64,000 nt of DNA. It comes from Liolophura sinensis (lineage: Eukaryota > Mollusca > Polyplacophora > Chitonida > Chitonidae). The position numbers were made by a program, and so were the translations under genes. How positions within the stretch are numbered: position 1 is the stretch's first letter; each line of letters starts with the position of its first letter. Of the stretch, positions 1 to 64,000 are shown piece after piece. Location: the NCBI RefSeq assembly GCF_032854445.1, contig NC_088304.1, forward strand, positions 12,537,704 through 12,601,703, in the 5' to 3' direction. Under the pieces are notes generated by a model. It was not told the origin of the DNA and did no database searches. It saw only the letters and a program-made list of their open reading frames with translations.

Positions 1-781
1 CTGATGTCTTTGTGCGGGAGCTGCCTTTTCTGCGGTTCGTAGTGCCACGGGTTGAGCGTTGGGGATTGTTCGCCGCATGTCCCTTGTCAATCTGCATGGC
101 ATCACATCAGTATGTCGGATCATTGGTTTTTCTTGCCTCATCTTTCACCATATTCACAAGATGGTGGAATTTAACAGGGATCTCCTCAGATTTCAGCTTA
201 AGTACAAGTGTTCGCCATTTGTCGTGGCAGTAAAAGGGTAGTTTTACCACAATCCTCTTCATATTGTCAGCATACTCCAGTACTTGAACGGCTTGAATAG
301 TTGTCACAGCGTTTTCACATTCACACAAGAAGATGGAGAATTCGTCTAAAGCGGCTGGGTTGTCCGCTTTCACAGGTGACCAATCTAAGGCCTTCTTGAC
401 GAACGCATGCGCAATTACCTCATCACCGCCACAGCGTTCTTCTAGCTCTTTCAAAGCTGTGTAGTAGCCCTGATTGGCAGGCAAATAACTGAAACCAGTC
501 AAAATTTTGTTTGTCTCCCCACTAATAAATTGTTCCAGATAATTCATACGCTCATCGTCAGTGTCAGTATTTTTGACCACCTTTAAAATGAATTGGCGCA
601 GAAACTTTCTGTTCTCGAATGGATAACCGGAGAATTTGTTACTGTCACATACTAGTTTTCTGAAGTGACGAACAACAAACATGATAGCATTCTGTTCCAT
701 ATTGTCTGGTGGAGGGGAACAGGGTGAAGCAGAATTTCTGTTTTTTACATCAGTTACATAACCATACTTATGTGAAGACAT
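1..781 (-). pseudogene. BEL/Pao-like retrotransposon gag fragment (DUF1759-type)
   Basis: The reading frame runs leftward from a Met codon at 781 for 224 codons to a TGA at 107-109, then stays open in the same frame to the window edge as a basic, Arg/Lys-rich stretch. The central part (FSGYPFENRKFLRQF, then YLEQFISGETNKILTGF, then YYTALKELEERCGGDEV) has the layout of the DUF1759 gag domain of BEL/Pao LTR retrotransposons: an F-S-G opening, a YL..fl.Gea..i.gf core and a Y..al..L.erfG helix. The basic tail would precede the zinc knuckle, which is off the window. The in-frame TGA and the lack of a visible LTR suggest a decayed copy. Coding-like sequence seems to continue above 781 in shifted frames. 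It lies opposite GGCT. Family assignment is from motif memory only. Confidence 0.6.
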
Positions 782-1250
782 AGCATTTAAATCACATTCA
801 CCAGGCTTAACATTGTGTACATCATATTGCTCTTCTTTACTACTAAAAGGAAATATTCTCTGGCCTGTGGATTTAATTCACACACATCTTGTTTCATTTT
901 AACATCTTCAGTGAAAGAAAATGTACTTAGTTGTGACTGTAACAACATGGACTCAGCATCATATGTACATTCAATTTTCTTCGGACATGTCTTGCAACAT
1001 GTGACATATACAGCTGTACTTTGGTAGAACTCAGAGCACCTTCTTTCGCATATTCGGTATCGGACAGACATCCAAATCGTACTAAAAGCGTAACTGAACG
1101 TTGCACAAACAAAATGCGGAAAATGGACTAATTGTTGGCCGTGACATGACATTATGGCGGTTGGAGCCGAAACTGAATTAGCCGTTGTTCTTTTGAAGCA
1201 CACGAGTGATACGTTACCAGTTTGCCCATATGGGCCTATTGTCATCGCAA
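782..1250 (-). mobile_element. Probable upstream continuation of the retroelement
   Basis: Directly upstream of the gag Met the same frame stays open for about 20 more codons (a stretch containing HNVKPGECDLNA), and an adjacent frame is open from 1245 to 787. This looks like one coding region broken by a frame change near 840. I recognise no domain and no LTR border, so the right end of the element is uncertain. Confidence 0.35.
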
Positions 1251-1502
1251 ATTAAGGCAGCGATGGACACCAGACTACACCTGCAGCTTAGACCCGAACT
1301 CTCAATCAAGAACACGCAACTGATCAGTCATAAGCAGTATAGCTGCAAATAGGTCAACCGAATGTCCCACACATTGGTTGCAAATGGTCAATCATGACTG
1401 TCACCGAGAATGAAATGAAAAGTAACGTTGTCACGAGAAGGGTTAATGGGATGTGTTGGATCCATGCATTACTCTATAGGCGGGAAACGTTCGCTATTTT
1501 AG

Positions 1503-1636
1503 GACTATGACTTGTGCTTCGACTACTACAGTGAGGAATGGAAAGGTTGCAAAGCCACGTGCCACTCAGCCCCGAGGAAGGTGCTCTGGGGGGTACTGTG
1601 GGAAGTGACGGCCGAGGATAAGGCGCTACTGGCACG
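1503..1636 (+). CDS. GGCT: GGCT penultimate exon
   Basis: 44 codons plus 2 nt. The core is HSAPRKVLWGVLWEVTAED, aligned to the beta-strand that precedes the catalytic Glu. The flanking acceptor (ag at 1501-1502) and donor (gt at 1637-1638) are consensus. Confidence 0.78.
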
Positions 1637-2480
1637 GTAAGAATCAGTAGCATCACAGAGGTTTGATTCTTTGCGTAGTTGCATCGTCGTCAAGCATATT
1701 TAAGGTGCAACCAAAAATCTTAACTTATACAAATGTAGTGTAGCTCAGAAATGGTCAGAAAACAACGATACAGCTAGACATTCAGTTCTAACAGCGCAAA
1801 GTTTCAAACACATATTCTAAGCAAGCACATATTGTATAGTCTGGTGATATGACAACGATATCAAACAAACATACGTAAATCTGTATACGACATATCATGT
1901 TATTAATGAAATATTTTCACCTACTTTTTAAAATTTTTTTTTGCCAAATTACTTGCAGTTAAATGTTAAAATTGCAAGGTGGGCTTTCTTAGTTCTTCGG
2001 TGGTTTGTCTTCGGTGGTGTTTTGGGAATTGGTCTTGTGACGTCTTGCTTTGATTCACGGCTTGTACACGAATGTCTGTTTTGACGCATGAATTATGGAC
2101 AATATAGTTCTTAGGTACGTCGTCAATGACGTCACACCGATTTTCTCTGGCCTAAAACGTATTCATTGTCAAATTAACCTATATACGAATTGTTTTTTAA
2201 TTGCAGAGCGGAAGAAGTGTATCTCGGAAAGTATCGCGAGATTGAGGTTGATGTCACGACACCAGACGGCGACACCTATCGGTCTTTCTGCTATCAGCTG
2301 GGTGAGATAATGGACGCCAATGGTTTACCATCCCCTCAGTACAAAGACGTCATCGTTCGTGGGGCAAGACAAGCAGGTCTTCCGGAGGAATATATTAATC
2401 TATTAAAGCTGAAACCGGACAACGGATATTCTGGTCATGTGCAAATATACCAAGAGATTCTTCAATCTATTGCCAAGTGA
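1503..2480 (+). CDS. GGCT: Gamma-glutamylcyclotransferase, last two exons
   Basis: GGCT releases 5-oxoproline from gamma-glutamyl amino acids in the cytosolic gamma-glutamyl cycle. Exon at 1503-1636 follows the acceptor ctattttag and ends with donor cg|gtaag; it encodes DYDLCFDYYSEEWKGCKAT followed by VLWGVLWEV, the F.N/D....W.G..A.......VWGVVW core of the family. The last exon, 2207-2480, follows the acceptor tttaattgcag and carries PSPQYKDVIVRGARQAGLP, the hallmark C-terminal motif. The splice phases match (cg|a = Arg). The Glu codon at 2211-2213 aligns with the catalytic Glu (E98 in human). These 135 codons lack the N-terminal YGSNL exon, expected upstream: I do not find it between 1 and 1502, so it lies off the window or was lost. 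TGA stop at 2478-2480; a possible poly(A) signal lies within a SINE near 2793. Confidence 0.82.
2207..2480 (+). CDS. GGCT: GGCT terminal exon
   Basis: 90 codons and the stop. It contains YREIEVDVTTPDGDTYRSF, then PSPQYKDVIVRGARQAGLP and the EYINLLKLKPDNGYSG tail, which match the C-terminal half of animal GGCT. Confidence 0.83.
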
Positions 2481-2699
2481 AGAGCTACAGACTATGAGTC
2501 TGTCCCGTTGTGATGATATGCGTCGTACCTCACGCTGGGCAAATGACTACGGGTCTGTTCGACGCAAGTGTGAAACGCATGCCTATATTTATTCCACCGA
2601 ATACGATTCGTATTTCCGTGTTCGTTTTTGCTGTAGTTAAGTCTCCTGTAGTCGGTTTGTCACGCATGTCATTTTAACTAAAGGCAGCACTTTCAGGAT

Positions 2700-2806
2700 C
2701 AATAATGTTGTGGCTGTGAGTTCAAATCCAGCTCATGCTGGCTTCTCAGGTCGTAAATGTACGTAGGAAGGTCTCCCGGCAACCTGCCGATGATGAATAA
2801 ATAAAT
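2700..2806 (+). repeat. SINE type A, truncated
   Basis: Carries the box-B-like gagttcaaatcc and the catgctggctt segment of the type A family, then a short AATA tail. The 5' head and much of the body are missing. Confidence 0.6.
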
Positions 2807-3054
2807 CCACGGACAGCTGGAGAATGTTCTTGTTTGGAACGCACTGAAACAGTGAATTTTGCAAATACATCCCACTGGCGTGGTACATATTATCACAGAG
2901 TACGCTCTAAATCAGATGTTCAAATTACTTCCAGGCTGCTTCGACTTTGGGTTTTAAGTCAAAAGGTTTGCTACGTATCTTGCGGAGGTCGGTGGTTTAC
3001 TACGGGTACTCTGTTTTCTTGTAGCCAATCTATAAACCTGACCGTCGTTATAGA

Positions 3055-3290
3055 GTGAGTGAGTGCTTTGGGTTTCACGTCGTACTTAACAACTTTTCAG
3101 TCATATGACGACGACGGAATCCTTTAAGTGCATGTAATGTGCCTCCTTGTTGCAGGACGGATTTACACCGCTCTTTTATTTAGTGCTGCTTCACTGAGAC
3201 GACTTACCGAAGGCAAGTAAGCCGCCCCCGAGCCATTATACTGTTACGGGTCAACCAGTCGATACACTATGTTGAACGTCAAGCGAGGAA
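3055..3290 (-). repeat. SINE type B, 5'-truncated, running into the hydrolase
   Basis: Contains the type B body (cagtcatatgacgacg, gtgcctccttgttgcagg) with the (GAGT)n tail at the left edge. The right edge, near 3270-3290, retains the gcgaggaag segment of the element and overlaps the last codons of the glycoside hydrolase. Confidence 0.75.
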
Positions 3291-4358
3291 GTTGTAAGCA
3301 AAGGTGGTCGATAAGGCAAAGAAGCACGTGCTTTCTGGTGGTACTTCCATGGTATTGCCAAAAAGTTTAACGGTTTGGTTTGCGTGGTAAATTGGAATTC
3401 TGTCTGGACCTAGATACAAACAAGTAGACTGCGTGGTTGGCGGAATGACCCAGTTCTTGTAAAAGTTTAATTCGACGTTTTGTGATTTCTGCATGTAATT
3501 GTTCAACAGAACATAAACGGAACCAGTTTGGGAGTTGAACAGGGTTAACGGAGAAACCGTTCTTTCTTCGCCATTGTACTGACTATCCAATCTCAGAAAT
3601 TGGTTCTTGGCGTCGAAATTTTCCAGAATCCATAAGCCTTTGCTACGATCGTGTCCCTACCGGTTTGATAAAAAATGCTGGCGTTGACAGACACGTGTGC
3701 GAGGAGGAACGCTACCGCTTGTTTCATCACTCCTCGATGGTTCAGAAAAGTGAACATGTGGGAATTGTGCATGAAGGCATATCCCACCTCACGAGGGAGG
3801 CAGGAGTTTGCGAATCGACGAACCTGCGACCTTGACCGCACTCGCTAGTGATGATAGGAACAGATTTCCCATCTTGCAGAAGACTGGCGTAGCTTTCTAC
3901 CATGTCTATTACAGCGACTAAGCGATCTTCGTTGATGCCATGAAATTCGTGTGAATTCCCAGTGGAGTTTAGCGAATTGTAAGGATGGAAGGACAGGAAA
4001 TCCAGATGTTCCAGCGTCATGTTCATGAAATCGCGCATCTGTCGCCAGAGAAAGAAATCCTTCTGATCCAAACTGGAAACCGCCCCTGTCTTCGTCGGTC
4101 CACCGACTTTGAGAAGCGGGTGCTTTGTGTGAAGTTTTTCGGCGACGATTTTGTGGAACGCGATAACAGTGTCCCACGTGACGTATTGGTAAAGCGTGTC
4201 TGGCTCGTTAATGACCTCGAAAAACGCAGGGATTTGTCCTTTTGTGTAGTTGTACACGGCGTCTACCAGTAACGCGATCATTTCAGCTCCAGCATTCAGG
4301 TTATTGGGGAAAACACCGCCATGTAAAGAGGTGTTCATCCATTTGGGCCAGAACTGAC
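3279..4358 (-). pseudogene. Glycoside hydrolase fragment, GH86-like (agarase/porphyranase type)
   Basis: The last exon of a clan GH-A-type hydrolase starts after the acceptor ttttcttttcag at 4358. It carries FFEVINEPDTLYQY, whose Glu codon at 4204-4206 fits the acid/base, then HLDFLSFHPYNS, and VPIITSECGQG, whose Glu codon at 3841-3843 fits the nucleophile. A HNSHMFTFLNHRGVM helix and a beta-rich C-terminal domain (TGSVYVLLNNYMQKSQNVEL) follow, as in GH86 beta-agarases and beta-porphyranases. Two single-base losses shift the frame, near 3778-3784 and in the A-run near 3615-3624, and the TGA at 3279-3281 lies inside a SINE. Only about 360 codons are present; the N-terminal half expected upstream on the minus strand was not found. 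It is either a pseudogene or a gene with assembly indels. The GH-A fold is fairly clear; the GH86 assignment is tentative. Confidence 0.6.
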
Positions 4359-4757
4359 CTGAAAAGAAAAATAGATAATGGTGCATCATAAGTCATCGTA
4401 ACTTTTGTTTAGTTTAATTTTATTTGATGATGTTTTGGCTCATACATTAGATATATTTCTTACAAAAATCCAGATAACCAACCACCTGATAAGCCTAGAT
4501 TATGACCTTATTTTGAGCAAAATACATTAAATTGAATGTTTTGACAGTAAAGTACACAGCATGCAAGATGACCCATTTTATTTTAATGCCAAAACTTTTA
4601 TCTTTTAGTATTTTCAATCGAGCGTTTCGTTAATTCGTTTCTGACGACCTCTGTCCATCCATAATTTGTGCAAAGAATCCTAGTATCCAGAGTAAATCAC
4701 TGGCCCTTTCCAAGTAACCAATGAACTTTCACATACATAACGCACATGCGTCATAAT
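4359..4757. other. Non-coding, nothing recognised
   Basis: AT-rich sequence upstream of the hydrolase exon. I see no further exon with a usable splice site and no repeat family I know. Confidence 0.4.
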
Positions 4758-4934
4758 GATAAACGCAGTACTAAAGAACATTTCACTTATACGACAGCGG
4801 CCGACATTGTGGTGGGAGGAAACCGGGTTCACGACCATTTGCAGGTTGCTGAGAGACCTCCCCATGTGCGGCCGGAGAGGAAGCCAGCATGATCTGGATT
4901 TGAACTCACAGCTATTGGTGGGAGACTCCTAGGC
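4758..4934 (-). repeat. SINE type A
   Basis: Reads, on the plus strand, from acatttcacttatacgac through gccagcatga to the box-B complement ttgaactcac. It is internally shortened after the accgggt segment. Confidence 0.75.
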
Positions 4935-4936
4935 CA

Positions 4937-5125
4937 TTATTTATTTATTTATTTGACTGGTGTTTTACGCTGTAGTCAAGAACATTTCAGTTATACGATG
5001 GCGACCAGCATTATGGTGGGAGAAAACCGGGCAGAGCCCGGTGAAAACTCACGACCATCCGCAGGTTTCCTGGGTCATTGCTTCATGCTGCCGTGCTAAC
5101 CCCCTTGGCCATGCAGACCCCAGAA
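4937..5125 (-). repeat. SINE type A with internal deletion
   Basis: Begins with the TTAT tail complement and ends in a degenerate tRNA head (ggccatgcagacccc). The segment between ccgcaggtt and tcctgggtcatt is deleted. It abuts the previous copy head to tail. Confidence 0.8.
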
Positions 5126-5414
5126 AAATCCGAATAACACAATAACATATGATTTCCCCGATCTGTGTCATACCACTCACAACTCACAATCGCTGCAATA
5201 TTGCCTAAGTCACTCATATTCTTTGATTTCAAGTCTTTAACGTTTCGGCCCTTCAGATGTTCGTATAATGTTGGTAAAATATTTTAAGGGCTTTTAAAAA
5301 GTTAACTTTTTAAACTTGTTATTATCTTTTACTTCCATGACAATGTTCCGATTGTTTCAATATCCAGCTATATTGCTGAGGTAGGTTGAGCAGAACCTCT
5401 CTTGTAACGATGGG

Positions 5415-5763
5415 TCGCTAAAGTAGCTCAGATCAGGATAACCCCTTTTGCTTGGATCCTCTGTTGACTTGAGTAACCAATGAAAATATAAAATGACATT
5501 AAAGTACGTCGAGTCAGGATAATCCATATTGCTTTTATCGTCTGTTGACTTGAGTAAACAATGAAATGCTAAAACGACATTGAAGTGTCTCGGATCAGGA
5601 TAACCCCCTTTGCGTGCTTCTTTTGCTGACTTGAATAACCAGTGAAAAGGTAAAACATTAAAGTACTTAGGATCAGGATAACCCCTTTTGCTTTAGTGTT
5701 CTGTTGACTTGAGTGACCAATGAAATGGTAAGACGACATTAAAGTGAACATAAAGTCTGCCAC
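5415..5763 (-). repeat. Degenerate ~81-bp tandem repeat, cluster 1
   Basis: About four copies of a unit containing gatcaggataacccc and gttgacttgagtaacca. Translated on the minus strand in one continuous frame, the unit gives a recurring 27-residue motif with consensus FHWLLKSTEDPSKRGYPDP followed by .YFNV. One copy has an in-frame stop, so it is not an intact gene now. I do not recognise the protein family. Confidence 0.6.
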
Positions 5764-6507
5764 AGTATATACACAAAAAATATGATACAGAACACAGTTA
5801 TCAAAGAAAACAACGTAAATAAATTCTGTAAAGTTTTGAAAGCATGTTCAGCACTGGGGACATGGCACCGACGGACAATTCACTCCGAGTAGCCATGTTG
5901 TAGAAGCCCCTATGAGCTTTGCCAATCACCAGCGCTGAAACTGTCACGTGATAATTCGCAGTCATGTCAAAAAAGAATATCAGCTGTAGGTGGTCAGTGT
6001 TGTTTCTTATAGTGGAGAGACAGATATCGATGCAATAAATTGGATTTTGCGGTTGGTTTAAGTGTTAAACTGATTCATTTTGAACCACACATTTATGAGC
6101 AGGAATCAGGGAACGGCTGCCCGTGTCATAATGTGTACATGTTGGGGAGGATAGTGCAGTAACTTGTCAGGGTGAGCTGGCAAGAAAACCACCTCGGGAG
6201 AGTCATTGCTTGAAGAAAAATATTGTAAATTTGCAACACTTTTCCTTAGCAAAGTCAGATTTATTACGAAAATATCTTCCCAAAATCCAAACGAAAGGGT
6301 CTACTATTATTAAAAAGGCCCTTCTATGTTCGGTAAATTCCGTAAGTCGGTACTGTCAGCTAGGCCAAATGCTTACGCACGTGCAAGACGAAGACGAGCA
6401 GGGCAGCTGAAACGCGACGCTTGTGTCCCCGAACATCGAATTGGCTAAGTGTCAAACTAAAAGAAACACTGGCCCTTTGAACACGGAACAGAGCTGATGC
6501 CCTTTGG
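5764..6507. other. Non-coding, nothing recognised
   Basis: Lies between the two clusters of the 81-bp repeat. No splice-linked reading frame, RNA gene or known repeat is evident. Confidence 0.35.
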
Positions 6508-6852
6508 TTAGGTATCAGGCACGTTTGCTTGTATTTCCCCACTGTCATACATTGATTGTTTGTTACTTGCTTTGTTGATTAGCGTGTAGACTTTTGAAAA
6601 TATTTTTGAAGATTTCTGGAACACTACTTTATCAATTAATTCAGGTTTAGTGGCTGAATGTATGCTCACTTTGAAGTATCTTGGATCAAGATAACTCCTC
6701 TTGCGTGGGTCGTCTGTTAGCTCAAGTAGCCAGTTAAATGGTAAAATGACATTAAAGTTGTTCGGATCAGGATAACCCGTTTTGCTTGGGTCCTCTGTTG
6801 ACTTGAGTAACCAATAAATATGTACAATTTTGTGATAATTAAAATGTATCAC
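6508..6852 (-). repeat. 81-bp coding-like repeat, cluster 2
   Basis: Two further copies at 6660-6830 keep an open minus-strand frame: HIYWLLKSTEDPSKTGYPDP, then FNWLLELTDDPRKRSYLDP and RYFKV. They are followed by about 50 codons unrelated to the repeat, in a 114-codon frame. This could be a remnant of a repeat-protein gene; the function is unknown. Confidence 0.45.
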
Positions 6853-7124
6853 TATCTGCTAGTTTTCCAAGGAATGACGTTCGTCATCATGGGTGAAAGC
6901 TCAAGTTATCCCATGGTCTTTGTGTTTTTTGGTTACTTGCCACACGCGTTATACCATAATAACTCATTGGTTTAAACAATATATAGTTACGATGTTTATG
7001 TAAGTCTACACTGATTCCAAGAAAATGTGGTTGGAAAACTTTTTCTTATTGATAATGTTAAACATTGTTGTATAGACCAAGATTTCAGACCAAGACGACA
7101 ATATTATCCAAAAACAATACATAG

Positions 7125-7371
7125 AGAGAGTGAGTGAGTGAGTGAGTGAGTGAGTGCTTGGGGTTTAAAATCGTACAATTTTTCAGTCATATGGCGACGA
7201 AGGAATTCTTAAGAGTGCATGCAATGTGCCTCCTTGTTAGAGGACGGATTTCCATCCTACTTATATCTAGTGCTGTTTCACCGAGACGTCGAAGGCAAGT
7301 AAGCGGCCCCGCCCGAGACATTATAATGATACGGGTCAACCAGAAACGCTAAGTTACAACTTCCTCTTTTT
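7125..7371 (-). repeat. SINE type B
   Basis: (GAGT)n at the left, then catatggcgacgaaggaatt, gcaatgtgcctccttg, ccattatactgatacgg-like sequence and acaacttcctctttt. The tRNA head is absent. Confidence 0.75.
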
Positions 7372-7449
7372 GTGACTATTTGTGTGTGCCGTTTTACATA
7401 CAGGTCTCTCGTTAAGTGAATCAGAATGGCCCTTGTCAAAATGCTGTCG

Positions 7450-7605
7450 AAAATTTTGCCCGATCAACAGACCGACAAACCATGCAACCAACTGAACGTC
7501 CAACCGACATCTCAACCGACAGACAAGCAACCGTCCTACAAGCCGACAGGACGACCGGTAAACAGACATACGGGCAGTCAAAGCGACAAGCAACTGCTGG
7601 TCGGA
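7450..7605. repeat. Degenerate ACCGACA-type simple repeat
   Basis: Many imperfect repeats of a 4-8 bp cgac/gaca motif (cagaccgacaaacc, caaccgacatctcaaccgac). This explains the overlapping open frames on both strands; no gene is called. Confidence 0.5.
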
Positions 7606-8140
7606 GACAAAATACTGCTGCTACGGGTATGAACAAGTATAGTGGGAATCGTGAACATAACCCAACGACTACTCTGGGTGAGAGCAACGACTGCTCTGGG
7701 TGAGAGCTCAGAGCTTAAAATAAAATCAAACCACACCACACGATGTTATGTTTGTCCGCTACATTTTTGACCCACCTTGCCGTTTAACATCGGCCATGAT
7801 GCACCTAACGATCGAGAAGCATGTCTGTAGGAAATGTCGAGATTTTGCGCGAATTGCGAATTTGCGCTTCTCATATAAATTTACGGTTACCAGTATTCAA
7901 CAAACGCAAACCGACAGAAGCTGCCAGATCCCGCAGCAAGTCAACCGCTGAAATACGGGTCGAGCAAGATACTGACGAAAAATATGCAAATTTGTGCATA
8001 TGTACAAACTTAACCACCTCCTTCCACGGACCCATGTCTTCAGTGTTTTTGCGTTCAGTAGTCAACTCGAGCAGACGAGCGTTTCGTGTCGTCATGCACC
8101 CAGGCCACATGGTAGAAGATAGGCTTCCAAAATTTAACCA
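7606..8140. other. Non-coding, nothing recognised
   Basis: Several short open frames overlap here, but none has a recognisable domain or a splice partner. Confidence 0.3.
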
Positions 8141-8151
8141 TAAGTCAGAGA

Positions 8152-8507
8152 GTGAGTGAATGCTTGGGGTTTAACGTCTTACTCAACAATTTTTCAGTCA
8201 TATGACGACGAAGGAATCCTTAGGGTGCATGTACGTGTAATGTGCCTCCTTGTTGCAGGACGGATTTCCACCGCTCTTTTATTTAGTGCTGCTTCACTGA
8301 GACCGAAGGCAAGTAAGCCGCCCAGCCCGAGCCATTATACTGATACAGGTCAACCAGTTGTTGCACTATCTCCTTCATGCTGAACGCTAAGCGAGGAAGC
8401 TACAACTTCCTCTTTTAAAGTCTTAGGTGTAACTCGATCAAGGATTGATCCTGGATCTACCGGTCCCGAAGCGGGCGCTCTACCAACTGTGCTATCCGGG
8501 CCGGTCG
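8152..8507 (-). mobile_element. SINE type B, full length with 11-bp target-site duplication
   Basis: On the minus strand the element starts with a tRNA-like head at about 8507 (tagcacagttggtagagcg as box A, aggatcaatcc as box B) and ends in (CACT)n at about 8152. The direct repeat taagtcagaga occurs at 8141-8151 and again at 8508-8518, an exact target-site duplication, so this is a comparatively recent insertion. It serves as the reference copy for the type B family here. Confidence 0.88.
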
Positions 8508-8518
8508 TAAGTCAGAGA

Positions 8519-9089
8519 AAGCGACCGACTAATAAGAACTGCTTACTCGCACATATAAACACATAATATTATTTATACCCAACTCATGGCTAGGATTAAG
8601 ATCGATGTCTTAATCATCTTTATCTTATGATCTTAATCATATGGAACAGGTAGTGCATGCAATTCATGTACAATATATAGTGACAACAAACTCGAATCCA
8701 GCTATAAATTTTAATGTATATTTCTTACATCAGGCTTTTACATTTTCCAAAGAACCTGAAATGCCGGTTTCTGAATAATATTTAGATTTACAAATACATT
8801 CTTACACAGAAATGCACCAAATAATCAATCTGGGTCAATCACTGAAAGCAATAAGGAATCTATACATGGACAAATTTAAGAGACTGGACCTTCAACACAA
8901 CCCTTCAAACTTTAAATGGAATGAACAACTGACCAATGACACTATCTTGGCAACAACACCAAACTACTAAACTAGACGGATTGAAGAAACAATTTCATAT
9001 TTAGTCATCATCATGGCAGGAAAAACCCATGAATCGTTGAAAAAAAAAACGTAAAGTGTATAAATATAATCTGATTTCAATACTTTTAT
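8519..9089. other. Non-coding, nothing recognised
   Basis: AT-rich. A short inverted or direct motif gatcttaatcat recurs around 8598-8645. No gene is seen. Confidence 0.35.
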
Positions 9090-9241
9090 TTATTTATTTA
9101 TTTATTTGCCCAACTGAAGAATATTTCACTTATAGGACGGTGGCCAGCATTATGGTGGGAGGATACCTGGCAGAACTCGAGGGAAACCCACGACCATCCG
9201 CAGGTTGCTGCCAGACCTTCCCACATACAGCTGGGGAGGAA
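9090..9241 (-). repeat. SINE type A, 5'-truncated
   Basis: (TTAT)n, then agaatatttcacttatagga, ccagcattatggtgggagga and the ccgcaggttgctgccagacc segment. The tRNA head is missing. Confidence 0.82.
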
Positions 9242-9244
9242 GTT

Positions 9245-9890
9245 CAATACTTTTATGGCCAGTCAGGTCACTTCTGGGCTCGATTGAGTTACTATTAGGC
9301 TTCATCACTTAACTTTTTGGCTCTGTCGGGTTACTTTTGGGTTCCATTTGGTTACATTTGGGCTTTGTCACGTCACTTTAGGGCTCTGTTGGGTTACTTC
9401 TGGGCTCCATTGGGTCACTTTTGAGCTCCATTGTGTAACGTTTTGGTTCTGTCAGGTAATTTGGGGGTTCCAATGGGTTACTTTTGGGCTCTTTCTGATT
9501 ACTTTTGAGCTCCATCGGGTTACTTTTGGGCTCTGTCATGTCACTTTTGGGCTGCATCAGATTAATGTCAGGCTATGTGAAGTCACTTTTGGGCTCCATA
9601 AGTTACTTTGAGCTTTGTCAGGTTACCTTTGGACTCTGTCAGGCTACTTCTGGACTCCATCCGGTTACTACAGGGCCTCTGTCCGGTTACTTTGGCCTCT
9701 GTCAGGTCACTATTGGGCTGTCAGGGCAATTTTTAGTATCGGTCAGGTAACTTTTAGGGCCTTGCCAGGATACTTTTGGGTTCTATCTGGTTACTTTTAG
9801 GTTCTGTTAGGTTACTTTCAGGATCTGTCGGGCTACTCATGGGTTCAGTTTGGTTACTTTTGGCTCCATCCGATCACTTTCGACCACGGT
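9245..9890. repeat. 21-bp minisatellite
   Basis: About 30 imperfect copies of a roughly 21-bp unit (gggttacttttgggctccat with variants). Because the unit is seven codons long, plus-strand frames stay open and read as VTFGLCH-type repeats. These frames lack the features of a gene. Confidence 0.8.
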
Positions 9891-10106
9891 CAAGTTTTTG
9901 GGCAATGGTCAGTTTTCTTTCAACCACATTCATGAAACATGTACTCTTGAGTATGGCATAGAACATCAATAAAATCAATAAATAAACTAAACGAACACAG
10001 AATATCTTCAGGTTAACAAACAGGTTCTTTCTGGGCAGCGTACTTGCCCTGGGGCATATGTCCCTAACCCTTCTCCTGTTAGGAGTGTGGGTTCGGAAGG
10101 GGTTAA

Positions 10107-10222
10107 TTAACAAATGGCCTTTTCAGCAGACTCGTTACAGGTACCTCCGATCTTGTACAAGTGGTCTCTCCGCTGCTTGGTTACAGGAATCTGATTTCGC
10201 ACCTCATCCAGATAGTTAAGGT
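10107..10222 (-). CDS. NIT2: NIT2 exon 9 (terminal)
   Basis: Acceptor ttttttttcag|ac. Encodes [20 protein letters not shown] and ends [10 protein letters not shown] before TAA at 10107-10109; QIP.t.qRR..lY is the family's C-terminal motif. Confidence 0.92.
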
Positions 10223-13200
10223 CTGAAAAAAAAAAAATGACTTCAAAACTTATTTACAACTCTTTATCTGTCTCTGTTGGTCTGTTAAAAATGAAATTAT
10301 GAATTCTCTTCTCTCTGTCTGTCTGCTGACTTGTCTGTCTGTGAACAGTTGCAACATAATGTAAGGGAAAATAAACCAATTAAAGTTTGGTCAATTGCAT
10401 TTACAGACATTTTATTCCTCTCTCTATGTGACTGTCATTTAATGTCATACAGAAGAATTTTCCACTGACAGTAAATGTATACAACCGACTGTGTTTAAGA
10501 CTGTTTCAAATAATAAATGAGGTCACCAACAGCAATTGTAGATCTTTAACTAAAAACTTAAATGTTTTACTAAAATTTTGGTTCATGCTACCGTCATATA
10601 CATGTACTATAACGTTAACATAAATGATACATGAATACTGGTAAAATGGGCAGATGGTTTGAATCTTGCAAAATAATAAATGTACTATTGCAGGAACATT
10701 GCAGATTAAACTTTGGGTCTAAAATGGGGTCTAATTTTACATTCAGTTGTTATTTTGATTTTATCACGTGTTCATTAATTCCATTATAATTACATGGCTG
10801 ACATTTTAGTGTTGTGACCATAACTTCAAAGGTGCATTTTCTTACCAATGTCAGCAAAAATAACCTTTTCTTCAGGCCCAGCCTTTGATATCACCTCTCC
10901 CCTGTAATCATAACATAGATTACTGATAAAATCCTGCTCTATCTGTTCCGTTTTAGTATGCAACTAGTATCTATATTTAAATGCCAGATCAACACTCGTT
11001 ATTTTTGAGAGGTGTTATTTTTGAGTTTTAAAAGACAACAAAAGGTAATGCTGATCTCTTTAGATACCAACGACATTTGAAGGTCAATCAATCATGTTTA
11101 AAGGGAAAATCTCCATCAAAATATCAAGTAAAATTCAGTCACCTTTTTACATTTCAGAGCGGAGTCAGAGATTAAAAGTCTCAAACCCTGGTGATTTATT
11201 TATTTTGAATTGTTCTTTGGAGCTATAGATCATCCTCAAAAATATTTCACTTGATTTCAGTCAGCATTACAGTGAGAGGAAACAAAGCAGAGCCTGGCGG
11301 TAACCCATGACTATCTGCAGGTTGCTGGCAAACCTTCTCACCTACGACCTGAGATCAAGCCAGCATAAGCTGACTTTAACTCACAGGGACTGCAATGATG
11401 AGAGGCTCTTAGGGTATTATGCTGCACTAGCACTCTAACCAATAGGCCATGAAAGCCTCCCACACATAGATATATGTACATGTGCATGTACACTGTGTTC
11501 AATTAGACTGTCATATTGCCCATAAAAACAGTTCCAATCAAAACACAACAGAGATACATATTTTACCAACAACTTACAACTTATCATGGTAAGCGATTTG
11601 AATAATGATTTCACTCATTCACCTAGAACAATCCTGGCATCTTTCCAACACCATCTAAAACTGTTGACTGCTTCTCTTTGCATGATTCTATCCTGATTTC
11701 TAACTTAATAAATTTTTCTTTGTTCTTTCATAGTTTGGGAATTGGCTTTGAAATTATTGACCCAAAACATCTCATTTTGGTTGACAGCTGATATATGAAT
11801 GTCTGTTTCGATGTACAGATGTATTTTGACTACAGAGCTAAAACAATGCAGCTCTTCACTAACCATGGATTCACAACTGTACTGTGGCCCCATGCCACAT
11901 AAGATGCATTCTCATCCCTTGCAGGAGACACCGTGGCAAAGTACACTTGGTTGTCGAGGGCACGAGCTCTCTGAAGAAGTTCCCAGTGGGCGGGGCCTGT
12001 TGTCATGTTGAAGGCCCCTGGATACACCAATAGCTTACAACCTGAAGCAGAGTGAGTGACAAGTCCATTTAAACCAACTCTCACTGCGACTTTATACCAT
12101 CAATGCCCTACACCAAACGTCACTTGATTTTCACTTTGATTTGTTTAATTCATGTATTTAAACCTTATTATTTAATGCCATAGAGAAAAATGTTTCATCT
12201 TCTCTATTTCCCTCAACTTTTCCGCATATGAAAAATCAAATTTCAGTGTAATTTACATACATTTTCAGGTTGATTTTGGATACAAAACTACATTGGTTGG
12301 ATTTGCCAAAAGTATAATTTTATCAGCCTAAACAGAGTAATGCCAATACATTGCATTTTAGAGCCAAATAACATTTATTCATTTCTTTATTTGAATGGTG
12401 TTTTATGCCACACTCAGGAATATTTCACTTATACGATGGTGGCCAGCATTATGGTGGGAGAAGACCGGGCAGAGCCCGGGGGAAACCCACGACCATCCGC
12501 AGGTTGCTAGAAGATCTTCCCACGTACGGCCGGGGATGAGAGCCAAATGCAAACAATAACCCCTTACTGTTAGTGGTGACGCTTACACTTTCCCAACACG
12601 ATATCATCTTATTTTCCAAACAAAACACCTTTCTAATGGAACTCCCAGAATCAGGCAAAGTGAGTAACTTAGTTATTTGGCATAAATTTAGGTTGCATAA
12701 TAATAATATTACACGTACATTAAACTAAGTATATTGCATAAATATGTAAATAATTTGCGTCACTTACCTGCCCTGGCATAAGTTTGAGCCATCTCGGCAA
12801 ATCTCATGTCGTAGCAAATACCCACTCCAATCATACAGTCAGCTGGCAAGGATTATTATTATAACAGATTAACATAATAAAATATTGTTGATTATTCAAA
12901 TTGATTGCTTCCTGAAATCAAGAGCTCAATCATGATTATAAACCTACATGCACATGTAGCTAAGAGCTCAATAATGATTATAAACCTACATGTACACATA
13001 GCTAAGAGCTCAATCATGATTATAAACCTACATGTACACGTAGCTAAGAGCTCAATCATGATTATAAACCTACATGTACACGTAGCTAAGAGCTCAATCA
13101 TGATTATAAACCTACATGTACACGTACCTAAGGGCTCAATCATGATTATAAACCTACATGTACACGTAGCTAAGAGCTCAATCATGATTATAAACCTACA

Positions 13201-16200
13201 TGCACATGTAGCTAAGAGCTCAATCATGATTATAAACCTACATGTACACGTACCTAAGGGCTCAATCATGATTATAAACCTACATGTACACGTAGCTAAG
13301 AGCTCAATCATGATTATAAACCTACATGCACATGTAGCTAAGAGCTCAATCATGATTATAAACCTACATGTACATGTAGCTAAGACCTCAATCATGATTA
13401 TAAACCTACATGTACACGTAGCTAAAAGCTCAATCATGAATATGAACCTACATGTACATGTAGCTAAGAGCTCAATCATGATTATAAACCTACATGTACA
13501 TGAACCTAAGAGCTCAATCATGATTATAAACCTACATGTACACGTAGCTAAGAGCTCAATCATGATTATAAACCTACATGTACACGTAGCTAAGAGCTCA
13601 ATCATGATTATAAACCTACATGTACATGTAGCTAAGAGCTCAATCATGATTATAAACCTACATGTACATGTAGCTAAGAGCTCAATCATGATTATAAACC
13701 TACATGTACACGTAGCTAAAAGCTCAATCATGAATATGAACCTACATGCACATGTAGCTAAGAGCTCAATCATGATTATAAACCTGAATGTACATGTAGC
13801 TAAGACCTCAATCATGATTATAAACCTACATGTACATGAACCTAAGGGCTCAATCATGATTATAAACGTACATGTACATGTAGCTAAGACCTCAATCATG
13901 ATTATAAACCTACATGCACATATAGCTAAGAGGTCAATCAAGATTATAAACCTACATGCACATGTAGCTAAGAGCTCAATCAGGATCATAAACCTACATG
14001 TACACGTAGCTAAGAGCTCAATCATGAATATGAACCTGAATGTACATGTAGCTAAGACCTCAATCATGATTATAAACCTACATGTACATGTAGCTAAGAG
14101 CTCAATCATGATTATAAACCTACATATGCATGTAGCTAAGCCCTCAATCATGAATATGAACCTACATGCACATGTAGCTAAGAGCTCAATCATGATTATA
14201 AACCTACATGTACATGTAGCTAAGACCTCAATCATGAATATGAACCTACATGTACATGAACCTAAGGGCTCAATCATGATTATAAACCTACATGTACATG
14301 TAGCTAAGACCTCAATCATGATTATAAACCTACATGTACATGAACCTAAGAGCTCAATCATGATTATAAACCTACATGTACATGTAGCTAAGAGCTCAAT
14401 CATGATTATAAACCTACATGTACATGTAGCTAAGAGCTCAATCAGGATTATAAACCTACATGCACATGTAGCTAAGAGCTCAATCATGAATATGAACCTA
14501 CATGCACATGTAGCTAAGAGCTCAATCAGGATCATAAACCTACATGTACATGTAGCTAAGAGCTCAATCATGATTATAAACCTACATGTACATGTAGCTA
14601 CATGTTATTTACCAATATCATTTTCTTTGAGATATATTTTTTCCTCTTAATCACACATGCTCTATAAATTTTCATCCAAAATATTAAAAAATATATAAAT
14701 AAACATATTTCCCATAGTTAAGCCATTGGAAAATAATTGTGGCCATCTATAGGCAGGCCTAAAACATATCTTTTTTTATACAATATATTGATATCATTTA
14801 TACCAATCGGATAATTGGAGTTTTGCATTTGCATTCTTTCATCACTAAAGGTAAAAATCACTACCATTTAAACTGTCAGAAATGTTAGAAAGTATTATTG
14901 ATAACATCTACTATAAAATATGGGGACCTACCATTTACTATAAAATATGGGGACCTTACATTTACTATAAAATATGGGGACCTTACATTTAGTATAAAAT
15001 ATGGGGACCTAACATTTACTGTAAAATATGGGGACCTTACATTTACTATAAAATATGGGGACCTAGCATTTATTATAAAATATGGGGACCTTACATCTAC
15101 TATAAAATATGGGGACCTAACATTTACCGTAAAATATGGGGACCTAACATTTACTGTAAAATATGGGGACCTTACATTTACTATAAAATATGGGGACCTA
15201 ACATTTATTATAAAATATGGGGACCTTACATCTACTATAAAATATGGGGACCTTACATTTACTATAAAATATGGGGATCTAACATTTATTATAAAATATG
15301 GGGACCTAACATTTACTGTAAAATATGGGGACCTTACATTTACTATAAAATATGGGGACCTAACATTTATTATAAAATATGGGGACCTTACATCTACTAT
15401 AAAATATGGGGACCTTACATTTACTATAAAATATGGGGACCTAACATTTATTATAAAATATGGGGACCTTACATCTACTATAAAATATGGGGACCTTACA
15501 TTTACTATAAAATATGGGGATCTAACACTTACTATAAAATATGGGGACCTAAGAAAGTTTCACAAAAAGTTATTTAGAATTGACATGGTAGACAAAGGAG
15601 AGAAAAAACTGATGTGTTCAACATTTGTGAACTAAAGATGTTCCTGAAGGAAAGAGGTGTCTTTTTGCTTCTGGAACATGGTGAGACAGGTGATCAGCAT
15701 GTAATTAATATAAAAAAAAGTTGATTAACATTTTTGACAAGTCATATGATACAGAAAGACTACATGTATTTTGACCTTGAACGACTACAGAGTTTGAACT
15801 CAAAACTGCCCTACCATAAGGAACAATCAAATCTACAACAACAATATTTAGGATGTTGTTGTTAAAGTCCAGGGGAAACCCACGACCATCTGCAGGTTGC
15901 AGCCAGACCTTCCCACACAACAATATTTAGGACGTGTATATGTTCAACTCACAAGCTTCAAAAACTGTTAGCTTTTCACCAGGAGACAATATTTCTGATT
16001 CTTGGAAACGAATTTTTCCGGGGATGTCAATATCGAAGAGATGTACCTGTCAACGTCAAACAGATGGTGCTGCTGTCAATATCACATAGATGTCATGTTT
16101 ACACAAATGCAACTATATCTGTCAATATTAAACAGCTGTACTAGTGTATTCATACAGCTGTATCCAGGAGATTCAAACAAATGTACCTGTCAATATCAAA

Positions 16201-19200
16201 CAAAATAATGTAACAGTATCAAACAGATGTATGTCAATATGAACCATATCTATTTTGGAACAATGTCAACATCAACAACAAATGTCTCTCTTTCAAGCAG
16301 CAGTTACCCCGACTATAAGCTATGAGGTGTTACAGAAATAATTTGCACAGTTTTCTGAAGCTTGCATCCTCACTGACACAAACAAATAATTTTTGGCATC
16401 GTTTTCATAATAATTATATGCATAAATCCACTTTAAAAAGTGCCTTAGTGATTTACACTTAAGCCATATCGTATATGACGTAGAGTTTATCTGAAAATTT
16501 CTACATGTAAAGTTTAGCTGATCTGAGTTGTGCAAGGAGATGACAGGGGAGAGTGATCAGTTGTGTAGAAATTGGTATGTCAATCGCTCATTATAAACAA
16601 GGCTCCTATAACAGAAGTGCCATCGAATGAACCAAGTGATCGAATACATTAACCCAGATGACCATGCAGGGGGTCTCCGTGGAGGAGGTAGTTAGCACTC
16701 CTGCAAGGTGCAATGACCCAGGAGCCTCTCATCAATGCGGTCACGGTGAGTTCAAGTCCAGCTCATGCTGGCTTCCTCTCTGGCTGTAGGTGGGAAGGTC
16801 TGACAGCAACCTGTGGATGGTCGTGGGCTTCAGCCGGACTCTGCCTGGTTTCCTGCCACCATAATACTTGTCGTTGTTGTATAAGTAAAATATTCTTGAC
16901 CAACACCAATCAAATATATACCAAAATTTAAAGTTGTAAATACATGTACATATATTGTCCACAGACCAAATAAGGTCACACTGAAAATCATACAAAGTAC
17001 AAGTATATGTAGTATGAAGTAAGAAAGCTGTGGTACCTTGCGGTGTTTGGCAATCAAGCTTCCATCAGGGCCATACACAGTACAGGTGTTGTAAAACGCA
17101 TCACCTTCCTTTTCTGGAATAGAGCCTGCAAAACAATTTGCGTGCATTCAATCTTGGAGGACGGTAGTAATGATGAAATTGTTATGACGCCAATATTATT
17201 ATGGTGTCAAGTACATAATGTCCAGTGTCATGAGGCATCCAGTGTCTGGTCAGGGGGAAACAAGTGCTTGACCAGGAGGAAACCAAGACCTGATCAGGAA
17301 GAAACCAGTGCGTGGTCAGAGGTTAAGCAGTGCCTGGCAACGAGGAAACCAAGACCTGACCAGGAAGAAACCAGTGTTGTCAGAGGTTAAGCCGTGCCTG
17401 GCTAAGAGAAAACCAAGACCTGGCGAGAAAGAAACCAGTACCTGGTTATCTGAAAACACATACATGTACTTGACCAGAGGAAACTAGTCCATGACAAGGA
17501 GGAGATGAAGTAGCCAGGAAAAAACCAGGGCCTGACCAGGAGGAAATCAGTATCTGGTAAGGGGGAAACCAGTGCCTAAAAAACGCTAAAAACAATGCAA
17601 GGATATAAACTCTCAAAATAAGTTATTATCATCTTGCCTGATGTTTAAACAAAAAACACGCACTGGTCCCCAACAATATATATATCACTTTGCATGTATG
17701 ATAATATGGCCTTCGGGTCACGAAGAGATCTTACACTTAAGTAAAAATTTCAAACCATTCTAAAACCGTTATTTCTTCTGTAAGAAGGTCAAAATATTGC
17801 TTGTCAATGACCATTCTGGGTAAGTTATTGTACAACAAATTTCAGCTAGGCAATATAATGGAAAGGCACATGCCAAATTTAATGACTGAAGTTTTGCCTT
17901 AAGTCTAAAACTGCTTTGTGATCCAGGGCCACGATCAGTTTTAAGAGTGGAGTAAACAGGAGTATACAGGAGTATACAAGAGTAAAAAATCTGCCACTGT
18001 ACATGATATCGTAAATTACATCAGGTCAATCAATAAATACTTGGCTCATGGTTCTTATGGTGAATAGCCCAAGTGAGGTAGGCGAACTTTTAGGCATGCA
18101 TGCCCAGATTCCAGGTGGAATATTTACATTAGTAACCAATAACATACCTCCAATTAGAAATATTTTATTTTCCGCAGCTAATTTAGCCAGGTGGTTTGTT
18201 GATTCTCCAGGAATAGCTTCTGCATACTGAGGGAAATACTTTGTTCCATATGGAGAATTAAAACACTCCTGTTGATGGAAAATAAAATATGCCATTTTCA
18301 CAGAAATCTTGGGTAGATATCACAACGTTGTGGGCTATTATTTATTTCATTGGTGTTTGAAACCCTACTTCACAATATTTCTCTTTAATAAGTGCAAAAC
18401 TGGGTGAAAACTCACAACCACAGGCAGGTTGGTGGCAGATCTTCTCATTTATGACCGAAGAAGAAGCCAGCATGAGCTGGATTTGAACTCACAACAATCA
18501 CATTAGTAGAGGCTCCTGAATCATGCATAAGCACCCTAACCACTTTGGCCATGGAGGCCTGTGGGTTGTTGAAGGCTTTTTTTCTACATTTTCCGGAAAG
18601 TTCTTTCAACAAAACATCTTTAATTTTGTCCCTTAAACCCAACTTTAGACAATCTATTTACTTCTTATTTATAAGAAGGAAGCGTACAAAGTTTTAAACA
18701 AAATCCAGTTATATGTGTTAAACAATTATGAAAAGATTACTTGAAAATATTAATAAATGCACTTTATATACACACATGACAGTCCAAAGTCTAACAATGT
18801 CGGAGCTTTAATGTTAATTACTGATCAATGTTTGGGCAGTTCAAATCTTAAAATCCACCTTCTAAATAAAATGTACCAACCTAGTGTAGTTATTAAAGCC
18901 CTATCATGCCAATGGCACTTGATACCTTGTTTCAAGGTCACAATATTTTAGAAAATTGATGTGAGTGGCGGAATATTTTTCCATTTTCATTATCATTATT
19001 TTGGCCTTTCCTTTATGATAGGAAATCTCACTCGCTGTGACAAATTCTGGCAGAAAATGACAAAGGAAGAATTTAAGTTTCTATGTGGGGGGTAAACTAG
19101 TGTGCAGGCAGTGATGGGAAACTAGGAATCTAGTGTGACTGGCCCAAAGTACATGTACATGTATACGAACCATGAAAGGAACCATATGCATGTATGTAGG

Positions 19201-20280
19201 TACATGTCCTTGTGCTCTCCACAATATTCCAAGACTGGAAATAATATTTATTAATATAATATTTCATATAAAAATATAATATTTCATTAAAATATTGGCA
19301 AATTTAAAAAAAGTTACAATGTTTTTTTGCACTTTTGTCCAGTGCTAAACATTTGGACTCGATAAATGCACGTATACCATTTGGAGCAAGATCTTGTCCC
19401 TGTCCTGGAGCTTATCTCCAGGCTTGATCTGCAGGTACACATAGACATAAGCCATGATAAGGACCATAATTAACTTACAGGTAAAGCAACCAGTCTGGCC
19501 CCTCCGCTTACTGCCTCCTTGATTAGCCTGGAAGCATGTGTCAGGTTGTCAGGTTTAGAAGCCGTCACTGCCAGCTGGACAAGGCCAATACGCAATGCTG
19601 GGGCAGGGGGGGAAATGAGAAGAGACATCGTTATCAAGGATGAACGGTTACACCAGGCCAGCATGCAATGCCGGAGTGGGGGAAAATGACATTTATCATT
19701 ACAAAGGACGAACAGCTGAAAAAAGCCAATACACAATGCTGGAGTAGAGGAAAACGATAAGAGTTGTTATTATCGAGGCGAGACATTATCTCTGATGGGG
19801 GAAATGAGAACAGTTATCGCTCTCAAGGCTGAACAGCTGGTATACACCTTGAGGTCCCTTTACAATGAAGAGCAACCTGCGGGTGGTCGTGGGATTCCCC
19901 CCTGGCTGTGCCCAGTTTCCACCCACCATAATGCTGGCTGTCGTCGTATAAGTGAAATATTCTTGAGTACGGCGTAAAACACCAATCAAATAAATAAATA
20001 AATAAATTTACGGGTGAAGAGAACCATGGTATTCGAGATCTTACATTTCCACAACAAGACTGACGAGATTGACAAGACTGACAAGGCAAAACATACCCAT
20101 CGAATGGGTGAAGACTGTTTAGAATCACAACACAGCAGACAATAACGCTTACTGACGTTAGTTTAAAATCAAACTGGTTAATCTAAATATTGACAGAATG
20201 TTAGATGACATGCTCTTGGTTAGCTCGTGTTTTTGGTCTTATTTCCAACAGTTTTTCAGCTTACAGCTTGCGTCCGCCAT
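10107..20280 (-). CDS. NIT2: Omega-amidase NIT2 (nitrilase superfamily), complete, 9 exons
   Basis: NIT2 hydrolyses alpha-ketoglutaramate and alpha-ketosuccinamate in the cytosol and mitochondria, closing the glutamine transaminase pathway. Exons: 20265-20280, 19479-19597, 18148-18268, 17037-17125, 15953-16046, 12768-12842, 11864-12041, 10846-10901, 10107-10222. All junctions are GT/AG and in phase, giving 287 residues (human about 276). The nitrilase catalytic triad is present: Glu46 in PECFNSPYG, Lys115 in KHRKVHLFDID, Cys156 in [30 protein letters not shown] and [13 protein letters not shown] are nearly invariant in the family. The first exon contributes only MADAS plus one base, chosen because it restores phase (t|ca = Ser) and has a good donor. 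Its neighbour VPS13B is divergently transcribed. The introns hold large minisatellites. Confidence 0.93.
10846..10901 (-). CDS. NIT2: NIT2 exon 8
   Basis: Encodes [18 protein letters not shown] between the acceptor gattacag|g and donor g|gtaag; it supplies the strand following NPW. Confidence 0.92.
11195..11456 (-). repeat. SINE type A, diverged, near full length
   Basis: In NIT2 intron 7. Tail complement at 11195, degenerate body, and tRNA-head complement gctgcactagcactctaacc near 11420-11445. Confidence 0.75.
11864..12041 (-). CDS. NIT2: NIT2 exon 7
   Basis: 58 codons including [37 protein letters not shown] and [12 protein letters not shown]. The donor tg|gttagt splits the Trp codon of NPW. 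Confidence 0.94.
12208..12360 (-). mobile_element. MITE-like element, partial
   Basis: Shares ccctcaacttttccgcatatg and the interior gattttggatacaaaact with the copies at 36811 and 63152. The far terminal repeat is not evident. Confidence 0.5.
12373..12540 (-). repeat. SINE type A, 5'-truncated
   Basis: In NIT2 intron 6. A clear body from ttcacttatacgatggtggc to cccacgtacggccgggg; the tRNA head is absent. Confidence 0.82.
12768..12842 (-). CDS. NIT2: NIT2 exon 6 (catalytic cysteine)
   Basis: Encodes [20 protein letters not shown] and then YARA. The Cys of GICYDMRF is the nitrilase nucleophile. Acceptor tccttgccag, donor g|gtaagt. Confidence 0.95.
12920..14600. repeat. 42-bp minisatellite, 40 copies, in NIT2 intron 5
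   Basis: Forty near-exact copies of a 42-bp unit (aagagctcaatcatgattat, then aaacctacatgtacatgtag, then ct). Sub-repeats are palindromic: gagctc, atcatgat, acatgtacatgt. Since 42 is 14 codons and no frame used contains a stop, frames of 581 codons (plus strand) and 559 codons (minus strand) are open across the array. That is a by-product of unit length, not evidence of a gene. Confidence 0.95.
14909..15553. repeat. 27-bp minisatellite, about 24 copies, in NIT2 intron 5
   Basis: Unit tactataaaatatggggacc plus taacatt. It reads FTIKYGDLT in a 245-codon plus-strand frame for the same reason as the neighbouring array. Confidence 0.95.
15867..15918 (-). repeat. SINE type A fragment
   Basis: Matches the aggggaaacccacgaccatc, tgcaggttg, ccagaccttcccac core only. 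Confidence 0.6.
15953..16046 (-). CDS. NIT2: NIT2 exon 5
   Basis: Encodes [20 protein letters not shown] and [11 protein letters not shown]; the [12 protein letters not shown] motif follows the catalytic Lys. Acceptor gttgacag, donor t|gtgagt. Confidence 0.94.
16025..16260. repeat. Degenerate tandem repeat overlapping NIT2 exon 5 start
   Basis: A roughly 30-35 bp unit resembling gtcaatatcaaacagatgta recurs five to six times; the first copy includes the first ~20 coding bases of exon 5 and its acceptor. Divergence makes the copy borders uncertain. Confidence 0.5.
16668..16920 (+). repeat. SINE type A, near full length
   Basis: Starts ggtctccgtggaggag, has ggtgagttcaagtccagc as box B, and ends in a taagtaaaatattcttgacc tail with A-rich 3' end. 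Opposite strand to NIT2. Confidence 0.8.
17037..17125 (-). CDS. NIT2: NIT2 exon 4 (catalytic lysine)
   Basis: 29 codons: [29 protein letters not shown]. The final Lys corresponds to the catalytic Lys112 of the human enzyme. Acceptor ttgttttgcag. Confidence 0.95.
17235..17590. repeat. Degenerate ~25-28 bp repeat in NIT2 intron 3
   Basis: Variants of gaggaaaccaagacctgacc and ggaagaaaccagtgcctggt alternate through the stretch. Not exon-derived. Confidence 0.65.
18148..18268 (-). CDS. NIT2: NIT2 exon 3 (catalytic glutamate)
   Basis: 40 codons: [20 protein letters not shown], then [20 protein letters not shown]. Glu in the leading ECF is the general base of the triad. Acceptor catcaacag, donor g|gtatgt. 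Confidence 0.95.
18334..18562 (-). repeat. SINE type A, diverged
   Basis: Tail complement ttatttcattggtgtttg, body, and head complement tgcataagcaccctaaccac. In NIT2 intron 2. Confidence 0.75.
19479..19597 (-). CDS. NIT2: NIT2 exon 2
   Basis: 39 codons: [39 protein letters not shown], the first beta-strand and helix of the nitrilase fold. Strong acceptor cccccctgccccag, donor ct|gtaagt. Confidence 0.95.
19580..19835. repeat. ~70-bp tandem duplication across the NIT2 exon 2 acceptor
   Basis: Three to four diverged copies of a unit that joins the first ~15 coding bases of exon 2 to its acceptor and about 50 bases of intron 1. Compare gccaatacgcaatgctgggg, gccagcatgcaatgccggag and gccaatacacaatgctggag. 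The third copy keeps an AG at the homologous acceptor; the second has lost it. Confidence 0.65.
19868..20008 (+). repeat. SINE type A, 5'-truncated
   Basis: gcaacctgcgggtggtcgtg through cgtcgtataagtgaaatatt to an (AAAT)n tail. In NIT2 intron 1. Confidence 0.85.
20265..20280 (-). CDS. NIT2: NIT2 exon 1 coding part (16 nt)
   Basis: ATG at 20278-20280 begins MADAS and leaves one base before the donor gtaagc; joining to exon 2 gives Ser and an unbroken frame. Short, but the phase and donor fit exactly. Confidence 0.75.
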
Positions 20281-20900
20281 AGCTGGACAGAGGCCCCCGT
20301 TACAACTTCCGTTTTTCGGCAGTATGTAATTGTAATGTAATTCTGTGTATTTCAGGGTGTAAAGTCTTTTTTGCTGCCAGCCTGCCGTTTTTGGTGTACA
20401 GGTGCATGCTTGGTATCAAAATGATGGAAATTGTCTAAGCTTGTCTAAGGGCAGGTATGAGTTTTAATGAGAGTTTGAACTTCTGGGCGAGAGGACACAA
20501 GGAGACAGGTGGTGATGAGGCTGCGAGTGACGTCCCCTTGGCGTTGCAGGGCACCCCTCCCAGCTGCCGGCATAGGAAAGTCCAGATTTTAACGGTCAAC
20601 CTATGTCAAGATTTGTGTGGCTTCTTTTTCACAAGCTGGGCCAGATATGCACCAAAGCTTATTGGCCATGGAATGTTTGGGACTGAGCTTCAGCGCTAAA
20701 CGTTAACGTTGTCGCTTATGGAAAATTAATGGGGGTATGTGGCCAGCTGGCTTGATGTCATGTTGTCGCGCGCACACAGGCTGTCGTCGCGCGACAGAAT
20801 CCGCTCTTGCGCGAGGTTGTGACGATGGCAGCTGTGAGACCCCTGTGTGTGTGGCAAAAATGACAGCATTTCACCATCAAACTGGCCTAGATTAATTTAT
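20266..20900. promoter_or_regulatory. Candidate bidirectional promoter between NIT2 and VPS13B
   Basis: NIT2 initiates at 20280 leftward, and VPS13B needs a 5' exon to the right because its first coding exon begins at a splice acceptor. The interval contains the only dense CpG patch of the neighbourhood (gtcgcgcgcacacaggctgt, gtcgcgcgacagaatccgct near 20765-20815). No TATA box is obvious. This is inference from position and composition. Confidence 0.45.
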
Positions 20901-22015
20901 TCAACTGCATCTGTAAGTCTACTTTCACGGTGAACACAAAAGCTATAGCATTGAACGATCGTGAAATACCACATTCACGTGGGTTCGTCGATCGGAATGA
21001 CACGTTGTTGTTGTGTCAACAACTGTCACAAAGTTGCCATTTGCCTAGGATGAACAAAAAAGCCTTGTGTCATGTATTTTAGATTCTTGTCAGTTTTACG
21101 TAGGACGTTGTGTGTAATTTGAAAGTAAGCATCAAAGACAAGGATACTTCTAAAGCTGTGGGGATTCACTTTTCATCGTTTCAGTTGTTATATTTCCAAT
21201 ATAATACGGTACATATATATCCATTGTTTACTGCACGTTTGCTTCCTATCCCAGTTTCATTCAGTTATTCACTCTTGACAAACTTGCAGCTGGATTTATA
21301 TTTCATGGGTATTGTAGTGTTCAAATACACAGAAATTTCAGTCTAAGTAACATGGGAATTCATACAAACTCTGTTTGACGGCCTCATATAAGTCCAAAAA
21401 CCAGGTTGTGTTCACTTTCACATGTATATGCTGTGATGTATGCTGTGCATATTGTTGTGTTGTCTTACATACTATAATTTGGCGAGTATTATCAACCATA
21501 CTTATCTGAATATTGTCAAATGTTGTTCATTTCCCTATACCCTCCCATCTGCCCATGCATGTTATCTTTCAACTTGTCGTCTGCTTGCCGCTACCTCATA
21601 TGAGTGCCCAGATGACCAGATGTTTGTGGTTTTGAATACTGGCTGAAAAGAACGTCATTCATGAACTACTGAAATACATCAACCTTTTTGCTTATTTGCA
21701 AGGTGTTTATTCGAGCACAGGCTGAAGGCATAGCTGTATTCTGTGAAGACTGATACAGTTATACTTTTTGTCAAGCTGTGAAATGAACCCATCCACCTAA
21801 TGTAGTTTTGTCTCCAAACTTGGGTTAAAAATGTAAATAAATTGTATTGAAAGTTGCTCTTTCATGTTTGAAAAGGTTGTGGAATGAGGGTAATAAATTA
21901 TTCAAGATATTTACCTAGTATATTTTACCAAGTATTTACCTAGACCTGCCATACTAATGCCATACTGCCTGACAGATTGGCTAGTACTTCTAGTTAGTGT
22001 GTCTTATGTTTAAAA
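20901..22015. other. Intergenic or VPS13B first intron
   Basis: Holds the MITE-like copy at 21676-21893 and short open frames without domains. A noncoding 5' exon of VPS13B could lie here or in the CpG patch, but I cannot place it. Confidence 0.35.
21676..21893 (+). mobile_element. MITE-like element
   Basis: Inverted ends tcaacctttttgcttatttg and gtttgaaaaggttgtggaat. Interior shares gtagttttgtctccaaac and attgaaagttgctctttcat with the copies at 27004 and 63152. Confidence 0.6.
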
Positions 22016-22282
22016 TTTATTTATTTATTTGATTGGTGTTTTACGCTGTACTCAAGAATATTTCACTTATACGACGACGGCCAGCATTATGGTGGGTGGA
22101 AACCGGGCACAGCCAGGGGGGAAACCCGCAACCATCCGCAGATTGCTGGCATACCTTCCCACTTACGGCCGGAGAGGAAGCCAGCATGAGCTGGACTTGA
22201 ACTCACAGCGACCGCATTGGTGAGAGGCTCCTGGGTCATTACGCTGCGCTAGCGCGCTAAACAACTGAGCCATGGAGGCCCC
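22016..22282 (-). mobile_element. SINE type A, full length (reference copy)
   Basis: On the minus strand: a tRNA-like head (ggggcctccatggctcagtt, then gttcaagtccagctcatgct as box B), a conserved body, and a 3' end cgtaaaacaccaatcaaata with AATA repeats. About 267 bp. It resembles the widespread tRNA-derived SINEs of molluscs; a RUDI-type identity is possible but unchecked. Confidence 0.88.
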
Positions 22283-22876
22283 TTTGTATTTAAAAAGGCT
22301 GACTAGAATTAGCCAAGCTGCCAGGCTGTAAGTTAATATGGCATTACTTTGGCAGAGTTCTTGGATTTGGATATTCTATGCATATTCAAGCATTTGTTGT
22401 TTCCACAAGCGAGACGAGGTTCATACCTTTGTTGTTCTCTGATCCACTTCTCAGATGTTCATTGTGATACATAGCATTGATGTCACTCTACCACATGACA
22501 GCATCCTAGACTTTGCAACAGCTTGGGAAAATATTGTTAAATTATAAACATGGAAGTTAATACGAAACTGTGTTTCTTGGCAAAAAAAATATGTGTTGTG
22601 ACATGCTCAATTTACATATGTGCTATGCAGATTGTTCTGTTGTCTATCATACAATAATTTCCACTTATTGTCAGGTATCATTCTTTGAATAGCAACGTTG
22701 ATTTCCCCTGTTATGTTTCACCTTGTTAATTGCTTCGTCCTCAGGATGATGTATTTAATCATGGTAAATGAAATGCTAACAGATTATTAGTACAGTAACA
22801 GACATAAAGAAACAGACATCTCAGTTTTTGTATTAGCCTTTGTTCCTTATATAGTTTCATGTCTTGTATTTTACAG

Positions 22877-23825
22877 GTGCAGGCTAGACTGCACAGCTGA
22901 CCAGCCAAAATGTTTAAAATCGAGTCATACATCGCCCCACTTTTGATGGGCTACATTGACAAGTATGTCAAGCTGCGGACAGAGGATTTTCAACTGTCAC
23001 TCTGGGGAGGAGATGTGGTACTTAACAATCTGGACCTTCGCCTCGACGTCATTGAAGAAGCCATCCAACTGCCAATCATATTCAAGAGTGGTCACATTCA
23101 CGAGCTTCGCATGCACGTTCCGTGGACAAAGCTGCGCTCAGAACCTGTGGTCATCACGATTAACACAATCGAGTGCATCCTGAAAGTTCGCGACACAGGC
23201 TATGACAATGACAGCAGCAAATCTAGCAGCTCTGATGTCCATCGTTCTGCCTCCCAACAGAAACTGAAAGTGAAACAAAAACCAGATGCTCCAGATCTTC
23301 CTCCCGGTTACCTGCAGAGCCTTGTCAACAAAGTTGTCAACAATGTCAATATTGTTGTCAACAACTTGATCCTGAAATTTGTTGAGGACGACATTGTGTT
23401 GTCCATCAATGTCAAGTCTGCAGAGTGTTACAGCGTAGACAAAGACTGGGCCAGGGCTTTTGTGGAGTTGTCTCCCTTGGATTTAGTGCTGAGGAAAGTT
23501 GTCAGCTTCTGTGATTTGACAGTATGCCTGGACAAAAGCGATGCAAGTGGAAAAATTGAAATGTACCAGGACCCTGTGTTGTACCGTAGTTCCATCACAT
23601 GCAGATTACACACAATCTACGAATCCCTGCACTCCAAGTTCCCATCAGTCACCAAACTGAACATGTTTTGTGACAAGGTGGAGCTGACGTTGACCGACAC
23701 CCAGCTGCCCATGTGTATCCGTCTGGTGGAGCTTTGTCTGGCTATTTACTACGGGACACTGGGACGGTCAGACTCGGAGAGAGATCAGACTGTCGAGCCG
23801 GTCAGTCAGGAAGTCCAGAGGACAG
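22877..23825 (+). CDS. VPS13B: VPS13B exon 1 (first coding)
   Basis: Acceptor gtattttacag, 33 nt of leader, ATG at 22910, residues 1-305 (chorein domain and the start of the lipid groove). Ends g|gtgag, phase 1. The acceptor implies an upstream noncoding exon. Confidence 0.95.
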
Positions 23826-26800
23826 GTGAGATTGTCGGGGCTTGAAATGTTAAAGAAAATTTACCTGTCTTAGGTGACAGGTAAAAAAAATTTCACCACA
23901 ACCATCTGCAGGTTGCTGTCAGACCTTCTCTTATATGGCTGGAGAGGAAGCCAGCATGAGCTGGACTTGAACTCAAGGTGACCACTTTGTGGGCTCCTGG
24001 GTCATTGCGCTATGCTAGCATACTAACCCCCTGGAAGCCCCCTCTGAAGCACATTCAAAGCATAACTTTGAAGTGCATCTGTCAAATGTTGCTGGTTTTT
24101 CACTTTAATCATCCTTGCATTTTATTTCATTAGCTTCTCGCTTTGCAAAATCACAGAGTTGAAAGTAGACATATGGGAGCTATAATATTAAGGTCATACT
24201 TATTTGAACACTGTAGCAGAACTGGTAATAGTAAACTGAGTGACCATTTTCAGCCCTTGCCACATCAACTTTTTGGTAATCAGTACAAAAGCATTCTGAA
24301 GACAGTTTGCAAGCATAAAAAAGCTCATCAGTAATTTGCCAAATGTTGGTGGATTACACCTGACCCTCCAGTTTCATTCTTGAGACATTAAACAACAGTC
24401 AGTAAATCAACCACTCAATAAATCACTTCAGATTCAGCTGGAGCTGCCTTGAGTCCTCTGACAGACACGGATGTAGGGTGGGGAGAGTGGGCATGGTCAT
24501 TTGTCCCACAAATTCTGCCTGAGGGGGAAGAGGAGGAGGATGAAAATGGGGAGTCCAGGGCTAAGACCAAACCTGTCTCCCCTATCTTCACCATTGGTAT
24601 CTACATTCCTAAGGCTTCTGTAACATTCAAGGTGAGTCAGAGTACAGCTGAGGCTTCTGTTAAAGCTGCACACACATGTGCATTATTCAAGCTGTCATAC
24701 TTGTACATATGACTTTTAGTCTTATGCAGGAAAGAACTAATCTGTCCTTAATAGCGGTAATGATTTATTTATATTAAATAAAACCCTTCAAAGCCATATC
24801 ATTTTTAATTTGGTCTTTTCGTGGCTTGGTTGTGATGGTATGTTCATTTGTCAGTGCTTATGCCCAAGTTTGATCGTAATGGTTTTTCCATTTGACTTTA
24901 CACTTGATGACATTTCTGTTTGATGTCGCATTTTCTAGTGATGTTATATTGATTCGACTGAACACCTGATGACATTTTCATCAAACCAGTCAACCATTGT
25001 GTACATCTGATTGGTTAAAATTTCAATTTGCCTTTACACCTGATATGATTTGCAGTTGACAGAGAGCATCCGTGAATCAATCCACTACGGCCCTAACAAG
25101 GTGACCTTCAGACCACTCTTATACCTGGAGGCTGAGGGGCTGGGGCTGGAAATCCTGGTGGAAGGGCTCAAGTTCTTCAGTGTCCAGTGTGGGGTAACAA
25201 ATCTCACGCTGAGCGGGCAGGGCGAGTGTGTATGCGGCCAGGAGGACAGTGTACACCCAAGGGTAGGGTTAAGCACAGCCACTCTAATGACTCAACCATT
25301 ATGCATTCAAAAGAGCAACTTTCAGTGGAATTTTTGCACATTTTTAATTTGATTTTGGAAACAAAACTGGATCAGTTGGTTAGATTGGCCAGTCTGAGTA
25401 GTATTTAAGTAGTATTTTATCAGTCAACACAGAATAATGCCTTCAGAATATGCTTGAATAAAAACACCTTGCAAACATGCATTACCAATATACGTGTCAA
25501 GACACCATGTATAGTTCAGGGATGAAAATGTTTTGTAAGAACTCAATGATGAAAAGGAAAAATTCATTGGCCAGTTGACCTTGTATGATGCCAATATTCC
25601 TAAATATCAGACATTGAAATGTTATTTTAATATATAAGTTGATCCATTCCAGAGTTCCAGGTTGCTGACCGGGGGATCTAGTCTCTCCGAGCCCAGGGCC
25701 CTTTCTTACACCAGTGACTCACTGTTCGATCCCCTCAGCTCAGAAAACCAGGGGAAGACAACTGAGTATGTCACCAACTTTGATAAACACATGGAGGTGT
25801 GCACAGAAACATTTGGCCTGGACAAGTTTGGTCTGTTCTGGTTTGATTACGTTTACACAGTGGAGATTCCGGAGCAAAGCCGACATGGTAAATTTATTAG
25901 TGTATTTGCTTGGGTTTTTAGAGAGATGCTTATTTCTAATCCAGGAGGATTAAAGGCTTTACTAATGGCAGTTTTCGTATTAGCTTACCAGATACTTAGG
26001 GTATGTGACTGGTGGTAGGTTCCGTGTCCACGTCCCAATATTTAGAAAGGCATATCAAATTGAGTGAGTTGAGATACTACAATACACACCGCAGACTCCA
26101 CTGATGTCACACTCACTGGCGCCGCTAGTCTCATCCTGTGGCCAGTGGAATGACACTGTCTTCTCAAGTCGTCATCAGGAAGCAGATGGAACAAACCCTG
26201 TGTGTAAAATGATGTTGTTGTTGTCAGTGTACACTGACTGGTGTTTGGTGTCTTTGCCATAGCATCTACATGTAAGTTAGGCGGCACACGTGTATGATTA
26301 TTTCTGCACATAGATACCGGATTGCCATTGGGTGACAATGTAATGTGTCCGAAATCAATGATATGACCAAAACTTGTAATGCCTAAAATATGGTAAAAAA
26401 AAAAAAAAAAAAAAAAAAACAGGAAGAAATGTGAGTAATTATTACATTAGATGTTATTAATTTTGGGAAACACACTACCTTACATTAATTCGTTAAACTA
26501 ATCATTTAATATAACAACACCTCTGGGGATGGTATGGATTTTTCTTTTTTGGATATATTTACGTTGCAGCATTTTACCTAAAGTTGAGCAATTTTCAAGT
26601 GACACGTTTTGCCTGATTACAATTAATCCATCCACCTTACCCACCTTAGACACCCTAAAGAGTTTGATTAATTTCTTATCAGACAAAACTTAAGTGTTGT
26701 TATTAGAGTATTATTTTAAGGCCTTCATATGATTCTGAAATTAAATTTTATGTTCGAAACAATAGAGTATGGTATTTGAATGTCGTATTATTTATTTATT

Positions 26801-29800
26801 TATTTGATTGGTGTTTTATGCCGTACTCAAGAATATTTCACTTATACGACGGCGGCCAGCATTATGGTGGGAGGAAACCGGGCAGAGCCTTCCCACGTAT
26901 GTGTTGTATTAATTAAAAGTGCCATAAAAATTTTTTAACATATGCATGTATGATAGCCATTAGTTTTATGGTTGAAGGAAGCTAAGCTAAGATAACCTTT
27001 TCAACCTCAACCTTTTTGCAAGGTATTCTAAGGGATTTTTCTGTGTTGACATAAAGTTATACTTTTTCTGTAGCCTTGAAACTGGTCAATCCAACCAGTA
27101 CCAATGTAATTTTGTCTCCAAAATCGGATATAAAAATTACATATTACATAAATTGCACTGAAAGTTGTCAAATGCGAAAAGGTTGAGGAATTAGGGTAGT
27201 CATTTTTCTTGTACCATTCCAATAAAGATCAATTAAGCCTTTCATTTGTCATACTTATACATGAACCTTTCTTTCCAGGGAGCAAATCCTCGGCCAGCGG
27301 TGATGTTGACGACTTTGAGACAAGTAAAGAAAAGGCATCTCTCAGGTTTTTGTTTGGTTCCTGTACGCTAAACATCAGCAGCAGCCTTGTACATCGTGTG
27401 AGGAAATTCCTGTACTGTGCTGGAAACCATCAGTACGAACCATATGCCTCACCTGTGCCAGGTGAGTGTGCGTTCTTGTCCCTCTTCTATGCATGTACAT
27501 CTAACAGATTCATAGAAATTAAGGTGTAATGGTTAGAATGTCTGCCTTGGAGCTGCGACAACTGTGTTCAAATCCTGGTTGGGTCATACCAAAGACTTTA
27601 ACAGTGGTACTTTTGCTGCTATTCAGCACAGGAAGGAAAGAGCAAGAAAAAAAGGAATAGTTGTCCCAGTTTTAGTATGATGTGATTGAGTGGGGGTGTC
27701 ATGCCTGGTGTCTTCGGCATGATACCTCAGTGGCAGCAGCAACTTTCTCTGCCACAAGAAGACACAGCATATGTGGATGTAAACACACCTCAAGACTCCT
27801 CATCGTCATCTGACAGAAGCATTGTTAAGCATGACATAAAACTCCAAACATACATACGTTTGTACATAAATAGAAATTTCCACCCACCATAATGCTGGCC
27901 GCTGTCGTAAAACATCAATCAAATAAATGAATAAACTGAAATTGACTTCCAAGAACTTTTTAACGATTGTTGTATGAGGCTGTTTTTAAGTGTACATGTG
28001 ATCCAATATGAAAAGTATAATGATCAGAATAAGGTAAGATGTACATAAATTTGTTATCTTGTAAACCTGTTGGTGTGACATGCATATTTTCAGATCGAGC
28101 TGATGAGGATAGAGCGCCCCCTAGTGACCAGCAAGTCCAAGCTTTAGAAGAATTCATTCCAACCAGAACTTACCATCTGACTTTTGTTAAACCAGTAATA
28201 AATGTCCTGTCTGCAGAACATAGTCACTGTGATGTCAAGAAAAGAAAACGCCCAAGCTCTGCCAAGAAATCCCAAAAGGTTTGCTTTGATGAATCTGATT
28301 ACAAAGATATGTATATATGTGTGTGTTCAATTTTATGTTTGTATTTGAGTTGATTGAACTTTTCATTTCTGGTAATTTCTTGTTAGTTTGTTTTACCTCA
28401 AAGTGTTGGCTTTTGTAGATATGATACTCTTGACTGTAAGATTGCAAGAAAATTATATATTACTTGTTTGAAAAAACAAGATATACCTTGAAAATTGACC
28501 TTTTGAATTAATAAATAGATTTCTGGAATATTCCATTATTTATCAGTGATTTTCTGTGATCAAAATTTTTATGAAACGTGTACAGTGTTTAATTCATAAA
28601 ACATGGCTTAGCTTGGAAGTTGATCATTTCAATTATTAATATGTTATTATTTACAAGTCAAATTTTTTTTTCTTTTTTTTTGACAGACCAAGTCTTCAAC
28701 AAACTCTGGGGCTTCCCACACTCAGTATTCATTACCAACGCTCAGGGCTTCTGCTGAACGCTTTGACCTTCAGATCTCTCTGCCAATGTATGGCAATAAA
28801 CTGGTGTCCATGGTGAGCAAGATGGCGGGTCCATCAAGCAACCTTCTCCACCACTGTTACTCTCACACACAGATCAAGGTGAGTTTGTACACGACCAAAG
28901 TTATCTTCCCCACCACTGTTCGTCAACATTTTTGTCATTCCTTTTTGTATAATCCTGTTTTCCATGTTCAGTTTTTAACGTTTTGTCTGGTTTTCAGGCA
29001 GAGCACCTATAAGCTATTCAGTTTTGTTCCAGTGCCATGCAACTCTGTCTGTTCATCAGTTTCATTTGTTCTTTGCTCTGGTTTTCGGACAGTGCACCTA
29101 TATTCCAGATTTGCACAAACTGATTATTGCCTTGCTATTCAACGTGCCTGTTTTTTGTATTTTTTTTTTTCAGTTGTTCAGTTTTCAGATGGGCCTTACT
29201 CGTGTTGACTCATCTGGCACCAGTGACTCAGTGCTCACCGTCATACCAGCCTGCAGTGGTGCCCTCTATAGGAGAAGTCTGCTCAGCCCTGACAGCTGGT
29301 AAAAATACTCAATGACATGTTTCAAGACGTGACATTATGATAACAGTTATGTCTGTGTACCATGCAACGTAGTTGTTGTACGACCTGGAGGTGTCATTTT
29401 GCCAGATTTAACTTCAGATGGTATGTAGGATATAGAAACAGGATTAGATAAATGTTCTGCATTTTGTTGTCGTAATGGCCTGGGTTTCAAGTATTGCAAA
29501 AATAATGATACTTTGCCAGTACAAATTTTTACATGTTATATGAAAGGGAAGCCATCATGCAGGCATGTTGCCCCGCTGTACTGTATAGCAAACACATCAC
29601 CATACGCTTTGGTGTCACTTAGCTAGATTCTGTTCAAAATCTAGGTAAAAATACATTGTTTAGAGTCTAAATTGACTTTCAAGAGAAATTAGGCTATATT
29701 AAGTGAGCTAGCATTTTCACATCAGAAGCCAGCTGGGTAGGACAATTTCTTGACCCTTTTTCACAGTTGCCTCCAGCAACATGTACATAAAGTCAAATAG

Positions 29801-32800
29801 TGACGCTTCATGTGATGTCACCAAACTAGATTTTAGCTTTACATTTATTAAGTCGGCATGATGTGAACAGTTTTTGGATTTTTTTTTTTTTCAGGCAAAA
29901 TCTTCACCTTCCTCATGTGGAATGGATGTACGAGATACCATCTGTGATTGTGAGCACCACAAAACCCCAGCTTTTGCTGATTGCCCACATAATTACCTCA
30001 TGGCGGGAGAAAAACCCCAAACCCTGGCTGCTAATGGGCAACTCTTTACTTGAGGATACCTTCAAACCTCAGGGTGAGTAACATGTGAATCTCATGTCTG
30101 TGGCTGAAAATGTATAACCAGGTACAGTATTAGCCAGGTTTAGAGATACAGTGTTAGCCAGGTTTAGAGATACAATATTAGCCAGGTTTAGAGATACAGT
30201 ATTAGCCAGGTTTAGAGATACAGTGTTAGCCAGGTTTAGAGATACAGTGTTAGCCAGGTTTAGAGATACAGTGTTAGCCAGGTTTAGAGATACAGTGTTA
30301 GCCAGGCTTAGAGATACAGTATTAGCCAGGTTTAGAGATACAGTGTTAGCCAGGTTTAGAGATACAGTATTAGCCAGGTTTAGAGATACAGTATTAGCCA
30401 GGCTTAGAGATACAGTATTAGCCAGGTTTAGAGATACAGTGTTAGCCAGGTTTAGAGATACAATATTAGCCAGGTTTAGAGATACAGTATTAGCCAGGTT
30501 TAGAGATACAGTGTTAGCCAGGTTTAGAGATACAGTGTTAGCCAGGTTTAGAGATACCATATTAGCCAGGTTTAGAGATACAGTATTAGCCAGGCTTAGA
30601 GATACAGTATTAGCCAGGCTTAGAGATACAGTATTAGCCAGGTTTAGAGATACAATGTTAGCCAGGTTTAGAGATACAGCATTAGCCAGGTTTAGAGATA
30701 CAGCGTTAGCCAGGTTTAGAGATACAGTGTTAGCCAGGCTTAGAGATACCGTATTAGCCAGGCTTAGAGATACAGCATTAGCCAGGCTTAGAGATACAGC
30801 ATTAGCCAGGCTTAGAGATACAGTATTAGCCAGGTTTAGAGATACCGTATTAGCCAGGTTTAGAGATACAGTGTTAGCCAGGTTTAGAGATACCGTATTA
30901 GCCAGGTTTAGAGATACAGTATTAGCCAGGTTTAGAGATACAGTATTAGCCAGGCTTAGAGATACAGTATTAGCCAGGTTTAGAGATACAGTGTTAGCCA
31001 GGTTTAGAGATACAGCATTAGCCAGGTTTAGAGATACAGTGGTAGCCAGGTTTAGAGATACAGTATTAGCCAGGCTTAGAGATACAGTATTAGCCAGGGT
31101 TAGAGATACAGTATTTGCCAGGTTTATAGATCCAGTATTAGCCAGGTTTAGAGATACAGTATTCGCCAGGTTATAGATACGGTATTAGCCAGGCTTAGAG
31201 ATACAGCATCAATATGCCAGATAGATGCTCTGTATCTGTTGATTAGCGACGATATCAGCTCATAGTGCTGCAGGTACAATATCAGCAGGCTAAGTACAAT
31301 ATCATAAGGGTAGGCACATGCGCAGGCTAGGTAGAGTGCCAGCCAGCCTATGAGGAACACATTGTTCCACCCAGGCATCTTATTTGGTGTCTTTGTTGGA
31401 CATTTCAGTGAGACAGCACTTATATACTTAAGGAGCAATTTTGTCAGAAACCTGTTCTGATTTAAATGAAATTAAGGTTAATATTAAATCCCCACCCCCA
31501 CCCCACCACACTCCACTCCACCCCAGTCGACACACACAAACGCAGAAACTTTACCATACTTAATTTGTTATTGTGTTTGTAGAAGGAAGAACTGTGTACC
31601 GTGAGCCCCTCCTAGAGGTGACTGGGTCAGGACTGGAGATTAAGCAGTGTACCACCCCTGTGGGGTTTTCTGCCACGGGAACATTGGCTTCTCTACAGGC
31701 CATCCTCTATGCTAATGGTGAGTGGCAAAAGATGCATTTGTTTTATGACCCACAACAAAAATCAGATAAAGTTTGCTCTTGGAAGATATGTGATGTGAAT
31801 AGGTCTATAGTATAGTAATACTACAGGACACCATGATGTCTTGTATTAAATATAAGAATTCCCTGGTCCATTGCACATAATGAAAGGCACACTGTGGGAA
31901 AAACTAAGATATTCTTTTGCTAAGTATCCAATGTGGCTGCAGATTTGCGAGTCCCCTGTTGGATCAAATGCCAATAAAATCAATACATAACACTCTATAG
32001 TAACACAAAGAGGACGTGCCGTTGAGCATTTTTTTTTTTTTCATAACCTGTGGCAAAGGGTGGTATTGCCATACAATTGATGAATCCCACACACCTAATT
32101 CCCCCATCACCATAGCCTTAATGAGGATTTGTCATTGCTTATATTGTGTTTCCCATGTGATTATCGACCTGCAGCGGAAGGCGGAGACTGTGTCATACCC
32201 ATCCTCTCTGCCCCTGCCACCACTCAGCACCTCCGTAGCCCCGCCTACTTCACCTCGGAGACGCCCATGGAGATACCAGACAACAGACAAGACTGGATCA
32301 CCTTTACATACCAGGTGCCGTCATCAACTAGTACTGCAGAAGGTGAGATAATATTTATTTATTTATTTGATTGGTGTTTTACGCCGTACTCAAGAATATT
32401 TCACTTACATGACAGCGGCCAGCATTATGGTGGGAGGAAAACGGGCAAAGCCCGGGGGAAACCCACGACCATCCGCAGGTTGCTGGCAGACCTTCCCATG
32501 TACAGGTGAGATAATACAGTTGATAGCTTGCCTTCTTTATGACTTTGTATTGTTTTTTTTTTCAATACTGTCAGGCTATAATTAACCACATACTTGTACA
32601 AGTAAGTTAAAAGAAATGACTGTCGTTGGATAAGTGAAATATTCTTGAGTACGGCAGAAAACACCAATGAAAAAAATAAATAAAAAAGTGAAAGAAAAGA
32701 CAACAGAAGAGATCGATAAAATATCCCACATTAAATTTAACTTTTTATTTTGGTCATGTTATCATTTTTAACCAGTAAGACGTGAATTATTTCAAGAATT

Positions 32801-35800
32801 CACCCATTTCTTTAGTCAAATGAGTCAAATGAGTCCATTGCTATGGCTGTTTATGTCTGTTTTCATATCTCATCAGAAATAACTAAGGTTAACTTTTTTG
32901 TTGTCTTTTTTTTTTTTTCTTAAAGAACTAAAAAAACCTGTTTCATTGACTGTATTCTTGCAATCATATCTGCAATGAAAGGAAGAAAGAAAAAGGAACT
33001 CCAATAAGTCTTCAGTAGAAATCTTTTCTACAGGTGATAAATGAGGTAAATTGTGAACATCTCCGGCCTAGGGTGGGAAGGACTGGCAGTAACCTGCGGA
33101 TGGTCGTGGGTTCCCCCTCGGGCTCTGCCCGGTTTCCTCCCACCATAATACTGGCCACCGTCGTATAAGTGAAGTATTCTTTAGCATGGCGTAAACACCA
33201 ATCAAATAAATAAACAAATTAAAGGGAAAGACAACAAAAATTATCAGTCTACATTATGAAAACAAAAAAATATAGTTTTCATTTTATAGTCTCTTCAATT
33301 AACTATTGAAGTACTCGTCGTGATGCACACACGTCAGGAATCAAAACATATCTAGAACTTTTAAAATACAGTGTAGTTTTGTGGTATCTTTTTGTTTAGA
33401 TGACACCAATTTTATTTTGTGGTTTACATGCAAACTGACCCTAGACACATCAAAGTAGGAATAAAAATAAACACAGAAAATCCCTTATTTTTGTTTTGTT
33501 CTATCTCCATGTTTTTTATGATTTTCAAATTTTTATTTTTACATCCCCCTCTGAAATTAAAAAAAAATTATTTATTCTGCCCATAAAACAAAAATTCAAC
33601 TTGGTGTTGCCTGTGTACATTTAACATTGAAATGTAAAATGAGAGGCAAAATTCACCCAGTGAAAGATCAGTAAGTTAATTGTTGTTTTTTGCCAGTGCC
33701 TGCTGTTGTTCTGGCTGAGGTTACAGGGCTGACATTTTGCCTGGACCCAATGATCTACCAATGGCTGCTGTACATCCCGCGCCTCAAAACATCCTCCATC
33801 CCAAAGCCTGCAGGGGAGGAGTCTAAGATCTTTGTGGATCTGGCATTGGCCAATGCTGCTTCACCTCTTAACCAATCACAAAGTAAGTTCGTCAATGCCT
33901 TTGACAGAATAGTGTTTCTCAAACCATTCAACGTCTTCATGTTGTCCACTGTCATTTGACCTGATTTCAGTTGTACCTAGTCTTAGAAATACAAAAGGGG
34001 GCATCCATGATGCCAGCGCAGCGCATTGACCCAGGAGCCTCTCACCTATATGGTCACTGTGAGTTCAAGTCCAGCTCATGCTGGCTTCCTCTCCGGCTAT
34101 TCATGGGAAGGTCTGACTGCAACCTACAGATGGTCGTGAGCTTTGCCTTGTTTCCTCTCACCATGGTGCTGGCCACTGTCGCAGAAGTGAAATATTCTTG
34201 AGTACTGCATAAAACATTAATCACACAAATATAGCGTAAATAAACATCTTAGTCTTAATAGTTCATTTCTATATCACTGTAACAGAATTACTTTCTACCT
34301 TAATAAGGTATTCCAAGATTGATACATGATGGCAAAAGGTGTTGTTCTTTTCAAAGTGATTTACCTTGAAAATTATGAAAGCTGAGGAGCTATTTTGAGG
34401 GCCATCAGTGAAGCCCTAAAAGGTCTGATCAAATACGTACACATGTGAGTACAGTGTATTGCATATAATATGTTGTCATTGACATATTGTCATGTGATGA
34501 ACATTTTAGTTTAATCTGGAAATGCGAACTACGAATAGTTGTAGAAGTAGGCACTGAATCTTTGGAACAGTCATGATATATATTTTTTTTATTTCTGTGC
34601 AAAATGTTGTACACCTTGCTCAAGAATATTTCACTTATATGACGGTGTCCAGCATTATGGTGTGACAAAATCAAGCAGAGCGCAGGGGAAACCCACGACT
34701 GTCTGTAGGTTGCTGAGAGACCTTCGCACATGGGAGCAAGGAGGATTCTAGCTTGAGCTGGACTTGAACCCTCAGGGACAGCATTGACGAGAGGCCCCTG
34801 GGGTCACTGTGCTACTCTAGCATGCTACTCAAGAGGTATAATTTGTTTCATTTTCTCCAGTGTCGGTGCATTCAGAGAGCTCAGTGAAGGATCAATCCGA
34901 CTCCTGCCCTACTCCCACTAACACCCAGACTCCCACCCAGGGTTTAACACAACCAACCCCCTCCCAACCTACCCCTGCACTGTCCACACCAGGCCAAGTC
35001 CACAGACACACAGGCTCAGCCAGTGATCAACAGGGATATACCAGCAGTGAAGAGAGTGAGGATCTTTGGGGCAGAAAATGTGCAGACATCTTTCCTTTGG
35101 TCAGAATTCTACAGATTCAGGTGAGGAAAGAGTAAAAACATGTTTTCCATTTTTGCTTTTTTCCTAATCCCCCCCCCCCCCCGCTTCATTCTCCGTCCCC
35201 CCAAGAATGTTCTCTGCTTATTATCATTTGCATTAATATAGTGAACAAATTGTCCTGCAAAGGGAAGCCACTCTGACTGTATCTGACCTAACGATTTTGT
35301 CCCTTACTAAGTTACTCATTTTGTCTGATTCCTAGAGTTCTAGTGATCTTAGAAAGGCACGTGTAGTTTGCATTTTAGAAGGTAGAATACCGGAGAATGC
35401 ATGTTCCAGCACCAGGAGTGATATTTTCTTACCTTACCCTGCCTTTAAAAATAGGTTTTTTACATTGTACGCCCCGTGCAGTATTCATCAATAACCTTAA
35501 TATAAAACTAAATAAAATTAAAATATAAAACTAAATAAAATTAATAAAATTATTTGTCGTTGCTGTATTTATCACTAATACTTGATTGCCCTATAGGTGG
35601 AGGTGTCATCTTTCTGCCTGTTCATGCCCAAGTCTACGGTGATCATAGGGGATGCTGGGATGGACATCGCTGAGAATCTGCTTGGTGTGTATCGTAGTGG
35701 CACCCTACCCGACACCCTTGTCTTGTCTCTCCCGTCCCTCAGGCTTCACAGCTGTGGGTTTAAGCCCCTGTCCGTGCTTCAGGAAATCCCTATCCCGGTG

Positions 35801-38800
35801 CTGGAGGGGACGCTTAGAGGTGAGGCTATGTATTGAACCCTGCTATTAAATGCTGTGTTTTTTAATTCGATTGGTATTTTATTACTCATAATTTCATAAC
35901 GAGAATTTCATAATTATTTTTTTTGCCATGAACTCGATGCGATTTTTTAACACAGACATTGACACAAAGCAAATAGGACATGTCACATTTTTAATGCAAA
36001 ATCAAATTGCATATAAAATTTTATAAATAATCGTAGATGATTTGGTGCAGTTTCATTTTGTTGATTTACATATACTTGATTCTGATTGGTCATTGGTTTC
36101 TGTGCAATAAAAGCCTCAAATATTATCCAGTTTTGATAAATTTTGTGCGCAGATTGATTTTGTCAAGTTAAAAAACCAGCTTGATCAGCGCTTACATTTT
36201 TTTTTTTAGTGTTTATAAATACTTTTATTTTCTTCTTGATTGGTGGCCTTCATGGCATAGTGGTTAGACTGCTAGTGCAGTGCAATGACCCAGGAACCTC
36301 TCACCAATGCAGTTACTTTGAGTTCAAGTCCAGCTTATGCTAGCTTTTTTTCTGGTTGTATCTTATGGACAGTCTGTCAGCAACCTGTAAATGGTTGTGG
36401 ATTTTCCCCTGTGCTCTGTCTGGTTTCCTCTGACCATCATGACTGTAATGCTGGCAGCAGTTGTATAAGTGAAATATTCTTCAGTACAGTGCTAGATTCC
36501 AGTCAGATACACAATTTAAAGTGCAAAGGTGTACTTACCTTGACAACTACGTGTGCATATAGTACTGGAGGTAGTATATCTGTAGCAGCATGTATTTGTA
36601 TGTATAAAAGATATAAGCACTTTGTGAAACAAACTCCCGATTTTCAAGGCCTAATTAATCACATTAAAGTCATCATGGGCCCCATAATGCTTTAAGGGCA
36701 GATTTGGTGAAATTATCACCTGATCTGGTGAAAATCACATGTCTTCCCTGATTTATTAGAAACAGATCCATGTGCCCCTTCTGTAGGAAGGTTAGATTAT
36801 TCATCTACCCTAATTCCGCAAACTTGTCGCATATGAAAGAGCAACCTTCATTGCAATTTATGCACATTTAGAATTTGATTTTGGAAACAAAACTGCATTG
36901 ACTGCATTGGCCAATTATCAGTCTACACAGGATAGTGCCTTCAGGGTATGTCTGAATGAGCACCTTGCAAACATGTGAAAAGGTTCAAGAATTACAGTGT
37001 ATCTATTTCTGCACAGATTGCCATTGGGTAACTGTGATATGTCCAAAATCAATAGCACTGTTCTCCATGTCACTGACATCTCAATGCCTACACATGACTC
37101 GTATTACCTGAACAGGTGAGAAGTTGCCATGGTCAGTCCAAGTTGCTGATGCTGCTATGTACACCCTTCATAAGATGCGGAGAGCCTACCCCATCCTGAA
37201 GCCGACAGACTTCTCTTGTACTGTGGCCGTGAGCAGCAAATACAGCCCCCCAACCTCTGACAGTATCTCTGCCCTGGGGGCATGTATACACCTGGACATG
37301 ACAGGGATTAAACTCTGCCTCTCAGCTCAACAGGTATGTACAGTCAACCTCCATTCACCAAGGCGTCAGCTTTTAAACAATCTTCAGGGCCAAATGTAAG
37401 GACACTTACTTTGATACCCTTTAGAGGTGCCCAAATGCCTGTCATAACCTATAAATGCCCAAATTATGGGGAATATTGCATGATAAATTTAAATTAAATT
37501 GGAAAGTTCCTTATATTCTTCATTTAAAACTTTAAACTTTCATTTAAAAGATTTATTTTAACAGTAATATTGATACTGTACATTATAATTTGGACCTGCC
37601 CAGTGGCTCAGTTGATGGAGTGTCTGCTTCGGGTGCTGTAGATCCAGCGTTAATCCTTGGTCGGGTAATACCTTAGAGCTTAATAGAGGAAGTTGTAGCT
37701 ACCTCACTTGGCATTTAACATTAAGGGGAAGTTCACCAATTGGTTGACCCGTATTAGTATAATGGCTTTGGTAGGGTGGCTTACTTACCTTTGGTGAGTT
37801 TTCTGAGTGAAGCAGCACTAGATAAAAGAGCGTTGGAAATCTGTCCTACACCAAGGAGGTACATTACACATACATGCACTCTGGGGGACTCCTTCATCGG
37901 CAGATGACTGAAAAATTGTCAAGTACGATGTTAAATCCCAAACACTCACTCCCTCTCTCACTCATTGTGATTTGGCATGAAAGAAGGTTTTTATTAAAGG
38001 TTTCTTAAAATCTGAAAAAACATTAGTCCAAATTAGTTAAATAAAAGGCTGACCATATTAAAGGCTGTATCATGTATTACTCTCTTAATGGTAACATACA
38101 TCTGATTCCGAATCAGTTTTCCACCTCTTTTTTTTCATAATCCCTAATTATAATGTAGTAAATTTTAGTATGTGCCTTCATTATGACAAATTACAGATCA
38201 AGTTTGAAATTTGGGTTGTCTTGTCCATTTCCAACCACAGTTGGTAGAGGGTCCGCTTCGGGACCGGTAGATCCAGGATCAATCCTTGATCGAGTCACAC
38301 CTAAGACTTTAAAAGAGGAAGTTCAGCATGAAGGGGATAGTGCAACGACTGGTTGACCCGTATCAGTATAATGGCTCGGGCGGGGCGGCTTACTTGCCTT
38401 CGGTAAGTCGTCTCAGTGATGCAGCACTAAATAAAAGAGCGGTGGAAATCCGTCCTGCAACAAGGAGGCACATTACACGTGCATGCACCCTAATGATTCC
38501 TTCGTCGTCATATGACTGAAAAATTGTTGAGTACGACGTTAAACCCCAAGCACTCACTCACTCCATTTCCAACAAAATTATGAGACCGTTTTTTCACTCT
38601 TGAACAATTTTCCAGACTTGCTTTTGCTTAAAACTGTGCATTACGTTAAGGTAAAAATTGATTAATAGCTTCACCTTCCCAAATTACAAATCAAGTCTGA
38701 GCTTCGGGACATTTTGTCCGTCTTTGATAAAATTATTATTATTGAAAATGTGATTTTTGTTTTGTTTTGTTTTGGACAGTTTTCCGGACTTTTTTCCCAA

Positions 38801-41800
38801 AATGGCTAGCGATTATGAAAACTTTTTTCATTTTTTTTTTTTTTGTTGATGGGATACTTATACATCACATTCAAATTATCGAGTTTTGATAATGTTTCGA
38901 AATAAATTTTTCTCAGCAGCACTAAAGCTCAAACATTTAAACATAAAATATAAAACATACAAAGATGAAATCTAAAATATTTCAAGTCTTGCTTAGTTTG
39001 ACTTTATGTATTGATGCGTCAGATGAAAATTTTATGTGATTTATAGCTTTTGAGAAATCGCATTGTGTGAATGTGGGTTGTAAAATATAAGACCTGTATT
39101 CACTGGACGAGTGAAAACAACTAATCGTACCGTGTGGCTTTTTGTAGGGAATACATGTAGCAATGGAAGTTGGAAGTTGTGGGGGGGGGGGGGGGAGGGG
39201 GAGGTGAGCGCATCAAGAAGGCTTCGTAGGAGTGTGACAAAATCAGAAGATCTTTAGCATTGTTTGATATTTGCAGATTTTAGCAGAGAAAAACTGTTGT
39301 TGTAGGTTCAGACAACAGCCTTACTGTTGACCCAAATTACCAGCGTGGGGAAGGAACTCAGTGGCTTTTGGGGGACGTCTCTGTCCACAGAGGGCAAAAA
39401 ACCTTCTCCAGAGGGGGTGGAGGTCAGGACTGACCCACCTCCTTCCACCCCACATCACGCACCACCAGTGGAGCCTTCCACAAGTGGTGCTGAGGGTGTT
39501 ACCACAGAAACGTCGGAAGACTTGTCAAGGGAGACAACTCCTAACCGGGAGCTGGAGATCGAGGAGGTGCAGTCGTCAGGTGTGAGGCTGTCTTTCTGGT
39601 TGCAGTGGACCCTGCCGAAGTTTGAGCTTTTGTTGTATGGAGAAGAAAAGAGGAATAAACTGGGTAGGGAAAGGCGTTAAAATAAACTTGTGCAATATTA
39701 CCATTTTGTTTGGTACTTGTCGAATACATTTATACATGTTTAAATATTGGGGTTTATCTATGTATTCAACGAGTTTTTACCTGAATGGAAAATCTAGTAA
39801 AATGTTTTGTGCTCACAACAAGTTTGAGTGAATCCTAGTTGAAGACTTTTTGTTGAGGTTATGCTGTTTAGAGCTTTGGCAAGGACACACAGAGAGATTG
39901 ATCATGTTAATGAAGTCTTGATAAATGTATAAATGTTGCTAAGATTTCACGTTCAAGCAATTACCCAAAACAAAACATTGTTTGGATTCTCCCGACTTCA
40001 GATGAAGTCACAATTCCATGTATGTGACACGTCAATTTCTTCTTTTTTTTTGTTTGTAATGGTAATTGACATCTTTTTTTTTTTACCACTTAAGGATCTT
40101 GATTTTTCAATTGTCTGCCTGATAAAGCCGCTTTATTCCCAGGAAAGCATTTATTGGGAATTTAGGCTATTGAAAATGCAACTATGCCTATAATAAAACT
40201 GAACACCTTCTTTCACCTTTACATGGGGCAAGCATTGAAATCTTTGTAATTTGTTACTTATCTTTTCACTTTTCCCAGAGAGGTGTGTGGCTGTTCAGCT
40301 AGAAGAGCTGATCATGTCCATTGACCTGCAGGAAGTATATGGCAAGGTCAAGGCCAAGGTCGGAATGGCAGGAATCCGTCACTATGTCAAAACGTGAGCT
40401 GACAAAAATATCTGCTGTTTCTGGACTTCTTGTAAAGAGAATTTATAATATTTCTAAATCACATGAATTGATCTGAGAGGTGTGGCAGGAGGGGAACTTT
40501 CTATTTTTGTTACTCTACCAGGGCAATTTTTCAGTATTTGACTGCAAAAGAATAGGTTGTGTATTAGAGGCTGTCAAAAAAGAAAAAAATACAATGTAAC
40601 AAAAAAGGTGTATTAGCTAGCTTTGTCAAAATTAGTTTTATTATTGTTAACATAATTGTACAGAACTCCTAAGTTCATACATTAGCCCGTCTTTGCATCG
40701 ATGTTTTGAAATATCACAAATATTAGTTCATACACATATTATGTTTATGTACTTTTGTAAGAATAACAAAGCTGAAAAATATGGCATGGACTTATACTAA
40801 AGATGGAACTAAAATGTTCAGTATTATCATCATTACAAACAAATTACATAAAATTTCATCAATAACAAAGATGCATTTTTTAGCCTGAATTTTAATAGTT
40901 CTGTTGATATGTACTGAGATAAAAAAATGTGTCAACAACAAAATAATATTTAATGACATTTATTTGCTTCTTAAAACCCACCTTTTTTGGGTGCGATGTT
41001 TTATGTCATTTACCATACATGGAATAAATCTTGAATAATACATTAATGAAATTCATTGATCTATCAGTAAGCTGTTGTTTACAGACTTGGGGAGAACTCG
41101 TGGGTTCTTGGAGGAAATGAAGGTCTCCTTGTGTCTGGGCCGAGCAGCTTGCCTCGCAACATCCAGGTTGTATCAAATAAACTATGGACCAATGACAGCC
41201 TTCCGTCACCGATGGGGTCGTTGTACACTGTCAGTGATGTGGTTGGTCGGGACAAAAATCATGGGCTCTTGTCATTCACCTTCACCAGAGCCCTGTGCAA
41301 GAATGTGAAGCGACGGATGCGGAAACTGAATGTGGAGCTTGCAGGGCTCCACGAGGACACAAACTCACACATGCAAGATTTACTGGCAAATAACTACAGG
41401 AAGTACATCTCGGAAGTGTGCTTCACTTTAGAGCCGTGTGATACTTTCCTCTTCAAACCAGTTGTTGGACTTATCGTCAACGTCTTCAGCTACAGTTTGC
41501 CGCGAGACGGTCTCAGCGGGGTGAAGTTCTCCAGGCCCTCGGTGAAGCCACAGCTCCAGCTTGGCCCAAACCCATTATCAAGCCTCAGGGGAAGCAACTC
41601 TGCCAGCTCTCTAAAGAACTCTCAAAGCTCATCCAAAATGCCTTTGTCCTCTGCGTCCATTCCACTGATGTATGTGAACATTTCCGGCATGAGGGTTTTC
41701 GTGCCTGTCGTAGACGTGACTCATAACCCCAATGACTCAATAGATGATTCAATACGGAAGAAAACATCAACTCAGAACCATGACATGTTTCTGCTTCAGT

Positions 41801-44800
41801 TTTCGTCCTTGTCACTTAACCCACAAGCGGAGAATCCTTTGTCCAGGTGTGTGATGGAGAAAGAGCTGTATCGACGGGCACTTCATGCTGGGGTTACTCA
41901 GCATCCAGGCTCACAGCTGGAAGACAGGCAATATCAGCTAGACATTAAGGCTCTCACCTTCTGCTCAGGTAAGTCACACGTTCGTCTTTTCATGTAGATA
42001 CAAGATGTAAGAAGTTCGGATCTAGCCAATCATATGTACAGTATTTTGCAAATCAAATGTGAAATCAAAAAAAAAAAATAATAATGCATGACATGACTCT
42101 TCACAAAGATTCCGCGAATTTGGGGAATGCCAAATTATGAAGGCAACAACATAAATTGACTCTTCACAAAGATTCCGCTGATGTGGGCAGTGCCAAATTA
42201 TGAAGGTTACATCATAAATTATTTTGTGCTGACTTTTAAGTGAATCAAAATACAGATGTGTAACTTGTGTATTACCAGGTGTGTGGGAAAACTTTACACG
42301 AAGGGTCTCCCGTCCTGAGGGTAGTGCTGTGGCCCACAACCCTTCGGTACAGATCCCTGCCGTGGAGTGGAATAACTTGATGATACCTGTGCAGTAAGTG
42401 TGGAATAAAAAGATCAGAAAATGATAATTTTCTTTTATATCTTGACATTTTGGAGTCCACAATCACTTCATGGAAGGAGGGAACAAATTTCCAGGAAAAG
42501 AACAGGGATTACATGGCTAGGAAATACAAAAGCATTATTAAATGAGGAATGACGAGGCTTTATTAGGTCAGGAAAAGAAAAGTCATTATTAAGCCAGGAG
42601 AACACAAGGCTTTATTAGGTCAGGAAAAGAAAGTCATTATTAGGTCGGGAGAACAAAAGGCATTATTAGGCCAGGAAAAGAAAAGTCATTATTAGGTCAG
42701 GAGAACAAAAGCCATTGTTAGTTCAAATAAAGAGCACATTGGTATCAGAAGATCAGATTTATACAAGTACTTTAGCACATACTGTAAGGTTGGTCAGCAG
42801 CCTGCGGATGGTTGTGGGTTTCCTCTGGGCTCTGCCCGGTTTCCTCCCACCATAGGGCTGGTGGCCGTCGTATAAGTGAAATATTCTTGAAGATGGTATA
42901 AAACACTAATCACATAAATAAATATATTTTTTAGGAAGGAAAAGGACATCAGAGTTATTCCCCTTGCTTCCCGGTTTGACTTCAAAGTGGTGCTTGCTCC
43001 AGCCATTGTCTACACACCTCCATCAGGTGTACAGAAGAAAACTGTCAACCAGGAGGTGCAGTATCATATGGTCATTTTGATGTAGACTTGATTTTACATG
43101 TTGTGGTTCATCGTTAATACTATTAAAGTGTGCAGAAACGCTTTTAGTATTTTCCAACCTGCAAATTTTCGCAGGCTTCCCTCAGGTACTGTCTGGTTTC
43201 ATCCCACAATAATGCTGGCTGCCGTGGTATAAGTGAAATATTCTTAAGTACGACGTAAAACACCAATCAAATAAATAAATATTTAAATTTTAGCATTTTC
43301 TCAAGGGTCAAAAGTAGAAAGAACTAATCATGTCCTAGTTTTTAAGGTACATGTACTTGTCTATCACACGATAAGCGAGTCTAATGTCATTCTCAGCTAG
43401 GGCTGTCAAGATTCCCCTGTCCTCGGCGCCCCTTCGATGCGGCAATAAGTGATCGACAATGCTTTTTCATGTAATCTTACACAAAGTTTTGCTGAAGACC
43501 ACTTGTCTTTCACGCATGACATGTCATGCGTGGAAGACAAGTTCACTAGTTCACTAGTATAGCCTGCCCAGGGTTGGTGGTTTAATTCGCTTTTGGCCAT
43601 CCATAATTCACAAATGATAAATTGTTGAATACGGAATCATGCAAGAACCAATCAAAATCAAGGGTCATAGTTCATATTTTATTTATAAGCTCATGGGAAC
43701 GTAATATTTGCCAAAAAACTTGTGGATTTTATGACATGTTAACATGTCTGACCTTTTTGATTGGAGTTGTATTTGTGATGGTTGCCAGGGCTAATAAGTC
43801 AAACTTTGCTTTAGTCAACTTTTGTATTTTAAACAGGCTTTTAAACGTGATAACGCAACGATGTGAACGTGATAAAGCAAGTTTGTATGCCGACTATCCT
43901 CAGTCATGAATATTGGCTGTCCTCAGCTTTTGGCTGATTAAAATTTGAAAAAGAAATGAAAGTTACTTTTAGACAGCCTGTGCAGGTTGCAGTGCTACAT
44001 TTACCTTCATATTTGAAAATGTGAGTTAAGAGTGAAACAAGGATGATACCTAAACACGTAAATTTGGTTTTTAATAATTTGTTAATAAATAATTGTTTTG
44101 TAACCTGGGTTTCCTTTCAGCCTATAGTGGTGTGTGGCCATGCTGTGGAAATCAATATCATAAGTGACTTAGACTTCTACCTAAGTACCAGCCAAATCAA
44201 CCTCCTCCACAAAATGGTGGCAAACATTACAGCACCTAATGAAAATGCTGAAGACAGTGGTGTGGCCATGCTGACTGCTAATGCATCGCAATCCAGGGGA
44301 GAGCACCATTTGATCGATAGTGGCGTTGAAAGTGACGCATCAACAGCCAACACACATGCTCAAATAGAATCCCGCGCCAAGGCCCTTCCCATTGCCATTG
44401 GTCACCAGCCAGAAGTGGTTGCCTTTACTAAAGGTCAGGGCCCAAGGAGATAACTCCGCTTGATGTTTTGCTGACAGCCGGTCGAATCACATGCATGTTG
44501 TACAGCCACAAGACACAAACGGACGGAGTGAAATTGTCTGTGGGTAAGAAAAAGTCAAAACTGGCTCATTCCAAATCGAAGAGGGCTGATCGAGACAAGA
44601 AAACTGGAGTGTACAGCGGCAAGAAAAGCTCATACATCCAGGCGTGGTCGAGCTGTGGTTATTTAGCAGACGAATCCAGCGACGAGTTTGAAGGGAACTA
44701 TGACCCAGCTACTCACCTGCGCTTTATGAATATTCATGCAACGTCGGACAGCCACAGCTCACGTGATGAGGAGACAGGGATTGTCATTGTACCATTTCTA

Positions 44801-47800
44801 TACAGTTATTTCTCACAGCCGCATGCAGTTATCTCCCTTCAACCGGACACCCAGAAGGTGGAGCTGTCCTGTTATGATGTCATGCTGAAAGGAGCAGCAG
44901 TGGATCACATCATTAAAGGTACTGGTATACCCCGAAACCAAAGTGTCCTATAATTCATCAGTGGGTCACATCGTCTGGACACAGGCAGTGATTCTTGTAC
45001 GTTTAAAACTTTTCCCAGCAGATGGAAGTCGAGAGTCATTTTCTATAAACCACGGCATTCATAACTTGCATAAGTACATTTATATGGTCTGTCAGCAACT
45101 TGCAGATGGTCAAGGGTTTCCCCTGGGCTCTGCCCGGTTTCCTCTCACCATAATGCTGACATATGAGTGAAATACATTTGAGTACAGTGTTAAACAAGTC
45201 AAATAAAAAACTAAATAAAATATAAATACATTTACATTTTTTATTTTGTTTTATAGTCCATATAACCCTTGGTACTTTTTTTTTCTTGTTGATTCACCAA
45301 AACAAAAAACACAGCACAAAAGCACAGAAGAAAAAAATGTGTTTTAACATATAAATGTCAAATATGCGACCTTTCAAGTTTTCTTTTGAATATCAGTGCT
45401 TTGATTTATTTATATATTTATTTGATTGATGTTATACGCCATACTCAAGAATGTTTCACTTATACGATGGGGGCCAGCATTATGGTAGGAGGAAACCGGG
45501 CAGAGCCCGGGGGAAACCCACAACCATCGGCAGGTTGCTGTCGGACCTTCCCACTCACGGAGGCCCCTATCAGTGCTTTGCATTATTCTGATGACATTTT
45601 ATCTGATCAGTACTCCATGTTTTAAATGTAATAAAACATTTGCCTGTTTTGTTTTCTGACAGTTGATGACCACAAATTTTTACCTGACTGTTCTGATTAT
45701 GCCACCCACTGGCTGGAGACTAGGTCTGGATCACCTAACATGAAGACAGGTGTACCTGCCAGCCTCATCACTGTGAGGGTCACTGACCTGCTACAGGGAC
45801 CAGGTAGGTGACATTGTTACTTGTACATCAGTGGGGCTAGCCCTAACTTGAGGACAGGTGTACCTGCCAGCCTCATCACTGTGAGGGTCACTGACCTGCT
45901 ACAGGGACCAGGTAGGTAACATTGTTACTTGTACATCAGTGGGGCTAGCCCTAACTTGAGGACAGGTGTAGCTGCCAGCCTCATCACTGTGAGGGTCACT
46001 GACCTGCTACAGGGTCCAGGTAGGTGACATTGTTACTTGTACATCAGTGGGGGCTAACCCTAACCTGCGGACAGGTGTACCTGCCAGCCTCATCACTGTG
46101 ATGATCACTGACCTGCTACAGGGACCAGGTAGGTGACATTGTTGCTTGTACATCAGTGGGGCTAGCCCTAACCTGAGGGACAGGTGTACCTGACAGCCTC
46201 ATCACTGTGAGGGTCACTGACCTGCTACAGGGACCAGGTAGGTGACATTGTTGCTTGTACATCAGCGGGGCTAGCCCTAACCTGCGGACAGGTGTACCTG
46301 CCAGCCTCATCACTGTGAGGGTCACTGACCTGCTACAGGGACCAGGTAGGTGACATTGTTGCTTGTACATCAGTGGGGCTAGCCCTAACCTGAGGACAGG
46401 TGTACCTGACAGCCTCATCACTGTGAGGGTCACTGACCTGCTACAGGGACCAGGTAGGTGACATTGTTGCTTGTACATCAGCGGGGCTAGCCCTAACCTG
46501 CGGACAGGTGTACCTGCCAGCCTCATCACTGTGAGGGTCACTGACCTGCTACAGGGACCAGGTAGGTAACATTGTTACTTGTACATCAGTGGGGCTAGCC
46601 CTAACCTGAGAACAGCTATACCTGCAAGTCTCATCACTGTGAGGGTCACTGACCTGCTACAGGGTCCAGGTAGGTGACATTGTTACTTGTACATCAGTGG
46701 GGCTAGCCCTAACCTAAGGACAGGTGTAGCTGCCAGCCTCATCACTGTGAGGGTCACTGACCTGCTACAGGGACCAGGTAGGTGACATTGTTGCTTGTAC
46801 ATCATTGGGGCTAACCCTAACCTGCAGACAGGTGTAGCTGCCAGCCTCATCACTGTGAGGGTCACTGACCTGCTACAGGGACCAGGTAGGTAACATTGTT
46901 ACTTGTACATTAGTGGGGCTAGCCCTAACCTGAGGACAGGTGTAGCTGCCAGCCTCATCACTGTGAGGGTCACTGACCTGCTACAGGGTCCAGGTAGGTG
47001 ACATTGTTACTTGTACATCAGTGGGGCTAGCCCTAACCTGAGGACAGGTGTAGCTGCCAGCCTCATCACTGTGAGGGTCACTGACCTGCTACAGGGACCA
47101 GGTAGGTAACATTGGTACTTGTACATCGGTGGGGCTAGCCCTAACCTGAGAACAGCTATACCTGCCAGCCTCATCACTGTGAGGGTCACTGACCTGCTAC
47201 AGGGTCCAGGTAGGTGACATTGTTACTTGTACATCAGAGGGACTAGCCCTAACCTGAGAACAGCTATACCTGCAAGCCACATCACTGTGAGGGTCACTGA
47301 CCTGCTACAGGGTCCAGGTAGGTGACATTGTTACTTGTACATCAGTGGGGCTAGCCCTAACCTAAGGACAGGTGTAGCTGCCAGCTTCATCACTGTGAGG
47401 GTCACTGACCTGCTACAGGGACCAGGTAGGTGACATTGTTGCTTGTACATCATTGGGGCTAACCCTAACCTGCAGACAGGTGTAGCTGCCAGCCTCATCA
47501 CTGTGAGGGTCACTGACCTGCTACAGGGACCAGGTAGGTAACATTGTTTCTTGTACATTAGTGGGGCTAGCCCTAACCTGAGGACAGGTGTAGCTGCCAG
47601 CCTCATCACTGTGAGGGTCACTGACCTGCTACAGGGTCCAGGTAGGTGACATTGTTACTTGTACATCAGTGGGGCTAGCCCTAACCTGAGGACAGGTGTA
47701 GCTGCCAGCCTCATCACTGTGAGGGTCACTGACCTGCTACAGGGTCCAGGTAGGTGACATTGTTACTTGTACATCAGTGGGGCTAGCCCTAACCTGAGGA

Positions 47801-50800
47801 CAGGTGTAGCTGCCAGCCTCATCACTGTGAGGGTCACTGACCTGCTACAGGGACCAGGTAGGTAACATTGGTACTTGTACATCGGTGGGGCTAGCCCTAA
47901 CCTGAGAACAGCTATACCTGCAAGCCTCATCACTGTGAGGGTCACTGACCTGCTACAGGGTCCAGGTAGGTGACATTGTTACTTGTACATCAGTGGGGCT
48001 AGCCCTAACCTGAGGACAGGTGTAGCTGCCAGCCTCATCACTGTGAGGGTCACTGACCTGCTACAGGGACCAGGTAGGTAACATTGGTACTTGTACATCG
48101 GTGGGGCTAGCCCTAACCTGAGAACAGCTATACCTGCCAGCCTCATCACTGTGAGGGTCACTGACCTGCTACAGGGTCCAGGTAGGTGACATTGTTACTT
48201 GTACATCAGAGGGACTAGCCCTAACCTGAGAACAGCTATACCTGCAAGCCTCATCACTGTGAGGGTCACTGACCTGCTACAGGGTCCAGGTAGGTGACAT
48301 TGTTACTTGTACATCAGTGGGGCTAGCCCTAACCTAAGGACAGGTGTAGCTGCCAGCTTCATCACTGTGAGGGTCACTGACCTGCTACAGGGACCAGGTA
48401 GGTGACATTGTTGCTTGTACATCATTGGGGCTAACCCTAACCTGCAGACAGGTGTAGCTGCCAGCCTCATCACTGTGAGGGTCACTGACCTGCTACAGGG
48501 ACCAGGTAGGTAACATTGTTTCTTGTACATTAGTGGGGCTAGCCCTAACCTGAGGACAGGTGTAGCTGCCAGCCTCATCACTGTGAGGGTCACTGACCTG
48601 CTACAGGGTCCAGGTAGGTGACATTGTTACTTGTACATCAGTGGGGCTAGCCCTAACCTGAGGACAGGTGTAGCTGCCAGCCTCATCACTGTGAGGGTCA
48701 CTGACCTGCTACAGGGTCCAGGTAGGTGACATTGTTACTTGTACATCAGTGGGGCTAGCCCTAACCTGAGGACAGGTGTAGCTGCCAGCCTCATCACTGT
48801 GAGGGTCACTGACCTGCTACAGGGACCAGGTAGGTAACATTGGTACTTGTACATCGGTGGGGCTAGCCCTAACCTGAGAACAGCTATACCTGCAAGCCTC
48901 ATCACTGTGAGGGTCACTGACCTGCTACAGGGTCCAGGTAGCTGACATTGTTACTTGTACATCAGTGGGGCTAGCCCTAACCTAAGGACAGGTGTAGCTG
49001 CCAGCCTCATCACTGTGAGGGTCACTGACCTGCTACAGGGTCCAGGTAGGTGACATTGTTACTTGTACATCAGAGGGACTAGCCCTAACCTGAGGGACAG
49101 GTGTAGCTGCCAGCCTCATCACTGTAAGGGTCACTGACCTGCTACAGGGACCAGGTAGGTGACATTGTTACTTGTTCATCGGTGGGGCTAGCCCTAACCT
49201 GAGGACAGGTGTACCTGCCAGCCTCATCACTGTAATGATCACTGACCTGCTACAGGGTCCAGGTAGGTGACATTGTTACTTGTACATCAGAGGGGCTAGC
49301 CCTAACCTGAGGACAGGTGTACCTGCCAGCCTCATCACTGTGAGGGTCACTGACCTGCTACAGGGACCAGGTAGGTGACATTGTTACTTGTTCATCGGTG
49401 GGGGCTAGCCCTAACCTGAAGACAGGATTACCCACCAGCCTCAGCACTGTAAGAGTTACTAGGTTGCTACAGAAATGGAATTTATAAACATTCTTATCGC
49501 ACACTTTCGGGAAAGGCAAGAAATGTGTATTTGGACCTTTCAACAGTTTTTTTTTTTTATATTTTATACAAGTAACTACATTTAGCTCTAGCTATTTTGG
49601 CTGCGTTTTATCCAACTCTGTACCTCAGACTGTTTTGATTCAGGGAATGTTTTATGAACCGGGTTGATGCCTTGCAAGTGAAATATTCTGGAAATGAAAT
49701 GAAATTTTCTGAATAAATATTAAACTACTGTACATCGGTTTAAAGCACTTTTTTCAGTGAAATTTGTACGTACAATTGCATTGCATGAAATTTATGAAAA
49801 TAACACCAAAAATGATTTGTTTGTGTCACTAAAGATGAAAGTTTCATAAAACTGTCCAGATTATTTCTCTACACCCCATACTTCTCTCAGAATGGTTCAA
49901 AATATTGGTCACTGAGGAGGTTGAAAACGTTGAGGAATTAGGGTAGACATTAGGTTCATCCATAAACTTTAAAACCAATCTAAATATACATATAGGACTT
50001 TGTCCTCGTAAATATGGCTTTTTATGGGCTTGTTGTTCACAGGCCTTGCTGTTGTAATACTTGCACTTTGCAAGTCTCACATTTCTGAGAAGCTGACTTT
50101 AGGGATAATAAAAGGAATTTTTTTATTGCAGCTCAAATTTCTGTGGAATTGGAAAGACCAGTGAAGACTGAGTGCAAGTCTGTCCAAACTTCTGCAGGTA
50201 AATCAATTCATGGCAGACAGCGTTGCCACCTGGAGGATTGATTCTGAACTAGGAAAAGACAACTCCAAGATTGACATGCCAAGGAAAGTGTCAGGTATGT
50301 CATTTAGATGTGATTATTAGATTATTCTAAATTTTAAATTTTACATACCACATTACATTGGGTAATAATTGTAAATTTTTATATTAAAAATACCTAATGA
50401 AGTACTGTCCCAAAGAAAGCTTCCACAATTTTGTGAAATACATGTAATAGGAATAGCCTCTTGACAACAATTTTTATGAAAATTGAAAATGATGCCGTTC
50501 GCCTTTAAATAAATGTTTCATTCATTCATTCTTTCCTTTGTTGATCATTCATATTATTATTATTATTATTACTGTTTGCATTATTACTGCTTGCATTATT
50601 CAGGGAATGCTGAGACATCAGAGTCCACTCTCATGACTTTCCTCAGCCACAGAGTGAAAAGCGTAGAGTTACAGACTGAACAGGTTGTGCTATACGCAGA
50701 GACCCTTACAGACCAACAGACACCCTTTGTTCTCGTCGCACTGGGCTCAATCAGCGCTGATGCTGAACTTCATCTTAATGACAAAGGTACAGTATACACC

Positions 50801-53800
50801 AAAGAAAAATTGACCTGTTGAGACCATTGAATTTAGACAGTTTGTTCATTTTGAAAGGGAGCCTCTCCGACCGAGGAGGTTAGCACGCCAGCATGGTGCA
50901 GTGACCCATAAGCCTCTTACCACTGCAGCCACTGAGTTTAAATCCATCTCATGCTGACTTCCTCTCTGGGCGTATGTGTGAAGGTCTTCCACCAACCTGC
51001 GGATGGTCGAGGGTTTCCCCCAGGCTCTGCATAGTTTCCCCCCGCCATAGCGTTAGCCAGTGTCATACAAGTGAAATATTTTGGGTATTTCGTAAACACC
51101 ACTCAAATAAGTAAATCATTTTAGTATCTTTTTTAATATATATTTCAGATCAAATTGGAGAAATCGCTGCCAATCTGTTCGCAAAAGACATTCTTGTGAA
51201 GACTGGGTTTGAAAGCAAGGCCAGACCTCTGATTGGTCCATTTACAGTGAATTCTGATTGTGTAGTCCAATGGGGAGACCACAGTGGCCCTGATTGGCTG
51301 CCAAAAGTTACCATGGTTACAGATATGGGACTGGTAACCATAGAGATAGGTCAGGAGCATATTCTCTGTATGGAGATGCTGCAAGAACACATCGTAGAAT
51401 TTCTGCAGGTAAATGTCGTTGTAAAGCACATTTGATGGGCACAAATTTGGCTAAATTTAAAGATATTGCTACTGGTTCAACAAAAAACCCCTCTAAAGCA
51501 ATGTTTACGTTTTTATGAAAAATGAAAATTTTGCTAAAAAAATGACAGTTCTGAAAAAAGGCATATGTTTTAACTCATAATAACTTCTGTATTTCTTGCT
51601 CAAATTTCAATAAAAGTGTCATCAATGAACTTGCCTTTTAGGAAAAGCTTAGTGCCCCTCATTTGGACTCAGATTTTTAGCTTTTTGCATTAATTTGACA
51701 TGTGTAAGTGACATGCATTTAGACTTTTTTTTATGTTGGATTTTTTCAACATAAAATGGAATTTTTAGGGGCCAACTAATGGCCAAGTTTTGTACCAAAG
51801 TTTGTAAAAAATCATGTAAAATTTGGCTGATTCTAGTCATTACCTTTCCCAAATTCAGATTTATGATTTGGTTCACATGTTGTTTGATTCTGTGATCACG
51901 TTGTCTTTGTATATTTCTACTTAGCCTGAAGGTCAAGGAACTGACCAATCCTCTGCCAGCTTGCCGTCACATGACCGTCCTCAGGTGCCTGTCAAAGTGA
52001 AGTTATCAGAGGATTTTATCATCAGTCAGACTCAAGATGACCTGAAGACAGGGACATTCCAGTACATCGTAGACGAAGGTTTGCTTTTTCTGTCAGAGTT
52101 CTTTTTGTACGTGTATTATTACGTGTATTGTATAAAAACTAGGTGTTATTGATACTCTGTTACACTTTGGATTTTCCTCCTGAGTACAACTCTGATGTCC
52201 AAGTAAATGGTACATGCTTCGGAACACTACTCAGGTCACCACTTTCGATGTCCTTTTATTGAATTATTTGTGTTTTCACGAGTGCTCATCTCACGTGTCA
52301 GTCAACTACATAAACGCAGACAACAATAAAATCATGCAAATAAATAAACAAGACAGTATGGTGCAAACAGATAAATTTATGTAAAAACTAAATAGTTTGA
52401 GAAACCTTTTTACTACAGTAACAGAAAATTCTTCCCAATGTTTGCAATTTGATACGGGTAGAGTCAGTAAGATGTATGGGTTAAAGCACTTAATTCAACA
52501 ATTAGGGTAAGTGTTCATTATCAATTTCCTCCAGATTTTCACATTTTAGGGCAATAAATCGAAGGCGCTATGGCAGCGTCAAAACAAGGTGTTTGGTAAT
52601 CATGCTTTACAGTACTCAGTGAAGAATGTGTCCACCGTTAGCGTTATGAAGAGTGTCAACTGCATTACTGACCACACGCCGACACAGCTCCTGGATTGTT
52701 GCCCTAAAATGTGAAAGAAGTTAAAGGTTTCTCAAACTGTTTTCACATAAATTTAATTGTTTGCGCCATATTGTCTTGTTTATTATTTATTTACTAGTAT
52801 AAATAATTTGTTTGTTCCAAGGATTTCTGATATCAGTAGTTGGCATTCTGTAATATTAAATTTGGATTCTACATTGTGGTACATGTAGTCAAAAATGAAT
52901 AAGTACATTATTGTGCATGTTCTGCCTATCCGTAGGTGAGGGTCTTCACCCTAACCCTGGGGAAATTGTGTTTGGGGTGGAGTCTGATGCCGGTGACAGC
53001 ACAATGACATGGAGTTATCACCAACCAAGAGTTATCTCCCATTTCTCTGTCAGTCCTGTGCCATTTAACATCTCAGAAGACGAAACGTCAGGTCAAAGTC
53101 CTTCCTCGCCTAAGGTTAGATTTAAGGACATGTTGAAAGCCAGAAAAAAAAAAGTAGCCATTTCTTAAATTAGTTGACTTAGAATGAAAACAGAATTATG
53201 TATATTTACATGTAGTGGCATATAGGAATTTTTATTCAGGCAGCTGGCTTATGGCATCAATTACTCTTCAAACACAGGTGATTAATTTTAAAAAGGAGTT
53301 TTCTGGATTTTTGTTCTTTAATTATCTATTGGGGAGAGGTAGGTAAATCCATTTTAATAGCAAGTGAGAAACAGTACTCAGCTGTGACTGATGACCAAGA
53401 TAGGAATATTGACACCTGGATGATGTACAAGGGCAAGATAATCCTTGTCCCCTGAGACAGCTCTAGTCAAATTCCTGATAGAGATTGACTGGTTAAATTT
53501 TTTTTACAAAATTGACAAACAGCTGATAGGGGTCACATCCTGTCATAGGCCCCTGAAACAGGATTTTTCACTACTTTTGCCCAGTGTGCATCCGCCAGCA
53601 TTTCCTAAAAAACTCACAGATTTATGCCTAGAATAAAACTTTGAAGCCTCCGCTACAAAATGGTATCTCTTAACAAGTAGAAAAAACGAAAAAAGGAGCC
53701 CAGAGGAGCAAAAGAAAATACATTTATATCTAAAGAAGGAAGGGATTAATTTCATAGTTCCTGACCCAGAAGTATTAATTGTGGACTGTAGGCATCTTGG

Positions 53801-56800
53801 TCATGAACCAAATCTAAGTATGGCTGCCCTCTGACATGGACCAAACAGTGACAGATATTCCACTATATGTTTTTGCATTTATCACATTAAGCTACCAGCG
53901 TGCCTTTCATTAATATTCAAGTACATTTAATGATTTCTGCCCCGTATTATTACAGATCCCATGCACGCTTCAATACTGGGATGTGATGGGGAGAGAGTTT
54001 GTGGACTATCAAGAGTTTTTCCTGTCAGAGGATAAAACATGTCTGCTGTCTCTGCCAGAGGTGAAGCCTCATGTCAATAATCTGGTGGTGGCCCTGATGT
54101 GGAGGGTGGTTATGTCGGGTCATATGGATCAGGAGGAAGAAGAGGCTGAGTAAGTATGGTTATCTCCCCTTGTAAATCTTCTATTTGTCTGGATCCCATC
54201 TTTCCCATCACACAAAATTTTGACAAATTAGACAACATCAAAAAGTTGCTAAAAAAAATCCAACTAAAAGAGGTAATAGGTGGTGTCATCTGTCTAAAGC
54301 ACAGCTCTCATCACACCTGATGGACTCAAGGCATGCTCAAATCCAGCTCTTTGGAAGTTCTCTCAGTTTCCTGAATAAGGGTTGTAGTTAACTGTGAACA
54401 TTAAGGTTTCCTCCTTATGAGACAACCACTGTATGCATTTGAGTGAATAAATCAGGTACATGTACCTGGAGAAGTGTTATTTATTTTTTTTTTTTTTGGT
54501 TTTTTTTTAACCCCAGTTTTCTCCATGCATAAAACTGGGCATCGTTGTATAAGTGAAAAATTTGAGTATTGCATTCTATTTGCAATCCACTAAATAAGCA
54601 GATATTTTTCTCAGGTTCACTTCAGCAGTTAGGTTATGGGTGGGAAAACAAACAGTACTAGTAATTTAGTGACGAGCATTGGCCTGATGTCCTGGAACTC
54701 ACATCAGCTCACAATTCATTCAGTTAATCCAGACTCACGTGTATATTACTCAGGAGAATCCTATGGTTCATTTCTGTCCCCATTGTTACCGTGGTTACAG
54801 AGAGAGGACATCGACCAGTTCTTCAGTGAGAAGCAGCTGTATGGTACTGCCCATGTCCCTGGCGGCGTGTATCCGGGTGGACTCGTGCTTTGTCCCAAGT
54901 CTCATCCCCACCCTACAGGTCTCTCTGTCTGTCTCCCTCATTGAGGTCCATCTGAGCAACCATCTGCAGCAAATGGGTGATGGTAAGTAGGAAAGTGCAG
55001 TAGGTTATCATTTCATTTTCTCATTGGTCACACCACTGTAGCAGCATCAGAGACGCAGAAAGCTCACACAGTCTAAATTTATATATGAGAGTTTAGAATA
55101 GTGTTATTCATTTTCAATAAGGGGTCTCTGTAGCCTAGTGTTATTCATTTTCAATAAGGGGTCTCTGTAGCCTAGTGTTATTCATTTTCAATAAGGGGTC
55201 TCTGTAGCCTAGTGTTATTCATTTTCAATAAGGGGTCTCTGTAGCCTAGTGTTATTCATGTTTTTTTTTTTTTTTGACGACGGCCAGCATTATGGTGGGT
55301 GGAAACCGGGCACGACCGGGGGAAACCCACGACCATCCGCAGGTTGCTGACAAACCTTCCCACGTACGGCCGGAGAGAAAGCCAGCATGAGCTGGACTTG
55401 AACTCACAGCGACCGCATTGGTGAGAGACTCCTGGGTCATTGTGCTGCGCTAGCGCGCTAACCAACTGAGCCACGGAGGCCCCCTATTCAGTTTCAATAA
55501 GGGGTCTCAGTAGCCTAGTGGTTAGTGAGCTGGCACAACACAATGGCCTAAAAGTGCCTCACCAGTGTGGTCGCTGTGAGCCAGCCACGGGATCTAGGCA
55601 TAAAAATGGGTTTTACCCCATTCCTGCCAATGTGCCCCCCCCTTCCCCCCTCCCCCCCCACACAATAATGCTTGCTGCTGCCGTATTTATGAAGCGATAG
55701 TGATAAATTCTTGAGCAGCGTGTAAGTCTCTAATAAAGTAAATAAATACTAAATACTAATCAGTCTCAGTATGTTTGTCTGGCTAGGTCATGACTAAAAG
55801 TTGTCTGTGTGTTGTTTCAGTTATCACTTGTTTAGGTGTTGTTGCTAAACTGTTTATTGAATTAAAGCCATTGAATATAAACTAGTCGTGACTCATTGTT
55901 ATACATGTAGAATATCCCACTACATCTTTTTTTTTAATAGTGTCATTGTAAGGAATGTGTTTTCTGTTGTACTCACATTTTGTAGAGTATTTGAGTGTTT
56001 TTTATATTTGGGGAAATACATATTTTGTATCTTTCAGTCATACCCACCAAACTTCAGCCATACTTTGCTGATTCTTTGGCCCCTCTTGACCAAGAGTTTG
56101 GTGTGATCATCATTGACAACCCTGGTGTTATTATATCCAGGGTTCAGGGCCAGCAAGCCCGAACTACCATTGGAGTAAGTATTTCACAATACACATGTTA
56201 CAGGGCCTGCATTCCAGTTTCCTCCACCCATAAACCTTTCTGGCAAGACAAATTGTGTATACATGTATGTATGTGGAAAAGTCTTGAGCACAGCTTTAAA
56301 TACCATTGAAATAAATATTAAATAAATAAATAAATCACGTGAGAACTACAAAAGGTGAAATCAGATACAGAGATAACCATCGACAAGGTTTAATGGTACA
56401 TGTATTTTTTAAAGTGAATTGATTTGAATATCTTTTGATATTCTCTAAAATCTTGTTACAAAAAAAAGAAAAAATGGTGCCTGGATAAAGTTTCTGTCAT
56501 AATCTTTAAATTTTGAGGTCTGCATTATTGCGTTTTAGGAGCACATGATTGATTCATTGATGAATTGTTGGCGAAGAATGTTTCAAGAATGTTTCACTCA
56601 TACAACAGCAGTCAGTGTGGCAGAGGAAACTGTCGTACCTGACACGTTTATTTATTTATTTATTTGATTGGTGTTTTACGCCATACTTAAGAATATTTCA
56701 CTAATATTTCATGGTGACGGCCAACATTATGGTGGGAGGAAATCGGACAGAGCCCGGAAGAAACCCACAACCATCCGCAGGCTGCTTACAGCCAGAGAAG

Positions 56801-59800
56801 AAGCCAGCTTGTACCTGGAATAAACCACTGGCCTGTGGCAAGTAACTGAAATATTGTAGATGACCATAAATTGAAGTAATGTAAGTAATCACTTGCAGAT
56901 TTCAGCAGCCGCGCAGCTGGATGTAGTGGAATATAAGTTTCTGACCAGACAGACTGTCATAGAATCCACAAGTTTCCACGGCAACCTGACCATCTTTCCT
57001 GAAGATCAGGTATATTTAGATTTACAGGTTTTAACACGAGGTTCAGTTGTACGTCAAAATAGTTCCTGTGTATTTCTGTGTCTGTTGAAATCAGTATTCA
57101 CATCACATGTATGTTTGTAAGATTTTGTCCTGTGCAGAACAAGAAACAGGCCCAGGTGTTCCGTTCAATGGAAGTCTTGTTTTCGCCTCAGTTGATGAGT
57201 CCCTTGAAGTTGCCAGGTTTGTCAGGTACACTAAGAACTGTGATGGCCTTGACTATGAGCCCACAGATTCCTTCACCCATAAACCTGAGATGAAATTTCA
57301 AGAAGTAACATTAGGAATTAAGAAAAACAATAATTATTATTAGATTGTAATTACCACTGTTGAAAAAACTTATCAGAGTTGACGTGACTTTATGCTATTT
57401 GTTTTTCAGAGTCTTACTGTGGACTGTGCTGTTGATATTGAGCCAATGTTAGTGAGGCTGGGTAAAGGTGCTGTACACACACTGGACTGTGCTGCTCAGG
57501 TGTTCTCACAGGTGAGTAGATTTGACTGTGGACTGTCATACTGATGTTAGTGAGGTTGGGTAAAGGTGCTGTACACACACTGGACTGTACTGCTCAGGTG
57601 TTCTCACAGGTGAATAGATTTGACTGTGGTCTATGCTGTTGATGTTGAGCCGATGTTAGGGAGACTGAGTAAAGGTGCTGTACACACACTGGACTGTGCT
57701 GCTCAGGTGTTCTCACAGGTGAGTAGATTTGACTGTGGACTGTCATACTGATGCTAGCGAGGCTGTTTAAAGATGATGTACACACACTGGACTGTGCTGC
57801 TCAGGTGTTCTCACAGGTGAGTAGATTTGACTATGGACTGTCATACTGATGTTAGTGAGGCTGGGTAAATGTGCTGTACACACGCTGGACTGAGCTGCTC
57901 AGGTGTTCTCACAGGTGAGTAGATTTGACTGCGGACTGTCATACTGATGTTAGTGAGGCTGGGTAAAGATGCTGTACACACACTGGACTGAGCTACTCAG
58001 GTGTTCTCACAGGTGAGTAGATTTGACTGTGGACTGTCATACTGATGTTAGTGAGGCTGGGTAAAGATGCTGTACACACACTGGACTGTGCTGCCCAGGT
58101 GTTCTGACAGGTGAGTAGATTTGAATGTGGACTGTCATACTGATATTAGTGAGGCTAGCAAAAGGTGCTGTACACACACTGGACTGTGCTGCTCAGGTGT
58201 TCTCACAGGTGAGTAGATTTGACTGTGGACTGTCATACTGATGTTAGTGAGGCTGGGTAAAGATGATGTACACACACTGGACTGTGCTGCTCAGGTGTTC
58301 TCACAGGTGAGTAGATTTGACTGTGGACTGTCATACTGATATTAATGAGGCTAGGAAAAGGTGCTGTACACACACTGGACTGTGCTGCTCAGGTGTTCTC
58401 ACAGGTGAGTAGATTTGACTGTGGACTGTCATACTGATATTAATGAGGCTGGGTAAAGGTGCTGTACACACACTGGACTGTGCTGCTCAGGTGTTCTCAC
58501 AGGTGAGTAGATTTGAATGTGGACTGGATGCTGATGTTAATGAGGCTGGGTAAAGATGCTGTACACACACTGGACTGTGCTGCTCAGGTGTTCTCACAGG
58601 TGAGTAGATTTGACTGTGGACTGGATGCTGATGTTAGTGAGGCTGGGTAAAGGTGCTGTACACACACTGGACTGTGCTGCTCAGGTGTTCTCACAGGCGA
58701 GTAGATTTGACTGTGGACTGTCATACTGATATTAATGAGGCTGGGTAAAGGTGCTGTACACACACTGGACTGTGCTGCTCAGGTGTTCTCACAGGTGAGT
58801 AGATTTGAATGTGGACTGGATGCTGATGTTAATGAGGCTGGGTAAAGATGCTGTACACACACTGGACTGTGCTGCTCAGGTGTTCTCACAGGTGAGTAGA
58901 TTTGACTGTGGACTGGATGCTGATGTTAGTGAGGCTGGGTAAAGGTGCTGTACACACACTGGACTGTGCTGCTCAGGTGTTCTCACAGGTGAGTAGATTT
59001 GAATGTGGACTGGATGCTGATGTTAATGAGGCTGGGTAAAGATGCTGTACACACAGTGGTCAGACTATTGTAAGTGTGTTTCCTTTCTTTAATGTATTTT
59101 ATGTATAAAAGGACTTTTTTCATCTGTGAACCCATGTATTGCTAAAAAAAAACACCCATGAAACATTCAGAAAATTAATATGCAAGGTATATATATATTG
59201 TCAAACATACATTTACAGAATATCCTTTGAAATGTCCTATTGAAAAATGTTTTTCCTACATATGTATTATTATTTTTACACTGGTTAATATAACACAGTG
59301 AGATAAGTAATGTTATTTGAATAATTATACACTCATGTTCTTGTTATGTGATGTTCTAGATGTTGACTGACAACATAGGAGAGCCTTCACCGAGAATCAT
59401 CTTCAACCATTACATCATCTGCAACAACACTCAGCAGAGCATTCGCTTTGGACAGGTGAGGAGTCTTTATCTGATCACAGATTTAATAGCTACAAATACT
59501 TTGTATGGTGAAATTGTCATATTTTAACTTCCATATGAAACATAGTTTGATTCGCATGATCAGTGAGTACCTTTTTCTAGGATGCATTGTGCCACGTTTC
59601 CATAAGTGCGTTTGCATTACGCCATGTGGTTACTCGACGCATTTGTTACAGTGTTTCAATGTTTTCCCTGGCCCATGTGTTGACAACTTCAATTCTTCTT
59701 CTCAACTGATCCACTTGCTGTACTAATACCATGTCCGATTTATTAAATATGGGACATTTCCCATTTAATCTATGTTAATGCTTTTCTTAAAGAATCGAGC

Positions 59801-62800
59801 GGAGTCTGTGGATGAGCGGCCAAGTATTTCCGTTCTAGGAAAACTTTACAGACAAGTAATTGCAAATGCAACGACATGTCTGTGAAAACACAGAATTACA
59901 TGGCAAATCTGGTGTGTTGATTAATCTCTATAGAACTGGGTGCTAGTTGCACATCTAAGTTTATAATAGTACACATACACAAATGATTGTTACATTCTCT
60001 GCCAGGGAAGATTTTCATTTACAAGATTTGAGAAAATCAACCATTGTGTTCAAGAAAGTTCTACTGGAACCAAGCTGTTTGAAAATGTTTTTTTTTTTTT
60101 GTTTTGAGTTGAATAACAGTTGAATAAAGTATATCATGTACATATATGAGGTCTCCATGGTGGTTAGCAGGGGGTTAGCAGGTGGCTAGCAGATTAGCGG
60201 GTGGTTAGCAGGTGGTTAGTAGGTGGTTAGCAGGTTAGTAGGTGGTTAGCAGGTTAGCAGGTGGTTAACAGGCTAGCAGGTGGTTAGCAGGTGGTTAGTA
60301 GGTGGTTAGCAGGTGGTTAACAGGTGGTTAACAGGTTAGCAGGTGGTTAGCATGTAACAGGTGGTTTGCAGGTTAGCAGATGGTTAGCAGGTTAGCTTAA
60401 CAAAGCCTAAAAATAGAAATGACTGAAGCCTTTGTCTGTGAATCTGATTTTCCCTGCCATTCCACCATTAAAGTCTGAGCATTGTGTCATTTGCCTAAGA
60501 ATAAACAATTTTTTTTATAACTTTTATAACTGAATTGGTCTGTCCATGGCAATGTGTGTGCTGTGTTTCAGGTGGGCAGTGATGAGAATGTGTGTGTGCA
60601 GAGCAGAGAGATGAACCTGTACAGCTGGAGGACACAGACACTGCCACAGGTAACTGACATGTCACCGTTTTATGAAATATCATCTCAAGTGACAGTTATT
60701 AATAAATAATAGTTACTTCAGGTTGAGTTTATTTTTTTTTTTATGTGTGATGTTTTCAAGATGCACATGAACATTGCACATTTTGCGAAAGTGGGTGTGC
60801 CCTGATCGAGAGAAGGGAGAAGTTAAGTGGGGAGGAGTGTAATAGGAGATCTGGAAAAGTCTGAAATTTGAAAAAGACTTTTCCAGGCCTTGGAAAAACA
60901 TGGAGAATAAGGTGTTTTTTGTAGTTGGGCCTGGAAAAGCCTTGGAATTGAGACTGCGGGACCAGTCTGAGCAACTGTGTGTCGTATGTTGATATTCTCT
61001 TTAGCAAATTTGTTGTACAACTTTTGTAAATTTTTACAGTGAGTTTTTACAAACGTCTGGAAATTTTAAAAATTTAAGGCATGTGAATTCTGCTTTCATG
61101 TCAGTTGATTGAGTGTTGGATTTCTGATGTAGAGTTCTAAGTTAAAATCCAAAAACATCTGTCAGCTATTACACATTGAGATTGTAAAACTGATGTTTGT
61201 TTCCAGAGACTCCACCTGTGTTTAGACGGCTCCAAGTGGCAGTGGTGTGAACCTTTCAGTGTGACCAATCAGCGCACATTTGTGAGGCGTGTGAACACGG
61301 CAGAACAGACATATACGGTGGTCATCAAGGTCAAACACCTGTCCAACGTACACACACAGGTAATTATCACATGATCTTGAGTTTGTGAGGCGTTTGAACA
61401 GGGCAGAGCAGATGTATACTGTTGTCATCCGTGTGAAACACCTGTCCAGCCTTCACACACAGGTAAATATCACACGATCTTGAGTTTGTGAGTTGAGTGA
61501 ACACAGCAGCACAGACGTATACTGTTGTCATCCAAGTGAAACACCTGTCCAACATTCACACACAGGTAAATATCACACTATCTTGAGTTTGTGAGTTGAG
61601 TGAACACAGCAGAACAGACGTATACTGTTGTCATCCGAGTGAAACACCTGTCCAACATTCACACACAGGTAAATATCACACGATCTTGAGTTTGTGAGTT
61701 GAGTGAACACAACAGAACAGACGTATACTGTTGTCACCTGAGTGAAACACCTGTCCAACATTCACACACGGGTAAATATCACACGATCTTGAGTTTGTGA
61801 GTTGAGTGAACACAGCAGAACAGAGGTGTACTGTTGTCATCCAAGTGAAACACCTGTCCAACATTCACACATGGGTAAATATCACACGATCTTGAGTTTG
61901 TGAGTTGAGTGAACACAGCAGAGCAGATGTATACTGTTGTCATGTAAGTGAAACACCTGTCCAACACTCACACACAGGTAAATATCACACGATCTTGAGT
62001 TTGCGAATTGAGTGAACACAGCAGAACAGAGGTGTACGGTGGTCATCAAGATAAAACACATGTCCAGCGTACACACACAGGTAAATAACACACGATCTTG
62101 AGTTTGTGAATTGAGTGAACACAGCAGAACAGATGTATATTGTGGTCATCATGGTCAAACACCTGTCCAACGTTCACACACAGGTTGAGTAGTCTACCAG
62201 AATATCATTTGAGTTTTGTCAAGTTTGTTGGATTCCAGTGAACATTGCAGATTGCTTCAAAGCAATGATATTTTAGAATTTTTTGCTAAAATAAGTTATG
62301 TGAGTAGAGGTCATGTGACAATACATTGATTTATTTATTTGTTTATTTGGTTGGTGTATTACGCCGTACTCAAGAATATTTCACTTACACAACTGCCGCC
62401 AGCATTATGGTGGGAGAAAACCAGGCAGAGCTTGGAAACCCATGATGACCGCAGGTTGGCAGACCTTCTCACATGTGACAATATAAGGACTAGATCTATA
62501 CTTTATGAGGGTAATGCACAGTGAAGCAATCATTGGCATATGATGTTTTCATCTTTAGAAAAGGCATAGTCTTTTTTTTACCTCATGAATACCGTAGTCT
62601 TTTTAATTGCAATAAAACTATGATCAGATATTTTTTTAGGTCAATAAAAGACATCTGTCTGTTTAATTACAGATATGTGTTGCATCCTTTTTGGCATGGT
62701 AGTGTTTAGTTCTCATCAAAGAGCCTTTGTTATGCACTTGTACTTTTACAGGTCATCATCAGTGGTCAGTTGATGGTGTCCAGTCGACTCTCCCACACCC

Positions 62801-63009
62801 TGGAGCTAAAGATGTCCACAGGCCCCGCAGATGCAACACCTATCGCAGAAAACAGCGTGATGTTGGGACCGGGTGCCACACCCCCCACGTGGGTGCTGGA
62901 GCAGAGCGACATGAGGTCTTTCAGGGTCAGATTAACCAGTATTAAAACCATGTGGTCACAGGAAGTGTTTGTGTCAGGTGACCGGATGAAGGACGCACGA
63001 TTGGTTAAG
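22910..63009 (+). CDS. VPS13B: VPS13B (COH1), bridge-like lipid-transfer protein; 5' ~70% of the gene
   Basis: VPS13B is a giant rod-shaped protein that moves phospholipids between membranes at the Golgi; loss causes Cohen syndrome in people. ATG 22910 opens MFKIESYIAPLLMGYID, the chorein N-terminus, with QLSLWGGDVVLNNLDLRLDV and HVPWTKLRSEPVVITIN nearly as in human VPS13B rather than VPS13A/C/D. Later exons keep paralogue-specific blocks: WAWSFVPQILPE, SFWLQWTLPKFEL, IPCTLQYWDV, RVDSCFVPSLIPT, HYIICNNTQQSIRFGQ, WQWCEPFSV. Thirty-six coding exons are recognised, all GT/AG and phase-compatible, spanning about 2,850 codons; the adaptor-binding and C-terminal parts lie beyond the window. Exons 21, 23 and 29 each hold an apparent one-base indel. 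Exon 1 is unusually long (916 coding nt). Introns contain SINEs and three exon-seeded tandem arrays. Confidence 0.95.
23885..24040 (-). repeat. SINE type A, 3'-truncated
   Basis: In VPS13B intron 1: ccatctgcaggttgctgtca, gccagcatgagctggacttg and head complement tgctagcatactaacccc. Confidence 0.8.
24432..24631 (+). CDS. VPS13B: VPS13B exon 2
   Basis: Residues about 306-372: GWGEWAWSFVPQILPEGEEE, acidic linker, then FTIGIYIPKASVTFK. Donor aag|gtgagt, phase 0. Confidence 0.94.
25056..25262 (+). CDS. VPS13B: VPS13B exon 3
   Basis: LTESIRESIHYGPNKVTFRP, LLYLEAEGLGLEILVEGLKF, then SVQCG. Acceptor gatttgcag; donor agg|gtaggg is the weakest choice of this exon. Confidence 0.9.
25310..25480 (-). mobile_element. 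MITE-like element, partial
   Basis: gagcaactttcagtggaatt, gattttggaaacaaaactgg and gaataatgccttcagaatat align with the copy at 36811. The terminal repeats are eroded. Confidence 0.5.
25653..25887 (+). CDS. VPS13B: VPS13B exon 4
   Basis: 78 codons including LSYTSDSLFDPLSSENQ and FGLDKFGLFWFDYVYTVEIP, the latter a VPS13B-specific block. Phase 0 in, phase 1 out (cat g|gtaaat). Confidence 0.93.
26396..26419 (+). repeat. Poly(A) run in VPS13B intron 4
   Basis: More than 20 consecutive A residues with no element recognisable upstream. Confidence 0.7.
26788..26902 (-). repeat. SINE type A, internally deleted
   Basis: The tail and body to gaggaaaccgggcagagcc jump directly to ttcccacgta, omitting the ccatccgcaggttgctgg segment. 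Confidence 0.82.
27004..27202 (+). mobile_element. MITE-like element with terminal inverted repeats
   Basis: Left end caacctcaacctttttgcaa, right end gcgaaaaggttgaggaatta, inverted to each other; about 200 bp, no coding capacity. Confidence 0.65.
27279..27461 (+). CDS. VPS13B: VPS13B exon 5
   Basis: SKSSASGDVDDFETSKEKAS, LRFLFGSCTLNISSSLVHRV, then KFLYCAGNHQYEPYASPVP. Acceptor tttctttccag, donor cca g|gtgagt. Confidence 0.94.
27525..27690 (+). repeat. tRNA-headed SINE, third type
   Basis: taatggttagaatgtctgcc resembles box A, and gtgttcaaatcctggttggg resembles box B. The body differs from types A and B and its 3' limit is unclear (it may extend to about 27880). Confidence 0.5.
27880..27936 (+). 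repeat. SINE type A, 3' fragment
   Basis: ccacccaccataatgctggc, gtaaaacatcaatcaaataa. Confidence 0.75.
28094..28278 (+). CDS. VPS13B: VPS13B exon 6
   Basis: DRADEDRAPPSDQQVQALEE, FIPTRTYHLTFVKPVINVLS and a basic KKRKRPSSAKKSQK end. Donor aag|gtttgc. Confidence 0.93.
28687..28878 (+). CDS. VPS13B: VPS13B exon 7
   Basis: SAERFDLQISLPMYGNKLVS, MAGPSSNLLHHCYSHTQIK. Poly-T acceptor, donor aag|gtgagt, both phase 0. Confidence 0.94.
29174..29298 (+). CDS. VPS13B: VPS13B exon 8
   Basis: LFSFQMGLTRVDSSGTSDSV, LTVIPACSGALYRRSLLSPD. A second in-frame acceptor at 29189 would drop five residues. Donor tg|gtaaaa splits a Trp codon. Confidence 0.88.
29895..30073 (+). CDS. VPS13B: VPS13B exon 9
   Basis: QNLHLPHVEWMYEIPSVIVS, LLLIAHIITSWREKNPKPW and GNSLLEDTFKPQ. 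Poly-T acceptor, donor g|gtgagt. Confidence 0.94.
30117..31206. repeat. 24-bp minisatellite, about 45 copies, VPS13B intron 9
   Basis: Unit ttagccaggtttagagatac plus agtg. Eight codons long, so a 341-codon plus-strand frame (LARFRDTV repeats) and a 163-codon minus-strand frame stay open. No link to an exon; the array starts ~45 bp after the exon 9 donor. Confidence 0.96.
31583..31717 (+). CDS. VPS13B: VPS13B exon 10
   Basis: GRTVYREPLLEVTGSGLEIK, TPVGFSATGTLASLQAILYA. Acceptor gtttgtag, donor g|gtgagt. Confidence 0.92.
32175..32342 (+). CDS. VPS13B: VPS13B exon 11
   Basis: EGGDCVIPILSAPATTQHLR, PDNRQDWITFTYQVPSSTST. The donor g|gtgagataata is duplicated 163 bp downstream by a SINE insertion. 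Confidence 0.93.
32354..32503 (-). mobile_element. SINE type A inserted at the exon 11 donor, 13-bp TSD
   Basis: A 5'-truncated type A copy flanked by aggtgagataata at 32341-32353 and again at 32504-32516. The duplication contains the exon 11 5' splice site, so an identical donor now sits on each side of the element. Confidence 0.88.
32614..32692 (+). repeat. SINE type A, 3' fragment
   Basis: gtcgttggataagtgaaata, gagtacggcagaaaacacca, A-rich tail. Confidence 0.78.
33060..33222 (+). repeat. SINE type A, 5'-truncated
   Basis: ggtgggaaggactggcagta, gcggatggtcgtgggttccc through to an (AAAT)n tail. Confidence 0.85.
33697..33882 (+). CDS. VPS13B: VPS13B exon 12
   Basis: VPAVVLAEVTGLTFCLDPMI, YQWLLYIPRLKTSSIPKPAG; the LDP..Y.WL.Y.P block is conserved in VPS13B. 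Acceptor gttttttgccag. Confidence 0.95.
34003..34235 (+). repeat. SINE type A, near full length
   Basis: aatgacccaggagcct-like start at ~34020, gtgagttcaagtccagctca box B, body and tail gcataaaacattaatcacac. Confidence 0.8.
34600..34830 (-). repeat. SINE type A, near full length, diverged
   Basis: ctcaagaatatttcacttat at the tail side; ttgagctggacttgaacc and actctagcatgctactcaag at the head side. Ends ~30 bp before exon 13. Confidence 0.78.
34861..35120 (+). CDS. VPS13B: VPS13B exon 13
   Basis: A Ser/Thr/Pro/Gln-rich loop (TPTNTQTPTQGLTQPTPSQP) followed by GYTSSEESEDLWGRKCADIF and PLVRILQIQ. The low-complexity insert would project from the lipid groove. Confidence 0.93.
35597..35819 (+). 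CDS. VPS13B: VPS13B exon 14
   Basis: VEVSSFCLFMPKSTVIIGDA, LPDTLVLSLPSLRLHSCGFK, PLSVLQEIPIPVLEG. Acceptor gccctatag, donor g|gtgagg. Confidence 0.94.
35820..36242. other. VPS13B intron 14, first part
   Basis: AT-rich sequence with poly-T runs. I see no exon or known element in it. Confidence 0.4.
36243..36515 (+). repeat. SINE type A, full length but diverged
   Basis: Head ggccttcatggcatagtggt, box B gagttcaagtccagcttatg, body, and cagttgtataagtgaaatat near the 3' end. Confidence 0.82.
36811..36997 (-). mobile_element. MITE-like element with terminal inverted repeats
   Basis: Left end taccctaattccgcaaactt, right end atgtgaaaaggttcaagaat; interior gaatttgattttggaaacaa. Opposite orientation to the copies at 27004 and 63152. 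Confidence 0.65.
37116..37333 (+). CDS. VPS13B: VPS13B exon 15
   Basis: GEKLPWSVQVADAAMYTLHK, YPILKPTDFSCTVAVSSKYS, LGACIHLDMTGIKLCLSAQQ. Donor cag|gtatgt, phase 0. Confidence 0.95.
37592..37970 (+). repeat. SINE type B, full length
   Basis: Head cccagtggctcagttgatgg, gctgtagatccagcgttaat as box B, tail cactcactccctctctcact. In VPS13B intron 15. Confidence 0.85.
38238..38566 (+). repeat. SINE type B, near full length
   Basis: agttggtagagggtccgctt, ccggtagatccaggatcaat, tail caagcactcactcact. Second copy in the same intron and same orientation. Confidence 0.87.
38567..39305. other. VPS13B intron 15, 3' part, with a G-run
   Basis: No exon is seen. A guanine run at 39181-39195 followed by more G-blocks (gagggggaggtgag) lies about 100 bp before exon 16 and could form a G-quadruplex in DNA or pre-mRNA. 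Confidence 0.5.
39306..39663 (+). CDS. VPS13B: VPS13B exon 16
   Basis: LLTQITSVGKELSGFWGT, a Pro/Ser/Thr-rich loop, then SGVRLSFWLQWTLPKFELLL, matching the V.vSLWLQWVLPKL block of VPS13B. Donor g|gtaggg. Confidence 0.95.
40279..40393 (+). CDS. VPS13B: VPS13B exon 17
   Basis: ERCVAVQLEELIMSIDLQEV, YGKVKAKVGMAGIRHYVKT. Donor ac|gtgagc, phase 2. Confidence 0.94.
40394..41084. other. VPS13B intron 17
   Basis: AT-rich with no exon, SINE or tandem array that I can recognise. Confidence 0.4.
41085..41968 (+). CDS. VPS13B: VPS13B exon 18 (long)
   Basis: 884 nt: LGENSWVLGGNEGLLVSGPS, SDVVGRDKNHGLLSFTFTRA, FTLEPCDTFLFKPVVGLIV, a Ser-rich loop, and PLMYVNISGMRVFVPVVD. Probably several ancestral exons fused. 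Phase 2 in, 1 out. Confidence 0.95.
42279..42393 (+). CDS. VPS13B: VPS13B exon 19
   Basis: GVWENFTRRVSRPEGSAVAH, NPSVQIPAVEWNNLMIPV. Acceptor gtattaccag, donor ca|gtaagt. Confidence 0.93.
42525..42735. repeat. ~55-bp two-part tandem repeat, VPS13B intron 19
   Basis: Alternating ggtcaggaaaagaaaagtca and ggagaacaaaaggcattatt half-units, about four copies. Confidence 0.7.
42788..42928 (+). repeat. SINE type A abutting the exon 20 acceptor
   Basis: 5'-truncated copy ending aaaacactaatcacataaat; its A-rich tail stops within about 10 nt of the acceptor ttttttag at 42927-42934. Confidence 0.85.
42935..43055 (+). CDS. VPS13B: VPS13B exon 20
   Basis: KEKDIRVIPLASRFDFKVVL, APAIVYTPPSGVQKKTVNQE. Donor gag|gtgcag is non-optimal but phase 0 is required and met. 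Confidence 0.9.
43160..43292 (+). repeat. SINE type A, 5'-truncated
   Basis: gtctggtttcatcccacaat, taagtgaaatattcttaagt, AAAT tail. Confidence 0.82.
43293..44120. other. VPS13B intron 20, remainder
   Basis: Contains a short inverted motif near 43505-43545 (catgacatgtcatg with flanks) but no exon or known element. Confidence 0.35.
44121..44918 (+). CDS. VPS13B: VPS13B exon 21, with one-base deletion
   Basis: PIVVCGHAVEINIISDLDFY opens in phase 0; TPLDVLLTAGRITCMLYSHK and HAVISLQPDTQKVELSCYDV follow in the -1 frame. The break is near 44440-44444 (gggcccaagg). The exon length, 798 nt, is one base short of what the flanking phases demand. No plausible intron explains it. Confidence 0.9.
45090..45215 (+). 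repeat. SINE type A, 5'-truncated
   Basis: tgtcagcaacttgcagatgg, gggctctgcccggtttcctc, agtgaaatacatttgagtac. Confidence 0.78.
45404..45567 (-). mobile_element. Internally deleted SINE type A with 13-bp TSD
   Basis: Flanked by tatcagtgctttg at 45391-45403 and 45568-45580. It retains the 5' end (ggggcctccgtgag on the minus strand) and the 3' end but lacks the central tRNA-related part, including box B. Confidence 0.88.
45663..45803 (+). CDS. VPS13B: VPS13B exon 22
   Basis: VDDHKFLPDCSDYATHWLET, KTGVPASLITVRVTDLLQGP. Acceptor gttttctgacag, donor g|gtaggt. Its last 70 nt seed the following tandem array. Confidence 0.95.
45734..49440 (+). repeat. 108-bp tandem array: exon 22 tail + donor + intron start, ~34 copies
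   Basis: The unit is about 70 nt of exon 22 (reading KTGVPASLITVRVTDLLQGP), the donor gtaggt, and about 38 nt of intron. The first unit is the functional exon end; the others fill the start of intron 22. Nearly every unit keeps the exon-like segment and a gtaggt donor (one has gtagct). A higher-order repeat of 972 bp (nine units) is visible: the block near 47007-47945 recurs at 47979-48917. In the exon frame each unit hits TGA three codons after the donor, so read-through past the first donor would truncate the protein. Confidence 0.96.
49441..50131. other. VPS13B intron 22, 3' part
   Basis: AT-rich. A gaaaacgttgaggaattagg segment at ~49922 resembles one end of the MITE-like family. No exon. 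Confidence 0.4.
50132..50294 (+). CDS. VPS13B: VPS13B exon 23, with one-base insertion
   Basis: AQISVELERPV opens in phase; RLSASLSKLLQVNQFMADSV then ATWRIDSELGKDNSKIDMP follow after an extra A near 50164. The exon (163 nt) is one base too long for its flanking phases. Confidence 0.87.
50604..50786 (+). CDS. VPS13B: VPS13B exon 24
   Basis: ESTLMTFLSHRVKSVELQTE, VVLYAETLTDQQTPFVLVAL, SISADAELHLNDK. Donor g|gtacag. Confidence 0.93.
50858..51117 (+). repeat. SINE type A, near full length, diverged
   Basis: Head gaggaggttagcacgccagc, box B gagtttaaatccatc, body, tail acaccactcaaataagtaaa. Confidence 0.82.
51149..51408 (+). CDS. VPS13B: VPS13B exon 25
   Basis: IGEIAANLFAKDILVKTGFE, GPDWLPKVTMVTDMGLVTIE, EHILCMEMLQEHIVEFLQ. 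Donor cag|gtaaat. Confidence 0.94.
51925..52078 (+). CDS. VPS13B: VPS13B exon 26
   Basis: SSASLPSHDRPQVPVKVKLS, EDFIISQTQDDLKTGTFQYI. Donor g|gtttgc. Confidence 0.92.
52079..52935. other. VPS13B intron 26
   Basis: No exon or known element is recognised. The flanks of 52450-52800 show an imperfect long inverted relationship (aaacctttttactacagtaa versus ttaaaggtttctcaaactgt) that may mark a foldback element. Confidence 0.35.
52936..53114 (+). CDS. VPS13B: VPS13B exon 27
   Basis: GEGLHPNPGEIVFGVESDAG, MTWSYHQPRVISHFSVSPVP; the W.Y..PRV..f.VSPVPF block is typical of VPS13B. Donor aag|gttaga. Confidence 0.94.
53115..53955. other. VPS13B intron 27
   Basis: AT-rich; short open frames only, with no recognised element. 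Confidence 0.35.
53956..54149 (+). CDS. VPS13B: VPS13B exon 28
   Basis: IPCTLQYWDVMGREFVDYQE, FFLSEDKTCLLSLPEVKPHV, NNLVVALMWRVVM, then an acidic EEEEA end. Matches the IPCTLQYW....R....FYLSE block. Donor ga|gtaagt. Confidence 0.95.
54505..54605 (+). repeat. SINE type A, 3' fragment, heavily diverged
   Basis: aaccccagttttctccatgc, atcgttgtataagtgaaaaa. Confidence 0.45.
54656..54982 (+). CDS. VPS13B: VPS13B exon 29 (start and frame uncertain)
   Basis: The 5' part reads GLMSWNSHQLTIHSVNPDSR, YYSGESYGSFLSPLLPWLQR, EDIDQFFSEK in one frame; the 3' part reads AACIRVDSCFVPSLIPTLQV and SLIEVHLSNHLQQMGD in the next frame, so one extra base lies near 54830-54845. Alternatives are an acceptor at 54614, which needs two compensating indels, or an acceptor at 54800, which needs none but discards the protein-like 5' part. 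Donor g|gtaagt at 54983 is firm. Confidence 0.6.
55095..55260. repeat. 37-bp tandem repeat built on a SINE head
   Basis: About 4.5 copies of gttattcattttcaataagg plus ggtctctgtagcctagt. The second half matches the head of the type A-like copy that starts at 55497 (ggggtctcagtagcctagtg). Confidence 0.8.
55261..55485 (-). mobile_element. SINE type A, full length body and head
   Basis: Head complement tgcgctagcgcgctaaccaa, tgagccacggaggcccc at the right; poly-T at the left in place of the usual TTAT tail. It sits inside the 37-bp repeat region. Confidence 0.85.
55497..55752 (+). repeat. SINE type A relative, diverged
   Basis: Head ggggtctcagtagcctagtg, gttag; 3' end aataatgcttgctgctgccg, agtaaataaata tail. 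Confidence 0.65.
56038..56174 (+). CDS. VPS13B: VPS13B exon 30
   Basis: VIPTKLQPYFADSLAPLDQE, FGVIIIDNPGVIISRVQGQQ. Donor gga|gtaagt, phase 0. Confidence 0.93.
56650..56800 (-). repeat. SINE type A, 5'-truncated
   Basis: ttgattggtgttttacgcca, ccaacattatggtgggagga, ccatccgcaggctgctt. Confidence 0.82.
56899..57009 (+). CDS. VPS13B: VPS13B exon 31
   Basis: ISAAAQLDVVEYKFLTRQTV, IESTSFHGNLTIFPEDQ. Donor cag|gtatat, phase 0. Confidence 0.93.
57410..57511 (+). CDS. VPS13B: VPS13B exon 32
   Basis: 34 codons: SLTVDCAVDIEPMLVRLGKG, AVHTLDCAAQVFSQ. Its last 60 nt and donor cag|gtgagt seed the next array. Confidence 0.95.
57452..59058 (+). repeat. ~98-bp tandem array: exon 32 tail + donor + intron start, ~16 copies
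   Basis: Unit: 60 nt of exon 32 (gtgaggctgggtaaaggtgc through to ggtgttctcacag), donor gtgagt, then about 32 nt of intron (agatttgactgtggactgtc...). Unit length varies slightly (97-109). Almost every copy keeps tctcacaggtgagt; one has gcgagt. Because 98 is not a multiple of three, reading frames do not stay open through the array. Confidence 0.95.
59360..59455 (+). CDS. VPS13B: VPS13B exon 33
   Basis: MLTDNIGEPSPRIIFNHYII, CNNTQQSIRFGQ, matching the FSHFVICNDTQ.TLRFGQ block. Acceptor gtgatgttctag. Confidence 0.95.
59456..60147. other. VPS13B intron 33, first part
   Basis: Nothing recognised except a short poly-T run near 60088. Confidence 0.35.
60148..60400. repeat. Short GGTTAGCAGGT minisatellite
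   Basis: About 18-20 imperfect copies of an 11-bp ggttagcaggt motif, in 11-, 14- and 17-bp spacings. The motif looks like the ggttagc of a SINE head. Confidence 0.75.
60572..60649 (+). CDS. VPS13B: VPS13B exon 34
   Basis: 26 codons: VGSDENVCVQSREMNLYSWR, TQTLPQ. Donor cag|gtaact, phase 0. Confidence 0.94.
61207..61359 (+). CDS. VPS13B: VPS13B exon 35
   Basis: RLHLCLDGSKWQWCEPFSVT, FVRRVNTAEQTYTVVIKVKH, LSNVHTQ. The W.WSEPFS block is VPS13B-type. Donor cag|gtaatt; exon tail seeds the next array. Confidence 0.95.
61279..62187 (+). repeat. 103-bp tandem array: exon 35 tail + donor + intron start, ~9 copies
   Basis: Unit: about 81 nt of exon 35 (from TTTGTGAGGCGTGTGAACAC to the terminal CACACACAG), donor gtaaat, and about 22 nt of intron. 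The last copy ends cacacaggttgag. The unit is 34 codons plus one base, so frames break between units on the plus strand. Confidence 0.95.
62328..62475 (-). repeat. SINE type A, 5'-truncated
   Basis: tggttggtgtattacgccgt, gccagcattatggtgggaga, gcaggttggcagaccttctc. Confidence 0.82.
62752..63009 (+). CDS. VPS13B: VPS13B exon 36
   Basis: VIISGQLMVSSRLSHTLELK, a Pro/Gly loop, VLEQSDMRSFRVRLTSIKTM. Acceptor acttttacag, donor aag|gtaagt, phase 0. The last exon I can place firmly. Confidence 0.94.
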
Positions 63010-63151
63010 GTAAGTGTTGAAAACAAGATTTTGTGTTATTACGGGATGTTGAAATTTTATGTAAAATATGCTCAGTGGATGAGAAGCGTGAAAAATTTGT
63101 GCTTGATCTTAGAGAGAGAGGATGCTGAATTGAAAAACCCGGCTTAGAATT

Positions 63152-63377
63152 ACTGTAATTCTTCAACTTTTTCACATGATTGCAAGATGTTTATTCAGGT
63201 ATATTCTGAGGTCATTATTCTTTGTGGGCTGATAAAATTATACTTTTCGTGAAGACCTGAAATTGGCCAATCCAACTAATGTAGTTTGGTCTCTAAAATC
63301 AAATTATAAGGGTGCATGGATTGCACTGAAAACTGCTCTTTCATGTGCGAAAGGGTCGAGAAGGAATTGGGGTTTAC
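63152..63377 (+). mobile_element. MITE-like element with terminal inverted repeats
   Basis: Left end tactgtaattcttcaacttt, right end gcgaaagggtcgagaaggaa; interior gtagtttggtctctaaaatc and ttgcactgaaaactgctctt. Confidence 0.65.
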
Positions 63378-63548
63378 CGCTTTATCTTTGAGACTGTGAT
63401 GAGATTTCGGATCAGGAAACTACTCATCTGAAAACGTTTCGAACCAAGATTTTGAAAGATTTTAAATTTGAGCTCTGCTCAAGAATTTTGTACTTGTATG
63501 GCATGGAGGATACTGGAATGCCCGCTGAAGGGCACCTGTTCTTACCAG

Positions 63549-63645
63549 GTACATGAGAAACCTCTGGACTACTTACGTGTACAATACAGCCCGATCCTAA
63601 TAATCAATCCTACGCCTATTGTGGCTGGATGCGCCGATCATGCGC
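63549..63645 (+). CDS. VPS13B: Possible VPS13B exon 37, incomplete
   Basis: A good acceptor (cacctgttcttaccag) in the required phase opens VHEKPLDYLRVQYSPILIIN then PTPIV, reminiscent of the ....V.FSPLFI.......PDPI block that follows in VPS13B. I find no donor; beyond about 63640 composition changes and the frame ends at 63720. Confidence 0.3.
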
Positions 63646-64000
63646 TTTATACGCCGTCCGTGACTCGCTCCTCCGATCATAGAATAGGGACCCTCGGCCG
63701 TCAGCGGACCGTTGGCCCGTGATCATCAAATGTTTTAACGCTAAATATGGTCCAATATCCTGTAAACCATCACATCTGTTACGAACACAGTGACGAGTCC
63801 TAGCACATTTACTGTGTTGTTTCCCTACTATTTTGGGTCAACCACCTGTATACACCATTCCCTTGAGTATACCATATTTTGTTTTTATAAAAACTACTTT
63901 ACTAATTTTGAAATAACAAACTTACTTAGAGCGTACTTATGGCAGAGTTATGTGACAACAAATACATGTATATGTAAAATATTGCTTTCTCTGAAGTCCG
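63646..64000. other. Window end, unexplained
   Basis: A CpG-richer patch (gcgccgatcatgcgctttat, acgccgtccgtgactcgctc) of unlike composition, possibly the edge of another element, then AT-rich sequence. Confidence 0.3.

What the first reader, a model, noticed from the sequence alone, without database searches (positions are those of the whole stretch)
45734..62187. Three introns of one gene open with tandem arrays built from the preceding exon's 3' end plus its 5' splice site
After VPS13B exons 22, 32 and 35 the sequence repeats a unit made of 60-81 nt of the exon, the donor, and 22-38 nt of intron (108 bp x ~34, 98 bp x ~16, 103 bp x ~9). The units are unrelated in sequence but share the same architecture and similar length (about 100 bp). 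The arrays are independent, so this suggests a locus- or genome-wide process that duplicates across exon/donor boundaries, or selection tolerating or favouring arrays of donors. I know of no described named system of this kind.
Basis: partly seen in the sequence, partly recalled or inferred. Interest (0 to 1): 0.88.

Follow-up and report, generated by a model that had tools for sequence, protein, structure and literature searches.

The report
Tandem arrays founded on splice donors
In a chiton genome, short stretches covering the end of an exon and its 5' splice site have repeatedly been copied into tandem arrays inside the following intron; the likeliest reason is that splicing ignores extra donor sites downstream of the first one, so such copies are tolerated more readily than copies of the 3' splice site.

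Summary
In detail: three introns of a VPS13-family gene open with arrays whose first unit is the exon end plus donor. It is not special to this gene. The assembly matches the published Liolophura chiton genome. In 26 dynein and myosin loci, 9 more arrays are donor-founded and 1 acceptor-founded. Genome-wide, the donor word CAGGTRAGT recurs in triplets 996 and 1,605 times at two spacings, the acceptor word TTTGCAGRT 67 and 71 times, with similar numbers of single copies; part of this is base composition. Excess over plain intron DNA is about twofold and not firm (outside the window 1.97, 95% 0.92-3.06). Acceptor depletion is significant in some tests, not in others. Copies have on average weaker donors than the first, and using the second donor would add a stop in 10 of 12 arrays. 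Best reading: ordinary minisatellite birth filtered by splicing, where the first donor wins. A donor-targeted mutation process is not excluded. Closest precedent (recalled): the human IFI6 splice-donor minisatellite.

The parts
22910..63009 (+). VPS13-family gene (5' part; probably continues beyond the window), host of the three arrays
   Evidence: VPS13_N at exon 1 E 7.9e-61; VPS13_VAB over exons 59360-61359 E 1.5e-7; exon model
45663..45803 (+). exon whose 3' end and donor founded array 1
   Evidence: predicted exon, acceptor 3.5, donor 4.4
45734..49450 (+). array 1, 108 bp x34.4; unit = 70 nt exon + 38 nt intron; 33 of 33 later copies found by the scan keep GT
   Evidence: 34 matches, all in this array, in the genome search
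57410..57511 (+). exon that founded array 2
   Evidence: duplicated from 57416 on
57446..59059 (+). array 2, 98 bp x16.4; founding segment = nearly the whole exon + ~13 nt intron; 14 of 15 later copies keep GT
   Evidence: 17 matches, all in this array
61207..61359 (+). exon that founded array 3
   Evidence: most of it lies in the VPS13_VAB match
61279..62185 (+). array 3, 103 bp x8.8; unit = 81 nt exon + 22 nt intron; 7 of 7 later copies found by the scan keep GT; the last, partial copy ends at the donor
30123..31206 (+). intron-only array for comparison, 24 bp x45, starts 49 nt after the donor at 30073
55099..55259 (+). intron-only array for comparison, 37 bp x4.4

Best explanation
These are minisatellites born by ordinary tandem duplication, seen through the filter of splicing. 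Duplications arise all along genes in this repeat-rich genome. One that spans a 5' splice site leaves the exon joined to its original donor, with spare donors further downstream; the spliceosome uses the first (exon-proximal, first transcribed) donor, so the protein is unchanged and the array can grow by unequal exchange or slippage. One that spans a 3' splice site places an extra acceptor upstream of the real one, where it would often be used first and add intron and duplicated exon to the mRNA, so it tends to be removed by selection; duplications inside exons are removed too. Shown: the arrays, their recurrence, the donor/acceptor asymmetry, weaker donors in copies than in the first unit. 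Inferred: actual use of the first donor in RNA, removal of acceptor duplications by selection, and the mutational mechanism.
For: Donor-founded 12, acceptor-founded 1, intron-only 34 of 47 arrays in gene bodies; donor vs acceptor 12:1, p=0.003; outside the window 9:1, p=0.021. Per site: donors 11/387, acceptors 1/389, p=0.003; outside the window 8/346 vs 1/349, p=0.020. Acceptors below intron background: 3/389 vs 231/6,236, p=0.0009; ratio 0.23, 95% 0-0.76, resampling loci outside the window. Genome-wide triplets: donor 996 (reversed control 249) and 1,605 (232), acceptor 67 (71) and 71 (40), with 19,957 and 17,682 single copies. First donor on average stronger than its copies, 3.9 vs 2.5, p=0.002 over 12 arrays, about equal in two; second donor would give a premature stop in 10 of 12 and a frameshift in the other two. 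No donor-proximal gradient among 34 intron-only arrays (KS p=0.72).
Against: A pure filter predicts donors at the intron rate; placement tests show an excess (12 observed, 2.82 expected) and the per-position ratio is about 2. Acceptor depletion, which the filter needs, is not significant in two tests: 1 observed, 2.35 expected outside the window, P=0.30, and 1/389 vs 235/18,235, p=0.10. Much of the donor/acceptor word contrast is composition: per single copy the reversed donor word is in triplets 3.4 (gaps 15-45) and 5.7 times (gaps 70-100) as often as the reversed acceptor word. In the first 100 listed single hits, clustered loci do not differ between donor (7/54) and acceptor words (4/43, p=0.75). 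In dynein loci alone the donor/acceptor difference is not significant (3/239 vs 1/238, p=0.62). The weaker donors of copies are partly expected because the gene finder picks strong donors and copies without GT were scored -8. No RNA evidence.
Confidence: 0.55

Rival explanations
1. A mutational process targets functional 5' splice sites (for example transcription-linked damage, R-loops or paused polymerase at the exon-intron boundary) and starts tandem duplication there.
For: Placement excess 9 of 39 outside the window vs 2.33 expected, P=2.6e-4, not removed by GC weighting; donor word 1.5 to 2.6 times its reversed control per single copy; excess is confined to arrays spanning the donor, intron-only arrays are spread evenly.
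Against: Per-position test: p=0.37 in the first form, ratio 1.97 with interval 0.92-3.06 outside the window. Donor-like words inside introns do not appear to seed arrays (0 of 34 intron-only units have a strong sense donor, about 0.5 expected, so weak evidence). No gradient near donors.
Confidence: 0.22
2. Selection favours arrays of donors, for example as extra U1-binding sites that secure exon definition or protect long introns from premature polyadenylation.
For: Most detected copies keep GT (130 of 144); mean diversity of donor columns is lower than that of the rest of the unit in 6 of 8 arrays, with p=0.005 in one and 0.050 in another; founding donors slightly stronger than average (3.9 vs 2.9, p=0.053).
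Against: Copies are on average weaker than the first donor (p=0.002); many copies lost GT in L026 (10 of 18 keep it) and L009 (11 of 15); donor columns vary more than the rest in L028b and L029. The GT count and the column test are biased toward conservation because copies were found by similarity around the donor.
Confidence: 0.1
3. Assembly artefact or chance cluster in one gene.
For: Reads average 8.3 kb at 14x, so exact copy numbers of the 3.7 kb array could be off.
Against: Copies differ from each other; the shape recurs at 9 donors outside the window, in 7 loci on 6 contigs (C1, C3, C6, C9, C11, C12); the window arrays are shorter than the mean read.
Confidence: 0.04
4. Intron gain or remodelling by tandem genomic duplication of AGGT-containing exon sequence, with copies acting as acceptors too.
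For: Units contain AG|GT, and most array 1 copies look like 54-nt in-frame mini-exons to a lax gene finder.
Against: The best acceptor inside the arrays scores 0.9, 0.7 and -0.5 against 3.5, 4.3 and 2.1 for the acceptors of the same exons.
Confidence: 0.04

Closest known systems
Human IFI6 (6-16/G1P3) splice-donor minisatellite (Turri, Cuin and Porter 1995, NAR 23:1854; paper not held; title seen as a citation, content recalled)
   Same: Tandem array at an exon-intron boundary in which each unit carries a 5' splice-site consensus
   Different: As recalled, 12-bp units, with more than one copy used as donor; here units are about 31-121 bp including up to ~95 nt of exon, and several unrelated genes are affected
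Human internal tandem repeats at exon-intron boundaries in segmental duplications (PMC2812944, abstract and passages seen)
   Same: Tandem repeats at exon-intron boundaries that can alter splicing
   Different: Recently duplicated human paralogues; no donor/acceptor asymmetry stated in the passages seen
Intron gain by tandem genomic duplication of AGGT segments (reviewed in PMC3443670, passages seen); introns from tandem arrays (Zhuo et al. 2007, title seen, paper not held)
   Same: Tandem duplication of exon sequence with a splice-site motif
   Different: There it makes a new intron; here it lengthens the start of an existing one and the acceptors inside copies are weak
Ordinary intronic minisatellites
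   Same: Unit length, copy number, divergence between copies
   Different: Unit includes coding exon and a predicted functional splice site

Membership tests
minisatellite / VNTR | head-to-tail units of roughly 10-100 bp in many copies | tested here: met
   periods 98-108 in the window, ~31-121 elsewhere; 103, 108 and 121 lie slightly above the usual limit
minisatellite / VNTR | copy number varies between individuals | not testable with these tools
   one haploid assembly only
IFI6-type splice-donor minisatellite | each unit carries a 5' splice-site consensus continuous with the exon's real donor | tested here: met
   33/33, 14/15 and 7/7 detected copies after the first keep GT in the three window arrays
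IFI6-type splice-donor minisatellite | several copies used as donors in mRNA (recalled feature) | not testable with these tools
   no RNA data; second donor would give a premature stop in 10 of 12 arrays
intron gain by tandem genomic duplication | duplicated AGGT copies serve as new donor and acceptor of a new intron | tested here: inconclusive
   in-array acceptors score below the true ones; no RNA
tandem exon duplication | unit includes acceptor, whole exon and donor | tested here: not met
   units of arrays 1 and 3 start inside the exon; array 2 founding segment starts at 57416, exon at 57410
dispersed satellite or mobile element | unit present at other loci | tested here: not met
   units 1 and 2 match only their own arrays (34 and 17 matches), in a search that scores only the best candidates; unit 3 was not searched

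The most novel reading that the evidence does not exclude
Functional 5' splice sites are birthplaces of minisatellites: a splicing- or transcription-linked mutational process duplicates DNA across the exon-donor boundary at a few percent of donors, and the asymmetric tolerance of donor versus acceptor copies records, in genome sequence, that the first-transcribed splice site wins.
Probability: 0.22. Interest if true: 0.8.

Novelty: new variant of a known kind. Interest (0 to 1): 0.5.

Why it matters
If the asymmetry holds genome-wide it is a natural experiment on splice-site choice: introns in which strong, near-identical donors follow the real one, apparently without harm, while the mirror arrangement at acceptors is scarce. 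In my sample 11 of 387 donors carry such arrays; if that rate held across the genome the cases would be numerous, which I did not count. It would also explain how some intron starts lengthen and how gene finders are misled (mine called 28 false exons in array 1). It can be tested with annotation and RNA-seq already published for this species.

Tried and rejected
Composition as the cause of donor excess: intron-only units have mean GC 0.374 against 0.354 for intron background, donor-spanning segments 0.421; weighting raises the expectation only from 2.33 to 2.71 outside the window.

Donor-like words as seeds anywhere in introns: sense and antisense strands of 34 intron-only units do not differ (17 vs 17). 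Clustering of intron-only arrays near exon ends: not found.

Function of copies from diversity along the unit (8 of the 12 arrays tested): donor columns have lower mean diversity in 6, significantly in L028a (p=0.005) and borderline in W1 (p=0.050), higher in L028b and L029; exon part significantly less variable than intron part in 3 of 8. Not decisive, because copies were found by similarity around the donor.

Rows dropped before counting: L027 4920 and L027 9474 (similarity at the donor, but 0 copies in the direct scan), L029 1935 (doubtful exon, 9 of 134 control hits), the acceptor-side hit at L003 859 (doubtful exon, acceptor -1.7, outside the gene body), two weak acceptor-side hits of donor arrays (L025 2456, score 16; L029 5260, score 15), and arrays outside gene bodies or with period under 15 or span under 60. 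L028 1165 was merged into L028 659. L014 5139 is degenerate and L014 5701 has only a few exon bases; without these two, outside-window P is 0.006 and donor:acceptor 7:1 p=0.07.

The first per-position test gave no donor excess over intron (15/387 vs 208/6,746, p=0.37); it counted single chance matches, so I repeated it requiring two or more copies; both are reported.

Full report
What is there. Each starts inside a predicted exon of a VPS13-family gene and its first unit is the exon's 3' end, the donor and the first intron bases. The exon model came from a small gene finder trained on the window's clear exons; there is no RNA evidence. Family identity rests on VPS13_N at exon 1 (E 7.9e-61) and VPS13_VAB near the 3' end of the window (E 1.5e-7). 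The VAB match covers residues 112-196 of six joined exons, that is the exons at 59360 and 60572 and most of 61207-61359; it confirms that the first unit of array 3 is coding but does not cross the junctions after arrays 2 and 3. Two units were searched in the whole genome and match only their own arrays (34 matches; 17 matches); the search scores only the best candidates, and the third unit was not searched.

Correction to the anatomy. In array 2 the copy at 57623-57718 aligns to the exon from 57416 onward. The founding segment was nearly the whole exon plus about 13 nt of intron, and later copies lost part of it. The units of the three arrays do not include the exon's acceptor.

Source. Contig count 632, the contig of 96,433,062 bases and one of 37,343,639 bases equal the contig number, longest scaffold and N50 in PMC11068029 (results section read); total length differs slightly (609,464,459 here, 609,495,693 there). 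That is a chiton assembled from HiFi reads of mean 8,347 bp at 14x. The authors' correction names the species Liolophura sinensis instead of L. japonica. The window arrays (up to 3.7 kb) are shorter than the mean read.

Is it general? I took 17 dynein heavy chain loci of 10 kb and 9 myosin loci of 9.9 kb, picked by Pfam matches before looking at repeats in them, plus 30 kb downstream of the window. Not every listed match was used: the dynein match at C1:95.59 Mb and more than ten of the myosin places were left out. Together with the window this gives 395 predicted donors. Donor-founded arrays appeared in TRF and exon tables: L007 7121-7940 (83 bp x10), L009 4394-5005 (about 31 bp), L014 5139 and 5701, L025 2541 (31 bp x6), L026 2149 (32 bp), L028 659 (66 bp) and 3169 (31 bp x18), L029 5818 (121 bp x9); the direct scan found copies of the donor region in all of them. 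For two, the exon peptide aligns to solved homologues up to the donor or within one residue of it (dynein axonemal heavy chain 2, E 2.2e-14; myosin VIIa, E 5.1e-11); the others were judged by eye. One mirror case exists: L007 5745-6157 repeats the acceptor and the exon's 5' end, and its last copy is the real exon.

How unusual? After merging, 47 arrays lie in gene bodies: 12 donor-founded, 1 acceptor-founded, 34 intron-only. If a founding unit of each array's length fell uniformly in introns or across one splice site, 2.82 donor-founded arrays are expected (P=8e-6). The window prompted the question, so the fair number is outside it: 9 of 39, 2.33 expected, P=2.6e-4, or 8e-4 with GC weighting. 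Dropping the two weakest (both in L014) gives P=0.006. Acceptor-founded outside the window: 1, 2.35 expected, P=0.30 for so few.

A test by position is less kind. Asking whether a 30-mer at a donor has any similar copy downstream: 15/387 donors against 208/6,746 intron points, p=0.37; acceptors 3/389 against 231/6,236 upstream, p=0.0009. Requiring two or more copies and, for introns, no copy on the other side: donors 11/387, introns 238/19,633; p=0.009, 0.03, 0.029 and 0.054 over four settings; acceptors 1/389 against 235/18,235, p=0.10, and 0.096 to 0.14 in the other settings. Intron points of one array are not independent, so I resampled loci: outside the window the donor/intron ratio is 1.97 (95% 0.92-3.06) and acceptor/intron 0.23 (0-0.76). 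So donors are about at the intron rate or up to a few times it, acceptors are probably below it, and the firmest statement is that donors exceed acceptors. By family that contrast is 5/89 vs 0/92 in myosins (p=0.027), 3/239 vs 1/238 in dyneins (p=0.62) and 3/59 vs 0/59 in the VPS13 gene (p=0.24).

Genome-wide word test. CAGGTRAGT occurs 19,957 times, its reversed spelling 7,605 times. Three in a row with gaps of 15-45 bases: 996 against 249; gaps of 70-100: 1,605 against 232. The acceptor word TTTGCAGRT occurs 17,682 times, reversed 7,457; triplets 67 against 71 and 71 against 40. Per single copy the donor word is 1.5 and 2.6 times its control, the acceptor word 0.4 and 0.75 times; the two controls differ 3.4 and 5.7 fold, so composition explains part of the donor/acceptor gap. 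Matches overlap within arrays and are not independent events. Counting loci in the first 18.84 Mb of contig C1: 16 donor, 4 reversed-donor, 3 acceptor loci (from listings). In the first 100 listed single hits, loci with three or more copies no more than 600 bp apart are 7/54 (donor), 3/82 (reversed; p=0.051) and 4/43 (acceptor; p=0.75). The words are not restricted to real splice sites.

Mechanism. Intron-only arrays are spread evenly along introns (n=34, KS p=0.72) and their units carry no excess of donor motifs on the sense strand (0 of 34 strong, about 0.5 expected). So I see no sign that nearness to an exon, or a donor-like word alone, draws arrays. Within arrays the first donor outscores the average copy (3.9 vs 2.5, p=0.002, about equal in two of 12; copies without GT scored -8), and use of the second donor would bring a premature stop in 10 of 12 arrays and a frameshift in the other two, by reading the exon frame into the unit. 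This fits a splicing filter: the first donor is used and maintained, later ones drift. That the first-transcribed donor is preferred, and that an upstream extra acceptor would be used, is general knowledge of splicing and not tested here. The residual donor excess, if real, needs a further cause, which I leave open.

Literature. Searches on the subject that ran. No genome-wide account of donor-founded arrays appeared in the listings. Nearest: the IFI6 splice-donor minisatellite (cited title; paper not held, content recalled), tandem repeats at exon-intron boundaries of human duplicated genes (PMC2812944, passages), intron gain by tandem duplication (PMC3443670, passages).

Verdict. Real, recurrent, a new variant of a known kind. 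The likeliest cause is tolerance by splicing rather than a new system; a donor-targeted mutation process remains possible.

Noticed in passing
window 44121-44918: The VPS13-family exon here is split between two overlapping plus-strand frames (44025-44453 and 44432-44953), so the gene finder inserts a 44-nt intron; possibly a frame break in the assembly or allele.
   Followed up: no
window 12920-14600: A 42-bp array (x40) built on near-palindromic ACATGTACATGT is open on both strands (570 and 581 codons); it lies among minus-strand exons that I take for a NIT2-like carbon-nitrogen hydrolase (one exon, 18029-18319, matches CN_hydrolase E 2.3e-5; the name NIT2 is recalled).
   Followed up: partly
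window 30123-31206: A 24-bp array (x45) starting 49 nt after a donor is open on both strands for over 350 codons.
   Followed up: no
L007 5745-6157: The only clear acceptor-founded array in the sample: intron 3' end plus 36 nt of exon repeated upstream, the last copy being the real exon. A good test case for whether upstream acceptors are skipped.
   Followed up: partly
G000 C1:1291132-1292274 and C1:1413360-1414502: Arrays with a perfect donor word in many successive units (about 85 and 82 bp periods); genes not identified.
   Followed up: no
L010 3334-3428 and L011 1894-4426: Two intron-only arrays carry a strong donor motif on the antisense strand.
   Followed up: no
window 21998-22189, 26707-26916, 32099-32509: A dispersed element whose frames read like [15 protein letters not shown] recurs in the window; it looks like a SINE (recalled resemblance, not searched).
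   Followed up: no
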